Made by a program: the position numbers and the translations under genes
In this document: positions 1 through 64,000 of the stretch, piece after piece
Layout: every line of letters starts with the position of its first letter
Numbering within the stretch: the stretch's first letter is position 1
Notes under the pieces: model-generated
The model's input: the letters and a program-made list of their open reading frames with translations, nothing else
Databases searched by the model: none
What the model was told of the DNA's origin: nothing
Source: Arthrobacter terrae
Lineage (GTDB): Bacteria; Actinomycetota; Actinomycetes; Actinomycetales; Micrococcaceae
NCBI RefSeq assembly: GCF_015708085.1
Contig: NZ_JADNYM010000004.1
Location: forward strand, 62,001 to 126,000
DNA: 64,000 bases
Reading direction: 5' to 3'

Positions 1-486
1 GAAGTCCATCACCTTGATCGCGTTGCCGTCGTCGGTGACCATGACATTGGCCGGCTTGATGTCCCGGTGCACAATGCCCGCACGATGACTGTATTCCAGC
101 GCGGACAGCACGCCGAGCGTGTAATCAATCGCATGGTCAATGGTCAGTTCCTTGCTCCGGACCAGATCGCGCAGGGTCCGGCCCGAAACGAATTCCATCA
201 CGATGAACGGCATTCGAGGGCCATCCCCCAGCGGGTCAGTGGAACTGTTATCCCCGGTGTCATATACCGCGACGATCGATGGATGGTTCAGCCCGGCTAC
301 CGCCTGCGCCTCACGGCGGAACCGTGCCTGCAATTGCGGGTCGCGGGCCAAATCAGCACGCAGCAGCTTCACCGCTACAGTACGTCCGAGCCGGGTATCC
401 TTGCCGATGTACACGTCAGCCATACCGCCGCGGCCCAGCAGCTCACCCAATTCATACCGTTCATTGAGGACGCGCGGCATATTCAT
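1..486 (-). CDS. pknB: Ser/Thr protein kinase PknB, N-terminal part (cut by window edge)
   Basis: Membrane Ser/Thr kinase that phosphorylates cell-wall and division proteins. Only the first ~160 codons are in the window. Reading the minus strand from 486 gives a glycine-rich loop (GRGGMADVY), the ATP-binding lysine in VAVKLL and the catalytic HRDIKPANV motif; the DFG region begins at the edge as VMDF. Two ATGs are possible (486 and 480). I chose 486 because AAAGGA lies about 9 bases upstream. It sits 73 bp after the preceding kinase gene, last in the visible cell-wall operon. The extracellular PASTA repeats expected for PknB would lie outside the window. The kinase call is certain; the PknB name rests on position and family. 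Confidence 0.93.
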   Translation of the reverse strand, partial: MNMPRVLNERYELGELLGRGGMADVYIGKDTRLGRTVAVKLLRADLARDPQLQARFRREAQAVAGLNHPSIVAVYDTGDNSSTDPLGDGPRMPFIVMEFVSGRTLRDLVRSKELTIDHAIDYTLGVLSALEYSHRAGIVHRDIKPANVMVTDDGNAIKVMDF

Positions 487-559
487 AATTCAGCGGTCCT
501 TTCCGATTATCGGGTCATTGTGGTTGCGGTTGCAGGGTGCGACGGCGGCGCGATTCCGA

Positions 560-2452
560 TTAGGGGGCGGGCTTGCAGGTGGCGGGGCTGCCGGCGGACT
601 CTCCCACGCCGCAGTCAGTAAGCGCAGCCGGCGGCGTGGCAAGCGCCGCGGGGGTGGCGGGCGTGGTCGGCGCCTGCGTCGGCGATGGTGCAGGCGCGTG
701 CGTCGGTGACGGGGCAGGTACAGGCGCCTGCGTGGTCGGCGCCGGTCCGGTCGAGACTGTGTAGGTAACTGTAGTTCCCTTGGCCACACTGTTGCCCGGT
801 GCCGGGGCGACCTCGATGACCGTACCTGCCTTGGCTGCATTGGGTGCGTTATTGGTTGCCGGCACCAGACCAAGGGTCAGGAGCTGGGAGTTGTACGTCT
901 CAGCGTTCTGGCCGGCAAATGCCGGAACCGTCACCGTTTCCGGTCCCTTGGAATAGGTCACGTTGATGGTGGTGCCTTTTGGTTGCGCACCCGTGGGGGC
1001 AATAGAAATCACGGTTCCCGCGGCCGTTGAGTCGAAGACCTCCACCGGATTGACCCCCATCCCCAAATTAATGAGGGCCCGTTGGACTTCGCTGAACGGC
1101 CGGCCATTGTACTGATCCGGCTGGATCGTCACCATGTCCGAAGCCGTCGTTTCCGGCGGTGGCGCAGTGCTGCTCAGCGACGGGCTGGAACTGGAACTGG
1201 TGCTGGAACTGGCACTGGAACTGGCACTGGACGTCACCGGCGTGGACTTGGGCGAAAAAACACCCAGCTGCTGCAGAACCACCATCGCAATGACAAAGAG
1301 GACCAGCAGGATCAGGGCAACCAGCGGCCAGGTCCAAGGGCTGCGTCCGCGCTTGGCAGGTGCGGCAGCTTCGTCGTCGTCCTCGTCCCACTGCTGCCCG
1401 GCCGCCGGCTCCTCGCCGCGGGAGAGCGTATTGCCCGGACCCGCTTGGGCACTGATGGTGGCCCCTGCAACGGTGGGCAGGGCAGAAGTCGCCGCAGCAG
1501 AATAGTCGGGCGAATAGTTCGACGGAACGGCTGTTGTAGCGGCGGTTCCGGGAACGTCTACCGGCGCCGTGATGGGTCCGGTGGTCGCCTCGAACAGGAG
1601 CATTCCGGGCGCCGCGGCGTGGGCGGCGTTGATGTCTCCATTCCGGATGGCTTCGGCCGCGTCCGCGAGCTTGTTCGCGTTTGCCGGACGGTTTGCCGGG
1701 TCCTTAGCCAACATTGACATCAGCAGCGCGCGCACTGGAGTCGGAAGCGTGTCCGGCAGCGGCGGTGGTGCATCGTTGACCTGGGCCAACGCGATGGCAA
1801 TCTGGGATTCACCAGAGAAGGGGCGGTGACCGGTAATGCACTCGTAGCCGATAATGCCCAGGGAATAGATATCGCTGGAGCCGGTGGCAAGCTGACCTGT
1901 GGCTTGCTCGGGAGCCAGATACTGCGCCGTCCCCATAACCTGCCCGGTTTGGGTGAGCGGGACCTGGTCGGCGAGCCGGGCGATGCCGAAATCGGTTACT
2001 TTGACCCGACCCTCAGGTGTGATCAGTAGGTTTCCGGGTTTGACGTCGCGGTGTACCAGCCCCTGCGCATGTGCGACAGACAGTGCCCGGGCGGTCTGGG
2101 CGATGATCGACAGCGTGCGGTCGGAGGAAAGCACGTGATCGTGTTCGATGATGCTGGACAGCGGCTCGCCGGGGACCAGCTCCATCACCAAATAGGCGGA
2201 GCCGTCTTCTTCGCCGTAATCAAAGACATTGGCGATGCCGACGTGGTTCAGCAGCGCGGTGTGGCGCGCCTCGGCCCGGAACCGCTCGCGGAAGCCCGGA
2301 TCCCCGGTGTATTCCTCCTTGAGAATCTTGATCGCCACAGTCCGGCCCAAAACCAGGTCTTTGGCCCGCCAGACCTCACCCATACCACCAATCGCAATGC
2401 GAGATGTGAGCTGGAACCTGCCGCCTAAGGTGATACCCGATGTAGGCCTCAC
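560..2452 (-). CDS. pknA: Ser/Thr protein kinase with two PASTA domains (PknA position)
   Basis: A 630-residue transmembrane kinase. The kinase domain covers about residues 12-270, with GGMGEVW, lysine in [15 protein letters not shown] and DFGIARL. A low-complexity linker follows, then a membrane segment near residues 372-396 ([19 protein letters not shown]), a Ser-rich stretch and two PASTA-like repeats (about 440-570) that would face outside. The Pro/Ala-rich C-terminus is probably disordered. The start is a GTG overlapping the pbpA stop (GTGA). In mycobacteria the kinase at this position lacks PASTA domains and PknB carries them, so this copy is unlike that model. The name rests on synteny. 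Confidence 0.92.
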
Positions 2453-3909
2453 TTATTCAACACCGCCTCGATAAGTTTGCTTGCGTTTGGACTGGTCAAT
2501 TGTGCTCCGGTGGCAATATCGACATTTGACATGACGATTGATACCACCACTTGGGGGTCCTGCGCCGGAGCGAATCCGGTGAACCAGGCGTTATTGTTGA
2601 CCACGCCCGGAATGCCCTCGGCCGTGCCGGTTTTTCCTGCCACCTCAACGCCAGGGACAGTGGCTGCATGCGCAATGCCCTTGTCCACGACATTTGTCAT
2701 CCAATCCGTGATCTGATGGGCTATCTCCGGAGTGGTGGACTGCCGCAGGACCTCAGGGGTAAATTCCTCAACCGGTTTTAGGTCCGGAGTGCGGATCGAT
2801 TTCACCAGGTTTGGCTTCATCTGGGCGCCGCCGTTGGCGATGGCTGCCGTCATCATCGCGATCTCCAGCGGAGTTGCCTGCACATCCTGCTGGCCAACAG
2901 CGCTTCGGGCCAGTTCGGCCGTACCCAGCTGGCCCTTGCTGCCGGGGAACTTGCTGGCCGTTACCTTGTCCGGAAAGTACAGCGAATCGTCGTTAAAGCC
3001 GAACTTCCTGGCCTGCTCGGTAATGGCGTCCTGCCCCAGATCCAGGGCTATTTCCGCGAAGGGCGTGTTGCAGGATTGTTCGAGGACAAAGGAGAAACCC
3101 GCTTGGGTTTTGGCGCCGCAGCCGCCGTTGACGTAGTTGGGCAGCGTGGCATCGGTTCCGGGGAACGACAGTTCCTGCGGGTTCGCCAGCACGGAATCCT
3201 TATTGTATTTCCCGGACGCGAGGGCAGCTGCGGTATCAACAAGCTTGAACACCGAACCGGGAGAATACAACTTCGTGTAAGCGCTGGAGCCAAACATATC
3301 AATTCCGTCAATGCCCAGCAGTCTGTTGTAGTTTTTGGCCACCGAGGTGGCGTCATGACCGGCCAGCACGTTGGTGTCGTAGGACGGCTTGGACACCATG
3401 GCGATGATGGCGCCGGTCTTGGGATTCATCACTACGATGGAACCCCGCTGGCCATCCGGGATCATGTTGTAAGCCATCTGCTGGATCGCGGGATCTATGG
3501 TCAGTTCCACGGACCTGCCCTTAGGCTGCGCGCCGGAAAGCAAGGAGAGAACCTTGTCGTAGAAGGCATCGGCGGTTTCCCCGGTAAGCTGCGCATTTTC
3601 TGCCTTCTCGATGCCGTATTGTCCGTACGCCCGGGAGAAGAACCCGGTCAGACCGGCATAAAGCTCGCTCTGATGGTAGACGCGCTGAAACTTGCACTTA
3701 TCCGGGGACGGGACGGACTCCGCAATAGGCTGCCCACCCACCAGAATGGCACCGCGATCGCTACAGAACTGCTCGATCAGGCCCCTGCTGTTGAGGTCAT
3801 TATTTTTCAGATCGTCTGCGGCGAAGAACTGAATATAAGTGATGGAGCCAAAAACCAACGCGAAAAGCGCGACGGCGACAAGCCAGGAACTGCGGATGGC
3901 CTGGTTCAC
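2449..3909 (-). CDS. pbpA: Class B penicillin-binding protein (PbpA, transpeptidase)
   Basis: Peptidoglycan D,D-transpeptidase of 486 residues that cross-links new wall. It has an N-terminal membrane anchor (residues 7-30), a dimerisation domain, and a transpeptidase domain with all three active-site motifs: SPGSVFK (SxxK, about residue 217), SCN (SxN, about 278) and KTGTAE (about 426). It overlaps the rodA/ftsW stop by 4 bp upstream and the downstream kinase by 4 bp. This fits the usual pairing of a SEDS glycosyltransferase with its class B PBP. The length and all catalytic residues are normal for actinobacterial PbpA. Confidence 0.96.
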
Positions 3910-5351
3910 GGGCTAATCACCTTCTTGGACGGAGTTTTAATGGAACGCGGCGTCTGCACGGGTGTACGCGGGGGACCCGACGCGGGCGGCTCGCCGGCCG
4001 GGACGTGCGGTTCCTTCGCGGGAGCAGTGAAGATGGGGCGCCGGGCGGCGTTGGAGATCAACAGCAGCAGGGCAACGATTATCCAGTTGGCCAGAAGCGA
4101 GGAGCCGCCGGCGGCCAGGAATGGTGTGGTCAGGCCAGTGAGCGGAATCAGCCGGGTAACGCCGCCGATGACGACGAAGCACTGAAGGGCAATTGCGAAG
4201 GACAGACCCACGGCGAGCAGTTTGCCGAAAGCATCGCGGGTTCCCAGTGCGGCGCGGAAACCGCGGGTTATCAGCAATAGATAGAGCAGCACCACTGCGA
4301 ACAGACCGATCATGCCAAGCTCTTCGCCAAGCGAGGCGATAATCATGTCGCTGTTGGCCAGCGGGACAATATCCGGCCGCCCTTGTCCCAGACCCGAACC
4401 AATCAGCCCGCCGCTGGCCATGCCAAACAGACCCTGCACGATCTGATAGCTGCTTCCGACACCGCGGCCAATCACTTCCGGATCGAAGGCATGCACCCAC
4501 GTGTTGACCCGCAGACCCACGTGCGGGAAGATCCTGATGGCAAAAAAGCCGCCGACGGCGATCAGTACCAGGCCGATCGCAACCCAGCTGATCCTGCTGG
4601 TAGCGACATAAATCATGATCATAAACAGGCCGAAAAACAGCACCGAGGTGCCGATGTCATGCTGGAATACCAAGACGCCGACGCTGGCCAGCCAAGCCAC
4701 GATCATTGGCCCCAGATCGCGGACCCGGGGGAGCTGCAGGGGACCGATTTTCTTTCCCGCGAGCAGGATCAGATCGCGGTTGGAGGATAGATAACCGGCG
4801 AAGAATATAGCCAATGTGATCTTGGCGATCTCACCGGGCTGGAAAGAGTTATTGCCGATCCTGATCCACACGCTGGCACCATTCACATCTCCAGCGCTGA
4901 TGCCGGGAATCAGCGGCAGGATCAGCAGCACTACGCTGACGATGAGGGAGATATAGGTAAAACGCCGCAGTACCCGATGGTCGCGCAGGAACCAGATAAC
5001 GGATATGGCCGCCAGGACCGCAACGGTGGTCCACAGCCACTGGCGCGGACCGGCAGTGTCGTCCGTTGCGAGGTCCAACCGGTGGATCATGGCCAGGCCG
5101 ACGCCATTGAGGGCAACTACAATAGGAAGTATTACCGGATCGGCATATTTTGCGCGAAAGCGCAGCGAGATATGCATCCCGAGTGCGAGGACGGTCAGGA
5201 CAGCCGCTTGGGAGTAGAAGTCGGAATCGAAGGGGCGGTCCAGATTAAGATCGACCAGCGCATTGGCGGAAATGCCCACTACCAAAGCCAGGATCAGTAG
5301 GACGAGCTCAATGTTGCGCCGTGGTTTGGCCACGGTCTGCAGCTGGCTCAT
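3906..5351 (-). CDS. rodA: SEDS-family peptidoglycan glycosyltransferase (RodA/FtsW)
   Basis: Polytopic membrane glycosyltransferase that polymerises lipid II. From ATG 5351 the product is 481 residues (MSQLQTVAK...) with about ten hydrophobic segments. It has the SEDS aspartate motif FQHDIGTS and the conserved late loop PLTGLTTPFLAAGGSS. The open frame extends upstream to 5546, but that extension is Phe/Cys/Arg-rich and lies over the phosphatase gene. ATG 5351 overlaps the pstP stop as ATGA and gives the family N-terminus. The soluble Pro/Lys-rich tail after the last membrane segment is typical of actinobacteria. It acts with the adjacent PbpA. RodA rather than FtsW is inferred from pairing with pbpA. 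Confidence 0.93.
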   Translation of the reverse strand: MSQLQTVAKPRRNIELVLLILALVVGISANALVDLNLDRPFDSDFYSQAAVLTVLALGMHISLRFRAKYADPVILPIVVALNGVGLAMIHRLDLATDDTAGPRQWLWTTVAVLAAISVIWFLRDHRVLRRFTYISLIVSVVLLILPLIPGISAGDVNGASVWIRIGNNSFQPGEIAKITLAIFFAGYLSSNRDLILLAGKKIGPLQLPRVRDLGPMIVAWLASVGVLVFQHDIGTSVLFFGLFMIMIYVATSRISWVAIGLVLIAVGGFFAIRIFPHVGLRVNTWVHAFDPEVIGRGVGSSYQIVQGLFGMASGGLIGSGLGQGRPDIVPLANSDMIIASLGEELGMIGLFAVVLLYLLLITRGFRAALGTRDAFGKLLAVGLSFAIALQCFVVIGGVTRLIPLTGLTTPFLAAGGSSLLANWIIVALLLLISNAARRPIFTAPAKEPHVPAGEPPASGPPRTPVQTPRSIKTPSKKVISP

Positions 5352-7018
5352 TTGGAACCTCCCGAACAGGCTGCCGTGCTGACCGGGCCGGACCCGGATG
5401 CCGTTGGCTGCCCGGAAGCAGCAGAAGCAGCAGAAGCGGCAGAAGCGGCAGAAGTGGATGGGGTGACGGTCGCTGGAGCTGCCGAGGCAGGCGATGAGGT
5501 GGCTGTGCCGGTGGATGACGCCGTCGAAGGAGCTGGGGATGGGCACGGCGGAGCGCCGGATCCTGTGCCGAGCTGGAGGTCAATAATGATCTGCTGGGCG
5601 TCTGCCAGCCCGGCGGCCGGAACGGTCTGGGCCACCCTTTGCTGGGAGTAGTCGGGAAGATTTGAAACGTCCACGCCGGTTTCCCGGTAGACATGGGAAA
5701 GCGAGACGGGTCCTAAAGGTTGGGACACCCCGTTGAAAATTGCCACGTGTCCATTTGCCTGGCCAACGTAATAGCGTGTCTGGGTCCACGCGTAGCCGAG
5801 CCACAAGCCCAGCAGCAGGATCAGCAGGATGGCGGCGGCAAGAACGATTCTCAGGACGCGGCGCCGCCGGGGTGCGAGTAGATTTGCTGGCTCATATCCG
5901 TCGGTTTCGTCGCCCTCGGCAGGTTCGACGCCGGCGGGCGAGGTGGGCTTATGCGTCAGCACAGCGGCTGCCCTTAAGGCTGCGGGGCGTCCTGCCAATG
6001 CCGGGATTTTCCCCTCGGCTGCGGCGGTTACGGCGGCCCCGACAAGTTCGTGCGGCCGGCCGGCCAATTCGGCCTTGATAATGTCGGCGCTTAGATGTGA
6101 ACCGATTTCCTCCGCCGTTGGCTCTGTCGGCGCAGCGGATCCCGGTGTGCTGATTTCGTCTACCGGGGCTTCCACCCCGCTGGATTCGGCCAAGCCGGAA
6201 TTGACCGGTCCCTCGGACTCCGACAGGGCCGCGGTCTTGTCGGGCACGGCAGGAAGTGCCGCGGTGTCCAGATCATCCCCGGTCAGCTCGGCGACTTCAA
6301 AAACCACCACGGTGATATTGTCCGGCGCCCCGGCGGCAAGAGTTAATTCAATGAGTGTGTCGGCGCAATCCGAGAGCGAACGGGTATTGCGGACGACGTC
6401 TTCCACCACGTCATGGCGGACAAAGTTCAGGCCGTCGGAACAAAGCAGCCAGCGCTCTCCGGGGGTGACGTCGAAGGTTCTAAGGTCAAGTTCGGGGGAT
6501 GCATCCACATCACCCAAAACGCGCATGAGGACATTCTTGTGCGGATGCGTCTCCGCTTCCTCCGGACGCAGGCGGCCTTCGTCAATCATCCGCTGAACGA
6601 AGGTGTGGTCCTTGCTGATCTGCTTGAACGCACCGTCCTTGAGCCGGTACGCGCGCGAATCGCCGATATGGGCGAATTCGAGCTTATGACCGGAGAGCAG
6701 CAAAGCCGTCACCGTGGTCCCCATGCCCGCCAGCTTCGGGTTTACCTGGACCAGCTCGGATAACAAGGAGTTGGCGGTCTGAATTTCGTCGGCCAAGTAG
6801 GTGCCGGCATCGCCTTGATACCCGTCGCGGTCCAAATGGATCAGGTCCAGCACCGTGGACGCGCTGGCAACATCACCGCCGGCGTGGCCCCCCATACCGT
6901 CCGCGACCACGGCAAGGAAATGCCCCACGTAGGCAGAGTCATCGTTTTTGGCCCGGATTTTGCCGACATCCGAGCGCGCGGCATAGCGGAGGACAAGTGG
7001 ACGGTCGGCCATAGTCAT
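5348..7018 (-). CDS. pstP: PP2C-family Ser/Thr phosphatase PstP
   Basis: Metal-dependent phosphatase that reverses PknA/PknB phosphorylation. Its 556 residues show PP2C metal-site motifs VADGMGGHAGGD (about 37-48), GDSRAYR and DNITVVVFE. An acidic/Ala-rich linker follows, then one membrane segment near 385-408 (RIVLAAAILLILLLGLWLG) and an external Ser/Ala-rich tail. The tail includes an Ala-Ala-Ser tandem encoded by a GCAGAAGCG-type microsatellite near 5415-5455. The ATG overlaps the fhaB stop by 4 bp. Its place between the FHA genes and rodA is the standard actinobacterial order. Confidence 0.96.
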   Translation of the reverse strand: MTMADRPLVLRYAARSDVGKIRAKNDDSAYVGHFLAVVADGMGGHAGGDVASASTVLDLIHLDRDGYQGDAGTYLADEIQTANSLLSELVQVNPKLAGMGTTVTALLLSGHKLEFAHIGDSRAYRLKDGAFKQISKDHTFVQRMIDEGRLRPEEAETHPHKNVLMRVLGDVDASPELDLRTFDVTPGERWLLCSDGLNFVRHDVVEDVVRNTRSLSDCADTLIELTLAAGAPDNITVVVFEVAELTGDDLDTAALPAVPDKTAALSESEGPVNSGLAESSGVEAPVDEISTPGSAAPTEPTAEEIGSHLSADIIKAELAGRPHELVGAAVTAAAEGKIPALAGRPAALRAAAVLTHKPTSPAGVEPAEGDETDGYEPANLLAPRRRRVLRIVLAAAILLILLLGLWLGYAWTQTRYYVGQANGHVAIFNGVSQPLGPVSLSHVYRETGVDVSNLPDYSQQRVAQTVPAAGLADAQQIIIDLQLGTGSGAPPCPSPAPSTASSTGTATSSPASAAPATVTPSTSAASAASAASAASGQPTASGSGPVSTAACSGGSK

Positions 7019-7500
7019 GGCCTCAATTCGATGACCGTCTTACCGATCCGGACCGGGACGCCGAGCTCGACCGGCAGTGCGCGGGTCAGTTGCTGGTCGC
7101 CTAGGTATGTGCCGTTCGTCGAGCCCAAATCCTCGATGAACCACCGGCTTCCCTGCGGGAAGAGCCGGGCATGCCGTCCGGAGGCGTAATCGTCTTCGAG
7201 AACGAGCGTGGCTTCTTGAGCTCGACCGAGCAGAATTGGCGTCCCGGACAGTTCCAGAGTGCGCCCGGACAACGGGCCCTCGGTCACCACCAAGGTCCGT
7301 GCCTGGGCACGGACGGGAGGTGCGTCCACCAGTTCGGGGTGTCGGCGCGCCTGGCGGGCCGTTGGTGTGCCGACCTTGGTCTTACGGCCAATCACCAGAT
7401 CCCGGCGCATCGCCCCGACAACGCTGAAGATCATCAGCCACAGCAACAGCAGGAAACCAAAGCGCAGTACGGTAACAGTCAGACCGCTGAGTTCATTCAT
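7015..7500 (-). CDS. fhaB: FHA-domain membrane protein FhaB (FipA-like)
   Basis: A 161-residue phosphothreonine-binding adaptor. It has an N-terminal membrane helix (LTVTVLRFGFLLLLWLMIF) and a C-terminal FHA domain (about 80-160) with GRAQEATL, SGRHARLF and the LGSTNGTYLG signature. Homologues bind phosphorylated PknB substrates and link kinase signalling to cell division and wall synthesis. It overlaps fhaA and pstP by 4 bp each, so translation is probably coupled. Length and domain order are normal. Confidence 0.95.
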   Translation of the reverse strand: MNELSGLTVTVLRFGFLLLLWLMIFSVVGAMRRDLVIGRKTKVGTPTARQARRHPELVDAPPVRAQARTLVVTEGPLSGRTLELSGTPILLGRAQEATLVLEDDYASGRHARLFPQGSRWFIEDLGSTNGTYLGDQQLTRALPVELGVPVRIGKTVIELRP

Positions 7501-8306
7501 TCGCGTTCCCTGTTCCGCATCGGGAGTAACCGGAAAACGATCTTCGTCCTGCCCATCGTCACCGTGGCGCCGTCGGCCAGTTCGGTGCTGCCGGAGACCT
7601 TCCGGCCATTGACGTAGCTGCCATTAGTGGAGCCGAGATCTACGGCGGTCGACCGGCCGTGTTCGGTCCGGATCTCCAGATGCTTGCGGGAAACGCCCGT
7701 GTCATCGATGAGAATGTCCGCTTCCGAGGAGCGTCCCAGAATAATGCTCGGTGCATTGAGTGAGTAGCGTTGGCCATCAATGTCCAGTACCGGTTGAAGG
7801 CTCTGCAGGCCGGTCACGGCGGGCGCACGCGGGGGCACGCTGGGGCGCCCGGTGGGGAATCCCGCGGGCATCTCGGCCGGGACGCTATTATGCGTTGGTT
7901 GATCTTCGTCCGGGTTTACGGAAGTGCTGCCACCGGTCTTTTCGGTCCTGGAGTTTATCTGGAAAACGCCGGCTTTCAGGTCCGCATCCTGATGGAAGAC
8001 AACCCGAACGGGGCCCTGCAGTACATAGCCTTGACCGCGCGAGTGATTGATAACGACGTCGCAGAGCTCTTCGGCCAGAGCGGTGCCCCAACTGCGGGCG
8101 CGCTCGAAATCGTGTTCGCTGAGTTGAATATCGAAGACGTTCGGCGCCAATGTTCGTCCTGCGGCCAAAGTCATGGCCTTGTCATCGAGCTCGCGCCGGA
8201 GACGACTGGCAAGTTCCACCGGCTGGACCTGGGCCTTTGATCCGCGGGAGAAGGCGCCGCGTACGGCTTTTTCGATGCCTTTTTCGACGTTATCCAACAG
8301 CCCCAT
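7497..8306 (-). CDS. fhaA: FHA-domain protein FhaA (DUF3662 + FHA)
   Basis: First gene of the visible cell-wall operon; 269 residues. The N-terminal DUF3662 domain (about 1-125) starts MGLLDNVEKGIEKAVRG. A short Pro-rich linker leads to an FHA domain (about 175-265) with GRSSEADILI, SRKHLEIR and DLGSTNGSYV. In mycobacteria FhaA binds phosphorylated pseudokinase MviN and dampens peptidoglycan synthesis. No membrane segment is visible. GAAGGAGAGG precedes the ATG at a good distance. It has no gene upstream for 300 bp, so the operon promoter should lie there. Confidence 0.95.
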   Translation of the reverse strand: MGLLDNVEKGIEKAVRGAFSRGSKAQVQPVELASRLRRELDDKAMTLAAGRTLAPNVFDIQLSEHDFERARSWGTALAEELCDVVINHSRGQGYVLQGPVRVVFHQDADLKAGVFQINSRTEKTGGSTSVNPDEDQPTHNSVPAEMPAGFPTGRPSVPPRAPAVTGLQSLQPVLDIDGQRYSLNAPSIILGRSSEADILIDDTGVSRKHLEIRTEHGRSTAVDLGSTNGSYVNGRKVSGSTELADGATVTMGRTKIVFRLLPMRNRERE

Positions 8307-8615
8307 CGGCCCTCTCCTTCACAGTTGCCCGGTATCGTGCGCAAACTTGTCCATCCCGATACTACTGGGCAGAAGTGCGAAAATCCCCATCTGTTCTCAG
8401 TTCCGGGCGCCGTTTCACGCCCCGGTTCGGTGACGGCTCAGCGTCACCGCAGCCGGCAGCACTGGCCTCTCATTGGAGTTCGTCCGGTCGCAGCGGACCG
8501 TGTTATCCCGGACGTTTAGGTGTTTCGGCGCAGTGCGGGTACTCTTAATCTCGCTGTTCTTTTGGTTTCAGTTTCTGAAACATCTGGCTGAAGAGCCAGG
8601 TAGGAAGACGGCAGA
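8307..8615. other. Intergenic region between the fhaA operon and tRNA-Leu
   Basis: No gene is supported in these ~310 bp. The region must contain the minus-strand promoter of the fhaA-pknB operon and the plus-strand promoter of the tRNA. I see a small hairpin (CTGGCT-gaag-AGCCAG, 8584-8599) just before the tRNA, which may be a processing signal. I could not identify a convincing -35/-10 pair on either strand. Confidence 0.5.
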
Positions 8616-8698
8616 GCGCGAGTGGCGGAACGGCAGACGCGCTGGCTTCAGGTGCCAGTATCTTAACGGGTGTGGGGGTTCAAATCCCCCCTCGCGCA
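8616..8698 (+). tRNA. tRNA-Leu (anticodon CAG)
   Basis: A complete class II tRNA. The 7-bp acceptor stem GCGCGAG pairs with CTCGCGC (8691-8697), with discriminator A at 8698. The anticodon stem CTGGC/GCCAG encloses TTCAGGT, giving anticodon CAG for leucine. There is a long variable arm and a GGTTCAAATCC T-arm. CCA is not encoded (the next bases are CCC). It is followed by a strong terminator. Confidence 0.97.
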
Positions 8699-8734
8699 CC
8701 CAAATACCCTTCAGGGTCAAACCAGGAGGATCAA

Positions 8735-8769
8735 GAACGCCCCGGTCTTTGGACCGGGGCGTTCTTTTT
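8735..8769 (+). terminator. Rho-independent terminator after tRNA-Leu
   Basis: A perfect 13-bp inverted repeat (GAACGCCCCGGTC, loop TTTG, GACCGGGGCGTTC) is followed directly by a T run. It lies 37 bp after the tRNA 3' end and is among the clearest intrinsic terminators in the window. Confidence 0.93.
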
Positions 8770-8890
8770 GTGCGGGAGAGTCAGGGATGACCGAAGTGCC
8801 GGCGATGGTGAGTCTGGTCTCAAACGGAAATATCAGCAGAGCCAGCGGCGTTGCGACCGGTGGACCCGATACGACTGGAAAGAGACTGAA

Positions 8891-9964
8891 TTGAACTTGT
8901 TTTCCCCCCTGACCCTTGGCGCTCTTGAGCTGCGAAACCGGCTCGTGATGGCGCCGCTGACCCGCTCGCGTTCGGGCCGGAGCGGGGTTCCCGGTCCGCT
9001 CGTGACGGAGCACTACCGCCAACGCGCCTCCTTGGGTCTGATTGTCAGTGAGGGCACGTACCCCAGTCAGGCGGGGCAGGGATTTCCCGGTCAGCCCGGA
9101 CTGGTCACGCCCGGGCAGTTGGCAGGTTGGAGCAAAGTAACGCAGGCAGTCCACGAAGAGGGCGGCCGCATCTTTGCCCAGGTCATGCATGCCGGCCGGG
9201 TCACGCACGAGGCCATAAACGGTGGCTTTCCAGTGGTGGGTCCTAGTGCAATCGCCATTGATGGATTCGCCCGGACTTACGACGGTAAGCTTCCGTATCC
9301 CGTTCCGCATGAGCTCAGCGGGGGCGAATTGAAGGCCGTCGTAGGCGAGTTCGTCCTTGCCGCACGCAACGCCATTGCTGCCGGCTTCGACGGCGTAGAG
9401 CTGCATGGCGCCAACGGCTATCTGCTCCACGAGTTCCTCTCCCCTGCATCGAATCAACGCGACGATGGCTATGGCGGTTCGCCGGAGAACCGCGCGCGCT
9501 TTGTGGTTGACGTTGTTACGGCCGTGGCTGCGGAGATCGGCGCCGCACGCGTTGGAATCCGGGTTTCGCCCGAGCACAATATTCAAGGCGCGCTGGAAAC
9601 CGATGCCGCAGATGTGCACGCCACCTATGGTTCCCTGCTGGAGGCGATCGCCCCGTTGGGGCTGGCGTATCTGAGCATTCTGCATAAGGACCCCACTGGC
9701 CCGTTGGTGAAGGATCTGCGGGCGCGGTTTGCAGGCCCGTTGCTGATCAATAGCGGTTTCGGCGTCCTGACGACCAGGGACGAAGCAATGGCGCTGATGG
9801 CAGACGGACATGCGGACGCCGTCGTTGTGGGCCGGCCGGCAATAGCGAATCCGGATCTGGCGAGGCGGTGGCGGGAGGACCTGCCGTTGAACGCGCCGGA
9901 TCCGCTGACCTTTTACAGCGACGGAGCCGCCGGATACACGGACTATCCGGCGCTGGGAATTTAG
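8891..9964 (+). CDS. NADH:flavin oxidoreductase, Old Yellow Enzyme family
   Basis: FMN-dependent ene-reductase (TIM barrel) that typically reduces activated C=C bonds; the substrate here is unknown. From TTG 8891 the product is 357 residues (MNLFSPLTLGALELRNR...), the usual OYE length, with GGAAAGAGA upstream. Family hallmarks are MAPLTRSRSG, the long motif containing HGANGYLLHEFLSP and YGGSPENRARF, and the phosphate-binding VVGRPAIANPDL. The open frame extends 73 codons upstream but crosses the tRNA and terminator, so the TTG is preferred. It stands alone, with no partner reductase or regulator next to it. Confidence 0.9.
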   Translation: MNLFSPLTLGALELRNRLVMAPLTRSRSGRSGVPGPLVTEHYRQRASLGLIVSEGTYPSQAGQGFPGQPGLVTPGQLAGWSKVTQAVHEEGGRIFAQVMHAGRVTHEAINGGFPVVGPSAIAIDGFARTYDGKLPYPVPHELSGGELKAVVGEFVLAARNAIAAGFDGVELHGANGYLLHEFLSPASNQRDDGYGGSPENRARFVVDVVTAVAAEIGAARVGIRVSPEHNIQGALETDAADVHATYGSLLEAIAPLGLAYLSILHKDPTGPLVKDLRARFAGPLLINSGFGVLTTRDEAMALMADGHADAVVVGRPAIANPDLARRWREDLPLNAPDPLTFYSDGAAGYTDYPALGI

Positions 9965-9980
9965 CACACCGGATTCATAT

Positions 9981-10008
9981 TTGAATGATTTTGTGAGTCG
10001 GCTAAAAT
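9981..10008 (+). promoter_or_regulatory. Predicted sigma-A promoter of the betaine-type ABC operon
   Basis: TTGAAT (9981-9986), a 16-bp spacer and TAAAAT (10003-10008). The stretch is AT-rich, unlike its surroundings, and stands 57 bp before the first GTG of the transporter operon. Confidence 0.65.
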
Positions 10009-10064
10009 AGATGGTTGAACTAATGGTGAATTAATACGTAACTAGGCGTGAAGAGGGTTTATTT

Positions 10065-10706
10065 GTGCTGGATTTCCTTGTCGGTAGGTTCAATCAGATC
10101 CTGTTTTCCGGCTGGCAGCACTTCAGCCTGGTTGTGCAGTGCCTGATCCTGGCCACCATTTTGGCGGTGATCATTGCTGCTCTGGTTTACCGCAGCAAGG
10201 CTCTCATCTCCGCAGCCAATTCTGTGTCCGCCGTGGGCCTGACGATTCCGTCGTTTGCGCTGATCGGGCTGCTGATTGCGCCCTTTGGATTTGGCGTTCT
10301 CCCGGCCGTGATCGTGGTGGCCTTCTTCGCGACGCTCCCCATCCTGCGCAATGCCGTTGTCGGTCTTTCCGGGATTAATCCGGCCACCGTTGAGGCCGCA
10401 CGCGGCATTGGCATGAGCCGCTTTCGCACTCTGATGCAGGTCGAATTACCGATGGCGTGGCCGGTCATCCTGGCGGGTGTCCGGGTCTCAGCCCAGATGG
10501 TGATGGGTGTCGCTGCCGTTGCTGCCTATGCTCTGGGTCCAGGGCTCGGTGGCTTCATCTTTTCCGGTCTTTCCCGGCTGGGAGGCGCGAACTCACTCGA
10601 ATCTGTGGTGACCGGCGTCGTCGGCGTCATTATTCTTGCCCTCATTTTAGATCTCCTTCTGATCGGCCTCGGCCGGCTGACAATTCCGCGAGGTATCCGT
10701 GTCTGA
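10065..10706 (+). CDS. Osmoprotectant/glycine betaine ABC transporter permease 1
   Basis: Membrane permease of a quaternary-amine importer (ProW/OpuCB type), 213 residues with about five membrane helices. The cytoplasmic coupling loop (ARGIGMSRFRTLMQVELPMAWPV, residues ~110-130, shown in part as RGIGMSRFR and VELPMAWPV) contacts the ATPase. The start is GTG 10065. Its stop lies 8 bp inside the next gene, so the four genes form a tight operon. A first gene without a cognate binding protein fused to it is normal for the OpuC arrangement. Confidence 0.9.
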   Translation: MLDFLVGRFNQILFSGWQHFSLVVQCLILATILAVIIAALVYRSKALISAANSVSAVGLTIPSFALIGLLIAPFGFGVLPAVIVVAFFATLPILRNAVVGLSGINPATVEAARGIGMSRFRTLMQVELPMAWPVILAGVRVSAQMVMGVAAVAAYALGPGLGGFIFSGLSRLGGANSLESVVTGVVGVIILALILDLLLIGLGRLTIPRGIRV

Positions 10707-12051
10707 ATCCAGCAAAGCAGCTTCCAGCCCGTCAACGTCCGCGAACGGCATAACGGGTGCCAGCATCCTGCTGGACAAGGTCACCAAGCGCTATCCCGGA
10801 CAAGCCACGCCGGCCGTCGACGGACTGACGATGGAAATACCCGCCGGTAAAATGGTCATGTTTGTCGGCCCCTCCGGCTGCGGGAAAACCACGACGCTGA
10901 AGATGATCAACCGGCTGATTGAGCCTACCGAGGGAAAAATCATTCTCAACGGCGATGACGTCACCGCCATGGACGGCGACAAACTACGCCGCAAAATGGG
11001 CTACGTCATCCAGGCCGGCGGCTTGTTCCCGCATATGACGGTTGCCACCAACATTGCGATTGTGCCCAAGATGCTGGGCTGGGATAAGGCCCGCATCGCT
11101 GCCCGCGTGGACGAACTGCTCGAACTGGTATCGCTGGATCCTGGTGTCTATCGGGACCGCTTTCCCAAGGAACTCTCGGGTGGTCAGCAGCAGCGCGTCG
11201 GTGTGGCACGCGCCCTGGCCGCAGATCCGCCGGTGCTGTTGATGGACGAACCCTTTGGTGCGGTCGATCCGATCACCCGCCTGCGCCTGCAGGATGAGCT
11301 GATCAATATCCAGGCCGAACTGCAGAAGACGATTGTCTGCGTCACCCACGACTTTGACGAGGCGGTGAAGCTAGGCGACTGGATCGCGGTCTTTAATGAG
11401 GGCGCGCAGCTGGTCCAGTACGACACACCCGAGCGGATCCTGGCAGATCCGGCCGATGATTTCGTGGAAAACTTCATCGGCTCCGGTGCTGGCCTTAAAC
11501 AGCTCACGCTGACTCGTGTCAGCGAAGTCGGCCTGGCCGAAGCGATTGTGGCACACCCCGGCGACTCCGCCAGCAGTGTGATGTCCCGTGTGAATGCTGC
11601 CGGACACGGGCATGCCGTGATCGTCGACGAGCGCAGCCGGCCGATCTCGTGGCTTTCCCGGCGGCAGCTGAGCCGGTTGGACGTCATCGGTTCCACGACA
11701 GATCCGAAACTGCCCGTGGTTGGAAACCGGGCGACTCTCAATGACGCGCTGGACACCATGCTGGTCTCCAGTGCCGGGGCCGCGCTGGTGACCGGCCGCC
11801 GGGACGTTTTCGAAGGCGTCATCGATGTTAAAACCGTTATGGATGCGATCACCGCCGCCCATGAGGCGGCCGCACTGGAATCCGACGATGCCCCCGTGGG
11901 GCTGAACACCGGGACGATGCAGCGGGTTTCACAGCCGGCAGCCGACGGCGGTGCTGCCGCCGGAACCGAAGTAGACGCCGGAACCGAAGTAGACGCGGGC
12001 AACGAAGCCACCGTGATGGCGGCGGCAACCCACGAGCAGGCGGCCGAATGA
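10699..12051 (+). CDS. Betaine/osmoprotectant ABC transporter ATP-binding protein with CBS domains
   Basis: ATPase of the importer, 450 residues, OpuCA/ProV type. The ABC domain has Walker A GPSGCGKTT (about residue 57), signature [15 protein letters not shown] (about 159) and Walker B VLLMDEP. A CBS-type pair follows (about 280-390); in OpuA/OpuC homologues this region senses ionic strength. The last 60 residues are unlike the family and include a GTEVDA tandem from an 18-bp DNA repeat near 11955-11995. GTG 10699 is the start, overlapping the permease stop by 8 bp. Confidence 0.92.
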   Translation: MSESSKAASSPSTSANGITGASILLDKVTKRYPGQATPAVDGLTMEIPAGKMVMFVGPSGCGKTTTLKMINRLIEPTEGKIILNGDDVTAMDGDKLRRKMGYVIQAGGLFPHMTVATNIAIVPKMLGWDKARIAARVDELLELVSLDPGVYRDRFPKELSGGQQQRVGVARALAADPPVLLMDEPFGAVDPITRLRLQDELINIQAELQKTIVCVTHDFDEAVKLGDWIAVFNEGAQLVQYDTPERILADPADDFVENFIGSGAGLKQLTLTRVSEVGLAEAIVAHPGDSASSVMSRVNAAGHGHAVIVDERSRPISWLSRRQLSRLDVIGSTTDPKLPVVGNRATLNDALDTMLVSSAGAALVTGRRDVFEGVIDVKTVMDAITAAHEAAALESDDAPVGLNTGTMQRVSQPAADGGAAAGTEVDAGTEVDAGNEATVMAAATHEQAAE

Positions 12052-12875
12052 GCGCGGCTCTGAACGAGTCTGCGCTAACCCAATCAGAAACCGGCGATGC
12101 CGGCGACGAGGCTGCAGGACCAATAAGAACTGCCGCGTACGCCGGTGGCCTCTGGCGATCATGGCGGGGGCTGGTCTACCAGCTTGTCGGCATTGCCGCA
12201 GTCTTATTTGGCTTGATTATCTGGCTGGCAAACACCGGGCTTTCCGCCACGGAATTGACCACACTGGCCCCGGCCGCGCTGTGGGGTTACACCGTTGAGC
12301 ACCTGCAGCTGACGCTGGTTGCCGCCGTCATCGTCCTGGTGGTCGCTATTCCCCTGGGCGTCGCTCTGACCAGGAAGCGCCTGCGCTTCCTGTCTGCCCC
12401 CGTCCTGATCGTTGCCAATATCGGTCAGGCCGCCCCCGCCATTGGCCTGGTGGTGCTATTGGCCTTTTGGCTGGGCTTCGGGTTCTGGGCCGCTATTGTG
12501 TCCCTGGTGCTTTACGCGATCCTCCCTGTCCTGCGTAATACCATGGTGGGCCTGCAGCAGGTCGACCAGCGGCTCGTGGAGGCCGGTCGGGGGATGGGCA
12601 TGAGCGCCGCCGCCGTTCTGTTCAAGGTCGAGCTGCCGCTGGCCGTTCCGGTGATGCTCAGCGGCATCCGGACTGCTTTGGTGCTGCTGGTAGGCACCGC
12701 CGCCCTTGCCACGTTCATCAACGGCGGTGGGCTGGGAATACTCATCACCACGGGAGTGAACCTGAAGCTGACCAGTGTGTTGATAACCGGGTCCGTTCTA
12801 GTGGCTCTGCTGGCGCTGTTCATCGACTGGTTCGGCCGCGTTGTTGAACATCTGGCCCGACCGAAGGGACTATAG
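12048..12875 (+). CDS. Osmoprotectant/glycine betaine ABC transporter permease 2
   Basis: Second permease (OpuCD/ProW type), 275 residues, six predicted helices after a ~45-residue N-terminal cytoplasmic extension. The coupling loop reads AGRGMGMSAAAVLFKVELP. The ATG overlaps the ATPase stop (ATGA), and its TAG overlaps the next gene's GTG. Two different permeases plus one ATPase and one binding protein is the OpuC/EhuABCD-style heterodimeric layout. Confidence 0.92.
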   Translation: MSAALNESALTQSETGDAGDEAAGPIRTAAYAGGLWRSWRGLVYQLVGIAAVLFGLIIWLANTGLSATELTTLAPAALWGYTVEHLQLTLVAAVIVLVVAIPLGVALTRKRLRFLSAPVLIVANIGQAAPAIGLVVLLAFWLGFGFWAAIVSLVLYAILPVLRNTMVGLQQVDQRLVEAGRGMGMSAAAVLFKVELPLAVPVMLSGIRTALVLLVGTAALATFINGGGLGILITTGVNLKLTSVLITGSVLVALLALFIDWFGRVVEHLARPKGL

Positions 12876-13870
12876 TGTTAGGCAAATTTGGACGGCGGGC
12901 GGCCTCAATCGCCGCTTTGGCCGCTGCAGGAATTCTACTTTCGGGGTGTGGGCTACAGCCCGCGGCGGCTTATGTTCCGGCCGTCGGCGCTGGCAGCATC
13001 AGCCCGATCGATGGAGTGAATAAGGCGAAATTGACTGTCACCTCGAAGAACTTCACGGAACAGCTTATTTTGGGCAAAATCGCAGTTCTGGCAGCCAAAG
13101 CGGCCGGCTTCGACGTCACGGATCTGACCAACGTTCCCGGCAGCGTTCCTGCCCGGGAACTGCTCACCGAGGGCCAGGCGGACGTAGCCTGGGAATACAC
13201 CGGCACTGCCTGGCTCACGTACCTGGGTATGCCCCGGGGCATCCCGGACAAGACCGCGCAGTGGCAGGCCGTTCATGACGCTGATCTGAAGAACGGCATC
13301 ACCTGGGGGGACCCCGCGCCGCTGAACAATACCTACGCCATTGCCATTCGCAGTGAGGCCGCTGAAAAGCTCGGAGTCAGCAGCATCTCGGATATCGCCA
13401 GACTCCCGGTGGAGGACCGCACCTTTTGCGTGGAATCCGAATTCAACTCCCGCCCCGACGGCTTTAACCCGATGCTGGAACACTATGGACTGAAGCGAGG
13501 CACCGCCGACGGCGTCCCGGACGATAACGTCGGGGTCTACGATACCGGTGCCGTCTACAGCGCGACCGACAGCGGCGACTGTAATTTCGGGGAGGTCTTC
13601 ACGACCGATGGCCGAATCGACGCACTGGGACTGACCATCCTGAAAGACGATGGGAAGTTCTTCCCTGCCTACAACGTGGCCCCGGTGTTTTTCACTAAAA
13701 CGCTGCAGGAGTATCCACAACTGGCGGCTGTCTTTGCGCAGGTTACTCCTGAACTGACGGATGAGACGATGCGCGGGTTAAACTTCAAGGTGGATGTGCA
13801 AGGGCAGGAGCCTGCCGACGTCGCATTCACCTGGATGGAAGACAAAGGATTCATCACCGATCCGAAGTAG
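12875..13870 (+). CDS. Glycine betaine/choline-type substrate-binding lipoprotein
   Basis: Extracellular binding protein (OpuCC/ProX type, OpuAC domain), 331 residues. The signal peptide ends in lipobox LLSGCG (Cys about 26), so it should be lipid-anchored. The mature protein opens with KLTVTSKNFTEQLILGKI, typical of the compatible-solute binders, and continues to a VAWEYTGTAW motif. GTG 12875 overlaps the TAG of the second permease. Cargo is probably glycine betaine, carnitine or choline-like; the exact ligand cannot be read from sequence. Confidence 0.92.
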   Translation: MLGKFGRRAASIAALAAAGILLSGCGLQPAAAYVPAVGAGSISPIDGVNKAKLTVTSKNFTEQLILGKIAVLAAKAAGFDVTDLTNVPGSVPARELLTEGQADVAWEYTGTAWLTYLGMPRGIPDKTAQWQAVHDADLKNGITWGDPAPLNNTYAIAIRSEAAEKLGVSSISDIARLPVEDRTFCVESEFNSRPDGFNPMLEHYGLKRGTADGVPDDNVGVYDTGAVYSATDSGDCNFGEVFTTDGRIDALGLTILKDDGKFFPAYNVAPVFFTKTLQEYPQLAAVFAQVTPELTDETMRGLNFKVDVQGQEPADVAFTWMEDKGFITDPK

Positions 13871-13973
13871 TCGTGGGATCGCCGGTTCCATCGCTGCCGC
13901 TGTCAGCGACAGGATCGTGTACCCCGGCAGCTGGCTGGAATGCTCACGGATAACCACAGGAAGCAGGACCGCA

Positions 13974-14294
13974 ATGATCTTCATCGTCGTTAAATTCAGA
14001 GTCAAGCCCGATTGGACGGACCGCTGGCTGGATCTGACCCGCGGATTCACCGAGGCCACGCGGCAGGAACCGGGCAATCTCTGGTTTGACTGGTCCCGAA
14101 GCGTAGATAACCCCAACGAATTCATTCTTCTCGAGGCCTTCCTTGACGACGCCGCCGGAGAGCATGTCAACAGCGACCACTTCCGGCAGGCCATGCAGGT
14201 CATGCCCCCGGCCCTGGCGGAAACACCGCGGATCATCAGCGAAAAGATCGGCGCGGCGGGCTGGGGCCGGATGGGTGAACTTACCGTCGAATAA
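13974..14294 (+). CDS. ABM-domain monooxygenase (putative quinol monooxygenase)
   Basis: Small cytoplasmic protein of 106 residues with the antibiotic-biosynthesis-monooxygenase ferredoxin-like fold. Markers are FIVVKFRVKPDWTDRWL, the EPGNLWFDWSRS strand, and FILLEAFLDDAAGEHVNS with the conserved histidine. ATG 13974 follows AGGAAGCAGGA; the longer frame from 13794 runs over the end of the binding-protein gene and lacks family similarity. It is 103 bp after the transporter operon and may be transcribed with it. The reaction is not known. Confidence 0.85.
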   Translation: MIFIVVKFRVKPDWTDRWLDLTRGFTEATRQEPGNLWFDWSRSVDNPNEFILLEAFLDDAAGEHVNSDHFRQAMQVMPPALAETPRIISEKIGAAGWGRMGELTVE

Positions 14295-14413
14295 CGGTAC
14301 CCGTTGGGACATTGACAGTGACAATGACAGTGATATTGTCCCGGGCAGCGCCATCGTTGGACCTCCCGGGTGACGCGCGTTGGGTGAAGCCGCCGGAGCT
14401 GGAGACGAAAGGG

Positions 14414-14460
14414 CGCTAAGTGCCATTATCGGCCGGATATGGCGGCACTTAGCGACGTTT
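14414..14460. terminator. Long inverted repeat between convergent genes (bidirectional terminator)
   Basis: Perfect 11-bp arms CGCTAAGTGCC (14414-14424) and GGCACTTAGCG (14444-14454) enclose a further imperfect stem. GAAA and TTTC flank the outside, which would extend the pairing. It sits between the convergent ABM and SNF2 genes. It may equally be a dispersed intergenic palindrome. Confidence 0.65.
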
Positions 14461-14554
14461 CGATTGATACTGAAGCCGCTCGGGGAAGGCCCGCCGCTTC
14501 GCCCGGTCACAGGATGCGTTAGTCGAGTTCCGCGGAAGGCGACCGGGCCTGCGT

Positions 14555-17500
14555 CTACTCCAGCAGCCCACGGATATCGTCGGCGGTCAGCGCCGAACTG
14601 AACATGGCGTCGTCGTCCATCACGGCGTCGAAGAGCCGTGCCTTGCGCTCCTTCAGGGCCATCACCTTCTCCTCAATGGTCCCTTTGGCGATCATTCGGT
14701 AGACCATCACATTCCTGGTCTGGCCAATCCGGTGCGTCCGGTCCACGGCCTGGTTCTCCGTCGCGGGGTTCCACCACGGATCGAGCAGGAAGACGTAGTC
14801 TGCCTCGGTCAGATTCAAGCCGAAGCCACCGGCTTTAAGGCTGATGAGGAACACCGGGGCAGCGCCGTTCTTGAACCCGTTAATGACCTCCGCCCGCCGT
14901 CGCGTGGAACCGTCCAGATAACAGTAGGGGATGCCCCTCTCGTCCATCCGCTGGGCTGCCTTCTTCAAGAATGAGGTGAACTGGCTGAAGATCAGTGCCC
15001 GGTGGCCCTCGGCGAGGACATCCTCCAACTGTTCGTAGAGGGCCTCGAGTTTGGCGGACGGCACCGACGCGTACTTCGGGTCCACCAGGGATGCGTCAAG
15101 GCTGAGCATGCGCAGCAGCGTGAGGGAGCGGAAAACGATGAAGCGGTTCTTGTCCATGTCCTCGATCAGTCCCAGCAATTTCTGCCGTTCGCGCTGCAGA
15201 AACGTCTCGTAGATCTTTTTGTGCTTTGGGCCCAGCTCCACCTCGAGCACCTGCTCTTGTTTCGCCGGCAGGTCCTTGGCCACCGCGTCTTTGGTACGCC
15301 TCATCATCAGCGGCCGGATCCGGCGGCGCAGCTGAGCCAGCAGGGCTGCATCCTCGCCGCGTTCGATCGGCCGCTGGTACGTTTCGGTGAATTTACGCGG
15401 TGACGGAAACAGCCCCGGGGCCACAATGGCGAAGAGCGACCATAACTCCATCAGGTTGTTCTCCATCGGCGTGCCCGTGATCGCCAGCTTAAACGGCACC
15501 TTGAGGTCCTTGGCGTAAACGTGGACTTTCGCGGTCCGGTTCTTTACAAACTGGGCCTCGTCGAGAATCAGTCCTGCCCAGTTCTGCCCCTGGTACGCTT
15601 CAAAATCCAGCCGGAACAGGGCATAGGACGTAATAACGACGTCGGTCCCCGCAGTTGTGCGGGCAAGCGGCACGCCGCTTTTCCCTTGCGTATCGGTAAT
15701 CCCGGCGGTCTTCAGGCCCGGCGCGAACCGTGCGGCTTCCAAGAGCCAGTTGGGGACCACAGATGTGGGTGCAACGACGAGAAACGGCAACTGCGCGTCC
15801 GGCTTCGCGCCTGCCGGGCCGGACCGTGCTTGTCCGGCAGATTCCTTCGCGTGGACTATTAGTGCCAGAGCCTGCAGCGTCTTACCAAGACCCATGTCGT
15901 CGGCGAGGATACCGCCCAGCTGGTGCTGCCAGAGGAAAGCCAGCCAATTGAATCCTTCCAGCTGGTATGGACGCAAGGTGGCATGCAGACCGCGCGGCAG
16001 CGGCGTCTGTTCCACGGCGTCCAGTTCAAGGAGCCCGGTGACAGCGGTCCGCCAGCTCTGCGCCTGCTCGGTATCCTCGGCCAGGTCCTCGAAGTCGGAC
16101 CACAGCCCGGCCTGGTAACGGCTGATCCGCAGGCCGGTTTCCCATTCCTGCAGGGCGCGTGCCTCCTCGATGAGCTGATGTAGCCGGGCAAATATGGGCT
16201 GGTCCAGCGACAGATAAGAATTGTCCACCAGCAGCAGCTTGGTTTTCCCCTTCGCCAAGGCCCTGAAAATATTGTCAAAGGGAACTTTCCGGCCGCCTAT
16301 CGTCACCATCACGCCGAGATCGAACCAGTCCCGCTGATCCGTCTCAACCGTACTGATGGTCAGTTCCGGCGGGTCGGTCAGTTCGCGGTAGTCCGGACGA
16401 TCACCGAGCACGTCCACGCGAACGCCATCGAGCTTTTCAATTTTCGGCAGCGAATGCTCACTGAATTCTGCGGCGTCGATGCCCTTGAGCATGGCGTCGG
16501 CCTGGAACGCGGCGGGACGAAGGGTGGCCGTGGCCAGCTCCAACAAGGTGGTCTCGGCCTCCGCGTCCCGATAGCCTGCCGCCTGCTGTGCCGCGTGGAG
16601 AGGAAGCCTGGCGGCGTTAGGCGATTGCGGATACTCCCAGTCCCAGTGCAGCAACAATGTGTGCTCCGGCTCGTAGGCAGCGGTCAGAACCAGCACGGGC
16701 GGTTGGATTTGGGGAAATTGGACGGAATTGTCCGGGCTGCGCACACTGACCGCCTGCCGCAGCCGGGGATAGAACTCCGTCATGAACTCGTCAACGTCCG
16801 GTGCCGGGATAACGACGGCGGTACGCTGGCGCAGCAGGCTGCTCTGCTCGACTGTCAGCGCAGTGGAAACGGGGGCCAAGGTAACGGTCGCGGGGGAAAC
16901 CCGGTAGGCATACACGCCGTGATTACCGATGGTTCCTGCGTCCAGCGGAGGATACGGCTGCTCATCGATCAGCAGAACCGCGGCAAGCCGCAACGAAGAA
17001 TCCCCTTCCCCGGTTGCGTCCAGGCTGACAGCTGCGTGTTTGCCGATGCTGATGACGGCGTCCTTCTTGGTTCCCACGAGAGCAATGCCCAACCGGGCGG
17101 CGTCGTCGAACAGATTCCATAACAGCGGACTGCTGAAATCATCCAGATAGAGCCAATCGTTGTCCTGACCGAAATAGACTTGACCGTTCGCCCGGTGCAG
17201 CGGGGCGAACTGGCAGAACCAGCGGTGCTGTTCCGGATCGAGATTGAGCCTGTTCACCTGGTAACTGACCGTATTCCAGGTCAGGCTGCCCTTGACCCAA
17301 TTTCCTTTGCTGTTGAGGGTAACCGGACGGACACCAAGACGATAGGGCCCGGCGGCCGGTGCTGAAGTTCCGGCTGTGGAGGCGGCAGCGGAACCCGTAA
17401 CGGACCAGCGGTTCCGCCGCGACGGAGCGGCGGGGCGCAGCTCAAACTGCAGCCCCATCGCCGTAGCGATGTGCTGCGCGCCGGTGCTGCCAGGGCCGGG

Positions 17501-17974
17501 CCTACCGGGAGTATTCTGGCCCGGCTTGGATACCGGGCCGACCAAAGTACTGAGACTGGACTTCCAGCCGGCCAGCGGTTTGCGCTCGGCAGGCATGGCG
17601 GTCGACGCGTCCACTTCAGCGGAACTTCGGGCCGTTGTCATCTCCGCCTGCAGGCGCGTGGCATTGCTGCGCAGTAGAGTTGCTGCGACGTGTTTGCAGT
17701 CGAATGCCACCGGGCAGCTGCACGAGCTGCTTACCGGAAGGGGCCGTCCGCTGCCCTGAGCGACCAGGTCGATTCGGCAGTGATAGGGCGCAGCGGTGTT
17801 ACCTTGCACCGTTCCGGTCAGCAGTCCTTTTGTAGGGTCCCAGCCGATCCTGAGTACCGATCCGTTCCGCGCGTAAGGGCGGGCGCGGTCCAATGACGGT
17901 TCACCCACCAGCCGGATAATGTCAGCGATGTCCACCACGGGCGGCAAAATGGCCGGATTCGCGGGACTAGGCAC
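14555..17974 (-). CDS. SWIM zinc-finger SNF2-family helicase (HelZ-like)
   Basis: Large SF2 ATPase of 1139 residues, predicted to translocate on duplex DNA. N-terminal SWIM zinc site SCSCPVAFDCKH (Cys85, Cys87, Cys93, His95). The SNF2 helicase core has Walker A DDMGLGKT (about 693), DEAQ box LDEAQ (about 805), motif III ITGTPMENN, and C-terminal motifs SLKAGGFGLNLT and DRTHRIGQ. Start GTG 17974. It lies 12 bp after the nuclease/helicase fusion gene, so the two are probably co-transcribed. A close paralogue at 24.1-27.7 kb is broken. The role is likely genome maintenance or anti-phage; not resolvable from sequence. Confidence 0.93.
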   Translation of the reverse strand: MPSPANPAILPPVVDIADIIRLVGEPSLDRARPYARNGSVLRIGWDPTKGLLTGTVQGNTAAPYHCRIDLVAQGSGRPLPVSSSCSCPVAFDCKHVAATLLRSNATRLQAEMTTARSSAEVDASTAMPAERKPLAGWKSSLSTLVGPVSKPGQNTPGRPGPGSTGAQHIATAMGLQFELRPAAPSRRNRWSVTGSAAASTAGTSAPAAGPYRLGVRPVTLNSKGNWVKGSLTWNTVSYQVNRLNLDPEQHRWFCQFAPLHRANGQVYFGQDNDWLYLDDFSSPLLWNLFDDAARLGIALVGTKKDAVISIGKHAAVSLDATGEGDSSLRLAAVLLIDEQPYPPLDAGTIGNHGVYAYRVSPATVTLAPVSTALTVEQSSLLRQRTAVVIPAPDVDEFMTEFYPRLRQAVSVRSPDNSVQFPQIQPPVLVLTAAYEPEHTLLLHWDWEYPQSPNAARLPLHAAQQAAGYRDAEAETTLLELATATLRPAAFQADAMLKGIDAAEFSEHSLPKIEKLDGVRVDVLGDRPDYRELTDPPELTISTVETDQRDWFDLGVMVTIGGRKVPFDNIFRALAKGKTKLLLVDNSYLSLDQPIFARLHQLIEEARALQEWETGLRISRYQAGLWSDFEDLAEDTEQAQSWRTAVTGLLELDAVEQTPLPRGLHATLRPYQLEGFNWLAFLWQHQLGGILADDMGLGKTLQALALIVHAKESAGQARSGPAGAKPDAQLPFLVVAPTSVVPNWLLEAARFAPGLKTAGITDTQGKSGVPLARTTAGTDVVITSYALFRLDFEAYQGQNWAGLILDEAQFVKNRTAKVHVYAKDLKVPFKLAITGTPMENNLMELWSLFAIVAPGLFPSPRKFTETYQRPIERGEDAALLAQLRRRIRPLMMRRTKDAVAKDLPAKQEQVLEVELGPKHKKIYETFLQRERQKLLGLIEDMDKNRFIVFRSLTLLRMLSLDASLVDPKYASVPSAKLEALYEQLEDVLAEGHRALIFSQFTSFLKKAAQRMDERGIPYCYLDGSTRRRAEVINGFKNGAAPVFLISLKAGGFGLNLTEADYVFLLDPWWNPATENQAVDRTHRIGQTRNVMVYRMIAKGTIEEKVMALKERKARLFDAVMDDDAMFSSALTADDIRGLLE

Positions 17975-17986
17975 CTCTTAATGCTC

Positions 17987-20900
17987 TCATGTGGCAGCCT
18001 CAGGACTGCCGGTGACCCGGGTTCCATCTGAGCCCAACGCCCCGCGCCCGCAGAGGGCAATGAATCCGCCCAGTTGTGCCAGTCCCTCCGGACGGACAGG
18101 AAGATAGTTGGTCAGTTCGGGGGACCGGACCATAACGGCGCGCCACTGCCCGCGCGAGACGGCTACATTGATGCGATTTCGGGAAAGCAGGAATTCGATG
18201 CCGCGCGGAATGTCTCCGGCCGCAGAGGCAGCCATCGAAACTATCACCACGGGTGCTTCCTGTCCCTGGAATTTGTCCACTGTGCCCACTCGTACCCGTT
18301 CCAGGCCGGCTTTGCCTAGTTCCCGTGCGATGAGCTGGACCTGGGCGTTGTAGGCGGCGACTACCAGAATGTCTTCCTGGCCCAGCGGCCGCCGCACGGG
18401 CGAATGCTTCGGGTCCAGCCAGGCAAGACCAAGATGGGCATGAGCCTGCCGGACCACCTCGGCCGCTTCTTCTGCGGAAGACGTGGCATTGCCACTGTGC
18501 CGGACGAAAACGCAGGCCACGCCCGGAGGAACGCCCGTGAGGTGGCGCAGTGACGCCGATGGCGCAGAACGCAGCCGGCCATCGTAGGAAAAATCGGAGA
18601 CTGCCGCGCACAAATCGGGGTGCATGCGCCACGATGTGGACAGGAAGTAGCCCAGTTCCGCCGGCAGTGTGTGCACGCCGCGCGATAACCAGCCGAGCGC
18701 GGATTCATCCACCGGTTCGGGATGCTTGCCCTGCGTTACCTGCGGCAGCTGCTGGGGATCGCCCAGCAACAGGAGCCTCGGCGCAACCCGTGAAACGGCC
18801 ATCGTATTGGCCAGGGAAAATTGCCCGGCTTCATCGATGACCAGCAGGTCCAGCGAGCCCGCCGCGACCTTCGAACCCGTCATGGTCCAAGCGGTCCCGC
18901 CAACCAGGCACCCACCCGGACCGGCAAGCAGACGTTCGACGGCGTCGTCGGACCGGCCGGTCCAAGGCACCTCGGTACTCGTTCCACTTGTTTTTTTGGC
19001 TACCCGGTCTGCGGGCACGCCGGCGCTGCAGACCGCCGCACGGAGGAGGTTTTCGACGACGGCATGGGATTGCGCAACGACGCCTACCTTCCAGCCGCGG
19101 GCCACCAGATTGGCAATGACATGGGACCCTACGTGGGTCTTACCCGTGCCGGGAGGGCCCTGGACCGCCAGATAGGAGTGGTCCAGATCCGCAACAGCGG
19201 CCGTGATGGCGTCCGCATAAGCTTCCGGACCTTCCGCGACGGCGGGTAATACGGTCAGGGTTTTTAAGCGCGGTGACCGGCGCTGCAGTAGATCCAGGGC
19301 CGGGTCTTCGGGAAGCAGGAATAAGGACGCACCGACCTTGGCAGCGAGGGCGGCAAGGGCAGTCTTCTGCCCATTGGTGCTGATTGGGCGGTCCGGCGTC
19401 AGGGCAAAAGGCAGCTGCCGGTGACTATCGGCACCCTTGAGCAGCTTCTCCCGCACCAGCAGGACATCTTTCTCTGCCTCCCGGGTTACCGCCAGCACTT
19501 CGGTGGCGAACCAGCCCATCCGGACGTTCGTCCCGCCATTGGTTTGCTGAAGAGCCTCCGGAAACGGGGTCTCGTACATGCGGAAGAAGATTTTCCCGGG
19601 AGAGTATAGCGACCCATCGGCCAAATGCCCGGTCAGCCGGAGGGTCCGGACGGCGTTGCTCCGCGGGGTGGGTTTGCCCCAATCCTCGACGACCTCGGCC
19701 CGTTCCACAGTGAACACGTCCCGGTGCTGCTCCCAAGCGGCCAGCGGTTGGTTGAGGCGGTCAAAGTGTCCCCACCAGAATTGCTTCTCTTCCCGCCGGT
19801 GGTATCCCACGGCCGCTGCCACCATCGCGACGGCCTGATCCTGCGGGCTCAGCGGTTCCTGGACGGGTAGACCGGCAAGGTAAGCAAGGAGTTTGGTTTC
19901 CTCGGGTAAGGGCTCATACGGCGACATGGCTGATGCCACCACGGCCCCGGTGCCGCCGCCGTCGCCCAAGTCCGCCGGTGTGCTGGCGGGTGGGATTTCG
20001 TGCGCTGCCGCCACAGTCAGCAACCAGTCCCGCAACCGTAGGGTGGACAGGCAGTCGTACTCGTTGTAATCGCGGATCCCGGCAAGGATCCGGGCTGCGA
20101 CGGCCGCATCCGGGGCGTCTGCTGCGCCTGCTGCGCCTGCTGCGCCTGCTGCGCCTGCCGCAGCTACGGAGTCACTGACGTACGCTGCGTCTCTGGCGTC
20201 GCAGTATTCCGCGTAGGCCACTACCGATGCGCCGGCATCCGTGACGTCTCCGCTGCGGAGGTTGGATCCCATATAAAGGGGTTCAAGTTTCTTGATGCTG
20301 TAGGAATCTGCGGATATCCGCAGGCTGTGCCGCACCGTCTCATAGAGGTCCACCAGGACCCCCTCGCGCAGGAGGGCATCCACGGCGTCTTCACCCGCAA
20401 GGTGGGTCAGGGATAGATGGCGCAATGCCGTCTTTTCATACGGCGCATAGTGGTAGATCCGCATGCCGGGGTGGGCTTTTCGCCGTTCCGCGACGTAGCT
20501 GAGGAAGTCCAGGAAGGCGTGCTTTTCTTCGGTCCGATTATGCGCCCAGAATGGGCGGAAAACCGGCTTTCTATCCGGTGACATCGGGGTCTCCAGGACG
20601 CCGAAAAGATACTCCAGCCCCCATGTGCTGGTTGCTGCGTCCTGCCAGAGCGGATCGCCCTCGAAGTCAAAAAAGATGTCGCCGCTGTCCGGACGCGGCA
20701 ACCTGCCCAACGTGTTGTTCGCCAGGACCCGGTAGCTGATGTCCCGGGGAAGTCCTTCCTTGTCCGAGTAGCTGACCACGCCGTCCGGTACTGCTGTGCC
20801 GGTCTGAAACTGCGCCTGCTCGCGAAGTCTCGCCACAGTCGGGCTCAAAGCCGGCAACCGATCAGCCGGGATAGCAGCCAGCTGATCGATAGTGCTGATC

Positions 20901-21787
20901 CCTGTTGCCTGTAGTTTCTGCCGTTGCGCCATTGTCATGCCGGCCACGAGCAGCAAATCGCGGTTCTCCTGGACCTGCTCGATGCAGTAGTCGCAGTGTC
21001 CGCAGGCTGTGTAGCGCGGATCTCCCCAACTGACGGGGTGCTCTTGGGCCCGATGCGCGGCAGTTATATCCAAAAAGCGGGTGCGCCGCTCCCTGAAAAC
21101 CGGCAGGACATCGGCCAGTTGATGGTCGCTGTGCCGCCCGTCGCCTAAGACCAGAGTGATGACGGGCGACGGCGTGATCCCGGCTTTGTGGAGTTGGTCC
21201 GCGTAGGCGGCCAGCTGGAGAAGCGCCGGGACCTTGGCGTGACGCGCAAGTTTCGTGTCGAACACGGCGTAAGTGCCGTCGTCGTGCTTCACCAGAAAGT
21301 CCGAGCGCCCGTGGAAGGTGCCGTCAAAGAAGGCGGCCTGAAAAACGACGTCCGCACCGTTCTTCAGGGCGGCGATGGATTCATCGTGTTTGGCCTGCAG
21401 CGTTGCGCGATCCATCGATTCAGCGGGGGCAACATCGTAGACGCCCCTGGCCGTTGCCGGATCCCAGGCTCCGTAACGGGACACGAAGCCGGCCAGGACC
21501 TTGTGTTCGTGCACGTCTCCAAGCTTCGAGGTTCGCTCCAGCATCGCGTCCACAGCGAAGACGGGCTTGGGGCTACGCCCCAGACGCTCGTCCAGTTTGC
21601 GCAGTACGTGGTACTCGCAGTGCGCAGCGATGACCAGATCGCTGGCGGAATACACCAGGTCCTGCGGCCGGGTCAGTGAACCCGTTGCCGCAGCGGCGCC
21701 GTTCTGCGCGCGGCCCGGCGCGCTGTTCTGCGCGCTTTCCCGCGTATTGTTCCGCCCATTCTCCAGCGCACAGTCAAGAAGAAACAT
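17987..21787 (-). CDS. TM0106-type RecB-like nuclease fused to SF1 helicase
   Basis: A 1266-residue multidomain enzyme resembling Dna2-type nuclease-helicases. The N-terminal PD-(D/E)XK nuclease includes GRSDFLV and VFDTKLA (about residue 177). A CGHCDYC cysteine cluster suggests an Fe-S or zinc site. A RNase H-like domain with IFFDFEGDPLWQD follows. The C-terminal SF1 helicase has Walker A GPPGTGKT (about 879), DEAGQF, GDPQQLPQ and VDKFQGQE. A Gly/Ala-rich linker near residue 555 is encoded by a TGCTGCGCC microsatellite at 20118-20160. It is transcribed just ahead of the SNF2 helicase and probably acts in DNA repair or nucleic-acid processing. Confidence 0.92.
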   Translation of the reverse strand: MFLLDCALENGRNNTRESAQNSAPGRAQNGAAAATGSLTRPQDLVYSASDLVIAAHCEYHVLRKLDERLGRSPKPVFAVDAMLERTSKLGDVHEHKVLAGFVSRYGAWDPATARGVYDVAPAESMDRATLQAKHDESIAALKNGADVVFQAAFFDGTFHGRSDFLVKHDDGTYAVFDTKLARHAKVPALLQLAAYADQLHKAGITPSPVITLVLGDGRHSDHQLADVLPVFRERRTRFLDITAAHRAQEHPVSWGDPRYTACGHCDYCIEQVQENRDLLLVAGMTMAQRQKLQATGISTIDQLAAIPADRLPALSPTVARLREQAQFQTGTAVPDGVVSYSDKEGLPRDISYRVLANNTLGRLPRPDSGDIFFDFEGDPLWQDAATSTWGLEYLFGVLETPMSPDRKPVFRPFWAHNRTEEKHAFLDFLSYVAERRKAHPGMRIYHYAPYEKTALRHLSLTHLAGEDAVDALLREGVLVDLYETVRHSLRISADSYSIKKLEPLYMGSNLRSGDVTDAGASVVAYAEYCDARDAAYVSDSVAAAGAAGAAGAAGAADAPDAAVAARILAGIRDYNEYDCLSTLRLRDWLLTVAAAHEIPPASTPADLGDGGGTGAVVASAMSPYEPLPEETKLLAYLAGLPVQEPLSPQDQAVAMVAAAVGYHRREEKQFWWGHFDRLNQPLAAWEQHRDVFTVERAEVVEDWGKPTPRSNAVRTLRLTGHLADGSLYSPGKIFFRMYETPFPEALQQTNGGTNVRMGWFATEVLAVTREAEKDVLLVREKLLKGADSHRQLPFALTPDRPISTNGQKTALAALAAKVGASLFLLPEDPALDLLQRRSPRLKTLTVLPAVAEGPEAYADAITAAVADLDHSYLAVQGPPGTGKTHVGSHVIANLVARGWKVGVVAQSHAVVENLLRAAVCSAGVPADRVAKKTSGTSTEVPWTGRSDDAVERLLAGPGGCLVGGTAWTMTGSKVAAGSLDLLVIDEAGQFSLANTMAVSRVAPRLLLLGDPQQLPQVTQGKHPEPVDESALGWLSRGVHTLPAELGYFLSTSWRMHPDLCAAVSDFSYDGRLRSAPSASLRHLTGVPPGVACVFVRHSGNATSSAEEAAEVVRQAHAHLGLAWLDPKHSPVRRPLGQEDILVVAAYNAQVQLIARELGKAGLERVRVGTVDKFQGQEAPVVIVSMAASAAGDIPRGIEFLLSRNRINVAVSRGQWRAVMVRSPELTNYLPVRPEGLAQLGGFIALCGRGALGSDGTRVTGSPEAAT

Positions 21788-21883
21788 GCCGTCCCGCCCC
21801 TAGCTCTTATGGTGCCGACAACGTATCAGCGGAGACCGACATTTCCTGCCGGCTATGGGCGCCCGCCTAAACCGGGGTGCGGC

Positions 21884-22546
21884 CTAGGATTTTGCCGGCG
21901 TTGAATCCCCGGTATCCGCAGAATTTCCGGCATCCACGTCCGGGTCATCAGTGCCCGACGCGCCGGCATCGTCAGTGTCGTCAGTGTCCGCGGCCGCGGC
22001 GTCAGCATTGTCGGCAGCGACGATTGCCTCCAACGCCGGGATCAGGAAAGGATTTGCCCGCTGCAGGATGAGCAGCACCTCGGCTTCGGGGACGGCGCGG
22101 TAGAGAATTTCCCGGGCGTCGGCGTACTTGGTGGTCGGCGTCTTGTCCGGCCATTTCCTGGCCAGCGCCTGGACCCGTTCGGGCAGCGAGTTATGCGCAT
22201 TATCTGAGATCTTAACCAAGGCCGCATCATGATCCTGGGAAGCGGCGCGGATACAGGCCAGATAATCGTCCGGATCTTCCTGAAGATTGGTGGAAACGCG
22301 CTCCACGATCTCCACCGAGCGTGGCGGTACCCCCATGTCCAGGAGTCCCTGCCGCGTCATGGGCGTATCCTCGGCGACGCTGTGCAGATACCCGGCAATG
22401 CGGATGTCATCATCGAAATCCGCCAGCGCGTCACCCACGGCCATAACATGCTCGCCGTATGGACGCTTGAGTTTGTCCTTCTGGCGCGAATGCGCAACCT
22501 CGGCCAGGACCATGGCGGTCTCTACGGTGAACTTTGCTTCTGTCAT
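21884..22546 (-). CDS. HD-domain protein (SpoT/MESH-like) with altered HD dyad
   Basis: A 220-residue protein resembling the HD hydrolase part of Rel/SpoT enzymes. Conserved landmarks are HSRQKDKLKRPYGEHV, LHSVAEDT and VKISDNAHN. The family dyad LHD appears here as LHS, so the metal-binding aspartate is replaced by serine while the downstream E-D pair remains. ATG 22546 follows GAGGATTGAAC; a TTG six bases upstream is less likely. The last ~40 residues are a low-complexity Asp/Ala tail. The protein may have lost (p)ppGpp-type hydrolase activity. Confidence 0.8.
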   Translation of the reverse strand: MTEAKFTVETAMVLAEVAHSRQKDKLKRPYGEHVMAVGDALADFDDDIRIAGYLHSVAEDTPMTRQGLLDMGVPPRSVEIVERVSTNLQEDPDDYLACIRAASQDHDAALVKISDNAHNSLPERVQALARKWPDKTPTTKYADAREILYRAVPEAEVLLILQRANPFLIPALEAIVAADNADAAAADTDDTDDAGASGTDDPDVDAGNSADTGDSTPAKS

Positions 22547-22613
22547 GTTCAATCCTCATCATCGACTGCCCGCGCCCGATGCGAACGCGCGCCCAACTCT
22601 TAAGGATATCGAG

Positions 22614-23033
22614 TTATTCGTTCCAGCCCAGGTTGCGGGCCATCCGCTGCAGTACGTCCAAAGTGGCATCGTATTCCTCAGCAGGAATATTTTCGGTGAT
22701 CTTCTCCCGCTGATGTTCCACGACTTCCCCCAGCCGGAGCAGACTCTCGTGGCCGAGCCCGGTGAGTGAGTAGCGCTCACCATCAAAATCGACCCAACCG
22801 CTTTCGATCAGCTCGGTGACCGGTTCTGCGGCAGAAACGGAGACCGTCGAGTCGAAGAAAGGTTTGAGGACATTCGTCAGCTCCGTCTCGGTGGACGGAT
22901 TCTCCGCGAGCACGTTCATAATCTGCCACTGCGGACGTGTGACGCCGTGTTCTTCGACGAGACCGTCAAACTGTTGGTTAATCAGTCCGTCAACCAATTT
23001 GAGCCAGAATCCGAGGGGACGTTGGGTTGCCAT
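22614..23033 (-). CDS. MarR-family transcriptional regulator
   Basis: Winged-helix dimeric repressor of 139 residues. The core reads VTRPQWQIMNVLAENPSTETEL, a recognition region around FFDSTVSVSAAEPVTELIESGWV, and the wing FDGERYSLTGLG. ATG 23033 is preferred over the TTG at 23048: a TATAGT -10 box ends exactly 6 nt upstream of it, which suggests a leaderless transcript. It is divergent from the SGNH hydrolase gene and is likely autoregulated through the palindrome at 23040-23051. Confidence 0.88.
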   Translation of the reverse strand: MATQRPLGFWLKLVDGLINQQFDGLVEEHGVTRPQWQIMNVLAENPSTETELTNVLKPFFDSTVSVSAAEPVTELIESGWVDFDGERYSLTGLGHESLLRLGEVVEHQREKITENIPAEEYDATLDVLQRMARNLGWNE

Positions 23034-23039
23034 GGCCCT

Positions 23040-23051
23040 ACTATACAAAGT
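23040..23051 (-). promoter_or_regulatory. Predicted MarR operator overlapping the marR -10 box
   Basis: ACTATACAAAGT is an imperfect palindrome of the form common for MarR sites. On the minus strand it contains TATAGT, a good -10 box, 6 nt before the ATG. A repressor bound here would block its own promoter. Confidence 0.55.
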
Positions 23052-23162
23052 TTGCCGTCGTCGCGGTCAGTTGCGGAGCGTAGGGTGAGGACAACGGCCG
23101 GTTCCGACCGCGAGCCGGCCATCGTTGGGCGCAGGTTTTCCTTTCTTTAAATGAGGCACGTC

Positions 23163-24905
23163 ATGCTGACAGGGAAGTACGACGGCGCCGCGACCCCACT
23201 TCCGCTGCTGACCCGCCAGCTGTCCCTGCTGGCAGTTCGTGTTCTCCGGCTTAGCCTGGGCAGCGTCATTGCCGTCGCGGTTATTGCAGTCGTCGAGGCG
23301 TATTGGATCGGCGTCCAATTCCGCAGGGCCACGGCCGAGGAGACGCCCCGGGCGGCTGGATGTTACGGTGCGGGGTATGTAGGAGCCACCGTCAGATTGG
23401 CTATGCTGGGCGATTCCAATGCCCTCGGAGTCGGCGCCTCGCGGCGCAGTCAGACCATACCCGCGCTGCTGGCCCGCGGCCTTTCCGCGGAGGCCGCACG
23501 TCCGGTGCTCCTGGACAATGTTGCGGTTTCGGGTGCCGAATCGAGGGACCTGGCCGGGCAGATCGGACTGCTGAGCGGGATACCGGCTGTGACAGTGATC
23601 CTGATCGGCGGCAACGACGTAATGCAGCTGCGTTCCATCCCGGCATCGGCCGCGCTGCTTGCCGGCGCGATCCGGCATCTGCAATCGCAGGGGGGTCAGG
23701 TGGTAGTAGGTACCTGTCCGGATATGGGGACCATTCAGGCGCTGGTGCCTCCGCTTCGCTTTATTGCCGGATTGTATAGCCGGGTCCTGGCCGTGGCGCA
23801 GACCTTCGTGGTCCTGCGGGTGGGCGGTCGGGCGGTTGCGATTGGCGACATGCTCGGGCGTCAGTTCCTGGAAAACCCGGGGCAAATGTTCGCGACAGAC
23901 CGTTTCCATTCCTCCCCGTTGGGCTACGCGCGTGCCGCCCGCCTGCTCCTGCCCAGCGTCTGTGCTGCCGCCGCACCCGTGACCGGCGTTCACCTGGCTG
24001 TCCCGCACCGTATTTATGCACCCACGAACAGGAAGTGGGTAACGGCGTTGGGCATGTGGATGGGACGACGGGCCTTGACCTCCGTCCGAAGTATGGACAC
24101 GGGCCGGGGGCGCGGTGCCGGACGGTCAGCTGTCGAACAGGCCCCGCACATCGTTGGCGGAGAGCGCGGTACTGAACATGGCGTCGTCGTCCATCACGGC
24201 GGAGAACAGCCGCGCCTTCTTCTCCTTGAGGGCCATCACCTTTTCCTCGATCGTATCCTTCGCTACCAGGCGGTAGACCATCACGTTCTTGGACTGGCCG
24301 ATCCGGTGCGTGCGGTCCACAGCCTGGTTCTCGGTCGCCGGGTTCCACCAGGGGTCCAGCAGGAAAACGTAGTCCGCCTCGGTCAGGTTCAGCCCAAAGC
24401 CACCTGCCTTGAGACTGATCAAAAACACCGGTGCGGTGCCGGATTTGAACCGGTCGATCACCTCACCGCGGCGCCGGGTCTTACCGTCCAGATAGGCGTA
24501 GGGGATGCCTGCGGCGTCGAGGCGTTCGGCGGCCTTGCCAAGGAAGGACGTAAACTGGCTGAAGATCAGTGCCCGGTGCCCCTCGGCAACAATGTCCTCG
24601 AGCTGTTCAAAGAGTGCATCAAGCTTGCTCGACGGGGCCGAGGCATACTTGGCGTCTACCAGCGAGGCATCCAGGCTCAGCATCCGCAAAGTGGTCAGGG
24701 ACCTGAAGATGGCAAACCGGTTCTTGTCCATATCATCGAGCATGCCCAGGACCTTCTGGCGTTCGCGCTGCAGATGGCGCTGGTAGATCACCCGGTGCCG
24801 CGGCGCCAGCTCGAGTTCCAGAACCTGTTCCTGTTTTGGCGGGAGATCCTTGGCCACCAGGTCTTTGGTGCGCCGCATGATCAACGGTCGGATCCGGCGC
24901 CGTAA
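23163..24905 (+). CDS. SGNH/GDSL-family hydrolase with runaway C-terminus
   Basis: Membrane-anchored esterase-like protein. After an N-terminal hydrophobic segment (VLRLSLGSVIAVAVIAVVEA) it has SGNH block I LGDSNALG (Ser about 85), block III IGGND (about 148) and block V DRFH (about 246). ATG 23163 has GAGG 6 nt upstream. Family proteins end near 24.0-24.1 kb, but this frame has no stop until 24905. Its last ~260 codons lie antisense to the broken helicase and resemble nothing. Stops exist in the +1 frame at 24040 and 24076, so a one-base indel or stop loss is likely. The functional protein probably ends by ~24.1 kb. Confidence 0.75.
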   Translation: MLTGKYDGAATPLPLLTRQLSLLAVRVLRLSLGSVIAVAVIAVVEAYWIGVQFRRATAEETPRAAGCYGAGYVGATVRLAMLGDSNALGVGASRRSQTIPALLARGLSAEAARPVLLDNVAVSGAESRDLAGQIGLLSGIPAVTVILIGGNDVMQLRSIPASAALLAGAIRHLQSQGGQVVVGTCPDMGTIQALVPPLRFIAGLYSRVLAVAQTFVVLRVGGRAVAIGDMLGRQFLENPGQMFATDRFHSSPLGYARAARLLLPSVCAAAAPVTGVHLAVPHRIYAPTNRKWVTALGMWMGRRALTSVRSMDTGRGRGAGRSAVEQAPHIVGGERGTEHGVVVHHGGEQPRLLLLEGHHLFLDRILRYQAVDHHVLGLADPVRAVHSLVLGRRVPPGVQQENVVRLGQVQPKATCLETDQKHRCGAGFEPVDHLTAAPGLTVQIGVGDACGVEAFGGLAKEGRKLAEDQCPVPLGNNVLELFKECIKLARRGRGILGVYQRGIQAQHPQSGQGPEDGKPVLVHIIEHAQDLLAFALQMALVDHPVPRRQLEFQNLFLFWREILGHQVFGAPHDQRSDPAP

Positions 24906-27672
24906 TTGCATCAACCGCAGCTTGTCGCCCTCCTTTTCCACAGTTTTCTGGTAATAATCCGCGAAATTCGTGGCCGTGGGGGAACAGTCCCGGTGCGGTG
25001 ATCGCGAACATTGACCAGAGCTCCATCAGGTTGTTTTCCATCGGCGTGCCGGTGATGGCGAGCTTGAACGGAGCCGGGAAGCGGCGGGCGTTCTGGCTGG
25101 ACTTGGCGGCGGGATTTTTGACAAACTGCGCCTCGTCAAGGACCAGGCCTGCCCAACTCTGCGCCGCGTATGCCTCGTAGTCCAGCCGGAAAAGCGTGTA
25201 GGAAACGACGACGACGTCGGCCCCGTTGGTGAGTGCGGCGGCGTCCGTTCCGGCGCGCCGGAGCGTGTCGGACACGGCGACTGTCCGCAGGCCGGGCGCG
25301 AATCGGGCGATTTCTGCGGCCCAGTTCGGTACCACCGATGTGGGGGCGACGACGAGGAACGGTTTGGGCGCCCCGATGCCGGACGACTGCGCCGCGGCCT
25401 TTGCATGGCAGAACAGCGCGATTGTCTGCAGGGTCTTGCCCAGTCCCATATCGTCGGCCAACACGCCCCCAGACCGTGATCAAACAGGAACGCAAGCCAG
25501 CTGAATCCTTCCTGCTGATAGGGGCGAAGCGAGGCGTTGATGCCGGTGGGCACGGGCACCGGCGCCATCTCGCCCAGCTGCAGCAGCCCCGAAACGCAGG
25601 CACGCCAGGATTCGGCCTGCACCGCGGTCGCTGCCAGTTCCTCCAGTTCGTCCCAGAGGCCTGCCTGATACCGGCTGATCTGCAGGCCGGAATCCTTCTC
25701 CTGCAGTGAGCGGGCTTCTTCGATGAGCTTGCGCAGCTGGACAAATTGAGGCTGGTCGAGGGCAAAGTAGTTCCCGTTGGCAAGCATCAGATGCTCCTCG
25801 CCGGCGGCCAGCGCCCGGAACAGCGTGTCGAAGGGAACATCGGTCCCCCCCAGGGTCACCGTGACGCCCAGATCGAACCAGTCGCCGTCATCGGTCCCTT
25901 TGGTGCTGATGTCGATCTGCGGTGCTTCGGTCAGCTCGGCGTAATCGGGCGCCTCCCCGACAATGTCCACCCGCACATGTTCCAAACCGGCCAGTTCCGG
26001 CAGGGCTGCGGCGGAGAACCGCGCGGCGTCCAGACCGGTCAGGGTCAATTCGCCGCTGGTCGCGGCCAGTCCCGTGACCGCGTCCGGCAGCTGCTGCAGC
26101 CACGCGGGGGAGAAGGGTGACAGCCGTTCCGCAACCCGCCTCAGCAGCGCGGATTCGAAGGCATCGTCCCTGTCACCGGGCCCGCTGCCGGCGTCCAGCA
26201 GCGGGCGCCGCTGTATACCGGCCCCAACGGTGTATTCCCAGTGCCAGTCCAGAGTGAGGGCACCGGGGCCCGTGGCTGCCTGGGGCTTGCGTCCACGCCG
26301 GGGTGCGGGCACCGCCTCGGGGATGTAGGCTGCGCGGAGGACGAGTAGCGGGGGGACCAACTGGGGAAATTCGACCGAACCGTTGCTGGAGACGATCCGA
26401 AGGCTGCGATGAAGCTTAGGGTAGTAGTTTTGCAGGAAGGCGTCCCGGCCGGCCCCGGAATCTGCAGCGGAGTGCGTGTCCCGATCAACGGCCGCAGTAT
26501 CTCACCGATTGGATCCGCCGCCGGCGCCAGGTGAATTGTGGACTGGTCCGGTCCTGCCAGGGCCTTGTCCGGATCCCACCAGAAGAGGCCGTGACCCTGC
26601 TGGCCAATGAGTCCCAAAGCGGACGGATTCAGCGGTTCTCCGCCGGCTTCGGCGTGTGGAAGCAACTGCCGGGCGTCATCTTCTGACCGCACGTCCAGCG
26701 AAACGGAAACCGGGTCATGAATGACGACGACGCTTCCGGCCTTGGTGCCGACGAACTCGACGCCGGCAGCGGCACCCTGGGCGAGCAGGCCCCAGAGCAG
26801 CGGACTGTTGAACTGATCCAGATAGAGCCAAGCATCCCGCGCCGCGTGCGCCCTTCCGGAATTGTGCACCGCCACAAAGGTCCGCATCCATTGAACGTGG
26901 ACCTGGTTGCAGTCCGAGATTGACGTGGTGCCGTAGCCGTAGCCGTAGCTGTAGTGTCCCGGAAGGCGTCCCAGCGCAGATTGCCGACAAGCCATTTGCC
27001 CTTGGCGTTTTGTTTCACCGGCCGGACTGTCAGCAGGACTTTCTTCTCGTCCTGGCCGTCCTGCATGAGGGCGTTACGTGTCCGCTGCTGGTCGAACTGC
27101 TGATTTGCCACTTCGCGCAGCTCGAACTGGACGCCCAGGGGAATGGGGACCTCGGGGGCGGGACGCCCGGCGCGGTAGCCGCCTGTGAACCCCGGCTGCC
27201 GGGCCGGTGTGAGCAGTGAATCCAGCTGCTTGGTCCACAGCGGATCGGGCTCGGGGGCAGGCCTGGGCGGTGGTGTCAGGACCCGCGGCGGCATACGAGC
27301 GGGTTCGGCGAAAAGCGGCTCCATGCTGGTCCCCTCCGGCGCGGCGCGCGTGAATCCCGCATTGCTGGTCAGCAGCAACGCGGCAACATGTTTGCAGGCG
27401 TATCCCATCGGGCAGGAGCACGATCCGCTGCTGGGATGAAGATCGGCATCCGGACGTGGACTCGTTTTGGCTGCGGAAAACAATACCGCGGTCAGGTATG
27501 GCGAAGCCCGGTGTCCCTGTACCTTGCCGGCCAGCTTCAGGGTGGCCCCGTCCCATGTGACGTTGGAGACGGACCGCTTCCGGGCGTAGGCCCTGCCCCG
27601 TGTGTACGAGGTAGTGCCGACTAATTCGCAGACCGTCGCGGTGTCGAGCAGCGGTGGATACGAAGAGGGCAT
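24126..27672 (-). pseudogene. SWIM/SNF2 helicase paralogue broken by four frameshifts
   Basis: Full-length homologue of the helicase at 14.5-18 kb. It has SWIM site SCSCPMGYACKH, DDMGLGKTLQ, LDEAQF, GGFGLNLTEADYVF and DRTHRIGQ, but they are spread over different frames. Breaks: (1) around 26940-26965, next to a GTAGCC hexamer run; (2) near 26455; (3) near 25468, where one G is missing from a G run before TGTTGGCC; (4) near 24975, where one C is extra in CCCCC. Correcting these gives one continuous protein with no other stops. Neighbouring genes of over 1000 codons are intact, so general sequencing error is unlikely and real decay is favoured, though read checking is needed. Confidence 0.85.
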
Positions 27673-27756
27673 GACATTAAGGGTAGCGGCCCCGGTTTCG
27701 TGGGCACCCGTTACCCCCGTTACTCAAGTGGCAGGCTGCGGCCCAGCGCATCCCGG

Positions 27757-27839
27757 TCAGAGGATCCTGCGCTCGGAGGCCCCTGTGCTCAGAGGACCCT
27801 TGCGCTCAGAGGACCCTTGCGCTCAGAGGACCTTGGACA
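27757..27839. repeat. 16-17 bp tandem repeat at the 3' end of the ABC ATPase gene
   Basis: About five units, the two clearest being TCAGAGGACCCTTGCGC, with degenerate units to the left. The rightmost unit contains the stop codon of the amino-acid ABC ATPase gene on the minus strand (TCA read as TGA). The array therefore looks like repeated duplication of that gene's last bases. Confidence 0.85.
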
Positions 27840-28590
27840 GGAACGCCTTGGTCCGCCCATGCTGCGGAGCGGTCAGCACCTGGCGCGGATCCCCGGACTC
27901 CACCACGACTCCGCCGTCCATGAACACCAATGAATCCGCCACTTCGCGCGCAAACCCCATCTCGTGGGTCACCACGATCATGGTCATGCCGCTCTTGGCC
28001 AGCCCCTTCATCACGTCCAGCACCTCGCCCACCAGCTCAGGGTCCAGCGCGCTGGTCGGTTCGTCAAAGAGCATCAGCTTCGGGTCCATCGCCAGCGCCC
28101 GGGCAATTGCCACGCGCTGCTGTTGGCCGCCGGAGAGGTGCGCCGGGTAGTAATCGCCCTTATCGCCCAGCCCCACCCGCTCCATCAGCTCCATTGCCCG
28201 CGCGGTTGCCTTGGCCTTGGACATCCGCTTGACCCGCATCGGCGCCTGGATGATGTTCTCCACCGCGGTCAAATGCGGGAACAGGTTAAAGCGCTGGAAC
28301 ACCATGCCGATTTCGCGGCGCTGGAAGGCCGCTTCCTTCGGTTTGAGCTCGTACAGCCTGCCGCCCTTCTCCCGGTACCCGACCAGCTGGCCTTCCACGG
28401 AGAGCCGGCCCGCATCCACCCTTTCCAGGTGATTAATGCAGCGCAAAAAGGTGGACTTTCCGGAGCCGCTGGGACCAACAATGCACAGCACCTCGCCGGC
28501 GTCGACGCTCAAACTGATGCTTCGCAGTACCTTGTTGGCCCCAAAACTCTTGGACACGCGGTCCGCGAGCACCATCGTCATGCCGGTCAT
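27823..28590 (-). CDS. Polar amino acid ABC transporter ATP-binding protein
   Basis: ATPase of 255 residues, GlnQ/HisP type. Walker [10 protein letters not shown] (about 40), Q-loop [14 protein letters not shown], signature [15 protein letters not shown], Walker [15 protein letters not shown] and H-loop VTHEMGFA are all present. ATG overlaps the permease stop by 4 bp. It is the last gene of a three-gene importer read from the binding protein at 30.5 kb. The stop lies inside a 17-bp tandem repeat. Confidence 0.96.
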
Positions 28591-29561
28591 CCCTTGCCCC
28601 CTGCATCGTTGCCGGCGGGCGCGTTGGTCAGTGCCGCCGTCGTCGGACCGTCACCGGCGGTGGAACCTACGACGGCGGATGGGTCGCCGCCCGCCGTCGG
28701 CTTATCTTCCTTGCGGCGCCCGGTCCCGCGGGAGAAGCGCTTTTCAATGAAATGCTGGCCCACCATCAACACCGAAGTGAACAGCAGATACCAGATGGAG
28801 GCTACGATCAGCAGCGGTACCGGGGTGAACGTCACCGCCGAAATACCGCGGGACACTCCGTACAGATCGATGCTCAGCGGTATCGCCGCGACCAGGGAGG
28901 TGGTCTTGAGCATCGAGATGACCTCGTTGCCGGTGGGCGGAATGATGATCTTCATGGCCTGCGGCACCACAATGTAGCGCATGGTCTGCCCCCAGGACAT
29001 CGCGAGGGCCTTGGACGCCTCCTCCTGCCCCTCATCCACCGAGAGCAGGCCGGCGCGCACAATCTCGGACATGTACGCCGCCTCATTGAGCGCCAGCCCG
29101 ATCACGGCGGTGATAAAAAGATTGAGGAAAATGTCATTGGGCACGGTGACCCACGGTGTCATAAAGGGGACGCCCAAGGTGAGCACCGGATAGATCAGCG
29201 CCACGATGCCCCAGAAAACCAGCTGCACATACACGGGCGTACCGCGGAAAATCCACAGGTACAGCCAGGCGACGCTCTTGACCACCGGGTTCGGCGAGAG
29301 CCGCATGATGGCGAGCAGCAGCCCGAGCGTAATGGCGATCAGCATGGAATAAACGGTCAGCTGCAGAGTCACCAGCGCGGCCTGGCTGATCCGCTTGTCG
29401 AAAATGTATTTGCCCACTTCGGCCCAGCCGTAATCCTCGCGCTGGGCGGCGTCGACAATGAAAACCGCCAGGGCAAGGACCAGGACGACGGCGATCAGGG
29501 CACGCCACGGGTGCCGCAGCGGGACGGCCCTAATGGCCTCGCCCTCTTCCGGATCCAGCAT
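28587..29561 (-). CDS. Polar amino acid ABC transporter permease
   Basis: Membrane permease of 324 residues (HisM/GlnP type), five predicted helices. The family loop reads [21 protein letters not shown] followed by [12 protein letters not shown]. An N-terminal cytoplasmic segment and a C-terminal Gly/Asp-rich tail of ~45 residues after the last helix are longer than usual. It starts 6 bp after the binding-protein stop and overlaps the ATPase by 4 bp. Confidence 0.94.
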
Positions 29562-29567
29562 GGCCGG

Positions 29568-30488
29568 TTACCCCTTCGCGCCGACGTTGATGTCGGCCGT
29601 CTTGACCCCGCCGCTTTCCACGCCCCACTTGGTCAGGATCCTGGTGTAGCTGCCATCATCGATCAGCGCCTGCAGAGCCTTCTGCAGCACCGGGGTGAAC
29701 GCACTGTCCTTGGCCACCGGCATTCCATACGGCGCCACCTCGAACGCGCCGCCCGCCGGCTGGAGCTTGCCCTTAGTCTGCGAGATCGCGTACAGCGTGA
29801 CGGGGGAATCGGCGCTCATCGCATCCACCTGGCCCACCACCAACGCATTCGTGGCCTGGTCCTGCGCGTCGTACTTGAAGATCTCGATGGCCGGCTTGCC
29901 CGCATCCGTGCATGCCTTCGACTTGGCGGGGACTTCATGCGTGTCCTCATAGGTGGTGGCCTGCACGGCCACTTTCAGGCCGCAGGCGTTCTCCGGATCC
30001 ACGGTCTTGCCCACCGGGGCGGCCCACTGGATGCCGGCCGAGTAGTAGTTGATGAAATCCACCTGCTTCTCCCGCTCGGCAGTATCCGTGAAGGAGGACA
30101 TGCCCATGTCATCCTTGCCGGCCTTGATGGCGGGCAGGATGTTGTCGAACGTGCCGATGTCGAAATTGACCTTCAAGCCGAGGACCTGGCCCAGGGCGTT
30201 GGTCAGATCCACGGACCAGCCGGCAGGCTTGCCCTCGCCGTCCTTGAACTCGTTGGGCGGGTAATTATTCGCCATCCCCACGTTGAGTACCCCGGCGGTC
30301 TTGATCTTCTCCGGCAGCATGGCGGCTATCGCGTCGTTCTTCTTCACCACAACCGCGTCCGGGGAGACGGAGGATCCGGCGGAGGCGCCACCACCGCCGC
30401 CCGCGGCAGGAGTGCTGTTGTCAACGCACCCCGTGAGCAGGAGGGCTGCAGCGGCAAGGACGGAGACGGCGGCAAATCGTGATCGCAT
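29568..30488 (-). CDS. Amino acid ABC transporter substrate-binding lipoprotein
   Basis: Extracellular binding protein (SBP_bac_3 type), 306 residues. Signal peptide MRSRFAAVSVLAAAALLLTGC ends in a lipobox (LLLTGC). The mature protein shows LNVGMANNYPPNEFKD, GWSVDLTNALGQVLGLK and DMGMSSFTDTAEREKQVDF, the standard layout for polar amino acid binders. ATG 30488 gives the shortest clean signal peptide; an in-frame ATG at 30503 is also possible. First gene of the importer and divergent from the TetR gene, whose operators lie about 190-240 bp upstream. Confidence 0.93.
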   Translation of the reverse strand: MRSRFAAVSVLAAAALLLTGCVDNSTPAAGGGGGASAGSSVSPDAVVVKKNDAIAAMLPEKIKTAGVLNVGMANNYPPNEFKDGEGKPAGWSVDLTNALGQVLGLKVNFDIGTFDNILPAIKAGKDDMGMSSFTDTAEREKQVDFINYYSAGIQWAAPVGKTVDPENACGLKVAVQATTYEDTHEVPAKSKACTDAGKPAIEIFKYDAQDQATNALVVGQVDAMSADSPVTLYAISQTKGKLQPAGGAFEVAPYGMPVAKDSAFTPVLQKALQALIDDGSYTRILTKWGVESGGVKTADINVGAKG

Positions 30489-30679
30489 GGTTGCTACTCT
30501 CATCGGGATGATCGAGGGTGATCGGGGTGCGCTCAAGAGCGCCTTGTGCCGACCCTACAGCGGCAGCGGCTGTGATCCGGACCATATGACGACGGCGGCG
30601 GGTTGCGGTTTGGTGACGGATTCCAGGCCGCGACGCCTCAGGTGGGTCTATTTTTGCGGCAGCGCCCGGGGCACGATTA

Positions 30680-30731
30680 CCGACACCGTGTCGGCTCGCG
30701 CTAGGCTGACGAGGGACCGACATGGTGTCGG
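30680..30731 (+). promoter_or_regulatory. Two near-identical TetR-type operators
   Basis: CCGACACCGTGTCGG (30680-30694) is a perfect palindrome. CCGACATGGTGTCGG (30717-30731) is a second copy 37 bp away and ends 21 bp before the TetR start codon. A TAGGCT -10-like element (30702-30707) lies between them. Binding here would autoregulate the TetR gene and might also affect the divergent importer. Confidence 0.8.
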
Positions 30732-30752
30732 CGGGAAGGAAACCGGACGATC

Positions 30753-31319
30753 ATGGACACCGGACGCCGCGAAAACCGCCGCGCGGCCCTGCTGGCTGCG
30801 GCCCGTGACGACCTGCTCAACGCGGGTGCGGCGGGCGTCACGCTGGCCAGGGTCGGCAGCGCAACGGGCCTGGCCAGGAGCAGTGTTTATGAGTACTTCG
30901 GCTCCTCCGGCGATCTGCTCGCAGAGGTGGCCGTGCTGGCATTCGGTGAGTGGGCCGCCGACGTAAGGGCCGCCGTCGACGATGCCGAACCGGGTTGGCC
31001 GCAGCTGCAGGCCTATGTATCGCGGACCCTCATGATGGTGTCCGAGGGAAGGCATGACATCGCCGCGGCGCTGGACAAAGTGGACTTCACCGCTGCCCAG
31101 CGCGAGAAATTCCGGGGCCTGCACATTGACCTCACCGAGCCACTGCTGCGGAGCCTGGTCTTCCTCGACGTGCCCTGCCCGGAAACACACGCCGCCCTGA
31201 TCCAGGGAATGATCGACGGCGCCACACGCCAGATCAGCCGCGGCGCCGATGCGTTACAGCTAAGCGCCATCACCTGCGAACTGATCCTCAACGGACTCTC
31301 CACCATCCGCGTCCCGTGA
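30753..31319 (+). CDS. TetR-family transcriptional regulator
   Basis: Repressor of 188 residues. The N-terminal helix-turn-helix (about 10-55) reads LLAAARDDLLNAGAAGVT and VGSATGLARSSVYEYFGS; the rest is a helical ligand/dimer domain. GGAAGGA precedes the ATG. Two palindromic operators lie directly upstream, so it is probably autoregulated. Its target could be the divergent amino-acid importer or the downstream DUF3817 gene. The ligand is unknown. Confidence 0.92.
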   Translation: MDTGRRENRRAALLAAARDDLLNAGAAGVTLARVGSATGLARSSVYEYFGSSGDLLAEVAVLAFGEWAADVRAAVDDAEPGWPQLQAYVSRTLMMVSEGRHDIAAALDKVDFTAAQREKFRGLHIDLTEPLLRSLVFLDVPCPETHAALIQGMIDGATRQISRGADALQLSAITCELILNGLSTIRVP

Positions 31320-31394
31320 CCTGCACCGCCCGTAAACTCAGACCGCCGCACCGACCGATTGACCAACCCAACCACCCTAGGACTTGATTTACGC

Positions 31395-31856
31395 ATGTCG
31401 CCACGACTTTTTTACCGGACGCTCGCCTTTGCTGAGGCCGTCACCTGGACCTTGCTGATCATCGCCATGGTGCTCAAGTACGGCTTTAACGCCGGTGGTC
31501 TCCCGGTGCAGATCGCTGGGTCCATCCACGGTTTCGTCTTCATCAGCTATGCGTTGACCGCCGGGCTGGTGGGCGTGAACCAGCACTGGCCCAAGCGTCT
31601 GACAACCCTGGCCGTCGCCACCGCCATCATCCCGTACGCCACCATCCCCTTCGATCTGAAAATGGACCGGAGCGGAAAACTCGACGGTGCGTGGCGGCGT
31701 ACCGCCACGGCTGACCCGCGGGACCACACCCGCGTCAGCCGGCTGCTGCGCTGGATGCTTCGCCGCCCGGCCGTCCTTGGCGGCGTCTTTGCGCTCGCCG
31801 TTGTCGTCATCATGGGTACACTGCTGGTCATCGGCCCGCCCGGCGGCCGGAGCTAG
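31395..31856 (+). CDS. DUF3817 integral membrane protein
   Basis: Small membrane protein of 153 residues with four hydrophobic segments. It opens MSPRLFYRTLAFAEAVTWTLL and has the DUF3817 signature GSIHGFVFISYAL. The last helix ends LLVIGPPGGRS. ATG 31395 is used; the frame from 31359 adds 12 residues without similarity. Function is unknown. A second copy of its last ~24 codons survives as a fragment at 41.8 kb. Confidence 0.87.
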   Translation: MSPRLFYRTLAFAEAVTWTLLIIAMVLKYGFNAGGLPVQIAGSIHGFVFISYALTAGLVGVNQHWPKRLTTLAVATAIIPYATIPFDLKMDRSGKLDGAWRRTATADPRDHTRVSRLLRWMLRRPAVLGGVFALAVVVIMGTLLVIGPPGGRS

Positions 31857-31930
31857 ACGGATTTCTGCGGGATATCTGCTCTCCGGCTCCCGCTGCGCTG
31901 ATGCGGGATGTCTGCCAATTTCGCAAGTAA

Positions 31931-31983
31931 ATCTGATTGGCCATCAATCAGATATTGCTGGTATCGCAAATATCGGCTAGGGT
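31931..31983 (+). promoter_or_regulatory. Leaderless promoter and palindromic operator of the XRE-TetR gene
   Basis: Promoter TTGCTG (31955-31960), 17-bp spacer, TAGGGT (31978-31983). The ATG follows after only 6 nt, so the mRNA should be leaderless. Just upstream is a perfect 9-bp inverted repeat, ATCTGATTG (31931-31939) and CAATCAGAT (31945-31953). A looser GATATTGC/GCAAATATC pair covers the spacer. Both are candidate sites for the fused regulator. Confidence 0.7.
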
Positions 31984-31989
31984 CGGGGG

Positions 31990-32862
31990 ATGTCTTCAAC
32001 CACTGCCGATCGGGACGCGACTCGTTTACGGGTGCGGACCAGCCTCGCGAACAGCGGGTTGGCGCAGCGGGAGATTGCCCGGCGGATCGGGCTGGACGAA
32101 ACCAAGCTGTCCAAGGCGCTGAACGGTACGCGCCGATTCACCGCTGCCGAGCTGGTGCAGATCGCGAATACAACCGGCATTACGGTCAATTGGCTGCTGT
32201 CCGGGTCGGATTATGCACAGGGTCCGGCCGCCGTGCCGGCCACCGAGGTGCTGCCGACCCGGCACCGGGAGAACCGGGAGCAGGCGGCCAGGCGACGGGA
32301 GATTGTCCAAGCGTCCTGGCGGCTCATTGCCGCCAAGGGCTACCACGGCGTTCGGGTGGCCGATATCGCCACGGTCTGCGGCGTCAGCAGTGCCACGGTG
32401 CACTATTATTTCGCCACAAAGCGGCAAATTCTCGACGAGGCACTGCGCTACTCCATCAAACTGGCCTTCGACCGGCAGGTCGCTGAATTGCCCGCTATCG
32501 AGGACCCGCTGCGCCGGTTAAAGCATCTGATCAGGCTGCAGCTGCCGACGCCCGGCGACGGCCAAATCGAGTGGTCCATCTGGCTGCAGATTTGGAATGA
32601 GGTTGCTGTTGGCGGCGCATCGGCCGAAAACCACGGCCAAGGCTACGACCGCTGGTACAAAACCGTGCTGGAGACCATTACAGCCGGCCAGCGGCAGACC
32701 CTTTTTTCTTCGACGTCCGCCGACCATCTAACGATGGAGCTGACAGCCATGTTCGACGGCCTTGGCATCCGGGTGCTGACCGGGCAGCTTGACGTCGCAG
32801 GCATGCAGGAGCACGTCGAACGATATATCGACCGCAACATTGTTATAGGGAGTATCGAATGA
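31990..32862 (+). CDS. XRE-TetR fusion transcriptional regulator of the carnitine operon
   Basis: A 290-residue regulator with two DNA-binding domains. Residues ~12-70 form an XRE/Cro helix-turn-helix ([20 protein letters not shown] and [10 protein letters not shown]). Residues ~95-145 form a TetR helix-turn-helix ([19 protein letters not shown] and [13 protein letters not shown]), followed by a TetR ligand domain. Its TGA overlaps the ATG of the BKACE gene, so it is part of the operon and probably controls it. The inducer is likely carnitine or a derived metabolite, by context only. The double-HTH design is known in actinobacteria but is uncommon. Confidence 0.88.
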
Positions 32863-33746
32863 ACCGCAAAGTTATCCTCACCTGCGCGCTGACCGGCTCC
32901 GGGGACACCACGGGCAAGAGCGAACACGTTCCCGTCACCCCGGAACAGATTGCTGCCGACGCTATCGCCGCCGCCCGGGCCGGTGCCTCCGTGGTGCACA
33001 TCCATGTCCGCAATATCCTGACCGGGCAGCCGTCCCGCGATGACGCTCTCTACGCGGAGGTGGTCCGGCTCATTGCCGCCAGCGACGTCGATCCGGTGAT
33101 CAACCTGACCGCAGGAATGGGCGGAGACCTGGTCCTGGACCCCTCCGAGCCGACCCGTACGCTGCCCGGCACCGACCTGATCAGTGGCCTGGACCGGTTG
33201 TCCCATGTGGAAAAGCTGCTTCCGGAAATCTGCACCATCGACTGCGGCACGCTGAACTTCGGCGAAGGCAGCAACGTTTATGTATCCACCCCGGATATGC
33301 TCCGCGAAGGCGCTGCCCGGATCAAAGAACTCGGCGTCAAACCGGAGATGGAAATCTTCGATACCGGCAATCTATGGTTCGCCAATGTGATGGTCGAAGA
33401 GGGCCTGATTGCACCGCCGCCGCTCTACCAGCTGTGCATGGGCATCCCCTATGGCGCGCCCGTGGACGCCGGCCTGCTGCAGGCGATGGTCAACATGCTG
33501 CCCGACGGCGCCGCCTGGACATCGTTTGCCATCGGCCGCAATCAGATGGCATGGGTGGCCCAATCGGTCCTGTTGGGTGGCCACGTACGGGTGGGCCTGG
33601 AGGACAACCTCTACCTGTCCAAGGGAGTGAAGGCCACCAACGCCCAGCTCACCGAACGCGCTGTCGACATCATTCATAATCTGGGTTCATCTGTGGCAAC
33701 TCCGGACGAAGCCCGCGACATCCTCAATCTCCAGCGGAAAGGCTGA
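32859..33746 (+). CDS. cdhC: BKACE-family dehydrocarnitine cleavage enzyme (DUF849)
   Basis: Beta-keto acid cleavage enzyme of 295 residues, a zinc TIM-barrel that condenses a beta-keto acid with acetyl-CoA to give acetoacetate and a CoA ester. Family motifs are [19 protein letters not shown] (zinc histidines), INLTAGMGG and [12 protein letters not shown]. Next to L-carnitine dehydrogenase and a thioesterase, the expected reaction is 3-dehydrocarnitine plus acetyl-CoA to betainyl-CoA plus acetoacetate. ATG overlaps the regulator stop. Family is sure; substrate is inferred from the operon. Confidence 0.9.
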
Positions 33747-33755
33747 TTCAAAGCC

Positions 33756-34715
33756 ATGACAACGAGCTACAAGCCATTTGAGAGCATTACTACGGTCGCC
33801 TGCATCAGTGTGGGCACCATCGGCGCCGGCTGGGCCGCCTATTTCCTAGCCCGCGGCTTCCGGGTCCAGGCCTGGGATCCGGCGCCCGGTGCCGAGGCCC
33901 GGCTCCGGGCCCTGGTCGATGCCGCCTGGCCCGCGCTGACCGAATTGGGACTTGCTCCCGGAGCGGATAAGAACAATTTCAGCGTGTCTACGGATTTGGC
34001 GGAGGCCGTGGCCGGTGTTGGCTTCGTCCAGGAGAGCGCCCCCGAGGATCTGGAACTCAAGCGCAAGCTGCTGGCCGATATTGACGCCGTCACCGCAGAG
34101 GACGTCGTCATTGCCTCCTCGACATCCGGATATGCGATGACGGAGATGGCCACCGCTGCGGCCACCCCCGCACGTTTGGTGGTGGGCCATCCCTTTAACC
34201 CTCCGTACCTGATTCCGCTGGTCGAAGTTGTCGGCGGCGAGGCAACCGCGGCCGCTGCCGTCGAATGGGCGTCGGGCTGGTACGACTTTATCGGCAAATC
34301 CGTGATCACGATGGATCATGAGGTGCCCGGATTCATTGCCAACCGGCTGCAGGAGGCGCTCTGGCGTGAAGCGCTGCACATGATCAATGCGGGCGAGGCC
34401 ACCGTTGAGCAGATCGACCGCTCCATCACCGACGGTCCGGGCCTGCGCTGGCCGATCCAGGGACCGATGGTGACCTTCCATCTGGCCGGCGGCCAGGGCG
34501 GAATGGCACACATGCTCGATCACTTCGGCCCATCGCTCAAGTCTCCCTGGACCCGGCTGGACGCCCCCGAGCTGACCGACGAACTCCGCAATGCCGTGGT
34601 GGCAGGCGTTGACGAAGCCGAGCCCCGGTCCGTTGACGAGCTCATTGCTGAACGCGATGCGGCGATTATTGCCATTCAGAAGGCTGTCGCCCAGGTCAGG
34701 ACCAATAGCCGGTGA
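33756..34715 (+). CDS. cdhA: L-carnitine dehydrogenase
   Basis: NAD-dependent enzyme of 319 residues (3-hydroxyacyl-CoA dehydrogenase fold) that oxidises L-carnitine to 3-dehydrocarnitine. The Rossmann motif ISVGTIGAGWAAYFLARG is near residues 17-34. The first glycine of GxGxxG appears as Ser in this alignment. Other family landmarks are FVQESAPEDLELK, GHPFNPPYLIPLVEVVGGE, EVPGFIANRLQEALWREALH and GLRWPIQGP, which match characterised carnitine dehydrogenases closely. Nine bp after the BKACE gene; its TGA overlaps the GTG of the thioesterase. Confidence 0.93.
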   Translation: MTTSYKPFESITTVACISVGTIGAGWAAYFLARGFRVQAWDPAPGAEARLRALVDAAWPALTELGLAPGADKNNFSVSTDLAEAVAGVGFVQESAPEDLELKRKLLADIDAVTAEDVVIASSTSGYAMTEMATAAATPARLVVGHPFNPPYLIPLVEVVGGEATAAAAVEWASGWYDFIGKSVITMDHEVPGFIANRLQEALWREALHMINAGEATVEQIDRSITDGPGLRWPIQGPMVTFHLAGGQGGMAHMLDHFGPSLKSPWTRLDAPELTDELRNAVVAGVDEAEPRSVDELIAERDAAIIAIQKAVAQVRTNSR

Positions 34716-35224
34716 CGGGTACCGGCTTAACCGGCGGAGCCCTGCCGCGGTACCGGTGCACGGTCGCCCCGGAATGGATCGACTATAACGGGCACATGTC
34801 GGAGGCGTTTTACGTCCTGGTCTTTGGCTACGCCACCGATCAGGTCATGGTGACGCTCGGCATGGACGCCGAATACCGGAACACCGCCGCGGCGTCGCTC
34901 TATACCGTCGAAGCTCATGTGCGGTATCTGGCCGAAACTTCCCTCGGCGACGAATTGGAAGTATCCACGGTTCTGGTCGAGTCCGGCCCCAAAAAACTGC
35001 ATCTGGCCCACGAAATGCGGGTCGTGTCCGCGGAAGTGAGCGCCTCAGCCGACGCACAGGCCGGGCCTCCCGCTGCCACCGAGGAACTGCTGGCCCTGCA
35101 CGTAAATACGGAGTCCGGCCGCACCGTCGTCTTTGGCGAAGCGATACGGGATATCATCGCTAACTACACGTTGGCACCCGGGATGGAACCTCCCGACTGG
35201 GTGGGGCGAACCGTCAACCGCTAA
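34712..35224 (+). CDS. cdhB: HotDog thioesterase, probable betainyl-CoA thioesterase
   Basis: A 170-residue HotDog-fold thioesterase with the 4HBT-type opening PEWIDYNGHMSEAFYV. Start GTG 34712 overlaps the dehydrogenase stop. In other bacteria a similar gene next to or fused with carnitine dehydrogenase hydrolyses betainyl-CoA to glycine betaine and CoA. An insertion of about 15 residues (SASADAQAGPPAATEE) interrupts the C-terminal sheet. Activity is inferred from family plus operon. Confidence 0.85.
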   Translation: MTGTGLTGGALPRYRCTVAPEWIDYNGHMSEAFYVLVFGYATDQVMVTLGMDAEYRNTAAASLYTVEAHVRYLAETSLGDELEVSTVLVESGPKKLHLAHEMRVVSAEVSASADAQAGPPAATEELLALHVNTESGRTVVFGEAIRDIIANYTLAPGMEPPDWVGRTVNR

Positions 35225-35265
35225 CCGGCCGCGAAAGACCAGACGATGAACGCGAGTATTTGCTC

Positions 35266-36882
35266 ATGGAACCCGAAAACACTACTAACGGATTATCAAT
35301 AGACGGCCTATTAAAAACGGCGGTCCCGTCCCGCCGCGGCCTGCTCGGCGGTAGCCTGGCCCTGGGCGTCGGTGCACTGCTGACCGCGTGTGGGGGAGGG
35401 ACGACGACGAAAGTCGCGGCACCTACCGGACCCCCGCAACGGGGCGGCCAGCTGCGCGTGGGTTTGGCCGGCGGCGGCTCCGCGGACACCCTGGATGCTC
35501 ACATTCCCGTGAGCACCACCGATATTGCACGCGTGGTTAACCTGTACGAACCGCTGCTGTACCGGGACGAGAATTACGATCTCACCCCTGCCCTGGCCAC
35601 CAAGGTGGAGCCTTCCGCGGATGCGATGGTGTGGACCGCCCACTTACGCAAAGGCGTGCTCTTTCACAACGGCAGCCCGCTCACCGGCACCGATGTGAAG
35701 TCCACGTTCGCGCGAATCGTGGATCCATCCAGTCCCAAGAGCGGAGCGGCTTCGCTGACCAAGGTTCTGGATGAGGTCAGGATCCTGGACGAGAATACCG
35801 TTGAATTCCGGCTTAAGACGCCCTCGGCGATCTTTGACGACATCCTGGGCCAGTATGCGATGGGCATTGTCCCGACCGGCTACGATCCGAAAAAGCCGGT
35901 AGGCACCGGTCCGTTCAAGTACGAGTCATTCACGCCCGGTCAGCGCAGTGTTTTCAGCCGAAATGAGCACTACTGGCGGTCGGAGCAGCCGTATCTCGAT
36001 GAACTGGTGATCCTTAATTTCAACGACGATGACGCGCTTGTCAACGCGCTGCTCTCAAGCCAGGTTGACGCCATCGGCCAGCTGCCGTTGGCTCTGGTCG
36101 AGGTGGTTAGCGCCGATCCGCGGATCAGCGTGCTCAACTCCGAAACGGGGTCGTGGATGCCATTCACGATGCGCGTGGACCGGCAGCCGTTCGACGACGT
36201 TCGGGTACGGCAGGCAATGCGGCTGGTCGTGGACCGGCCGCAGATGATTCAGCAGGTGCTCAGCGGCTATGGCCGGGTCGGCAACGATCTATATGCTCCG
36301 TTTGACCCGGGCTACGCCAAGGACCTGCCACAGCGCAAGCAGGACATTGTCCAGGCGAAGAAGCTGCTGGCGGAGGCCGGCTACCCGGACGGGCTCGCCG
36401 TCGAGCTGGTCACCGCCCCGATCCAGGCCGGTGCCGTGGAGGCCGCGCAGGTCTTCGCGCAGCAGGCAGCCGAAGCCGGCATCAACGTCCGGATCCGGCG
36501 GGTCGATACCACCACATTCTTCGGTGAGAACTATCTGAAATGGGATTTTGCACAGGACTTTTATTACACCCGCAATTTCCTGCCGCAGGTCAATAACAGT
36601 TCCCTCCCTGACTCGCCGTATAACGAAACGCACTGGGACAACGCTCCGTTCCAGAAGCTGGTGAATGAAGCCAAGGCAAGTGTCGATGAGGAAAAGCGCA
36701 ATGCGCTGATCGCGGAGGCCCAACAAATCGAATACGATTCAGGCGGCTATATTATCTGGGGATTCGCTAATCAGGCCGACGCTTACCAGCGCTACGTTGC
36801 CGGTCTAATTCCCAATAAGACCGGACTGGCGCTATCCGGGTTTGAATTCCGCCGCGCATGGCTGAGCGGAGTTCAGTCATGA
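35266..36882 (+). CDS. Peptide/nickel-type ABC substrate-binding protein (Tat lipoprotein)
   Basis: Extracellular binding protein of 538 residues (SBP_bac_5 family). The N-terminus combines a twin-arginine motif (SRRGLLGG, Arg23-Arg24) and a lipobox (LLTAC, Cys42), predicting export by Tat and lipid anchoring. The mature chain has the family segment AHLRKGVLFHNGSPLTGTDV. ATG 35266 is preferred to TTG 35260. It starts 41 bp after the thioesterase and leads the importer genes. Cargo is probably carnitine or an acylcarnitine-type ester, inferred from the operon. Confidence 0.9.
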   Translation: MEPENTTNGLSIDGLLKTAVPSRRGLLGGSLALGVGALLTACGGGTTTKVAAPTGPPQRGGQLRVGLAGGGSADTLDAHIPVSTTDIARVVNLYEPLLYRDENYDLTPALATKVEPSADAMVWTAHLRKGVLFHNGSPLTGTDVKSTFARIVDPSSPKSGAASLTKVLDEVRILDENTVEFRLKTPSAIFDDILGQYAMGIVPTGYDPKKPVGTGPFKYESFTPGQRSVFSRNEHYWRSEQPYLDELVILNFNDDDALVNALLSSQVDAIGQLPLALVEVVSADPRISVLNSETGSWMPFTMRVDRQPFDDVRVRQAMRLVVDRPQMIQQVLSGYGRVGNDLYAPFDPGYAKDLPQRKQDIVQAKKLLAEAGYPDGLAVELVTAPIQAGAVEAAQVFAQQAAEAGINVRIRRVDTTTFFGENYLKWDFAQDFYYTRNFLPQVNNSSLPDSPYNETHWDNAPFQKLVNEAKASVDEEKRNALIAEAQQIEYDSGGYIIWGFANQADAYQRYVAGLIPNKTGLALSGFEFRRAWLSGVQS

Positions 36883-37835
36883 TGCGGCTTATTGGCCGCA
36901 GGCTGCTGATCAGCATCCTGATCCTGTTCCTGGTTTCCATCCTGGTTTTCGTGGCGACCCTACTGCTGCCCGGGGATCCGGCTCGCGCCATCCTCGGCCA
37001 GCAGGCCACCCCTGAACGCCTCGCAGCGCTTCGTGAACAGATGGGTCTGACCGACCCCGTCTGGCTGCGTTATCTGCACTGGTTCGGCGGGCTTTTTGTC
37101 GGGGATCTCGGCACGTCCACCTCGGCCGGCGCTCCGGTTACCGAGGTCATCGGGGCCAGGATCGGCAATTCGCTGGTGCTGATGGTTATCGCAGCCGTCA
37201 TTGCGGTGCCCGTGGGCCTGGTGGTGGGCACCTACAGCGCCCTGCGCCGCGGCAAGGCCACGGACCACGTGTTTACCGGCATTTCACTGGTGTTGGCCGC
37301 ACTGCCGGAGTTCGTCGTCGGCATCATCTTAATTACGCTCTTCTCCACCACGGTCTTCGCCATTCTGCCATCGGTGACCATGGCGGCACCGGGGCACCCG
37401 GTGTGGGAAGTTCCCAGTCAGCTCGTGCTGCCGATCCTGACGCTGGTACTGGTGGTCACGCCGTATATGGTCCGGATGATGCGTGCCACCATGATCGAGG
37501 TGCTGGATTCCGGCTGGGTGGAAATGGCGAGGCTCAAAGGGGTGCCGGAGCGGCAGGTCATTATGCGCCACGCCGTCCCGCACGCCTTGGGCACGGTAGC
37601 CCAGGTGATCGCGATGCAGCTGGCCTGGCTGGCCGGCGGAATCGTCGTCGTCGAATTTTTGTTCCGCTATCCGGGGGTCGGCGCGGCTATGGTCGACGCC
37701 GTCACCAACCGTGATGTGCAGGTCGTGCAGGCGCTGTCCCTGCTGATCGCCGGCGTTTACGTTGTGGTGAATCTGCTGGCCGATGTCGTTGGCATCGTGA
37801 CCAATCCAAAGCTGCGCAGGGAGGAGTCACGATGA
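36879..37835 (+). CDS. Peptide-type ABC transporter permease (DppB-like)
   Basis: Membrane permease of 318 residues, six helices. It opens MMRLIGRRLLISILILFLVSI; the family loop is EMARLKGVPERQVIMRHAVPHA. ATG 36879 overlaps the binding-protein TGA. The longer frame from 36858 lies within the binding-protein gene. Pairs with the next permease. Confidence 0.94.
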   Translation: MMRLIGRRLLISILILFLVSILVFVATLLLPGDPARAILGQQATPERLAALREQMGLTDPVWLRYLHWFGGLFVGDLGTSTSAGAPVTEVIGARIGNSLVLMVIAAVIAVPVGLVVGTYSALRRGKATDHVFTGISLVLAALPEFVVGIILITLFSTTVFAILPSVTMAAPGHPVWEVPSQLVLPILTLVLVVTPYMVRMMRATMIEVLDSGWVEMARLKGVPERQVIMRHAVPHALGTVAQVIAMQLAWLAGGIVVVEFLFRYPGVGAAMVDAVTNRDVQVVQALSLLIAGVYVVVNLLADVVGIVTNPKLRREESR

Positions 37836-38719
37836 TCGGCACCGAAACCAAAACGCAAACCATCCAGGAAACCAAGGCGCCACCGGGGTTGCTGCGGCGT
37901 ATGCTGGCCCAACGTCAGGGAAAGATCGGCGTTGTCCTGGCCGGCGTCGTCGTCCTTGTCGCCTTCCTGGGCCCGGTGCTGATGACGCTTATTACCGGCT
38001 ATACCAGCACCGAGTTTGTCGGTCGGCCCTTCCAGCACGACGGCGTCTTCGGCACCGACAATTTGGGCCGGGACATCCTCAGCCGATTCCTCGACGGCGG
38101 ATTGCAGCTGGTCATCTACGCCGCGCTGGCCACGTTGCTGGGCATGGCCCTGGGTGCCGCCGCCGGGATGCTCGCCGCGTACCAGGGCGGCTGGCTGGAT
38201 GGGATCATTATGCGCGGCAACGATGTGCTGCTGGCCATTCCGCAGCTGGTCTTCGCGCTGCTGGCCATCACGGTGCTGGGTCCGCAGGGCTGGGTCCTGG
38301 TGGTGGTCATTGGGATCACACACGCCCCGCGGATCGCCCGCGTGGCACGCTCCGCCACGCTGGCCGTGATCACCGAGGATTATGTGGCTGCGGCGCAAAT
38401 GTACGCCGTGCCGCGGTGGAAGATCCTGCTGCGTGAGGTGCTGCCCAATATCACCGGCCCGCTGATGGTCGAGCTGGGCCTGCGCATGACGTATTCGATC
38501 GGCGCCATCGCGTCGCTGTCCTTTTTGGGGCTCGGCCTTCAGCCGCCGACCGCCGACTGGGGCCTGATGATCAACGAAAACCGTATCGCGCTGATCATCC
38601 AGCCCTGGGGCGTGGTGCTGCCGGTGCTTGCCATCGCCGTGTTGACCGTGGGGACCAATCTGATCACCGATTCCCTGGCCCGTGCCTCGGCCCATCTGAA
38701 CGTGAAGGACACCAAGTGA
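37832..38719 (+). CDS. Peptide-type ABC transporter permease (DppC-like)
   Basis: Membrane permease of 295 residues with six helices. Markers are GTDNLGRDILSRFLDGG, the classic DppC signature, and the coupling loop AAAQMYAVPRWKILLREVLPN. ATG overlaps the DppB-type stop (ATGA), and its own stop overlaps the ATPase GTG. Confidence 0.94.
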   Translation: MIGTETKTQTIQETKAPPGLLRRMLAQRQGKIGVVLAGVVVLVAFLGPVLMTLITGYTSTEFVGRPFQHDGVFGTDNLGRDILSRFLDGGLQLVIYAALATLLGMALGAAAGMLAAYQGGWLDGIIMRGNDVLLAIPQLVFALLAITVLGPQGWVLVVVIGITHAPRIARVARSATLAVITEDYVAAAQMYAVPRWKILLREVLPNITGPLMVELGLRMTYSIGAIASLSFLGLGLQPPTADWGLMINENRIALIIQPWGVVLPVLAIAVLTVGTNLITDSLARASAHLNVKDTK

Positions 38720-40560
38720 GCGAACTGACCGAAAGCGATCCACGGCCCGATACCGCGGCCGGCGCCGGGGCGAAGATGTTCGGCAGCCCCGGAACCGTTG
38801 CACTGCGGGCGGACGGGCTGAAAATCACGTCCACCGCCGGCAAGGAGATCCTGCATGGCGTCTCCTTCAATCTGGTTGCCGGAAAGATCCGCGGCCTGGT
38901 CGGTGAATCCGGTTCCGGCAAAACCACCGCGGGTCTGGCCTGTATGGGCCATTTCCGTGCGGGGCTGCTGAACACCGGCGGCTCCGTGGCGCTGTACCGG
39001 GACGGGGAAGTGCTGGAGGTGCTGTCCTTGAACGACGCCGGGCAGCGCAAACTGCGCGGCGGGTCCATCTCCTATGTGCCCCAGGACCCATCGCTCTCGC
39101 TTAATCCGGCGATGCGGGTGGGCGAGCAGATCATGGAGGTTCTGCGCATTCACCGGCCCGAAGACTCCGAGCGGGACCGCCGCGGGCGGATTACCGAGGT
39201 GCTGGCCGAGGTCGGGCTGCGCAACGACAAGGCCTACCAGCGCCGTTACCCGCACCAGCTCTCCGGTGGCCAGCAGCAGCGGATCGGCATCGCCATGGCC
39301 TTCGCCTGCCGCCCCGCCGTGATGATCCTGGACGAACCCACCACCGGTCTGGACGTGACGACCCAGGCCATGGTGCTGAAAACCATCGGCGAGCTCACCC
39401 GCCGGCATGCCGTCGCCTCGCTCTACATCACTCACGACCTCGCCGTTGTGGCCGAACTGGCCGACGACGTCACGGTGATGCTGCGCGGCGACGTTGTCGA
39501 GGACGGACCGGCGAAGCAGGTGCTGTACAGCCCGCAGCACGCCTATACCCGCCGGCTGATCCGCGCGGTTCCGGATTTGGCCGGCAGGCACCGGATCGGC
39601 GAGGTAAACGCCGTCACCGGCGCCCACCCGATCGTCACCGCCGCGGGACCGATCGTCGACGCCGCTCACCCGATCGTCGACGCCGCCGGCACCGGTCCGG
39701 GAGCTCCACAGGGACCAGCATCGGGCAGCGAGCCCGTCAGCGGCACGCGCGCGGGAGAACGAGCAGGGCGCCATGCGCTACCGGTCCCACATGATGCGGC
39801 TCCGGCTACCGATAACCTACTCAACGCCACGGGCATCCGGCTTAACTACGGTCCCGCGCAGGTGCTCGACGGCGTCGATCTGCACTTGGGCGTCGGTGAG
39901 TCCCTGATGCTGTTGGGAGAATCCGGCTCAGGTAAGACCACTCTGGCCCGTTGCCTGGCCGGTCTCAACGACCGGTACCAGGGCAACGTCAGTCTCTCCG
40001 GGACACAATTGCAGCCGGGGGCACGGCAGCGGAGCATTACCGAGCGCCAACGGATCCAGTATGTTTTCCAGAGCCCCTTCTCGTCGCTGAACCCGCGCCG
40101 GACCATCGGCGAATCCGTGGCGGTTCCCCTGCAGATGGCGGGCCAGGATAGCGGCCGCCAGCAGCGGGCCAAGGTGCTGGAGGTTCTGGACCAGGTAAAG
40201 CTCGGTGCCGGATACATCGACCGACGGCCCGGTGAGCTCAGCGGCGGGGAGCGGCAACGCGCCGCCATCGCCCGGGCGTTGGTTAACGCCCCTTCGGTCT
40301 TGGTCTGCGACGAGGTGACCTCTGCCTTGGACGTTTCCGTTCAGGCAGCCATCATCGACCTGCTCCGCACCCTGCAGGTCGAAACCGGGATGGCGATGCT
40401 CTTCGTGACGCACAATATTGCCCTGGCACGGCACATTTCCCAGCGGATGGCCGTGCTGCAAAAGGGCAGGATCGTCGATGTGGGACCCACCGACGATGTG
40501 CTGGATCATCCGCAGAGCGATTACACCCGTGAACTCATCACCAACGTACCAACGCTTTAA
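38716..40560 (+). CDS. Fused double ABC ATPase (DppD-DppF type)
   Basis: A 614-residue protein with two complete ABC domains, so one polypeptide supplies both ATPases. Domain 1: Walker A GESGSGKTT (about 65), signature [15 protein letters not shown], Walker B MILDEPTTG. Domain 2: Walker A GESGSGKTT (about 401), LSGGERQRAAIARAL, LVCDEVTSAL. The linker (about 295-350) has internal repeats of the type HPIVDAAGT/GPIVDAA, encoded by tandem DNA repeats near 39610-39690. GTG overlaps the permease stop. Confidence 0.94.
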   Translation: MSELTESDPRPDTAAGAGAKMFGSPGTVALRADGLKITSTAGKEILHGVSFNLVAGKIRGLVGESGSGKTTAGLACMGHFRAGLLNTGGSVALYRDGEVLEVLSLNDAGQRKLRGGSISYVPQDPSLSLNPAMRVGEQIMEVLRIHRPEDSERDRRGRITEVLAEVGLRNDKAYQRRYPHQLSGGQQQRIGIAMAFACRPAVMILDEPTTGLDVTTQAMVLKTIGELTRRHAVASLYITHDLAVVAELADDVTVMLRGDVVEDGPAKQVLYSPQHAYTRRLIRAVPDLAGRHRIGEVNAVTGAHPIVTAAGPIVDAAHPIVDAAGTGPGAPQGPASGSEPVSGTRAGERAGRHALPVPHDAAPATDNLLNATGIRLNYGPAQVLDGVDLHLGVGESLMLLGESGSGKTTLARCLAGLNDRYQGNVSLSGTQLQPGARQRSITERQRIQYVFQSPFSSLNPRRTIGESVAVPLQMAGQDSGRQQRAKVLEVLDQVKLGAGYIDRRPGELSGGERQRAAIARALVNAPSVLVCDEVTSALDVSVQAAIIDLLRTLQVETGMAMLFVTHNIALARHISQRMAVLQKGRIVDVGPTDDVLDHPQSDYTRELITNVPTL

Positions 40561-40572
40561 GGAGGGATGTCC

Positions 40573-41571
40573 ATGGGTTCGATGCAGGACGCACGCGAGC
40601 CGGAGGCACAGGAGCCGGACGCACGGGAGACGACGGTCGATCAGCAGGGGTTTGACCCGCTGGGCCCCAGGGTCCGGAGCGCGGTAGTCGCCTCCGGCCG
40701 GGAAGTGAACTTCATCGATGAGGGGGAGGCAGGGTGGCAGCCGCTGCTGTTCCTCGGCGGCGCCGGAACCACCGTCCGCGCCTTTGGCCTGCTGGAGTTC
40801 GCGCGTTCCCTGCGCGAGCAGCTGCAGGTACGGGTGATATCCGTCGAACGCAACGGGCTGGGGCAGACGCCGTTCAATCCAGCGGTCGGTTTGGCCGAAT
40901 ACTCGGCGGACGTCTGGTCGCTGCTGGACAGTCTTGGCATTGACAAGGTCTCAGTAATCGCTATTTCCGGCGGCGGACCCTACGCCGCCCAGCTTGCCGC
41001 TGCCCATCCTGGCCGGGTGAGGTCACTGCATCTGGCCTGCGCCTTGTCCGAGACTCTGGACGGGTCCGGCGCACAGTTTGACGCGGGAGCCGTTGCCGTG
41101 GATCCGGTGGCCTGGTGGAGATTCCCGGCGGAGAGCCCCGTGCACCGGATCCCTGGCTTTGATGATTCGGTGGTCGAGGAGGCCGTCCGCGGCCTGTTTG
41201 CCCGCGGCCGGGATGTTTCACCCGACGGGCTGGTACAGGCTTTCGACCTGTACCGCACCGTGGCCCTGCCCGCACTGAGCGCTGTCGACGCACCAGCCTT
41301 TCTCTATTGGGGAAGTGCCGATTCCACCGTCCCGCTCGCTCACCTGGAAAGGTGGCGTTCGGCGCTGCCGAACGTGATTGAGGAGCGTATCTACGACGGC
41401 GAGGGTCATGACGTGCAATACCGGCACTGGGACCAGATCCTGGCCGATGTGGCGCAGCTGGGCCGTGTAATGGTGGTCAATGACGGCCGGAACACCATCC
41501 TGGCTGCCCCCGGCCGCGCCCAGGAGATACTCGACTCCGGGGGCTCCTTGGGTCTGGCTGCCTGGAGCTGA
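40573..41571 (+). CDS. Alpha/beta-hydrolase, possible acylcarnitine or choline-ester esterase
   Basis: A 332-residue alpha/beta hydrolase. Nucleophile elbow ISGGGPY, acid DSTVP region (GSADSTVPL) and histidine in GEGHDVQYRHWDQ form a plausible catalytic triad; LFLGGAGTTVRAFG is the oxyanion-side strand. Start ATG 40573 with AAGGAGGG 6 nt upstream; ATG 40567 lies inside that site. It is 12 bp after the ABC ATPase gene and ends the carnitine operon. Releasing carnitine from an imported ester would make sense here, but this is inference only. Confidence 0.82.
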   Translation: MGSMQDAREPEAQEPDARETTVDQQGFDPLGPRVRSAVVASGREVNFIDEGEAGWQPLLFLGGAGTTVRAFGLLEFARSLREQLQVRVISVERNGLGQTPFNPAVGLAEYSADVWSLLDSLGIDKVSVIAISGGGPYAAQLAAAHPGRVRSLHLACALSETLDGSGAQFDAGAVAVDPVAWWRFPAESPVHRIPGFDDSVVEEAVRGLFARGRDVSPDGLVQAFDLYRTVALPALSAVDAPAFLYWGSADSTVPLAHLERWRSALPNVIEERIYDGEGHDVQYRHWDQILADVAQLGRVMVVNDGRNTILAAPGRAQEILDSGGSLGLAAWS

Positions 41572-41714
41572 GTCGGCTGCCGGCGCTGGTTCGTCGGACC
41601 ACCACCAGCTGAGCATCGTTTACACGTCCAGCGGCCCAAGGTCTCCGGGAACCTGACGGTTCACGAAGAAGGAATTTTTGGCTGGTCGCGTGCGTCTCGC
41701 GTTATTTGAGACGA

Positions 41715-41764
41715 CCGACGGCGGCCCGGCCGCTCCCGGCGGAATGCCAGCCGTGCGCGCGGGG
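41715..41764. repeat. 50-bp dispersed repeat, copy A
   Basis: Matches copy B at 42678-42727 at about 43 of 50 positions by eye. Both open CCGACGGCGGCCCGG and share GGCGGAATGCCAGCC. Read on the minus strand both encode AGIPP..GPPS. Direct orientation, 963 bp apart. Confidence 0.75.
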
Positions 41765-41835
41765 TCTTTGTGCGGGCCGTAATTGTCATCATGAGCACCC
41801 TGCTGGTCATCGGGCCGCCCGGCGGCCGGAGCTAA
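41761..41835 (+). pseudogene. Fragment of a second DUF3817 gene (C-terminal end only)
   Basis: Translation of 41761-41835 gives GVFVRAVIVIMSTLLVIG followed by PPGGRS and a stop. The intact DUF3817 gene at 31.4 kb ends GVFALAVVVIMGTLLVIG then PPGGRS. Similarity also continues a few bases past the stop. Everything upstream of this last helix is missing. Confidence 0.85.
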
Positions 41836-42083
41836 ACGGACTTTCCGCGGGTGCCCTGATTGACCATTTTCCGGTGCAGAGTTGGTCGCGTACATCGGGC
41901 CGTCGTTCAGGCCTGGTTCCCGGGCACGAACCCTCAGCTCAACGAAGTGGCACCGGCCCGGATTGTTCGGGGGCGGTGAGTTGCTTCCTCCAGCCGCGTG
42001 GGCATGGCCGGGATTAGAGTGTGCGCTGAAACGGAGGAGTCCCGGGACCCTGGGACGACGCAGAGGGTAGCTTGCTAGACGGT

Positions 42084-42470
42084 CTACGTCGGTAAGAGTG
42101 CGTTGAACACCGGTTCACGGCGCCACTTCTTGGGCCTAGGACGGGGCGCATTCCGTCGATATTGGTTCCAGTAGTGACCGGAGAGCGCCATGCCCGCCAG
42201 CTGAGCCTTGACATAACCGGCAAAATTCGGTGCGTTAGCATCAACCAGAACGGCCGGTAGCGTTTTGGATCCTGGCCGAGTTGCCCAATAGCTGCACTGC
42301 TTCTTGATTGCCGCTAAAACCGCGTCAGGTCGCCGCTCTACCGTGAGGGAGAGCATGTCATCCGGAAAATTCTTCAAATCTTTGTAGTTTGCCGTCACCA
42401 GATAGTCGACATGTCAATGCGCGGCTGCCGCGAGCACGTGAACGAGCGTGGCCCCAGGTTGCATCGGCTC
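42084..42470 (-). pseudogene. PIN-domain toxin remnant
   Basis: On the minus strand the frame reads PGATLVHVLAAAAH, a TGA where the family has Trp, then HVDYLVTANYKDLKNFPDDM and a C-terminal region ending at 42084. VTANYKD is the late PIN-domain signature of VapC-like RNases. The N-terminal half with the first catalytic acids is deleted, and an in-frame TGA interrupts the rest, so it cannot be an active nuclease. Its putative antitoxin remnant lies just upstream. Confidence 0.75.
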
Positions 42471-42508
42471 AGCCTATGCGATTCTCGAGGCCACGCCTAC
42501 GACGACAA

Positions 42509-42728
42509 CTAGTCCTGATTGAAACCCAAGGAGTCTTCCAGCTCCCGAAGCTCGTCGAACGAATTACGTTGTTTGCCCACGTGCTCCGCCACCCGGTGAA
42601 AGCCCGCCAGCGCGGCCCACATTTGTGAAACCGGTGTCGAACCTCGACAGGAAGGCATCGTTGGTGGTCGGCAACGGCCGACGGCGGCCCGGTCACCTCC
42701 GGCGGAATGCCAGCCATGTGCGCGCGGT
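42509..42728 (-). pseudogene. Antitoxin-like remnant upstream of the PIN fragment
   Basis: One frame (42509-42622) encodes MWAALAGFHRVAEHVGKQ then RNSFDELRELEDSLGFNQD and a stop. The frame just upstream reads DAFLSRFDTGFT, so a one-base slip separates the two halves. The reading overlaps the 50-bp repeat copy B at its 5' end. Position directly ahead of the PIN remnant suggests its antitoxin; the family itself is not recognised. Confidence 0.5.
42678..42727. repeat. 50-bp dispersed repeat, copy B
   Basis: Second copy of the element at 41715-41764 in the same orientation. It ends 11 bp before the start codon of the LLM oxidoreductase, so it may carry or disturb that gene's upstream region. Confidence 0.75.
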
Positions 42729-42738
42729 TGGACAGCAT

Positions 42739-43824
42739 ATGAAGCGAATAGGTTTCCTCTCCTTTGGCCATTGGGGTCCGCTCCAGGGCTCCGGCACCCG
42801 CACCGCCGCGGATGCGCTGCTGCAAAGCATCGATCTGGCCGTGGCCGCGGAGGAACTGGGCATCGACGGCGCCTTCTTCCGGGTGCATCACTTTGCCCGG
42901 CAACTGGCCTCTCCGTTCCCCTTGCTGGCCGCGATCGCCGCGAAGACCAGCCGGATCGAAATGGGCACCGCCGTGATTGACATGCGCTACGAGAATCCGC
43001 TGTATATGGCGGAGGAAGCCGCTGCCACTGACCTGATCAGCGCCGGGCGGCTGCAGCTGGGCATTAGCCGCGGTTCACCCGAGCCCGCCCTTGATGGACC
43101 GGCATCGTTTGGCCACGTTCCGCTGCAGGATGAGACGCCGGCGGATATGGCGCGCCGGCACACGGAAGAATTCCGGCACGCCCTTACCGGTGGCGGTATT
43201 GCCCGCGCGGGCACGGGCTACCACGGCGGTGGTCCGGCCGCCCTGCTGCCGGTCCAGCCGTCGTCGCCCGGGCTGGGGGAGCGGATCTGGTGGGGCGCCG
43301 GAACCCGCGCAACCGCCGTGTGGGCAGCCGAGCAGGGGATGAACCTGATGAGTTCCACCCTGCTCACCGAGGACACCGGAGTGCCGTTCGACCAGCTGCA
43401 GGCCGAGCAGCTGCGGCTGTTCCACGGGACCTGGAACCAGGCCTGGAACGGTGCTGGTGCCGGCCATGGGCGCCGGCCTCTGACCTCGGTCAGCCGCAGC
43501 GTGCTGCCCGTGGTCGACGACGAGGACCGCTACTACTTTGGGCAGCAGGGGCCGGCGGACAATCATGACCAGGTCGGGGTGCTTGACGGCGCCATGTCCC
43601 GGTTCGGCAAGAGCTACATCGGCGAGCCGGACGTGCTGGCCGAACAGCTGGCCGCCGACGAGGCCGTGCAGGCCGCCGATACGCTGCTGCTGACCGTGCC
43701 GAACCAGCTGGGCGTGGCGTACAACGCCAAGCTGCTGGCCAACGTCGCGAAGTACATTGCCCCGGCGCTCGGCTGGACGGCGGCGGCGTCGGCTGCCGGC
43801 GAGGCTCACGGACCTGTCCGGTAG
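42739..43824 (+). CDS. LLM-class flavin-dependent oxidoreductase
   Basis: Luciferase-like monooxygenase of 361 residues, FMN or F420 dependent. It opens MKRIGFLSFGHWGP; landmarks are DGAFFRVHHFARQLASPFPL, SRIEMGTAVIDMRYENP and RLQLGISRGSPEPA. ATG 42739 is chosen over upstream codons because family similarity begins there; no strong ribosome site is visible. It follows the debris region and could once have been linked to the carnitine operon. Substrate unknown. Confidence 0.9.
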   Translation: MKRIGFLSFGHWGPLQGSGTRTAADALLQSIDLAVAAEELGIDGAFFRVHHFARQLASPFPLLAAIAAKTSRIEMGTAVIDMRYENPLYMAEEAAATDLISAGRLQLGISRGSPEPALDGPASFGHVPLQDETPADMARRHTEEFRHALTGGGIARAGTGYHGGGPAALLPVQPSSPGLGERIWWGAGTRATAVWAAEQGMNLMSSTLLTEDTGVPFDQLQAEQLRLFHGTWNQAWNGAGAGHGRRPLTSVSRSVLPVVDDEDRYYFGQQGPADNHDQVGVLDGAMSRFGKSYIGEPDVLAEQLAADEAVQAADTLLLTVPNQLGVAYNAKLLANVAKYIAPALGWTAAASAAGEAHGPVR

Positions 43825-43964
43825 CCCGGCGACCTGCGTTAGTTCCCGATATCAGCATCATGGCGGTCGAACTATCCGCCGAAACGCGCGAGGACGGCCG
43901 CGTCCTGCTACACCTTGACGGATCAGCGCAATGTGCACACACTGTACATACAAAGGAGAATGCG

Positions 43965-44261
43965 ATGAGTACCAGTTCCCTCCATCCCAAGCCCGTACGA
44001 AGCCAGCGCATCAACGTCAGGGCTACGCCGCGCCAGGAACAGCTGCTGCGCCGGGCCGCTGAAGCTACAGACCGCTCCATGACGGATTTCATCTTGGAAA
44101 GTGCCAGCGTGGAGGCGGAGAGAATACTGGCCGATCGCCTGTGGTTCGTCGCAGACGAGCCGCAATGGGCCGAGTTCAAGCGGCTGCTGGAACTTCCTTT
44201 GACATCCACCGCCAAACTGGCCAAGCTGGCGCGCCGCCCAAGCCCGTTCCAGGGAGAATGA
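43965..44261 (+). CDS. tacA: DUF1778 antitoxin (TacA-like, ribbon-helix-helix)
   Basis: A 98-residue antitoxin. The N-terminal RHH DNA-binding region reads SQRINVRATPRQEQLLRRAA and RSMTDFILESA; the C-terminal tail should bind and block the GNAT toxin. ATG 43965 follows AAAGGAGAA. A TGTGCACA palindrome (43932-43939) upstream could be its operator. Its stop overlaps the toxin ATG (ATGA). The gene looks intact. Confidence 0.9.
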   Translation: MSTSSLHPKPVRSQRINVRATPRQEQLLRRAAEATDRSMTDFILESASVEAERILADRLWFVADEPQWAEFKRLLELPLTSTAKLAKLARRPSPFQGE

Positions 44262-44783
44262 GCCACGCATCGCCTGACGCGCCTCGGAAGCTGCTGCGCA
44301 CCGATAACCGTGACGCCTTCGCTTGGGGGGCTGCGGAACTGGACGAGTGGCTTCGCAGGTACGCCTTCCAGAATCAGCGCGCGAACAGCGCAGTCACCTA
44401 TGTAGCCTGCGACGGGAAGTCCGTGGTCGGCTACTACGCGATAGCCGTCGGGGCGGTTGCAAAGCAGGGAGCTCCGCCGGCAATAACTAAAGGTGGCCCC
44501 TCGGATATACCCTGCATTCTTCTGGCCCGGCTAGCAGTGGACAAGCGGTATCAAGGCACCGGGCTCGGGGCGGGACTCCTTCAGGATGCATTGAAGCGCG
44601 CGGTGTTGGTGCGCGAAAGCATCGGGGGGAATGGCTGTGCTTATCCATGCTCGCGATGCCGCCACCTGGTCATTTCACGACCGTTACGTGGACGCACATC
44701 CTTCCCCGTTGGATGACCTGCAGCTCATGATTCCCATGAAGGCTCTGCGCGCCGAGTTCGCTGGTTTCCTGCCAGGCCGCTGA
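44258..44783 (+). pseudogene. tacT: GNAT acetyltransferase toxin (TacT-like), frameshifted
   Basis: TacT-type toxins acetylate aminoacyl-tRNA and stop translation. The first ~125 codons are normal: LLRTDNRDAFAWGAAELDEWL and the acetyl-CoA loop RYQGTGLGAGLLQDAL. In the GGGGGG run near 44623-44630 the frame slips. Removing one G restores SIGGMAVLIHARDAA and continues to LDDLQLMIPMKAL, with a stop at 44781-44783. As written, the product ends at 44716 with an unrelated tail and lacks the last strands. This is either a true inactivating indel or a homopolymer read error. Confidence 0.8.
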
Positions 44784-44948
44784 ATACCGAATAGCGGCTA
44801 CCCGCGGCAGGCAGTCCGTCTCCTCGTCCACATGGATGAAGTGCCTGCCGTGCCGCTCGTCCAGACGTTGAGGGACGACGGCGTCAGGCTGGTTCCGGTG
44901 CCGGCGTAACCGGAGCGGCTGGCCTGACGACGGGAGTTGCTGTTCATC

Positions 44949-45050
44949 TTCGAAGCAGTCGACGACGACTTCTCCCCCGGACGTGTCGGCGCGGCAGGTC
45001 GCTCCGCCCGATCTCCGCCGCCCCACCACCAGGCTGAGCGCCGCCGCCAT
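44949..45050 (+). pseudogene. Scrap of a PLD-helicase (DUF3427) gene 5' region
   Basis: Two patches match the intact gene at 51.7 kb: TTCGAAGCAGTCGACGACGA versus its TTCGAAAAGGTCGACGACGA, and ATCTCCGCCGCCCCACCACC shared exactly. About 110 bp between them in the intact gene are missing. The rest of 44784-45170 holds nothing else I can support. Confidence 0.65.
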
Positions 45051-45170
45051 GGCTTTTCGCCCTCAGCAAGGAAAATGCAGCTTCAGCAGTTTCATCCCGA
45101 CATACTCTTAGCCGAAGGCTACGGAGCGGGCGCCAGCGGTTTCGGGGTTATGTACGTTCTGTACAGTGAA

Positions 45171-45186
45171 AAGCTAGTATTAGCTT
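45171..45186 (+). promoter_or_regulatory. Palindromic operator at the phd/relE promoter
   Basis: AAGCTA-GTAT-TAGCTT is a perfect 6-bp inverted repeat ending directly before the antitoxin ATG. It includes TAGTAT (45175-45180), a -10 box 6 nt from the start. This suits antitoxin autorepression on a leaderless transcript. Confidence 0.65.
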
Positions 45187-45453
45187 ATGAGTGAGATGAG
45201 CGTGACGGACGCACGGAGTCGCTTGTCCGAAGCGGTTGATACAGCCCGGGTCAAGCATGAACCGGTTTACCTGTTGCGCCACGGCCGACGGGTCGCTGCT
45301 TTGATAGATGCAGAGGACCTCGCCAACCTAATTGAGGCTGCCGAGGATCTGGACGATCTGAAAGCCGCAAACGCAGCCCGGACGGAGATGGCTGAAAGCG
45401 GCCAAGGCCCCATCCCTTGGGAGGAAGTTAAGGCAGAACTCGGCCTCACATGA
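45187..45453 (+). CDS. Phd/YefM-family antitoxin
   Basis: An 88-residue antitoxin. The N-terminal DNA-binding domain reads SVTDARSRLSEAVDTA and PVYLLRHGRRVAALI; the acidic C-terminal half (DLANLIEAAEDLDDLKAA) would wrap the toxin. An internal ATG at 45196 is a second possible start. It overlaps the toxin ATG by 4 bp. The gene looks intact although its toxin partner is frameshifted. Confidence 0.9.
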   Translation: MSEMSVTDARSRLSEAVDTARVKHEPVYLLRHGRRVAALIDAEDLANLIEAAEDLDDLKAANAARTEMAESGQGPIPWEEVKAELGLT

Positions 45454-45712
45454 CTTACGCCGTGCAGATCGCACCGGCAGCCGCACGCCAATTGCGCAAG
45501 CTGCCTCCTGAGTCTCGCCGGCGAATTCAAGCAGCGATCGAGTTGCTCGCTGTTACGCCACGCCCTCGGGGACGAAAAAGCTCGCCGGGAACACGGGAGA
45601 TTGGCGTATCAGGACCGGAGATTACCGGGTCGTCTATGAAATTCATGACGATCGGCTTGTTGTTCTGGTCATTGCTGTGGGCCACCGACGCGGGATTTAC
45701 CAGTCGATTTAA
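45450..45712 (+). pseudogene. RelE/ParE-family toxin, frameshifted
   Basis: The first ~40 codons read YAVQIAPAAARQLRKLPPE and RRRIQAAIELL, then the frame breaks at CTCGGGGACG (about 45567-45576). Adding one G restores KLAGNTGDWRIRTGDYRVVY and VVLVIAVGHRRGIYQSI with a stop at 45710-45712. That restored end is the normal RelE catalytic C-terminus (GDYRVVY, GHRR). As written the frame runs on into the 658-bp repeat and ends at 45848. Confidence 0.85.
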
Positions 45713-45739
45713 AGGTCAATCTCGTGCTCGACTGCCTCG

Positions 45740-46372
45740 TCAGATGGCGGGCGAATTCGGGCCCTTCCTAAGCTTGTGGTTTCGAAACCCGTGGTGCTTG
45801 TCCCCGAGTCCTGGCACGTGGACGTTTGCGAATGGAGCCACACGGTAGGGATCATAAAGTCCGGTTTTTAGCTCGCCAGGAAGACGATCAGCAAAACCAC
45901 GGATCATCTTGGCCTCAATGGCGTGGACATCGCCATCGGCCGGAGCGTAGTGGACGAATAGGGACGGCAGGGCCCGAAGCGCCTTGAGCCACCACCCGCC
46001 ACTGTGCGGAGACCTCGCGCCGATAAGTGTCGAGTGGTACTGCTGGATGCGCTTTGACAGAGACGTTCCCGCGAGCCCAATGTACAGAACCGGCTCGTCG
46101 GCCAGCCAGAATTGTTGAAGACGCGCCTCAAATGCAAGTGCGGTGGCGGCCTGAGCATCTATTGAAAAGTCACCGCATATCTTCACGAGGTCTTCGTAAG
46201 CCTGATTGTCAAAGGGCAATTGCGGGATGCCACTGGCCGTGGAATGAATGTCGGACGTTGTCGAGACCACGTAGACTCCCGGGCGATCTTCGGGCACGCG
46301 CTCACCCCAGTGGACACATCCTGCGGGCCTAAGCGAGGCATCGCCGAATACTTCATCAACGGAAACTGGCAT
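45740..46372 (-). CDS. Truncated copy of the GIY-YIG-like nuclease gene
   Basis: A 210-residue product identical to the first 210 residues of the gene at 50636-51619. It carries the full GIY-YIG-like domain (GVYVVST, LYIGLAG, and a Glu in VHAIEAKMI). The copy lacks the C-terminal ~117 residues and ends with a TGA created at the repeat junction. The -10 box TAGACT is retained, so it may be expressed. It lies inside the 658-bp direct repeat. Confidence 0.7.
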   Translation of the reverse strand: MPVSVDEVFGDASLRPAGCVHWGERVPEDRPGVYVVSTTSDIHSTASGIPQLPFDNQAYEDLVKICGDFSIDAQAATALAFEARLQQFWLADEPVLYIGLAGTSLSKRIQQYHSTLIGARSPHSGGWWLKALRALPSLFVHYAPADGDVHAIEAKMIRGFADRLPGELKTGLYDPYRVAPFANVHVPGLGDKHHGFRNHKLRKGPNSPAI

Positions 46373-46400
46373 GTGGCGAGTCTAAAGGAAACAAGCCGCA
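45743..46400. repeat. 658-bp direct repeat, copy 1
   Basis: Identical by eye to 50990-51647 (offset 5247) over the segments I compared, with identical translation. Similarity weakens but continues to about 46420. It starts 30 bp after the relE toxin fragment. No terminal inverted repeats or transposase are seen. Confidence 0.92.
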
Positions 46401-46576
46401 TACTGCTCTTGCCTCCGCGCGTTATCGCACCTGCTCGTGCGGAAATGCGGCTGAACGAATTCAGCCCTGACAGGCTGGACAGATTCTCGAACAACGTTGC
46501 CGGCGACCATCCGGCCACCGCACGCCACTCTAAAATCGTCCTCACCTCCGCAACCTGCAGGACCTTGAGGACGCGG

Positions 46577-48985
46577 TTAAGACATCATGCTGCCCGATTC
46601 CTGCGGGCCGGCTGCTGCACTGGCGAGGCGCAGCCAAGTGTCCACAACGGTGTCCGGGTTCAGCGACACGGAATCGATGCCTTCGCCAACCAGCCACTGA
46701 GCAAAGTCCGCATGGTCGCTGGGCCCCTGCCCGCAGATCCCCACGTATTTCCCCCGGGCCTTGCAGGCCGTGATGGCCATGCTCAGCAGCTTCTTGACGG
46801 CGGGGTTGCGTTCATCAAAGCTGCCGGCGACTATGGCGGAATCGCGGTCCAGACCCAGGGTCAGCTGGGTCATATCGTTGGAGCCGATGGAGAACCCGTC
46901 GAAGTGGTCCAGGAATTCATCGGCCAGCAGTGCGTTGGCGGGCAGCTCGCACATCATGATGACCTCCAGCCCGTTTTCGCCGCGGCGCAGTCCGTTCTCC
47001 GCGAGCAGGTCGATCACGCCGCGGCCCTCGTCCAGGGTGCGCACAAAGGGGATCATCAGCTTGACGTTGGTCAGACCCATCTCATTGCGCACAAAGGACA
47101 GAGCCTCGCACTCCAGGTCGAAGCAGTCCCGGAAGGATGGCTCCAGGTAGCGGGAAGCGCCGCGGAAGCCGAGCATCGGGTTTTCTTCATGCGGCTCGTA
47201 GGCTGGTCCGCCAAGCAGGTTGGCGTACTCGTTGGACTTGAAGTCGGACATGCGCACAATCACCGGTTGCGGCGCGAACGCGGCGGCGATGGTTGCCACC
47301 CCTTCGGCCAGGCGCTTGATGTAGTAGTCGCGTGGACCGTCGTAAGCGGCAATCCGCTCCCGGATTTGCGCTGCCACGTCCGCCGGTTGTTCGTCCACGT
47401 TGAGGAGGGCCTTGGGGTGGATGCCGATCTGGCGGTTGATGATGAACTCCAGCCGGGCTAGGCCGACACCGTGGTTGGGCAGCTGCGCGAAAGCGAACGC
47501 CTGCTCCGGTGTGCCAACATTCATCATGACCTTAACCGGGGCCTCGGGCAGCTGGGTGACCTCGGTTTCCTGGACGCTGAAATCCAGAAGTCCTTCGTAG
47601 ATCAGCCCGGTCTCGCCTTCGGCGCAGGAGACGGTCACCTCGGTGCCGTCGGAGAGGATGTCCGTGACGTCTCCGGTGCCGACGACGGCGGGAATCCCCA
47701 GTTCGCGGGCGATGATCGCCGCGTGGCAGGTGCGTCCGCCCCGGTTGGTGACGATGGCGGACGCGCGCTTCATGATAGGTTCCCAGTCCGGGTCGGTCAT
47801 GTCCGCGACGAGGACGTCACCGGTTTCGAAGCCCGCCATCTGGTCGATGGCGGTGAGGATGCGGACGCGGCCGGCGCCAATGCGCTGTCCAATGGCACGG
47901 CCTTCGGACAGCACCCGGCCGGTCTCGTTCATGAGGAAGCGGCTGAGCCGGCCCGCGGGCCGACGGGACTGCACGGTCTCCGGGCGGGCCTGCAGAATGT
48001 AGAGGCCACCGTCGATTCCGTCTTTGCCCCATTCGATGTCCATGGGACGCCCGTAATGACGCTCGATGGCGAGGGCATGGCGCGCGAGCTGTTCGACGTC
48101 GTCGTCCGTGATGCTGAAGCGGTTCCGCAGGGCAGCCTCGACCGGCACAAAATCAATGGTGCGGCCGATGTCACGATTGGCCGTGTATGTCATCTGCAGC
48201 GCCTTCTCGCCCAGTCCGCGCTTGAGGATAGCGGGTCCGCCCGCCTCGAGAGCGGGTTTGTATACATAGAACTCGTCCGGGTTGACGGCGCCCTGGACCA
48301 CGGCCTCGCCGAGGCCGTAGGAGGAGGTGACGAAGACGGCGTCCTGGAACCCGGATTCGGTGTCCATGGTGAACATGACCCCGGATGCCCCGACGTCGGA
48401 ACGCACCATGCGCTGGACTCCGGCCGACAGCGCGACCTCGGCGTGCTCGAATTTGTGGTGCACCCGGTAGGCGATGGCACGGTCGTTGTAGAGCGACGCG
48501 AACACATCCTTGATGGCCAGCAGGATGTTGTCGATGCCCCGGACGTTCAAAAAGGTTTCCTGCTGCCCGGCGAAGGAGGCATCGGGAAGGTCTTCGGCCG
48601 TCGCGCTGGAACGGACAGCCCAGGAAAGGTCCGTTGAGCCCCCGTGCTTGTCCACCAACTTCTGGTAGGAGGTGCGGATCTGGGCTTCAAACTCCGGCCG
48701 GAAGGGCGTCTGCCGCATCAGGGTCCGAATTTCCTGGCCCGCCTCGGCCAAGGCAGTCACGTCATCGGTGTCCAGGCCGACCAGCCTGTCGGCAATCCTC
48801 CGGTCCAGGCCCGAGTCGGCCAGGAAGCTGCGATAGGCGTCCGCCGTGGTGGCGAACCCATCCGGCACCTGGACGCCGGCCGAGGTCAGGTTCGTTACCA
48901 TCTCACCGAGAGAGGCGTTCTTGCCGCCCACCCGATCCAAGTCCTTGAGTCCGAGTTCTGAGAACCACAGGATGTCTGTCGTCAT
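46577..48985 (-). CDS. ppsA: Phosphoenolpyruvate synthase (pyruvate, water dikinase)
   Basis: Converts pyruvate plus ATP to phosphoenolpyruvate, AMP and phosphate in gluconeogenesis. The 802-residue product has the ATP-grasp domain ([30 protein letters not shown]), the swivelling domain with phospho-histidine motif [21 protein letters not shown], whose first 20 residues are conserved, and a PEP-binding barrel ending [11 protein letters not shown] and [12 protein letters not shown] 48985 has AAAGGAG 8 nt upstream; the frame opens further upstream without similarity. Its regulator (DUF299) is the next gene upstream on the same strand, 147 bp away. Confidence 0.94.
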
Positions 48986-49132
48986 GGTCATTGCTCCTTT
49001 GCAATCGGCGGCATGTGCGGCGCTGCCTCGGTGTTCGGCGGGCACGGGTTGAAAGCGTCCCCGTCCACCGTGGCAGGTTTCCCCCAAATTTTCCATGTGA
49101 CGTGTGCCACGCGCCTTTTGTGACACTTTTCT

Positions 49133-49951
49133 CTAATGTCTGAGCTGCATCCGCTGCAGGATGGTGGCAGCCATTTCCTCCACAGACACGCTGGCCGAAT
49201 TCAGGTAAGGAATCCCATGCGAGACATACAAAAGTTCGGCGCTGCGCAGCTCAAAGCCGCACTGGCGCAGCGAGGCGTACGGAGAGCCGCGACGACGTTC
49301 GGTGCGGACCTGGCTCAGGCGGAGGGGATTGGAGGTAAGGCCAAAGCACTTCCCAACAAGCGGCCGTAATGGCTTCGGGAGCCCCTCCTGTTCGAAATCC
49401 TCGTCCACGAGCGGGAAGTTCGCGGCGAAGATGCCGTGCTGCAGCGCCAGATACATGGTGGTGGGTGTCTTGCCGCAGCGGGAAGGGGCCACCAGAATGA
49501 TCTGGGCCTTTTCCAACGCCCGCAGACTCTGACCGTCATCATGTTCCATGGCGTATTCGACGGCAGTCATCCGGGATTGATAGCGGGCGGCGTTTCCCAG
49601 ACCATGCGCACGGCCCGGTTCGCCGCTGGCAGGGGTGCCAAGGGCCCGTTCCAGTTGGCCGACGTTCGTCCCGATAAGGTCCACCATCGTTCCCTTGCAT
49701 CGGGCCAGGGTCCGGCGGATGTCGCCGTTGACGGCGGTGGAAAAGACGATCGGTGCCGGGCCGCGGGCGGCGAGTTCATCGATGGTGTCCACGACTGCCT
49801 GCGCCTGTTCGACGGTCATGATGAAGGGGACCGTCGTGCGGTCAAAATTGTTGAAGGGGAACTGCGTCAGCAAGGTGTTGCCGAGCGTTTCTGCGGTGAT
49901 GCCCGTACTGTCCGAGAGGAAGTACACCGGGCGGGGAATCTCATCAGTCAT
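49133..49951 (-). CDS. ppsR: PEP synthase regulatory protein (DUF299 kinase/pyrophosphorylase)
   Basis: Bifunctional enzyme of 272 residues that inactivates PEP synthase by ADP-dependent phosphorylation of a threonine and reactivates it by phosphorolysis. Landmarks are VYFLSDSTGITAETLGN, the P-loop VAPSRCGKTPTTMYLA and NFPLVDEDF. ATG 49951 gives the family N-terminus; the longer frame from 50032 adds an unrelated 27 residues. Co-oriented with and just upstream of ppsA, as expected for a regulator-target pair. Confidence 0.94.
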   Translation of the reverse strand: MTDEIPRPVYFLSDSTGITAETLGNTLLTQFPFNNFDRTTVPFIMTVEQAQAVVDTIDELAARGPAPIVFSTAVNGDIRRTLARCKGTMVDLIGTNVGQLERALGTPASGEPGRAHGLGNAARYQSRMTAVEYAMEHDDGQSLRALEKAQIILVAPSRCGKTPTTMYLALQHGIFAANFPLVDEDFEQEGLPKPLRPLVGKCFGLTSNPLRLSQVRTERRRGSPYASLRQCGFELRSAELLYVSHGIPYLNSASVSVEEMAATILQRMQLRH

Positions 49952-50059
49952 GAACGCATTCTCCCCCAATGTCGCGGCGATGCCGTCAGTGGAGTTGAGT
50001 TCCGGTGGGGTGGGGAGCTTCGCGGGGTCCATGCGGATCAGGCCGTCGCATGGGCTGTA

Positions 50060-50640
50060 TCGGCAGCATGGCGGTTTCTTGGCGGGTGTGCCCGGAGTCC
50101 TCGATGCCTTCGGCGATGTGGGCTAGGTGTTCGGGGATGTCGCGGCCCTTTTTGTGCATGGCGGTGGCCCAGAGGCGTCCGGTCCGGTAGGAGGAGCGCA
50201 CCAGCGGACGGGACATGATGCCCAGGGAGCGCATAGCGGAAGGCCGATCGGATGCGCTTGAAGATCCCGGCACCGTCTCCACATTGTGGGCGAAAAGCTC
50301 CGGGGCGGAATCGTAGATCACGGCGATATGCTCGGGCTTGCCGGAGAAGTCAGGGATGAGCAACTCGACGCCCGTGTTCGGGTTCAGCTCGTGGATCTTG
50401 CACACCGGCTCGGCGTAGGGCCAGACGCCCTCATCGGCCAGGTCGCCGGGGGCATTCGGATCCGCCGATGAGGAACGTCGCCTCCCGGTCCTCCCATCAC
50501 TCAAAGATGCAGCTGGCCTCCTCTCATACAGTGTGCAGGCCCTGGCCCTTGACCAGGTTCTGGAGCTGGCGCTGGAATGCTGGCGACGGCGGCAACGAGG
50601 CCTTCTGCCGTCGGGGCCAGCACCCGTGTCGGTCGTTACC
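50060..50640 (-). pseudogene. lipA: Degraded lipoyl synthase gene (lipA remnant)
   Basis: Minus-strand pieces in order: [53 protein letters not shown]; then [48 protein letters not shown]; then [38 protein letters not shown]. All match lipoyl synthase. The radical-SAM CxxxCxxC core and most of the barrel are deleted. Two cysteines of the auxiliary cluster are now TGA. No function is possible. An intact lipA must be elsewhere. Confidence 0.9.
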
Positions 50641-51619
50641 CGATGATGCGGTAACCGGTGCCATCGGATTCGATATGCACGGGCATATCGGTCGTACCCA
50701 GCTGGCGCATCGTGGCAACTCCGAGACCAAGAAGTCCGGAACGACTCCCTTTTGGGTTCCACGAAACTGTTCGGGATAGATTATGGACGGTTACCAGTAG
50801 CATGCTGGGCTCTGGCGGAAACAAGTACTTGGAACCCGCTGGTATCCGAAGGAAGCTCCTCGAGCGGTCCTTCTCGGTTATGGGCTGGGAAGGAACGCTG
50901 CCGCTATGTCCGGAAGGGGGAGGAATTACGGGCGCTGCAAGCGACTTCACAGATTTTTCGACGGGGGAGCCAGGATCTAAAGGTCCGGCGATGGCGGGCG
51001 AATTCGGGCCCTTCCTAAGCTTGTGGTTTCGAAACCCGTGGTGCTTGTCCCCGAGTCCTGGCACGTGGACGTTTGCGAATGGAGCCACACGGTAGGGATC
51101 ATAAAGTCCGGTTTTTAGCTCGCCAGGAAGACGATCAGCAAAACCACGGATCATCTTGGCCTCAATGGCGTGGACATCGCCATCGGCCGGAGCGTAGTGG
51201 ACGAATAGGGACGGCAGGGCCCGAAGCGCCTTGAGCCACCACCCGCCACTGTGCGGAGACCTCGCGCCGATAAGTGTCGAGTGGTACTGCTGGATGCGCT
51301 TTGACAGAGACGTTCCCGCGAGCCCAATGTACAGAACCGGCTCGTCGGCCAGCCAGAATTGTTGAAGACGCGCCTCAAATGCAAGTGCGGTGGCGGCCTG
51401 AGCATCTATTGAAAAGTCACCGCATATCTTCACGAGGTCTTCGTAAGCCTGATTGTCAAAGGGCAATTGCGGGATGCCACTGGCCGTGGAATGAATGTCG
51501 GACGTTGTCGAGACCACGTAGACTCCCGGGCGATCTTCGGGCACGCGCTCACCCCAGTGGACACATCCTGCGGGCCTAAGCGAGGCATCGCCGAATACTT
51601 CATCAACGGAAACTGGCAT
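50636..51619 (-). CDS. GIY-YIG-like nuclease domain protein, full length
   Basis: A 327-residue protein not assignable to a named family. Residues ~30-175 resemble a GIY-YIG nuclease: GVYVVST (GIY-like), [18 protein letters not shown] (YIG plus the usual arginine after it) and a likely metal-binding Glu in [17 protein letters not shown]. The C-terminal ~110 residues include [20 protein letters not shown] and may be a separate domain. ATG 51619 lies 6 nt after TAGACT, so it looks leaderless. It diverges from the PLD-helicase gene 89 bp away, suggesting a functional link. Its 5' part is duplicated at 45.7 kb. Confidence 0.72.
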
Positions 51620-51647
51620 GTGGCGAGTCTAAAGGAAACAAGCCGCA
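50990..51647. repeat. 658-bp direct repeat, copy 2
   Basis: Second copy of 45743-46400. It contains the first 210 codons of the GIY-YIG-like gene plus 28 bp upstream. Because the gene continues intact beyond the repeat here, this is probably the parent copy. Confidence 0.92.
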
Positions 51648-51708
51648 AACTGCTCTTGCCTTCGCGTCGTCACGCTTCCACATCGTCGTTCTCCATTAGC
51701 CTGGCCAA

Positions 51709-54700
51709 GTGAACACTTTCGTTGGGGGAACAAACGAGGACCGAATCGCTGATCCGCTGGTGCAGGGCCTCTACGAGTCGCTTCACACCGACGGTCTGGC
51801 TGCTCGGTTGGCCGCCCAGCCGGATCTCACTTCCACATTCGAAAAGGTCGACGACGACACCTCCCCGGAGGTCCTGGCACGCCACGTCAGCGAACTGGCA
51901 CGGGTCGCGCTTGCACAAGCGAAACCGGAACACAGGGTCGCCCTGGCAAACAATCTCCTGCAGGCGCTGCAGCATCCGGACACCATCCACCCGGGTCCGC
52001 AGGAACTGAGATCCCTCGCCGCTCCGGCGGGCCTGCGTCGCCGTAATCTCCGCCGCCCCACCACCAGGCTCAGCGACGCCGCCCTGCTCACCAACGGCAA
52101 GGATGATCCGAACCTCGCCGCGGAGATCCGCGCCGAAATGGCGTCGGCCAGCCGGGTTGATCTGCTCTGCGCCTTCATCCGCTGGACAGGGCTTCGTTTG
52201 CTGGAACCGGCACTGGAGGAGCTGCGGGGGAGGGGCATCCGCCTTCGGGTTCTGACCAGCACCTATATGGGTGCCACTGAACGCCGGGCCATCGATGATC
52301 TGGTGACCAAGTACGGCGCCGAGGTCAGGATCAACTATGAAACCCACGCCACGCGCCTGCACGCCAAGGCATGGCTCTTCCGCCGCAGCACCGGTTTCGA
52401 TACGGCCTACGTGGGCAGTTCAAACCTCAGCGCCGCGGCCATGCTGGACGGCCTCGAATGGAACGTCCGGCTGTCCTCGGTGGGCACGGCGCGATTGCTG
52501 CAGAAATTTGAAATCACCTTTGACAGCTATTGGGAGCAGCGGGCCTTTCAGCCCTACGATCCGGGGAACGACGGCGACAAGCTGGACGCCGCGCTCGCCC
52601 GCAACGGCGGCCGAGCAGCCAGCCGGCCGGACACTTTCACGGGTCTGGAGGTGCAGCCTTACCTTCATCAGCAGGAGATGCTCGAGGACCTTGAATCGGC
52701 GCGCGCAATCCACGGCCGGCACCGCAATCTGCTAGTCGCCGCGACCGGCACCGGCAAGACAGTTGTCGCCGCACTGGATTACCAGCGGCTGTGCGCAGCA
52801 GCCGGCCGGGACCTGACGCTGCTCTTCGTCGCGCATCGGCAGGAGATCCTCAAGCAATCCCTGGCCACCTACCGGAACGTCCTACAGAGTGGCTCATTCG
52901 GTGAGCTCTACGTTGGTGAGCACAAGCCCAAGGATTGGAAGCACGTCTTCGCCAGCGTGCAGTCCCTGGCTGCCCTCGGGATCGGGACCATCGAACCGGG
53001 CCAGTTCGACGTCGTCGTGATTGACGAATTCCACCATGCGCAGGCGCCCACCTACCGGGCCATTCTGGAGCACCTGCAGCCACAGGAACTGCTCGGTCTG
53101 ACGGCCACTCCGGAGCGCGGCGACGGGATCAACGTCGCGGACCAGTTCTTCAGCGGCCGGACCGCCAGCGAGCTGCGCCTGTGGGATGCGCTGGAGGCGG
53201 ATCTGCTGGTCCCGTTCCACTATTTTGGGGTGGCCGACGACGTCGACCTGAGCCAGGTGGAGTGGAAGCGCGGCAACTATGACACCGGGCAGCTGGACCG
53301 GCTCTACACCGGCAATGATGCCCGCGCGGCCAAGGTCATCAAAGAGCTCCGCGACAAGGTCACCAGCACCGATGGCATGCGTGCGCTCGGTTTCTGCGTG
53401 TCCGTGCAGCACACGCACTACATGGCCGAGGTCTTCAACGCCGCCGGTATCGCTGCCGTCGCCGTGTCCGGGCAGACGCCCGACGACGAACGTGCGGCCG
53501 CGCTGTCGCGGCTCAGGAGCCGCGAACTGAACGTGATCTTCGCCGTCGACCTCTTCAACGAAGGTCTCGATCTGCCCGAGGTGGATACGATCATGCTGCT
53601 GCGGCCTACCCAAAGTGCCACCGTCTTCCTGCAGCAGCTGGGCCGCGGGTTGCGCCGGGCCAAGGACAAGTCTGTGCTTACCGTGCTCGACTACATCGGC
53701 CAGCAGCGCCGTGAGTTCCGCTTCGACGCCAAGTACCGCGCCTTGACCGGGCTCAGCAGGAAGGCCTTGGAAAAAGCCGTCATCGACGAATTCCCGTTCC
53801 TGCCGTCCGGCTCGCAAATTGTGCTGGACCGGGTGGCTCAACAGATAGTGCTGGCGAATATCAAAGCCCAGCTGAGGTTCAACCGGGCCCAGCTCGTTAC
53901 CGACGTGCGCTCGCATGCCGAACTGCTGCTCGAAGACTTCCTGCGCGAATCGGGCAATTCGCTGCAGGACGTGTACAGGAAGACCGGCGATTCCTGGACC
54001 GCGCTGTTGCGCGACGCCGGTCTGCTCGAGGACGGCCGGATGGCCAGTGGCGATCAGCTTGCCTACATCGACCGTCCGGTACCGGTTGCGGCTGGGCCCG
54101 AACGTTCCATTGCCGAAGAACTTCTTGTTCTCAAGCGCATGACCCAATTGCTCTGTATTGACGATCCCGAACGGGCCGATGCTTATACCCGGCTCACCTC
54201 GCCCGGCGCTCAACGCTACGACGACCTTGGACTGCGCGAACAGACCTTTGCCCGGATGCTCTTCTTCGCGCTCTGGCCCGAAGCCGGCGGCTTCACCTCC
54301 TACGACGAAGGCATTGATTATCTTCGCCAGTTCCCGCATGCCTGCGCCGAAATCCAGCAGCTGGCAGCGCTGGGTCTCAAGCGCTCGCGGTATGCGCCCA
54401 AGGGCTTGGGGCATGGACTTCAACACATTCCGCTCTACTCCCACGCCACCTATCGCCGTGAAGAGATCCTCGCAGCCCTCGGATTTTTGTCCGTGCATGG
54501 CCGGAAAGCCCGGCACCGCGAGGGCGTTGCCTGGAGCGCGGAGACCAAGACGGACGCGTTCTTCGTGACCCTGGAGAAGGACGTCAAGGACCGCGCCGCG
54601 TCCATCATGTACAAGGACTACGCGCTCAGTGAGGACCTGTTCCACTGGGAATCACAGAACTCCACCTCGCCCGAAAGTCCTGTTGGGCAGCGGTACCTGG

Positions 54701-54903
54701 ACCACAAGGCATTCGGTTCCCAGATCCTGTTCTTTACCCGGGCCCGCGAAAACGACGACACTGGCATGACCATGCCGTACACCTGCCTCGGGCAGGTCGA
54801 CTATGTGCAGCACTCGGGATCAAAGCCAATCGCCATCACCTGGAAGCTGCAGCGGCCGATGCCTGCGGACGTGTTTGTATCGGCGAGTGCGGTGGCCCAA
54901 TGA
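51709..54903 (+). CDS. PLD nuclease-SF2 helicase-DUF3427 protein
   Basis: Single protein of 1064 residues with defence-type architecture. The N-terminal phospholipase D-like domain has THATRLHAKAWLF (HxK, about 215-222) and AYVGSSNLS. The SF2 helicase has Walker A ATGTGKT (about 345), DEAD-like DEFHHA (about 437) and QLGRGLRRAKDK. The C-terminal DUF3427 includes SPVGQRYLDHKAFGSQILFF. GTG 51709 lies 6 nt after TAGCCT, so the mRNA may be leaderless. It overlaps the zinc-finger gene by 4 bp. A role in anti-phage restriction is likely but unproven. Confidence 0.88.
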   Translation: MNTFVGGTNEDRIADPLVQGLYESLHTDGLAARLAAQPDLTSTFEKVDDDTSPEVLARHVSELARVALAQAKPEHRVALANNLLQALQHPDTIHPGPQELRSLAAPAGLRRRNLRRPTTRLSDAALLTNGKDDPNLAAEIRAEMASASRVDLLCAFIRWTGLRLLEPALEELRGRGIRLRVLTSTYMGATERRAIDDLVTKYGAEVRINYETHATRLHAKAWLFRRSTGFDTAYVGSSNLSAAAMLDGLEWNVRLSSVGTARLLQKFEITFDSYWEQRAFQPYDPGNDGDKLDAALARNGGRAASRPDTFTGLEVQPYLHQQEMLEDLESARAIHGRHRNLLVAATGTGKTVVAALDYQRLCAAAGRDLTLLFVAHRQEILKQSLATYRNVLQSGSFGELYVGEHKPKDWKHVFASVQSLAALGIGTIEPGQFDVVVIDEFHHAQAPTYRAILEHLQPQELLGLTATPERGDGINVADQFFSGRTASELRLWDALEADLLVPFHYFGVADDVDLSQVEWKRGNYDTGQLDRLYTGNDARAAKVIKELRDKVTSTDGMRALGFCVSVQHTHYMAEVFNAAGIAAVAVSGQTPDDERAAALSRLRSRELNVIFAVDLFNEGLDLPEVDTIMLLRPTQSATVFLQQLGRGLRRAKDKSVLTVLDYIGQQRREFRFDAKYRALTGLSRKALEKAVIDEFPFLPSGSQIVLDRVAQQIVLANIKAQLRFNRAQLVTDVRSHAELLLEDFLRESGNSLQDVYRKTGDSWTALLRDAGLLEDGRMASGDQLAYIDRPVPVAAGPERSIAEELLVLKRMTQLLCIDDPERADAYTRLTSPGAQRYDDLGLREQTFARMLFFALWPEAGGFTSYDEGIDYLRQFPHACAEIQQLAALGLKRSRYAPKGLGHGLQHIPLYSHATYRREEILAALGFLSVHGRKARHREGVAWSAETKTDAFFVTLEKDVKDRAASIMYKDYALSEDLFHWESQNSTSPESPVGQRYLDHKAFGSQILFFTRARENDDTGMTMPYTCLGQVDYVQHSGSKPIAITWKLQRPMPADVFVSASAVAQ

Positions 54904-55196
54904 CCCATACAACTTTCACGTGTCCCATTTGTGGCGCGGACTTCGACGAGAAGAAACTCGCAAATGTGCTACCGCAACACCAGGGGAACGACCTTGGCGA
55001 CTGTGCGCTGTCCGGGATAGGCATCGAAAGAATTCGAGGGGCCCTTGGCGGCCGCGCTCGACCCAAAGAGGTCGTCGTGGATGATCTGACGGCCGTGGGC
55101 CGGTGTCCGGTTTGCGGAAAAACCAAGGAGCTCGCCCACCATTCTAGGCGGGTGGCTAACCATATGTTGCCCAATGGGACTCTGTCTGGGCAGTAA
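54900..55196 (+). CDS. Small two-site zinc-finger protein coupled to the PLD-helicase
   Basis: A 98-residue protein with two apparent zinc sites: CPIC (Cys8, Cys11) with His27 and Cys35, and CPVC (Cys69, Cys72) with His80/81 and His88. ATG overlaps the helicase stop (ATGA), so translation is coupled and the two proteins probably work together. No named family is recognised. It could be an HNH-like remnant or a DNA-binding subunit; there is no clear HNH catalytic core. Function unknown. Confidence 0.7.
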   Translation: MTHTTFTCPICGADFDEKKLANVLPQHQGNDLGDCALSGIGIERIRGALGGRARPKEVVVDDLTAVGRCPVCGKTKELAHHSRRVANHMLPNGTLSGQ

Positions 55197-55429
55197 GTGG
55201 GAAGCCGAGAACATACGCGTCCGTTAGCCTCGTCAACCTCCCTACGGCACCGTGAACCGGGCTCGGACAGCTGGCAAATACGGCGTGATGGTACGGGTAG
55301 TCCGGGTAGGTGGTACCGCTGGTTTCAGGGACCCGGTACTGGCCAGAAAGCGTCGTCGTGGGTTTCTGGCCAGTGCCCGGTTGTGACCGTCACCGGTCGG
55401 GGTGGTGGTGTTCCGCCGGGGTGTTGTTG

Positions 55430-55710
55430 CTATTCCCAGTGGTCTTTGGCGTCGCGGGCTTCTTGGGCGTGCAGGCGGCGCATGTCGATGACGCCGACGT
55501 TTATCCTGCGGTCCCAGGTGGCGAGTCGGTTCACGATTGAATCGGCAGCATTTTTTCCGGCAGGCTCTCGATCCAGTAGCCTGGTCCGGATTGGCTGGCG
55601 ATCATGGTTGGCAGGCGTTGGTCGCGGTTGACCAGGACGGTGAACAGGTCGTTCGCTGCTGTCTCATCGATGCTGATGGTGAGGAAGGCATCTAATGTGA
55701 AGCAAAAAAT
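55430..55710 (-). pseudogene. IstB/DnaC-like ATPase, C-terminal fragment
   Basis: Minus strand reads ISIDETAANDLFTVLVNRDQ then RLPTMIASQSGPGYWIESLP, slips by one base in AAAAAA (about 55548-55553), and continues AADSIVNRLATWDRRINVG to DAKDHWE and a stop at 55430. This is the C-terminal part of the IS21-helper type ATPase. Walker motifs and the N-terminal half are missing. A fossil of a mobile element. Confidence 0.75.
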
Positions 55711-55713
55711 TGT

Positions 55714-55770
55714 GCGAAGTTCAGAAGTCCTGGCCCGTCGCCAGGACACGAGTAGTTAGTTTCACTTCGC
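55714..55770. repeat. Inverted GCGAAGT motifs between mobile-element fossils
   Basis: TTGTGCGAAGT (55710-55720) and, on the opposite strand, TTATGCGAAGT (ending at 55764) share 10 of 11 bases and face each other. They lie between the IstB-like and recombinase fragments and may be element-end or recombinase-binding sites. Confidence 0.4.
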
Positions 55771-55837
55771 ATAACTCATTCCTTTTCCGCCGCAGTTTGT
55801 CTTGGCAGGATGTCAAAACCGATTTGGAGGAATAGTT

Positions 55838-56067
55838 ATGAGACAGAACATTGACGAGGTTGCTTCCCAGGCAGACCGATTGCTAGCTGAATGGGGTTAC
55901 AAGATCGGTACGATCCAGCATTACAAAACAACGTGGACAAGATCAAAGGGTGGTGTTCCGAACGAGGCATTGAGTGCTTCGACACTGACCTAGAAAACCA
56001 AGTCATCGAAGACATGGGGCTGAATGATAACCCGCTTCGCGGCTTTGAGTGTAAGTGGATGGCGTAG
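55838..56067 (+). pseudogene. Tyrosine recombinase N-terminal fragment, frameshifted
   Basis: ATG 55838 with GGAGG upstream reads MRQNIDEVASQADRLLAEWG and YKIGTIQHYKTTW; after a one-base slip it continues NVDKIKGWCSERGIECFDTD and ends GFECKWMA at 56065-56067. This resembles the SAM-like N-terminal domain of phage/transposon integrases. The catalytic domain is absent. Base composition is more AT-rich than the neighbours, supporting transfer. Confidence 0.6.
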
Positions 56068-56568
56068 CTCATTGAGACCAATCGATCGCGACGAGACCCA
56101 CGGCCTCGTCATTTGAGCCCCTCCTTTTCGCTGGGTCACATTCCCGCAAAGCGCATCAGGTGCGCCCGAGCGTCATTGGACCGGAAGCCTATAGGTTGAG
56201 CTGTCCGCGCCGGAGTGTTCGACGACGCCGCCGCCACTGAGCGCGGCCAAAGTCGGTTCCGTGGTCGAGATCTCTCTGTGATGGAATCCGCTCCAGCCAG
56301 AGTGCCGCGCCTCCCGCGAACAGCAGGCTTCGCAGCGCGGATGTCCAACGTACCGGCCAGCACGGCGTCCGGGATGGCAACGCGTCCACAGTCACCGCGC
56401 CTCCTGTGCGTCCCTTCCATGCGGGTCATGGCGATGGCTGCTGCGATCTGACTTTGTGCTCGCGGACACGTTCTGCAGGGATCTGATTGAACGAGTAGGA
56501 CCTGCGCGGTAATGCTGCCTATGGTTATTCAAACACCAAGGTCTTTTGTGCAAGCTAGGGGGTAGTAA
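56068..56568. other. Non-coding stretch upstream of mcrBC
   Basis: About 500 bp without a supported gene on either strand. It probably contains the mcrBC promoter, but I could not identify a clear one. Confidence 0.45.
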
Positions 56569-56700
56569 GTGGATGCGTTCGAAACTCGCTACCAACTGAT
56601 TGACGGCTACGGTCCTTCAAGGAGGGCTTTGTCGACGGCGAGGACGGACGCATCAGGGACGGTCTCCGGCATCCAGCGAAGGAGCAGACCTCATGAGTGA
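56569..56700 (+). CDS. Possible 43-codon ORF overlapping mcrB start
   Basis: GTG 56569 with GGGGG 7 nt upstream encodes MDAFETRYQLIDGYGPSRRA and a basic, Ser/Arg-rich rest, ending TGA inside the mcrB start region. It may be a translational leader or the stump of a lost gene. No family is recognised. Confidence 0.3.
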   Translation: MDAFETRYQLIDGYGPSRRALSTARTDASGTVSGIQRRSRPHE

Positions 56701-59700
56701 GACGCAGTGGAAAGAGTTCATGAGGTACGCCGCCAGGTTCGCCGGCGCCGTCGATCTGGATGGTGAAGAACGGAATTACAAACTGGTACTGGCCGAACGG
56801 CTGAAGTCCGCCCGTCAGCTGTTCCTGGACCACAACCCGGACTGGTTCGAGCGGCTCCGTAAGGATCTTTCGTCGACTAATTTGGTTAACCAGTACTTCA
56901 TGATGAAGTTCGTCGATCTGGGCAGGAGCCGCCCGGACGATTTGTGGCGTGTCCTTGAAGGGCTCTGGGGTGGGGATGCGGACGCGGTGCGGCTCGATGC
57001 CTTTGTTGAACAGTTGCGGCCGTTCAATCCTGCCCAGTTCTCTGTCGGCGGCATCGTTGGCCTCGGATCACTGCTGCTCATGTCTGAGAATCCGTGCAGC
57101 TTTCCGCCATACCGTGCGAGGGCGGTCAAGAAGTTCCTCAAACTGGTTGGCTGGGATGATCGCGGAGCAAACGGAACCCCTTCGCGCCGCTACGAATTGC
57201 TGCTCGAAGCCATGGACGAACTGCTGCGGCTCGCTCCCTTCCACGGAATCGAGTTGCGGGACCGCCTGGGCGCTCAAGGATTGATGTGGCAGGTGCTGAA
57301 CGCAGAACCACCGGAGGATTGGCCGATGAATGATCAAATTGAGTTTCGGGTGTGGAGGGGGGAGACGCCGTCGACGGCTGCGGAATCGAATCCGGCGAGT
57401 AGGCCGTTCGGGCCCAACCCGGAGTTGGAAGCCGCGGCGCGCGCCATACTCGATGCCGGGCTGCTGTCGCTGTCGTCCCCGTTGGGCGGCGGCGAGACGA
57501 CGTGGACCTCCGAGAACGCCGCGGAGATACTACATCGGGTGCTGGACAACTACGACGGCGGCGAGGGCAGTTTTCTGAGTAAGCTGGAAAAGCAACTCCA
57601 CGGGGCATCTCCGGCGGTCATCCGGCTCACCGGTGAGCTCATCGCCCTGCAATCCTTGCCTCTGGTCAATATCACTCCATCGACCAAAAAAGCACGCGTC
57701 GAGCGGGTTCTGAGTTGGCTGGACGAAGATCAGGAAATTCCGGAGGTCATTGCTTCCGGACTGGCTGCTCGCGGGGCATTCAACGGCGGCACGGGGTTCA
57801 ATATGAACCAATGGCGGCATCTGCGCTGGCTGGCCAAGTTCGTGGCCCACACACGGGAGTCAGAAGAAGCAGCTCATCAGGCCTTGCGCACGCCCGAAGC
57901 CTTCATCGACCTCACGGCCTCAACACCGGACGACGTTCCCGCCATTCGGTACACCGTGGAGTACCTTGCCTGGCCGTCCTATTGCGAACCGGTGGTCAAC
58001 AAGGAGCATCGCCGGCGGATCCGCAACGCTTTCGCGCAGGAAGTAGGCGGGGCTAACGGGGACAGCGAACAGGAAATCGCCCGGGATCTTAATTCCATCC
58101 GCACGGCACAGGAGGCCGGACTTGGGCACGACGTTGAGTGGTACGACGAGCCCTTCTTCAGTCAATGGTCCGGTGCGAGGCCCAGCGGCGTGCGGGCATG
58201 GCTCGTCCGGCAGAATCAGGGTGGCATTGCCATGCTGGATTCATGGCTGGACGGTGAATTTATCTCGACCCGGGCCCAGCATCTTGGTTCGCCCGCCCCC
58301 GGGAGCGGCTACGACGAAGTTCAGGCCGCCGTCAATGGTGGTTACCAGCACATTGACTATTCTGAGCGAAAGGCCCGGGCACAGGAATATTTCCGGTTCC
58401 TGAGTCAGATGAAACCCGATGATTTTATTGTGACCGCCCATGGCGAAGACCTCTACTTGGGTGTCGTGACCGGGAGCGCTGAATATGTAGAGGTCGAATC
58501 TTCGCGTCTACGCCGCGACGTCCTTTGGCGCAAGCAGCCCATCAGGAACCTTGACCTCCCCGCACCTTTGCCGCGCCTGCTCGAAGAGCAGGGTACGGTG
58601 GTGGACCTCACCGACGCTCTGCCAACCATTAGAGGCTGGTTCGCCCAGGAACTCGAAGACGCGGACCTTCCAATCGTCGTCGTGCCACCCCTGCCGCAGC
58701 CCGCCGTCGTACCTATCTTGAGGCCAGCCTCCGACGAGCTGGCCTCTCGACTGCATCTAAATCGCGAAGATATCCAAGAGGTCATCGACCTGCTTCAAAC
58801 ACGTAGCCAAATTGTTTTCTACGGGCCACCGGGAACGGGGAAAACCTACCTTGCCGGCAAAATCGCAAGGTTCTTGGCTGGTGAAGAACACGGCGACCAC
58901 GTCAAGACTGTCCAGTTCCACCCGTCCTATGCGTACGAGGACTTCTTCGAGGGCTACCGCCCGGCTGAGACAGAGGGAGGCGCCGTCGGGTTCAGTCTGG
59001 AGCCAGGGCCCCTGCGTCAGATTGCCGGTGAGGCATCGGCCGAGGGGAACAGGGACAAGCCGTACTTCCTCATCATCGACGAGATGAACCGCGGCAACCT
59101 CGCAAAGGTTTTTGGGGAGCTGTACTTCCTGCTGGAGTACAGGGATCAGAGCATCAGCCTGCAGTACAACCCCACGAAAACCTTTGTGCTCCCACCTAAC
59201 CTTTTCATCATCGGCACCATGAACACGTCCGACCGGTCCATCGCCATGGTGGACGCGGCCATCCGTCGGCGCTTCGCCTTCGTCGAGCTCCACCCGGAGG
59301 ACGGCATGATTTCCGGACTCCTCGAACGCTACCTCGCAGCCAACCACAAGCCGATGCTGCGAGCCCAGCTGCTGAACGCCCTAAACGCGGAGATCGAGGC
59401 CACCAACCGCGACCTAATGATCGGGCCTTCCTACTTCATGAAGGATCATGCCGAGACCGATCGCGGGCTGGAGCAGATCTGGAAGTACGAGCTGCTGCCG
59501 TTGCTCGAGGAGCAGTACTTTGGACGGTTGAGCCGTCAGAAAGTGCATGAAAAGTTTGGCCTGGGCGCCATGCGGAAGACCGTTGAGAGGCAGCTCGCCG
59601 CCGTCGACTTGATTGCCGCAGGGTCGGCCGACGTCGAATTTGGCGATGGGCTCAATGCGACGAAAATGAATCCGACGGACGCTGAGGACGCGTCCTTCTG

Positions 59701-59701
59701 A
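56693..59701 (+). CDS. mcrB: McrB-like AAA+ GTPase with EVE/PUA-like reader domain
   Basis: Motor subunit of a modification-dependent restriction system, 1002 residues. A long N-terminal region (1-490) of unknown fold is followed by an EVE/PUA-like domain (about 498-620: AWLVRQNQGGIAMLDSW, DFIVTAHGEDLYLGVVTG) that may flip out modified bases. The C-terminal AAA+ module (about 690-990) has Walker A GPPGTGKTY, VQFHPSYAYEDFFEGYRP, Walker B LIIDEMNRGN and sensor TMNTSDRSIAMVD with RRRFAF. The MNxxD sensor is McrB-specific. ATG 56693 has AAGGAG. Ends TGATG into mcrC. Confidence 0.9.
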   Translation: MSETQWKEFMRYAARFAGAVDLDGEERNYKLVLAERLKSARQLFLDHNPDWFERLRKDLSSTNLVNQYFMMKFVDLGRSRPDDLWRVLEGLWGGDADAVRLDAFVEQLRPFNPAQFSVGGIVGLGSLLLMSENPCSFPPYRARAVKKFLKLVGWDDRGANGTPSRRYELLLEAMDELLRLAPFHGIELRDRLGAQGLMWQVLNAEPPEDWPMNDQIEFRVWRGETPSTAAESNPASRPFGPNPELEAAARAILDAGLLSLSSPLGGGETTWTSENAAEILHRVLDNYDGGEGSFLSKLEKQLHGASPAVIRLTGELIALQSLPLVNITPSTKKARVERVLSWLDEDQEIPEVIASGLAARGAFNGGTGFNMNQWRHLRWLAKFVAHTRESEEAAHQALRTPEAFIDLTASTPDDVPAIRYTVEYLAWPSYCEPVVNKEHRRRIRNAFAQEVGGANGDSEQEIARDLNSIRTAQEAGLGHDVEWYDEPFFSQWSGARPSGVRAWLVRQNQGGIAMLDSWLDGEFISTRAQHLGSPAPGSGYDEVQAAVNGGYQHIDYSERKARAQEYFRFLSQMKPDDFIVTAHGEDLYLGVVTGSAEYVEVESSRLRRDVLWRKQPIRNLDLPAPLPRLLEEQGTVVDLTDALPTIRGWFAQELEDADLPIVVVPPLPQPAVVPILRPASDELASRLHLNREDIQEVIDLLQTRSQIVFYGPPGTGKTYLAGKIARFLAGEEHGDHVKTVQFHPSYAYEDFFEGYRPAETEGGAVGFSLEPGPLRQIAGEASAEGNRDKPYFLIIDEMNRGNLAKVFGELYFLLEYRDQSISLQYNPTKTFVLPPNLFIIGTMNTSDRSIAMVDAAIRRRFAFVELHPEDGMISGLLERYLAANHKPMLRAQLLNALNAEIEATNRDLMIGPSYFMKDHAETDRGLEQIWKYELLPLLEEQYFGRLSRQKVHEKFGLGAMRKTVERQLAAVDLIAAGSADVEFGDGLNATKMNPTDAEDASF

Positions 59702-60933
59702 TGCTGCGGCATCTGGTTCTTGACGAACTTCAATCCGACTCGGTCACGGTGGAGCTGGACGAGGAAACGATGGCCAGTCTGAGGGACACCGGACTGGTAT
59801 CCGTCGCTCCGGCTCGCGGTGGCCGTTGGGTGATACTGCCCTGCGGCCCGGTAGGCGCGGTTCAGGTCGGTGAACTTCTGGTCGAGGTGAAACCCAAAGC
59901 CAAAGTTGGGCTCAGCCGATTGCTGTTCCTGCTCGGCTACGCAAGAAATCCTGGTTTCCGGCCGGACGATGTGACAGGCCTGGAGGACAAGGACCTCTTC
60001 TCGGCACTGGCCGAGTCATTGGTGCGTCAGGCCGAACGGGCCTTTAGCCAAGGAGTCCTCAACGGCTATGTCTCCGTGGATGACGCACTGAGAACTGTCC
60101 GCGGACGGATCCGGGTCGGGGATCAGATGACCCGGCGCCCCGGGATGCTGATCCCGTTAGAGGTCTCCTACGACGACTTCACTGTGGACATCCCTGAGAA
60201 CCGGATCCTCCGTGGTGCGATCCGACTGATGCTGCATCTCCCACGGCTATCTGGGGATCTGCAGGCGCGGCTGGGTCATCTCGATGCCAAGCTCGACGGC
60301 GTCGCACTGCTCCGTCCGGGGAGGGCCCGGCCAGTCTGGCGGGAGACTCGGCTGAACGACCGCTACGTCCCCGCCTTGCGCCTGGCGGAAATCATCTTGC
60401 AGAACATGTCCGCCGAAGCCGGGCTGGGGAGGCAGACGGTCACTTCATTCGTCGTCAACATGGCAACGGTATTCGAGGACTTTGTCACGACCGCGCTAAC
60501 GGAGGCACTGTCCAAGTATCCCGGACAGACGATGGCACAGTATGAAACCTATCTGGATGAGGAGGACGGACGCCCTAATGCTAAGCGCGTACAGATGTAC
60601 GTCGATGTTGTTCACGAAATTGAGCGATTGCCGGCGCTGATATTTGACGCCAAATACAAAGCCGCATCATTCAGCGGGTATCCGAACGCAGATCACTATC
60701 AGATGCTCGCATACTGCACGGCGTTGAGGCTTCCCGTGGCGTGGCTTGTGTATGCGGGTTCCGGTCCCTCGAGGACGAGGCGGATCCGCAACTCGGAAGT
60801 ATCCATCGTTGAGTTTCCGATTGACGTTTCCCAGACGCCGGAGATGCTGTTGGTGCGGGTTCAGCGGCTTGCTGACTCAGCGTTGAGATTCAGGGTAGGT
60901 TCGGCGTTAGCGGAACCGGTCTTAATGGACTGA
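59701..60933 (+). CDS. mcrC: McrC-like restriction nuclease subunit
   Basis: Nuclease partner of McrB, 410 residues. Family landmarks are LLFLLGYARNPGF, ESLVRQAERAFSQGVLNGY and the PD-(D/E)XK segment LPALIFDAKYKAA (D-x-K about residue 314-316). ATG overlaps the mcrB stop by one base (TGATG), typical for mcrBC. Expected to cut DNA carrying modified cytosines or other modified bases read by the McrB partner. Confidence 0.93.
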   Translation: MLRHLVLDELQSDSVTVELDEETMASLRDTGLVSVAPARGGRWVILPCGPVGAVQVGELLVEVKPKAKVGLSRLLFLLGYARNPGFRPDDVTGLEDKDLFSALAESLVRQAERAFSQGVLNGYVSVDDALRTVRGRIRVGDQMTRRPGMLIPLEVSYDDFTVDIPENRILRGAIRLMLHLPRLSGDLQARLGHLDAKLDGVALLRPGRARPVWRETRLNDRYVPALRLAEIILQNMSAEAGLGRQTVTSFVVNMATVFEDFVTTALTEALSKYPGQTMAQYETYLDEEDGRPNAKRVQMYVDVVHEIERLPALIFDAKYKAASFSGYPNADHYQMLAYCTALRLPVAWLVYAGSGPSRTRRIRNSEVSIVEFPIDVSQTPEMLLVRVQRLADSALRFRVGSALAEPVLMD

Positions 60934-61283
60934 TTGTCTCTTCCGGAACGACCGAGGCTCCTTGGCGCCTGCCCTCCATAACTTTGTCCTCCGATTGAGG
61001 CAAAAAAATTCTCATCAACTAATTCACCACTTATGGTGCGTGATTGAAGTGGCTCAAGTTCGGTTCTTCCTCGTGCACCACCGCCGAAGCCAGTGACGGA
61101 ATGGTGCTGGCCGCCTGCGGCGCGTGAGGTGAGCTCAGAAAGATGGCAGCCAGCACTTACTGACCACGGCAATACGCCGATAGTCCTGTTGACGCGTTGG
61201 ACGTCGCCAGTGCGGTTCAAGCGGCTGCACTGTGTTCTTCCCCAGTTGTGATTTCGACAGGGATTTCATCCTTAGGAGACGCC
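60934..61283. other. Intergenic region after mcrC
   Basis: About 350 bp with no supported gene, RNA or repeat on either strand. An AT-rich patch (AAAAAAATTCTCATC region near 61002-61020) is unlike the surroundings. It includes the upstream region of the DUF4234 gene. Confidence 0.4.
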
Positions 61284-61610
61284 GTGAAACACCGCAGTCC
61301 CGCAGCTCCGCTGCTTTTGCCCATCATCACGTTCGGCATCTATGCAATTGTATGGCAGGTCAAAACGAAGAACGAGATGAACAGGGCCGGGGCTGCGATT
61401 CCTTCAGCTTGGATGCTGGTCGTCCCGATAGTCAGCATCATTTGGATCTGGAAGTATGCGAGCGGCGTCGAAAAGTTCACCGGCGGCTCCATGGGTCGGC
61501 ACGCTGCCTTCTGGCTTCTCCTTCTGCTTGGCGGGATTGGTGCCGCAGTCGTACAGAATCAGTTCAACGTAACTTTGGGACGACCCGAGTCTGCTATGGC
61601 CACCGTATAA
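61284..61610 (+). CDS. DUF4234 small membrane protein
   Basis: A 108-residue membrane protein with about three helices. It has PLLLPIITFGIYAIVWQVKT, the DUF4234 opening, then IVSIIWIWKYASGVEKFT and a last helix AAFWLLLLLGGIGAAVVQ. Start GTG 61284 with AGGAGA 5 nt upstream; the longer frame from 61197 lacks similarity. Function unknown. Confidence 0.8.
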   Translation: MKHRSPAAPLLLPIITFGIYAIVWQVKTKNEMNRAGAAIPSAWMLVVPIVSIIWIWKYASGVEKFTGGSMGRHAAFWLLLLLGGIGAAVVQNQFNVTLGRPESAMATV

Positions 61611-62047
61611 ACTCTGGAGTCGGCGCCGCTGTGCTCGTCGAAGCGGCCCACGGAAGCCAGCCCGGGTATTGATAGGTCTCCCTCATCGTCGACCGATGAG
61701 TCGGCGGAAAGTGCGCCGTGCAGGAACCATGGCGGCCGGTGGGGTGTTCTGCCGGTGGGGCGTGCTGCCGGGGTTCGTGCGTTGGCGTCGCCGACGAGGA
61801 CATTCCCGCGGGTCCGCCGGTCAGTTTCACACCGTATGAACCGTCGTCGACAGCATCGACACCGGTCACGTCTTCCCGTGCACCGGTCCCAGCCTCATCA
61901 CCAGCACGATCCACGCCGCTATCGCAGCGGCCATGTCATCGATGGTCCTGCGGTGCTTTTAATTGAATTTGGCGGCTTCGGGGCCGGAGGTCGCTGTCCT
62001 CTCCAGCGTCTAACGAACTATGGCGCACGAACTGCCCGAAGGCCCGG
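61611..62047. other. Intergenic region between DUF4234 and LacI genes
   Basis: About 440 bp between convergent genes. I find no supported gene on either strand and no clear terminator. It may contain gene debris but nothing can be identified. Confidence 0.4.
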
Positions 62048-63085
62048 TCAGCAGATTTTAACCGGACCGACCAACGATGAGGCGCGGACGATGAGCTCCG
62101 GCTCCAGCGATTCAGAGTCGACGCTCCGGCCGGCCATGCGGTCAGCCAGCAGCTCCAAAGCGCGTCGGCCCATTTGGTGCATGGGTGAGCGAACTGTGGA
62201 TAGCGGCACCGGCAATTCCGCGGCCAGCGGGGTGTCGTTGTAGCCGACCAGGACGACGTCGTTTGGAACCGTGAGCCGATGGTCGCGGAGGGATCCCAGG
62301 GCGCCGATGGCGGCGAAATCGTTGGTGGCGAAGATGGCGTCCGGGTAGGGTCCTGAGCGGAGTAATTCATCCGCCGCGGCCCGGCCGCCTGCGGCGTCGA
62401 AGGCGCTGTGAACGATGCGCTGCACCGGAATTTCGATGTTCGCTTCCCGGAAAACGTCGATGACGCCACGGGTGCGGTCCCGTGAAGTGGAGGTAAACGC
62501 CAGGCCGGCCAGGATGGCAACATTTCGACGGCCGATGGACAGTAGATGTTCGCCCACTAGCCGACCGCCGGCATAGTCATTTCCGGTCACCGATACGTGG
62601 GTTCCGGTGTGCCGGCTCACCAGGACGAACGGGATGCCCTGCTCGGCGATTTCGTCGAGAAAAGGATCGTTGAGGTGCGCGTCTCCGAAAATCAGCCCGC
62701 CCACCCTGCGCTCCAGCATCATCGCGGTCCTCGCCCGCCGGTTTTCATCCCTGTCCAGTGAGTTGGTCACGAACGTGGAGAGGCCGTTTTCAATCGCAGC
62801 TTCCTCGATGCCTTCGTACACGGTGGCCAGGACGTAGTCCTGTAATCGCGGCACGATCACTCCGACCAGATTCGACCTGGCGGTCCGGAGGTTGGCTGCG
62901 TAGACATTCGGGTGGTAACCGCGCTCCTTGGCCAGCTCGCGAATGCGCTGGGCGGTTTCGGCTGCCGCCCACTTTGAAGCGTCAGCGTCGACGGAGTTGA
63001 GCACGCGGGAAACTGTGGAGGCGTGGATGCCCAGTTCGTCGGCGATCATCCGCAGCGTGACAGAACGACCCCGGCGTTCGGTCAC
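62048..63085 (-). CDS. LacI-family transcriptional regulator
   Basis: Repressor of 345 residues. N-terminal LacI helix-turn-helix LRMIADELGIHASTVSRVLN and hinge region, then a periplasmic-binding-like sensor with VGVIVPRLQDYVLATVYEG, VSRHTGTHVSVTGNDYAG and DAIFATNDFAAIGAL. It diverges from the MFS transporter; two CAAnCGnTTG operators stand between them, so it probably represses transporter and itself. The effector is presumably the transported sugar acid or related compound. Confidence 0.93.
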   Translation of the reverse strand: MTERRGRSVTLRMIADELGIHASTVSRVLNSVDADASKWAAAETAQRIRELAKERGYHPNVYAANLRTARSNLVGVIVPRLQDYVLATVYEGIEEAAIENGLSTFVTNSLDRDENRRARTAMMLERRVGGLIFGDAHLNDPFLDEIAEQGIPFVLVSRHTGTHVSVTGNDYAGGRLVGEHLLSIGRRNVAILAGLAFTSTSRDRTRGVIDVFREANIEIPVQRIVHSAFDAAGGRAAADELLRSGPYPDAIFATNDFAAIGALGSLRDHRLTVPNDVVLVGYNDTPLAAELPVPLSTVRSPMHQMGRRALELLADRMAGRSVDSESLEPELIVRASSLVGPVKIC

Positions 63086-63212
63086 TGTGGCCTCCTTCTA
63101 AATCCGCCAAAGATGTCGGCAGTCCTGAAAAGTCTAGCGTTGCGGAGCGGGTGTTTGGATCGCGACCAACAGGAACGGCCGCGAACCCCTGTGCGGAGGG
63201 CCGACGTCAGCC

Positions 63213-63243
63213 CAATCGTTTGGGTGAGCTACACAAACGATTG
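63213..63243 (+). promoter_or_regulatory. Two LacI-type operators at the MFS promoter
   Basis: CAATCGTTTG (63213-63222) and CAAACGATTG (63234-63243) are exact reverse complements of each other, each near-palindromic around a central CG, with centres 21 bp apart (two helical turns). A weaker site TAATCGTGTG lies at 63246. Confidence 0.82.
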
Positions 63244-63269
63244 CGTAATCGTGTGATTGGTGCTACTTT
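63241..63269 (+). promoter_or_regulatory. Predicted promoter of the MFS transporter gene
   Basis: TTGCGT (63241-63246), 17-bp spacer, TACTTT (63264-63269). The -35 box overlaps the second LacI operator, so repressor binding would block polymerase. It leaves a leader of about 100 nt before the ATG. Confidence 0.6.
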
Positions 63270-63377
63270 TTTGCGTAACGGGAGTCACATGTCATCCCAC
63301 CGGCCCGGCCAGATTGTCGATGGCGGCGCTCGTACGGACCCGGGTATTTTCTTACGTTTTTCGAGAAAGGCATTTCC

Positions 63378-64000
63378 ATGTCCCACGGACGCGCAGAGGT
63401 TCCGTTGCCGTCGTCAGGCTCCTCGCCCGCGGCCGCCCCCTCCAGGCCTCGGCCGAAGGGCGGGTTCCGGCCCAACTACCGGTACACGATCTTCGCCATG
63501 GTGGTGCTGATCACCGTGATCAACTACGTGGACCGCGGGGCCATTTCCTACGCGGCGAATCCCATGATTAAGGAATTCGGACTCGACAAGGCCCAGTGGG
63601 GTGAGGTCCTGGGGTACTTCGGCTACGGCTACATGGTCGGCGCCCTGTTCGGCGGCGCGCTGGCCGACCGCAAGGGTCCGCGCTGGGTGTGGACCTGGGC
63701 GGTGCTGCTGTGGTCCGTCTTCGAAATAGGCATGGCCTTTGCCGGGAACATCGGCGTCGCACTCTTCGGCGGCTCCGCACTGGTGGGCTTCGCCGTTTTC
63801 CGTATTCTTTTCGGTGTATCCGAGGGGCCCACGTTCTCCACGATCAACCGCACCATGGCCAACTGGGCCACGGTAAAGGAGCGGGGATTCGCCGCATCTC
63901 TGGGCCTGCTGGGCACCCCGCTTGGCGCCCTGCTCGCGGCCCCGATCGCTGTCTTCCTGCTCACGGTCACGGGGCAGTGGCGCTGGATGTTCATCATTCT
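63378..64000 (+). CDS. MFS transporter, anion:cation symporter-like (cut by window edge)
   Basis: First ~207 residues of a major facilitator. After a polar N-terminus come VVLITVINYVDRGAISYAAN (helix 1 with the YxDRxxIS-type motif of sugar-acid symporters), GYGYMVGALFGGALADRKGP (loop 2-3 motif with ADRKGPR) and FGVSEGPTFSTINRTMANW. ATG 63378 has GAGAAAGG upstream. These features fit hexuronate/tartrate-type transporters. Regulated by the divergent LacI protein. Confidence 0.9.
   Translation, partial: MSHGRAEVPLPSSGSSPAAAPSRPRPKGGFRPNYRYTIFAMVVLITVINYVDRGAISYAANPMIKEFGLDKAQWGEVLGYFGYGYMVGALFGGALADRKGPRWVWTWAVLLWSVFEIGMAFAGNIGVALFGGSALVGFAVFRILFGVSEGPTFSTINRTMANWATVKERGFAASLGLLGTPLGALLAAPIAVFLLTVTGQWRWMFII

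Follow-up and report, generated by a model that had tools for sequence, protein, structure and literature searches.

A decayed 5′ remnant of a SauUSI-like restriction gene between two toxin-antitoxin loci of Arthrobacter terrae

The analyzed stretch of Arthrobacter terrae DNA (64,000 nucleotides, hereafter the window) carries, from left to right, a TacA/TacT-like toxin-antitoxin locus (TacAT), the relic of a helicase gene, a Phd/YefM and RelE/ParE-like locus (Phd/RelE), a GIY-YIG-like gene (copy A), the genes for PPDK and its Kinase-PPPase partner (PDRP), lipA remains, a second GIY-YIG copy (copy B), and an intact helicase gene (Table 1). A preliminary description had placed the relic between TacT and Phd loci, and the Pfam matches on both sides agree with this position. 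The Phd/RelE locus was also matched by a plasmid sequence annotated Phd/YefM and RelE/ParE. For comparison within the genus, we used a sample of five genomes, all drafts: the window's own (G000), whose assembly is listed with 3.86% contamination, Arthrobacter sp. H14-L1 (G001), Paenarthrobacter sp. PH39-S1 (G003), G002, and G004. The TacT-like (44141-44783) and RelE-like (45450-45848) frames of the window appear broken compared to the 209-aa and 87-aa open reading frames (ORFs), respectively, of G003.

Table 1. Features of the locus, in window coordinates
Feature	Position	Strand	Remarks
TacA/TacT-like toxin-antitoxin locus	43860..44783	+	left of relic; Pfam TacA1, Acetyltransf_1
Relic part 1	44841..44929	+	former upstream segment ("leader") of helicase allele; 82% over 85 bp to G001
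Relic part 2	44930..45001	+	eroded N-terminal coding region
Relic part 3	45011..45051	+	41-bp patch versus helicase 52046-52086 (38/41), about codons 113-126
Phd/YefM antitoxin and RelE/ParE-like toxin	45187..45710	+	right of relic; Pfam PhdYeFM_antitox
GIY-YIG-like copy A	45740..46372	-	210 aa, own stop, RelE neighbor
H1 junction	46419..46420	.	G003 and G001 carry the H1 fragment here, ahead of PPDK; the window is without it
PPDK and Kinase-PPPase partner (PDRP)	46577..50032	-	conserved block between the two sides
GIY-YIG copy B	50990..51666	-	677-bp, 99.7% repeat of 45743-46419; without own stop
SauUSI-like type IV restriction gene	51709..54903	+	1064 aa; PLDc_2, ResIII, Helicase_C, DUF3427
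N-terminal segment of intact gene	51709..51934	+	allele differs from the G001 one; breakpoint placed best after 51934

The product of the intact helicase gene scored 1116.6 bits against the PADLOC model of type IV methyl-directed restriction enzymes (mREase_IV, PDLC03659) and matched PDB entry 7clg, titled "Putative helicase," which we take to be SauUSI, at an E value of 5e-84. Like the members of the SauUSI family, it combines in a single chain a PLD nuclease domain (PLDc_2 at residues 167-275, ahead of the helicase; E 2.5e-10, 40.7 bits versus a cut-off of 27), an SF2 helicase (ResIII, E 1.6e-34; Helicase_C, E 9e-15), and a C-terminal DUF3427 part (residues 885-1056, E 2.4e-20). It differs in having about 110 N-terminal residues that precede the range covered by the PADLOC match (116-1062). 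In all 12 orthologs compared, these 110 residues (51709-52038) showed less conservation than the body; the 12 were drawn from the 14 genomes with long loci by leaving out L013 and L014 and including one partial frame. SauUSI is described as cleaving m5C-modified DNA in an ATP-dependent manner and as needing two sites (PMC3874153), and by analogy the enzyme encoded in the window would cut methylated DNA. The dN/dS of the body was 0.11 against G001 (985 codons), and the intact gene therefore looks maintained. A second apparent type IV system lies nearby, in the form of a McrB-like gene (56600-59701; AAA_5, with McrB assigned by eye), whose end is overlapped by an ORF at 59701-60933 that is McrC-like by position only.

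Self-BLAST of the window matched a short, GC-rich patch at 45011-45051 to the intact helicase gene (38 of 41 positions identical, E 2e-9). A more sensitive search, with 44784-45190 as the query and the target limited to the helicase region (51600-55000), detected a second, colinear patch at 44916-45000 that matched 51805-51888 at 56 of 85 positions (E 2e-6). Hence the alignment is not confined to a single short GC-rich match, and the preliminary description was right in recognizing two patches of the helicase 5′ region with the middle missing: the patches are separated by 10 bp in the relic compared to 157 bp in the intact gene (51889-52045). The scores of the patches, 35 and 24, were above all controls. 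The best score against the helicase gene was 21 among 431 other 407-bp pieces of the window (plus strand only, excluding any that overlapped the fragment or the helicase) and 19 among 500 dinucleotide shuffles of the fragment, so that 24 or 35 was reached by 0 of 431 and 0 of 500, respectively.

Across 99 genomes, the sequence 44784-45190 was matched in 13 (E <= 0.001), four of them from the genus (the window's own, G001, G002, and G003); the match in G002 is the region ahead of Phd. Each of the nine genomes outside the genus had one short match of 30 to 58 bp, and short matches to the relic DNA are therefore not rare. Four of these fell inside part 1 (within 44869-44924, 30 to 45 bp), one inside part 2, and four, from 94 genomes outside the genus, on 45011-45051 (34 to 58 bp at 79 to 89% identity). 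When the nine loci were inspected, eight were found again and one (L019) was not; the long frames there appeared by eye to encode other kinds of protein, including two dehydratase-like frames for part 3. Among the 99 genomes, no match outside the genus equaled those of the window's own genome (E 4.8e-10), G001, or G003 in length or E value.

The relic is longer than first described, extending over about 44841-45051. Its part 1 corresponds, from 44841 to 44924, to the sequence that immediately precedes the helicase in G001, and this upstream segment is its only full-length match besides the G003 relic, where part 1 is present too. Part 1 is possibly coding, because its counterpart in G001 is in frame with the helicase. 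The joint between parts 1 and 2 is a deletion of ∼138 alignment columns relative to G001, which takes out the position corresponding to the start codon of the window gene and reaches about codon 26. Part 3 could be of separate origin, given how uneven the two patches are in their identity to the window gene (38/41 versus 56/85). The reading frame is interrupted by stops. With colinear homology, 157 bp missing, the start region deleted, and in-frame stops, the relic has the features of a pseudogene, and it is presumably not expressed.

A relic is found at the same place in G003, between TacAT and Phd/RelE, and is 80.9% identical to window positions 44840-45001 over 162 bp. It retains 73 bp of the middle that was lost from the window relic; the 41-bp patch of part 3 was not found in it. 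Since the ∼138-column deletion joint is common to both relics, the relic is older than the split between the window and G003. The G003 relic lies within an open 132-aa ORF (L030:8474-8872), so that it is recognizable as a relic not by a stop but only by the absence of the rest of the gene, and a short product may conceivably still be made from it. Over the N-terminal sites, the window relic was identical to the G001 helicase at 63 of 88 positions, compared to 56 of 88 for the window's own helicase and 48 of 88 for G002; its identities to the two H1 fragments described below were 48 of 76 and 47 of 79. In column bootstraps that compared G001, the window gene, and G002, with the H1 fragments left out, G001 was ahead of the other two in 939 of 1000 replicates for the window relic and in 997 of 1000 for the G003 relic. 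By these affinities, the relic represents an older allele, akin to the helicase 5′ end that is now intact in G001.

The relatives share parts of this gene order. Read in the orientation of the window, G003 has TacAT, the relic, Phd/RelE, an internally deleted GIY-YIG gene, a second helicase 5′ fragment (H1), PPDK, PDRP, and lipA; a full helicase was not found in this genome. In G001, a 116-bp Phd piece lies further left, followed by an H1 fragment, PPDK, PDRP, the upstream segment, and the full helicase. In G002, helicase similarity is limited to a stretch that matches codons 13 to 318, near a contig start; in G004, it is limited to 111 bp from the 3′ part of the gene. Five of the six partial helicase matches listed for the five genomes come from the 5′ third of the gene. 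As for the neighboring genes, the lipA-like remains of the window (50064-50568, labeled by eye) lie upstream of PDRP in a region that continues in the same order in G003 and G002, and a fuller lipA-like copy is present elsewhere in the window's genome (G000:C24:47282-48328). That genome also has a second, decayed PPDK copy (G000:C22:22165-22832), and another long PPDK match lies on contig C77 of G003.

Near their start, the helicases of the window and G001 differ in allele, with a sharp breakpoint. Mismatches between the window and G001 helicases numbered 54 in 169 positions up to 51934 and 231 in 2966 after it (chi2 113), compared to a maximum of 24.1 in 1000 permutations, and none of 1000 block permutations reached 113. 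The dS between the two genes was 0.97 in the N-terminal part (69 codons) and 0.27 in the body, with the shift near codon 76. The window helicase N terminus resembles the H1 fragments, with 90.9% identity over 219 bp to that of G003, which adjoins both GIY-YIG and PPDK, and 84.1% over 220 bp to that of G001, which adjoins PPDK. In G003 the GIY-YIG gene (7377-7905 of L030) and the helicase start (7165-7383) form a divergent pair at the left position.

The nearby GIY-YIG duplication noted in the preliminary description was confirmed as the repeat listed in Table 1. Copy B appears to be derived from copy A, because its similarity starts one base after the stop of copy A, its ORF runs on for 117 aa of unrelated sequence, and copy A, with its stop, lies beside RelE in the same arrangement as in G003. 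A search of 59 genomes, including the window's own, for the source of the run-on (50562-50989) returned only the sequence itself and one 25-bp match. Among the five genus genomes, GIY-YIG loci gave two matches in the window's genome and none or one genuine locus in each of the other four; among all 99 genomes, the protein was present in two, the window's own and G003, whose copy is without codons 21 to 80, and only the window's genome had two copies. The GIY-YIG motif was read by eye, and the Pfam model GIY_YIG_2 gave 13.6 bits for copy A, below the cut-off of 22.4, and no match for copy B. No match to the protein was found in plasmids or phages. We also considered whether a GIY-YIG protein is a conserved partner of SauUSI-like genes and obtained no support for this idea: besides its presence in only 2 of 99 genomes, nothing was found at 15 helicase loci from 14 genomes (G001 counted twice; flanks of 1.5 kb for eight loci and longer for the others), where the best tblastn E value was 0.38.

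The reading we favor, with a probability of roughly 0.8, is that the relic is the 5′ end of an old allele, not the partner of GIY-YIG copy A, and that copy A and an H1 fragment were later copied onto the resident helicase. A SauUSI-like type IV restriction gene once stood between the TacAT and Phd/RelE loci, and the dead relic represents the upstream segment and N-terminal codons of this lost gene, decayed by at least two deletions, one of the start region, common to G003, and one of ∼150 bp, in the window only. Later and separately, copy A and the H1 fragment were probably copied onto the resident gene, which lies ∼5 kb to the right. This would have produced copy B and a helicase N terminus whose allele differs from the G001 one, after which the window would have lost its original H1 fragment. 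The identity of the relic, its shared joint, the sharp breakpoint, the GIY-YIG repeat, and the H1 fragment in relatives are observations, and the direction of copying, and recombination as its means, are inferred.

Two other accounts of the relic itself fared poorly. One is that the patches reflect a chance or composition-driven match between GC-rich stretches of DNA; although part 3 is short and GC-rich, 4 of 94 genomes from outside the genus contain short look-alikes of it, and the longer patch is just 66% identical, none of the window pieces or shuffles scored as well, and the G003 ortholog fills part of the gap in the relic. On the strength of these controls and of the ortholog, we regard chance as scarcely credible and ruled it out as the source of the patches. 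The other is the proposal of the preliminary description that a single duplication copied the divergent GIY-YIG/helicase pair whole, with the GIY-YIG half staying exact and the helicase half decaying to the relic. The 99.7% GIY-YIG repeat and the occurrence of both kinds of fragment in one neighborhood speak for it, and so does the divergent pair of G003, by which the idea that such a pair once stood at the left is upheld. The relic, however, is not the helicase half of that pair. In the intact pair the helicase lies 5′ of GIY-YIG, whereas the relic is found past the 3′ end of copy A and is separated from it by Phd/RelE. Nor does it appear to be a duplicate of the same age, given the 66% identity of the longer patch and the deletion joint shared with G003, compared to GIY-YIG copies that are 99.7% identical and whose duplication G003 does not share. 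Its affinity is also to the G001 allele rather than to the window's own helicase. Duplication as a unit was rejected for the relic on these grounds of geometry, age, and affinity, and we consider it very improbable.

A further alternative concerns only the second half of the history and leaves the identity of the relic unchanged. Here copy B and the N-terminal segment were imported from another strain by homologous recombination, after which copies A and B were converted alike, or else it was the G001 N terminus that was replaced. The H1 fragments stop at about 51878, so local copying from them does not account for the whole N-terminal segment; positions 51879-51939 are missing from the known H1 fragments and are nearer to G002 (46 of 60) than to G001 (40 of 60). 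A longer allele may have been imported, or the G001 N terminus replaced instead, and the sharp helicase breakpoint and the near identity of the two GIY-YIG copies would also fit. Import, however, needs an extra event, and copy B has neither a 3′ end nor a stop of its own, which is what a partial copy made locally would show. We hold import to be a serious though less likely rival, and local copying of GIY-YIG and the helicase start onto the resident gene to be what probably happened.

Exchange of N-terminal alleles may have occurred. A bolder idea is that the fast-changing N-terminal extension is swapped between alleles by recombination, drawing on the nearby 5′ remains and the GIY-YIG gene as a local reservoir of donors. 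Strains would in this way alter a part of the enzyme concerned with regulation or targets and keep the body unchanged. We consider this unlikely. The titles and abstract openings surveyed contained no report of N-terminal exchange in the SauUSI family. The locus would gain in importance if the N-terminal extension were an exchangeable module that altered what the enzyme senses. As it stands, it documents turnover of a type IV restriction locus in Arthrobacter relatives: traces of former alleles persist as 5′ scars, and close relatives carry different alleles at the start of the gene that survives.

Compared to known systems, the relic differs from the SauUSI family in that it is itself no gene. 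Silent-cassette gene conversion systems include pilS, vlsE, and hsdS shuffling. The locus resembles these in having partial copies near an intact gene, one end of which varies between strains, but no cassette array or recombinase was seen here, only two alleles, in two genomes, are known, and stops and deletions interrupt the window relic. A further parallel is with the pseudogenes of restriction genes that accompany the turnover of defense islands, since broken remains are found here beside toxin-antitoxin genes and an apparent McrB-like system. Two features set the window locus apart from this pattern: it holds several remains, most of them from the start of the gene, and two close relatives have different alleles at the 5′ end of the intact gene. 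The relic is an ordinary fossil of the turnover of phage defense genes and not half of a recently duplicated pair.

Follow-up and report, generated by a model that had tools for sequence, protein, structure and literature searches.

We propose that the region studied here is a type IV restriction island in which two independent nucleases are linked by their place and not by an obligate function, a reading to which we give a probability of roughly 0.6. One of the genes encodes a helicase that is, by sequence similarity, a SauUSI-type, ATP-dependent and modification-dependent (type IV) restriction enzyme, i.e. an enzyme of a known kind. The divergent gene encodes a rare nuclease without a name and with a new architecture, in which a GIY-YIG domain assigned by motif is followed by a predicted B3 fold. 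The relevant features, numbered from the first base of the window (the whole stretch of 64 kb analysed), are the following.

50636..51619, minus strand: GIY-YIG–B3 nuclease gene, 327 aa (ORF; two-domain family)
51035..51619, minus strand: GIY-YIG catalytic domain, approximately aa 1-195, its limit drawn by eye (motifs GVY...YIG...R...E...PFAN; hhalign)
50639..50902, minus strand: predicted B3-type DNA-binding domain, about aa 240-327 (AlphaFold2 and Foldseek)
51620..51708: divergent intergenic region, 89 bp, with TAGNCT hexamers 6 nt before both start codons
51709..54903, plus strand: putative SauUSI-type type IV restriction enzyme (PLD, SF2 helicase and DUF3427), 1064 aa (Pfam, PADLOC, PDB 7clg)
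52207..52533, plus strand: PLD nuclease domain, aa 167-275, HxK motif LHAKAWLF
54361..54876, plus strand: DUF3427 domain, aa 885-1056, corresponding to the target recognition domain of SauUSI
54900..55196, plus strand: two-CxxC zinc-finger ORF, 98 aa, which overlaps the stop codon of the helicase gene; unlikely to be a conserved component
45743..46400, minus strand: second exact copy of the GIY-YIG part, 658 bp; 210-aa ORF without B3
45011..45051, plus strand: helicase-gene-like fragment, 93% identical to 52046-52086
56600..60933, plus strand: McrB-like and McrC genes, a further restriction system of type IV

The original prediction had described the nuclease, helicase and zinc-finger genes as one restriction-like system. 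Its account of the layout holds: the three ORFs are present, 89 bp separate the divergent genes, the helicase and zinc-finger genes overlap by ATGA (54900-54903), mcrBC adjoins the block, and -10-like hexamers stand exactly 6 nt from both divergent starts (TAGACT-N6-ATG and TAGCCT-N6-GTG). The hexamer pair looks like more than chance because TAN3T-N6-RTG occurs nine times in the window, both strands together. Such hexamers 6 nt before the starts fit leaderless actinobacterial promoters; a sigma-70 scan of 51500-55600 gave no promoter. The defence affiliation of the block is upheld as well.

The helicase resembles SauUSI

Pfam matched the PLD nuclease, SF2 motor and DUF3427 previously read in the helicase protein, in the order PLDc_2 (aa 167-275), ResIII (315-470), Helicase_C (545-649) and DUF3427 (885-1056). 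The protein scores 1116.6 bits with the PADLOC profile mREase_IV PDLC03659, matching nearly all of it (positions 16-942 of 945) and leaving about 115 N-terminal residues outside the matched stretch. The best solved structure is SauUSI (PDB 7clg, 286 bits); the similarity reaches 266 bits over the nuclease and motor (aa 126-675), with a weak stretch in the target recognition domain (aa 949-1036, 17.5 bits, i-Evalue 0.0069). Both proteins carry a PLD nuclease with HxK, an SF2 motor and a C-terminal DUF3427 on one chain, but the window helicase has about 95 extra N-terminal residues and, in the SauUSI motif H-x-K-x4-E, keeps H and K and replaces E by R. Because the helicase is SauUSI-type, we rejected the idea that it is of a new kind. 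The biology and domain roles of SauUSI are treated in PMC7913695 and PMC3874153; according to the latter the enzyme acts as a single polypeptide, which speaks against a system that needs three genes.

A GIY-YIG domain joined to a predicted B3 fold

Five residues of the GIY-YIG domain, Y34, Y97, R108, E153 and N183, which we take to be catalytic, are invariant in the five aligned full-length GIY-YIG–B3 members. The domain profile matches that of another group, GIY-YIG-like by motif, at 98.2% in hhalign. The motifs (GVY, YIG, R108, E153, N183) and this match favour the earlier GIY-YIG call, but Pfam does not reach this far: its GIY-YIG profile matched neither the window protein nor five relatives, and a more distant relative (L068) gave a sub-threshold GIY_YIG_2 match (E 0.071). 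No profile of Pfam, NCBIfam, PADLOC or PHROG matched the whole protein, and when it or its alignments were searched against the PDB sequences, nothing beyond four chance-level matches (E 0.5-1.3) came up. The AlphaFold2 model of the whole protein has a mean pLDDT of 50.8, mostly below 60 in aa 1-230; the GIY-YIG domain is modelled poorly, so that its fold is putative. The C-terminal domain (aa 232-327) reached a pLDDT of 83.8, and with this model Foldseek ranks 1-21 in the PDB were all B3 proteins (probability 0.85-1.00, TM up to 0.68), with E-values that are weak though consistent (from 2.6e-3 at best to 0.27). The titles of many of these entries name just the protein, which we presume to be of the B3 type. 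We thus predict a B3 DNA-binding fold for the C-terminal ~90 residues.

This B3-fold DNA reader likens the protein to the restriction enzymes BfiI, NgoAVII/CglI (R subunit), UbaLAI and LlaJI.R1, and in BfiI and CglI the reader is likewise joined to a nuclease; the nuclease of the window protein is, however, GIY-YIG and not PLD. EcoRII is also among the B3-domain restriction enzymes, and its nuclease, as that of UbaLAI, is PD-(D/E)XK. The B3 unit shuffles among architectures: it is joined to DUF6308 in G020, and in G038 it is a gene by itself that ends an EcoRII-N/GHKL/HNH cluster, where a C5 methylase is encoded on the opposite strand. With Eco29kI, Cfr42I and Hpy188I (PMC4081073) the window protein shares the GIY-YIG catalytic class, but its GVY and YIG lie about 60 residues apart, it has a separate B3 reader, and there is no methyltransferase among the ten neighbouring proteins tested. 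Because of this last result, the GIY-YIG–B3 nuclease may, as its neighbours do, depend on modification of the DNA. In the open PMC literature no paper joins DUF3427 with GIY-YIG and none concerns DUF6308. The combination of GIY-YIG, 'B3 domain' and restriction endonuclease led there to PMC5737866 alone, where GIY-YIG appears only in a reference; in 12 of 16 passages of PMC4081073, B3-like is tied to BfiI alone.

The zinc-finger ORF and the suggested three-gene system

The divergent arrangement, the matching promoter-like hexamers and the ATGA overlap suggested that all three genes make up one system dedicated to restriction, in which the zinc-finger protein is an adaptor, but neighbourhood data largely refute this. 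Only the window genome (G000) has all three among 149 family genomes. The zinc-finger gene is found in two of the 149, and in the other one (G056) it is frameshifted. Between G000 and G056 the helicase gene has 53/37/183 changes at codon positions 1/2/3, and the zinc-finger ORF has 14/9/16 plus frameshifts, little bias in a comparison of low power (39 changes). Because of its rarity, the frameshift and the lack of clear codon constraint, the zinc-finger gene is not a credible third component. We rejected it as an adaptor, since it is not conserved and has frameshifts in G056; it is probably incidental. At the order level, 198 genomes gave ten weak matches besides G000, and the four inspected were judged to be chance. 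A plasmid search for the gene gave nothing useful. Relatives of the helicase occur in 23 plasmid records; in the eight of these that were examined, the gene table, which is incomplete, lists neither a GIY-YIG nor a zinc-finger gene at a distance of up to 3 kb. The nearest helicase relative found (93% identical), that of G056, directly adjoins ppsR in a genome that keeps the helicase and has no GIY-YIG match; GIY-YIG–B3 family genes, in turn, also occur without an adjoining helicase. A single three-gene system is therefore not supported, and we regard it as highly improbable. As this locus shows, symmetric promoters and overlapping genes can give the impression of a 'system' that is not confirmed when genomes are compared.

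Distribution and neighbourhoods of the GIY-YIG–B3 family

The family is rare and scattered. We found GIY-YIG domain matches in three of the 149 family genomes (G000, G109 and, partial, G098) and helicase relatives in 52 at E ≤ 1e-60 (38 of these 52 read or scanned). A profile scan of the helicase loci of 56 actinobacterial genomes, most with 1.5-kb flanks and some ending at contig ends, placed the family at two, G000 and the decayed G098; the other neighbours vary. Searching viral contigs, plasmids and phages for further members gave nothing useful. The neighbourhood counts below concern eight loci: G000, G098, ES3-54, the Zhihengliuella MAG, G711, G467, G627 and G538. They exclude the window copy at 45743-46400, weak matches (G029, G135), the C-terminal part alone (G020, G037, G038, G084, G104, G120, G134) and short partial GIY-YIG-like matches (G204, G297, G384, G419, G525, G563, G639, G644, G1013, G1026, G1109).

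In five of the eight loci (four of seven lineages, two congeners being counted once) the GIY-YIG–B3 gene adjoins the gene of a defence helicase, intact or as a remnant; this is a raw count. The helicase is SauUSI-type in three of them, intact in G000 and as remnants in G098 and ES3-54. Since Paenarthrobacter sp. PH39-S1 (G098) has remnants of both genes together and Arthrobacter sp. ES3-54 has a helicase remnant adjoining the GIY-YIG–B3 gene, the divergent pair is older than the window genome; it is ancestral in the genus. The age of the pair speaks for the original prediction. In the Zhihengliuella MAG and G538 the helicase is SNF2-type, encoded downstream on the same strand. The former matches PADLOC HKD+Snf2 and has no PLD domain by Pfam; the latter has PLDc_2 (Pfam) and matches PADLOC DrmD (3e-34) and HKD+Snf2 (2.2e-33). 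No helicase of either kind adjoins the gene in G467, G627 and G711 (the G711 contig has only 8.5 kb).

A different GIY-YIG family, PADLOC PDC-S14 (GIY-YIG–DUF4357), lies just upstream of a SauUSI-type gene in two genomes of another genus (G011, G041), and a 58-aa remnant of it persists at such a gene in G065. It resembles the window nuclease in adjoining a like helicase, but has another C-terminal domain and shares the strand of the helicase, whereas the window pair is divergent. G088, of the PDC-S14 genus, has Gabija genes at the corresponding spot.

The GIY-YIG–B3 protein could be an accessory nuclease of defence helicases, adding site-specific cutting to their translocation in a CglI-like way; according to PMC5737866, R.CglI (PLD–B3) works with H.CglI. 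The helicases at five loci and the PDC-S14 genes favour this reading, but defence genes cluster anyway, and the Gabija genes of G088 count against it. So do the three loci without an adjoining helicase, the absence of a Pfam PLD domain in the Zhihengliuella MAG helicase, and the nature of the partners: SNF2-type and SauUSI-type helicases have only the motor in common, and the two SNF2-type ones are 27% identical. Partners were also lost independently, with a helicase lacking the nuclease gene in G056 and the reverse, beside a helicase remnant, in ES3-54. We consider this reading doubtful. It is unlikely that GIY-YIG–B3 proteins represent a novel sort of partner nuclease, pairing with defence helicases of at least two families, SauUSI-type and SNF2-type, in dual-nuclease defence systems; if they did, the B3 domain would pick the site and the helicase would supply translocation.

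A partial second copy and the possible mobility of the nuclease gene

The first 658 bases of the nuclease gene are repeated, identical, at 45743-46400; the original prediction had overlooked this repeat, as well as the helicase-gene-like fragment at 45011-45051. The simplest reading of the repeat is that a partial copy, already present earlier, underwent gene conversion; we leave a small probability to an assembly artefact. Campbell-type integration of ppsA-ppsR was rejected as its source, both ends being absent from the same copy.

An identical partial copy might be expected if the protein were an orphan or selfish nuclease on mobile DNA with no defence role, and integrase-like ORFs (seen by eye) near the gene in G467, G627 and G711 agree with this, as does the fact that the copies of G098, G627 and G538 are broken or truncated. 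Yet the catalytic motifs are conserved among full-length members that are 33-42% identical to the window protein, and defence genes adjoin at least four of the eight loci (G000, ES3-54, Zhihengliuella MAG, G538). We find a purely selfish nuclease quite improbable.

Proposed function of the island

In the favoured reading, that of two independent nucleases, the DUF3427 domain (an SRA fold in SauUSI) would recognise sites of incoming DNA that carry 5-methyl- or 5-hydroxymethyl-cytosine, ATP would drive translocation by the SF2 motor, and the PLD nuclease, as a dimer, would shred the DNA, all by analogy with SauUSI. The predicted B3 domain would bind a short double-stranded site, which the putative GIY-YIG domain may cut or nick. 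The zinc-finger ORF, which overlaps the helicase gene at its end, would be incidental or in decay, and GIY-YIG–B3 genes would be gained and lost singly at such islands, often beside defence helicases. The ancestry of the pair in the genus and the helicase remnant beside the nuclease gene in a second genus weigh against full independence: the linkage exceeds what unrelated neighbours need show. A GIY-YIG–B3 protein would put the B3 reader on another catalytic class, possibly in a modification-dependent enzyme.

A SauUSI-type helicase at the locus

The three ORFs of the original prediction are all present in the sequence, as are the 89-bp gap between the divergent pair, the ATGA overlap, and both TAGNCT-N6-start signals. 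The contig containing the window has 203,831 bases, in a genome of 4.43 Mb. The features are:

45743-46400 (-), second copy of the GIY-YIG part, a 210-aa ORF without B3
50636-51619 (-), GIY-YIG–B3 gene
51709-54903 (+), helicase gene
54900-55196 (+), zinc-finger ORF
56600-60933, McrB-like and McrC genes

As predicted, the helicase combines PLD, SF2, and DUF3427 regions (Pfam order PLDc_2, ResIII, Helicase_C, DUF3427). It matches the mREase_IV profile of PADLOC nearly end to end (1116.6 bits), and its top PDB match is 7clg (286 bits; entry title 'Putative helicase'), which we take to be SauUSI. Relative to the PLD motif of SauUSI, the window helicase keeps the H and the K, but has R in place of the motif E. 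SauUSI is described as made of a PLD nuclease, an SF2 translocase, a coupler, and an SRA-fold reader that targets S-m5C-N-G-S, and as shredding DNA (PMC7913695). DUF3427 is given as its C-terminal domain, and a single polypeptide as sufficient (PMC3874153). The gene is maintained, because the changes between the window and the compared genome G056 number 53/37/183 at codon positions 1/2/3.

Neighbourhoods of the helicase and of the zinc-finger ORF

The helicase has relatives in 52 of 149 family genomes (E ≤ 1e-60, the window's own genome counted), in 19 of 246 phylum genomes (E ≤ 1e-100), and in 23 plasmid records; the window's genus contributed five genomes to the comparison set. We inspected the genes around 30 family loci, in 8 larger regions (one genome repeated), and around 18 of the 19 phylum loci. 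All of these, together with the 19th phylum locus and the loci of G028 and G098 (Paenarthrobacter sp. PH39-S1), were scanned with GIY–B3 and PDC-S14 (GIY-YIG–DUF4357) profiles, i.e., 56 genomes with repeats removed. The GIY–B3 profile matched only the window's own genome and the decayed gene of G098. The PDC-S14 profile matched G011 and G041, as well as a remnant of 58 aa in G065, and in two genomes a PDC-S14 gene lies directly upstream of the SauUSI-type gene on the same strand (L079:5625-9723, L080:5079-9228). Gabija GajA and GajB occupy the upstream place in G088 (L082), a congener of G011. For 8 of the 23 plasmid records, the 3 kb on either side of the helicase were examined in a gene table that is incomplete, and neither a GIY-YIG nor a zinc-finger gene is listed there; these 8 do not include the unannotated Arthrobacter record that holds the nearest plasmid relative. 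The scans, the Gabija genes of G088, and the plasmid records thus indicate that the helicase is usually found without a GIY–B3 partner, at sites of defence-gene turnover.

Sequences similar to the zinc-finger ORF were found in 2 of 149 family genomes, and in G056 the frame is broken by a one-base insertion and a two-base deletion. Its codon-position changes (14/9/16) are unlike those of the adjoining helicase, with the little power that 39 changes give. At the level of the order, 11 of 198 genomes matched at E ≤ 0.01, the window's own among them. Four of the ten others were inspected: three lack CxxC pairs, and the fourth (L122) has one pair, though the ORF that carries it runs antisense to a longer, probable gene. 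We rejected this ORF as a conserved component given its rarity, the G056 frameshift, the codon-position changes, and the four order-level matches inspected. Hence, the neighbourhood comparison does not support the proposal that the three genes form a single restriction-like system.

A rare GIY-YIG–B3 family

The GIY–B3 family is rare. At E ≤ 1e-5 it was matched in 8 of 396 phylum genomes (three of them short partial matches) and in 6 of 340 class genomes (four short and partial), while a scan of a named genome collection, from which the window's own genome is possibly absent, returned three loci. Full-length alignment identity to the window protein is 40% in Arthrobacter sp. ES3-54, 42% in a Zhihengliuella MAG, and 33% in each of G711 and G467. 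The gene is in two separate frames in G627, is reduced to the GIY part in G538 and in the window's second copy, and in G098 carries an internal deletion and lacks the C-terminal part. In ES3-54 (L076:3070-12596), the GIY–B3 gene is followed after 8 bases by a SIR2-domain (ThsA-like) ORF and has a ZacC-like gene on its upstream side. Two lineages have NYN-domain genes close to GIY–B3 genes (L099:8626-9396, L076:6707-7303), directly upstream in G627.

The C-terminal part, modelled alone (pLDDT 83.8), had B3 proteins at ranks 1-21 of a Foldseek search against the PDB (probability 0.85-1.00, best E 2.6e-3). These were chains of At1g16640, LEC2, TEM1, several auxin response factors, VRN1, LlaJI.R1, NGA1, VAL1, BfiI-C, and UbaLAI; rank 22 is unrelated to B3. 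The full-length model, poor outside the C-terminal part, gave VRN1, LlaJI.R1, and LEC2 as its top three (E about 0.1). By sequence, this B3-like unit is also fused to DUF6308 in G020 (L060:9497-10642), and five genomes carry it as short ORFs of 103-137 aa. In G038 (L062:3278-9993), a stand-alone B3-like protein is the last gene of an SNF2 helicase/EcoRII-N/GHKL ATPase (MzaB-like)/HNH cluster, with a C5 methylase on the opposite strand. DUF6308, of which we found no mention in the open PMC literature, is fused to a GIY-like domain in L068:670-1803, the one such fusion on which Pfam was run. These domain shuffles suggest that the B3-like unit is a DNA-reading module.

Linkage between GIY-YIG genes and helicases

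In G098, the GIY gene lacks B3 and diverges, as its counterpart in the window does, from a 57-codon remnant of the 5' end of the helicase gene; this pair is just downstream of ppsA. The full-length GIY gene of ES3-54 adjoins the end of a helicase gene on the opposite strand (residues 988-1056, split over two frames), as expected if the two were once a divergent pair. The Zhihengliuella MAG and G538 have an SNF2-type helicase downstream of the GIY gene on the same strand. The former is HKD+Snf2 by PADLOC, yet has no PLD domain by Pfam; the latter has PLDc_2, with about equal DrmD and HKD+Snf2 scores. They share 27% identity and are unrelated to the window helicase except in the motor. No helicase of these kinds is next door to the GIY gene in G467, G627, or G711. 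A helicase or its remnant thus lies beside the GIY gene in 5 of 8 loci (4 of 7 lineages). This hints at a preference for defence-helicase neighbourhoods, weakened by the involvement of two helicase families, by independent losses, and by the lack of a base rate.

A direct repeat of the GIY-YIG part

Positions 45743-46400 and 50990-51647 are identical over 658 bp without mismatch (99.7% over 677), forming a direct repeat of the GIY-YIG part whose copies flank ppsA and ppsR, one on each side. The first copy shares its left junction with G098 (92.6% identity), so this copy is older than its identity to the second would suggest; gene conversion may be the source of that identity. Other partial copies of the GIY gene or helicase start occur at the ppsA-ppsR place in G098 and G056. 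Beside the first copy are a TacA-like antitoxin with a GNAT gene (43947-44716) and a seemingly damaged Phd/RelE-like pair, recognised by eye (45190-45740). Elsewhere in the window, regions 14555-17974 (one 1139-aa ORF) and 24138-27672 (apparently separate ORFs) are related, with 70% identity over 1.9 kb (14564-16423 versus 24138-25976).

In summary, the helicase and McrBC are of already known kinds, and the GIY-YIG–B3 nuclease, with its predicted B3 fold, is new within a known kind. This candidate nuclease is worth a cheap restriction test.
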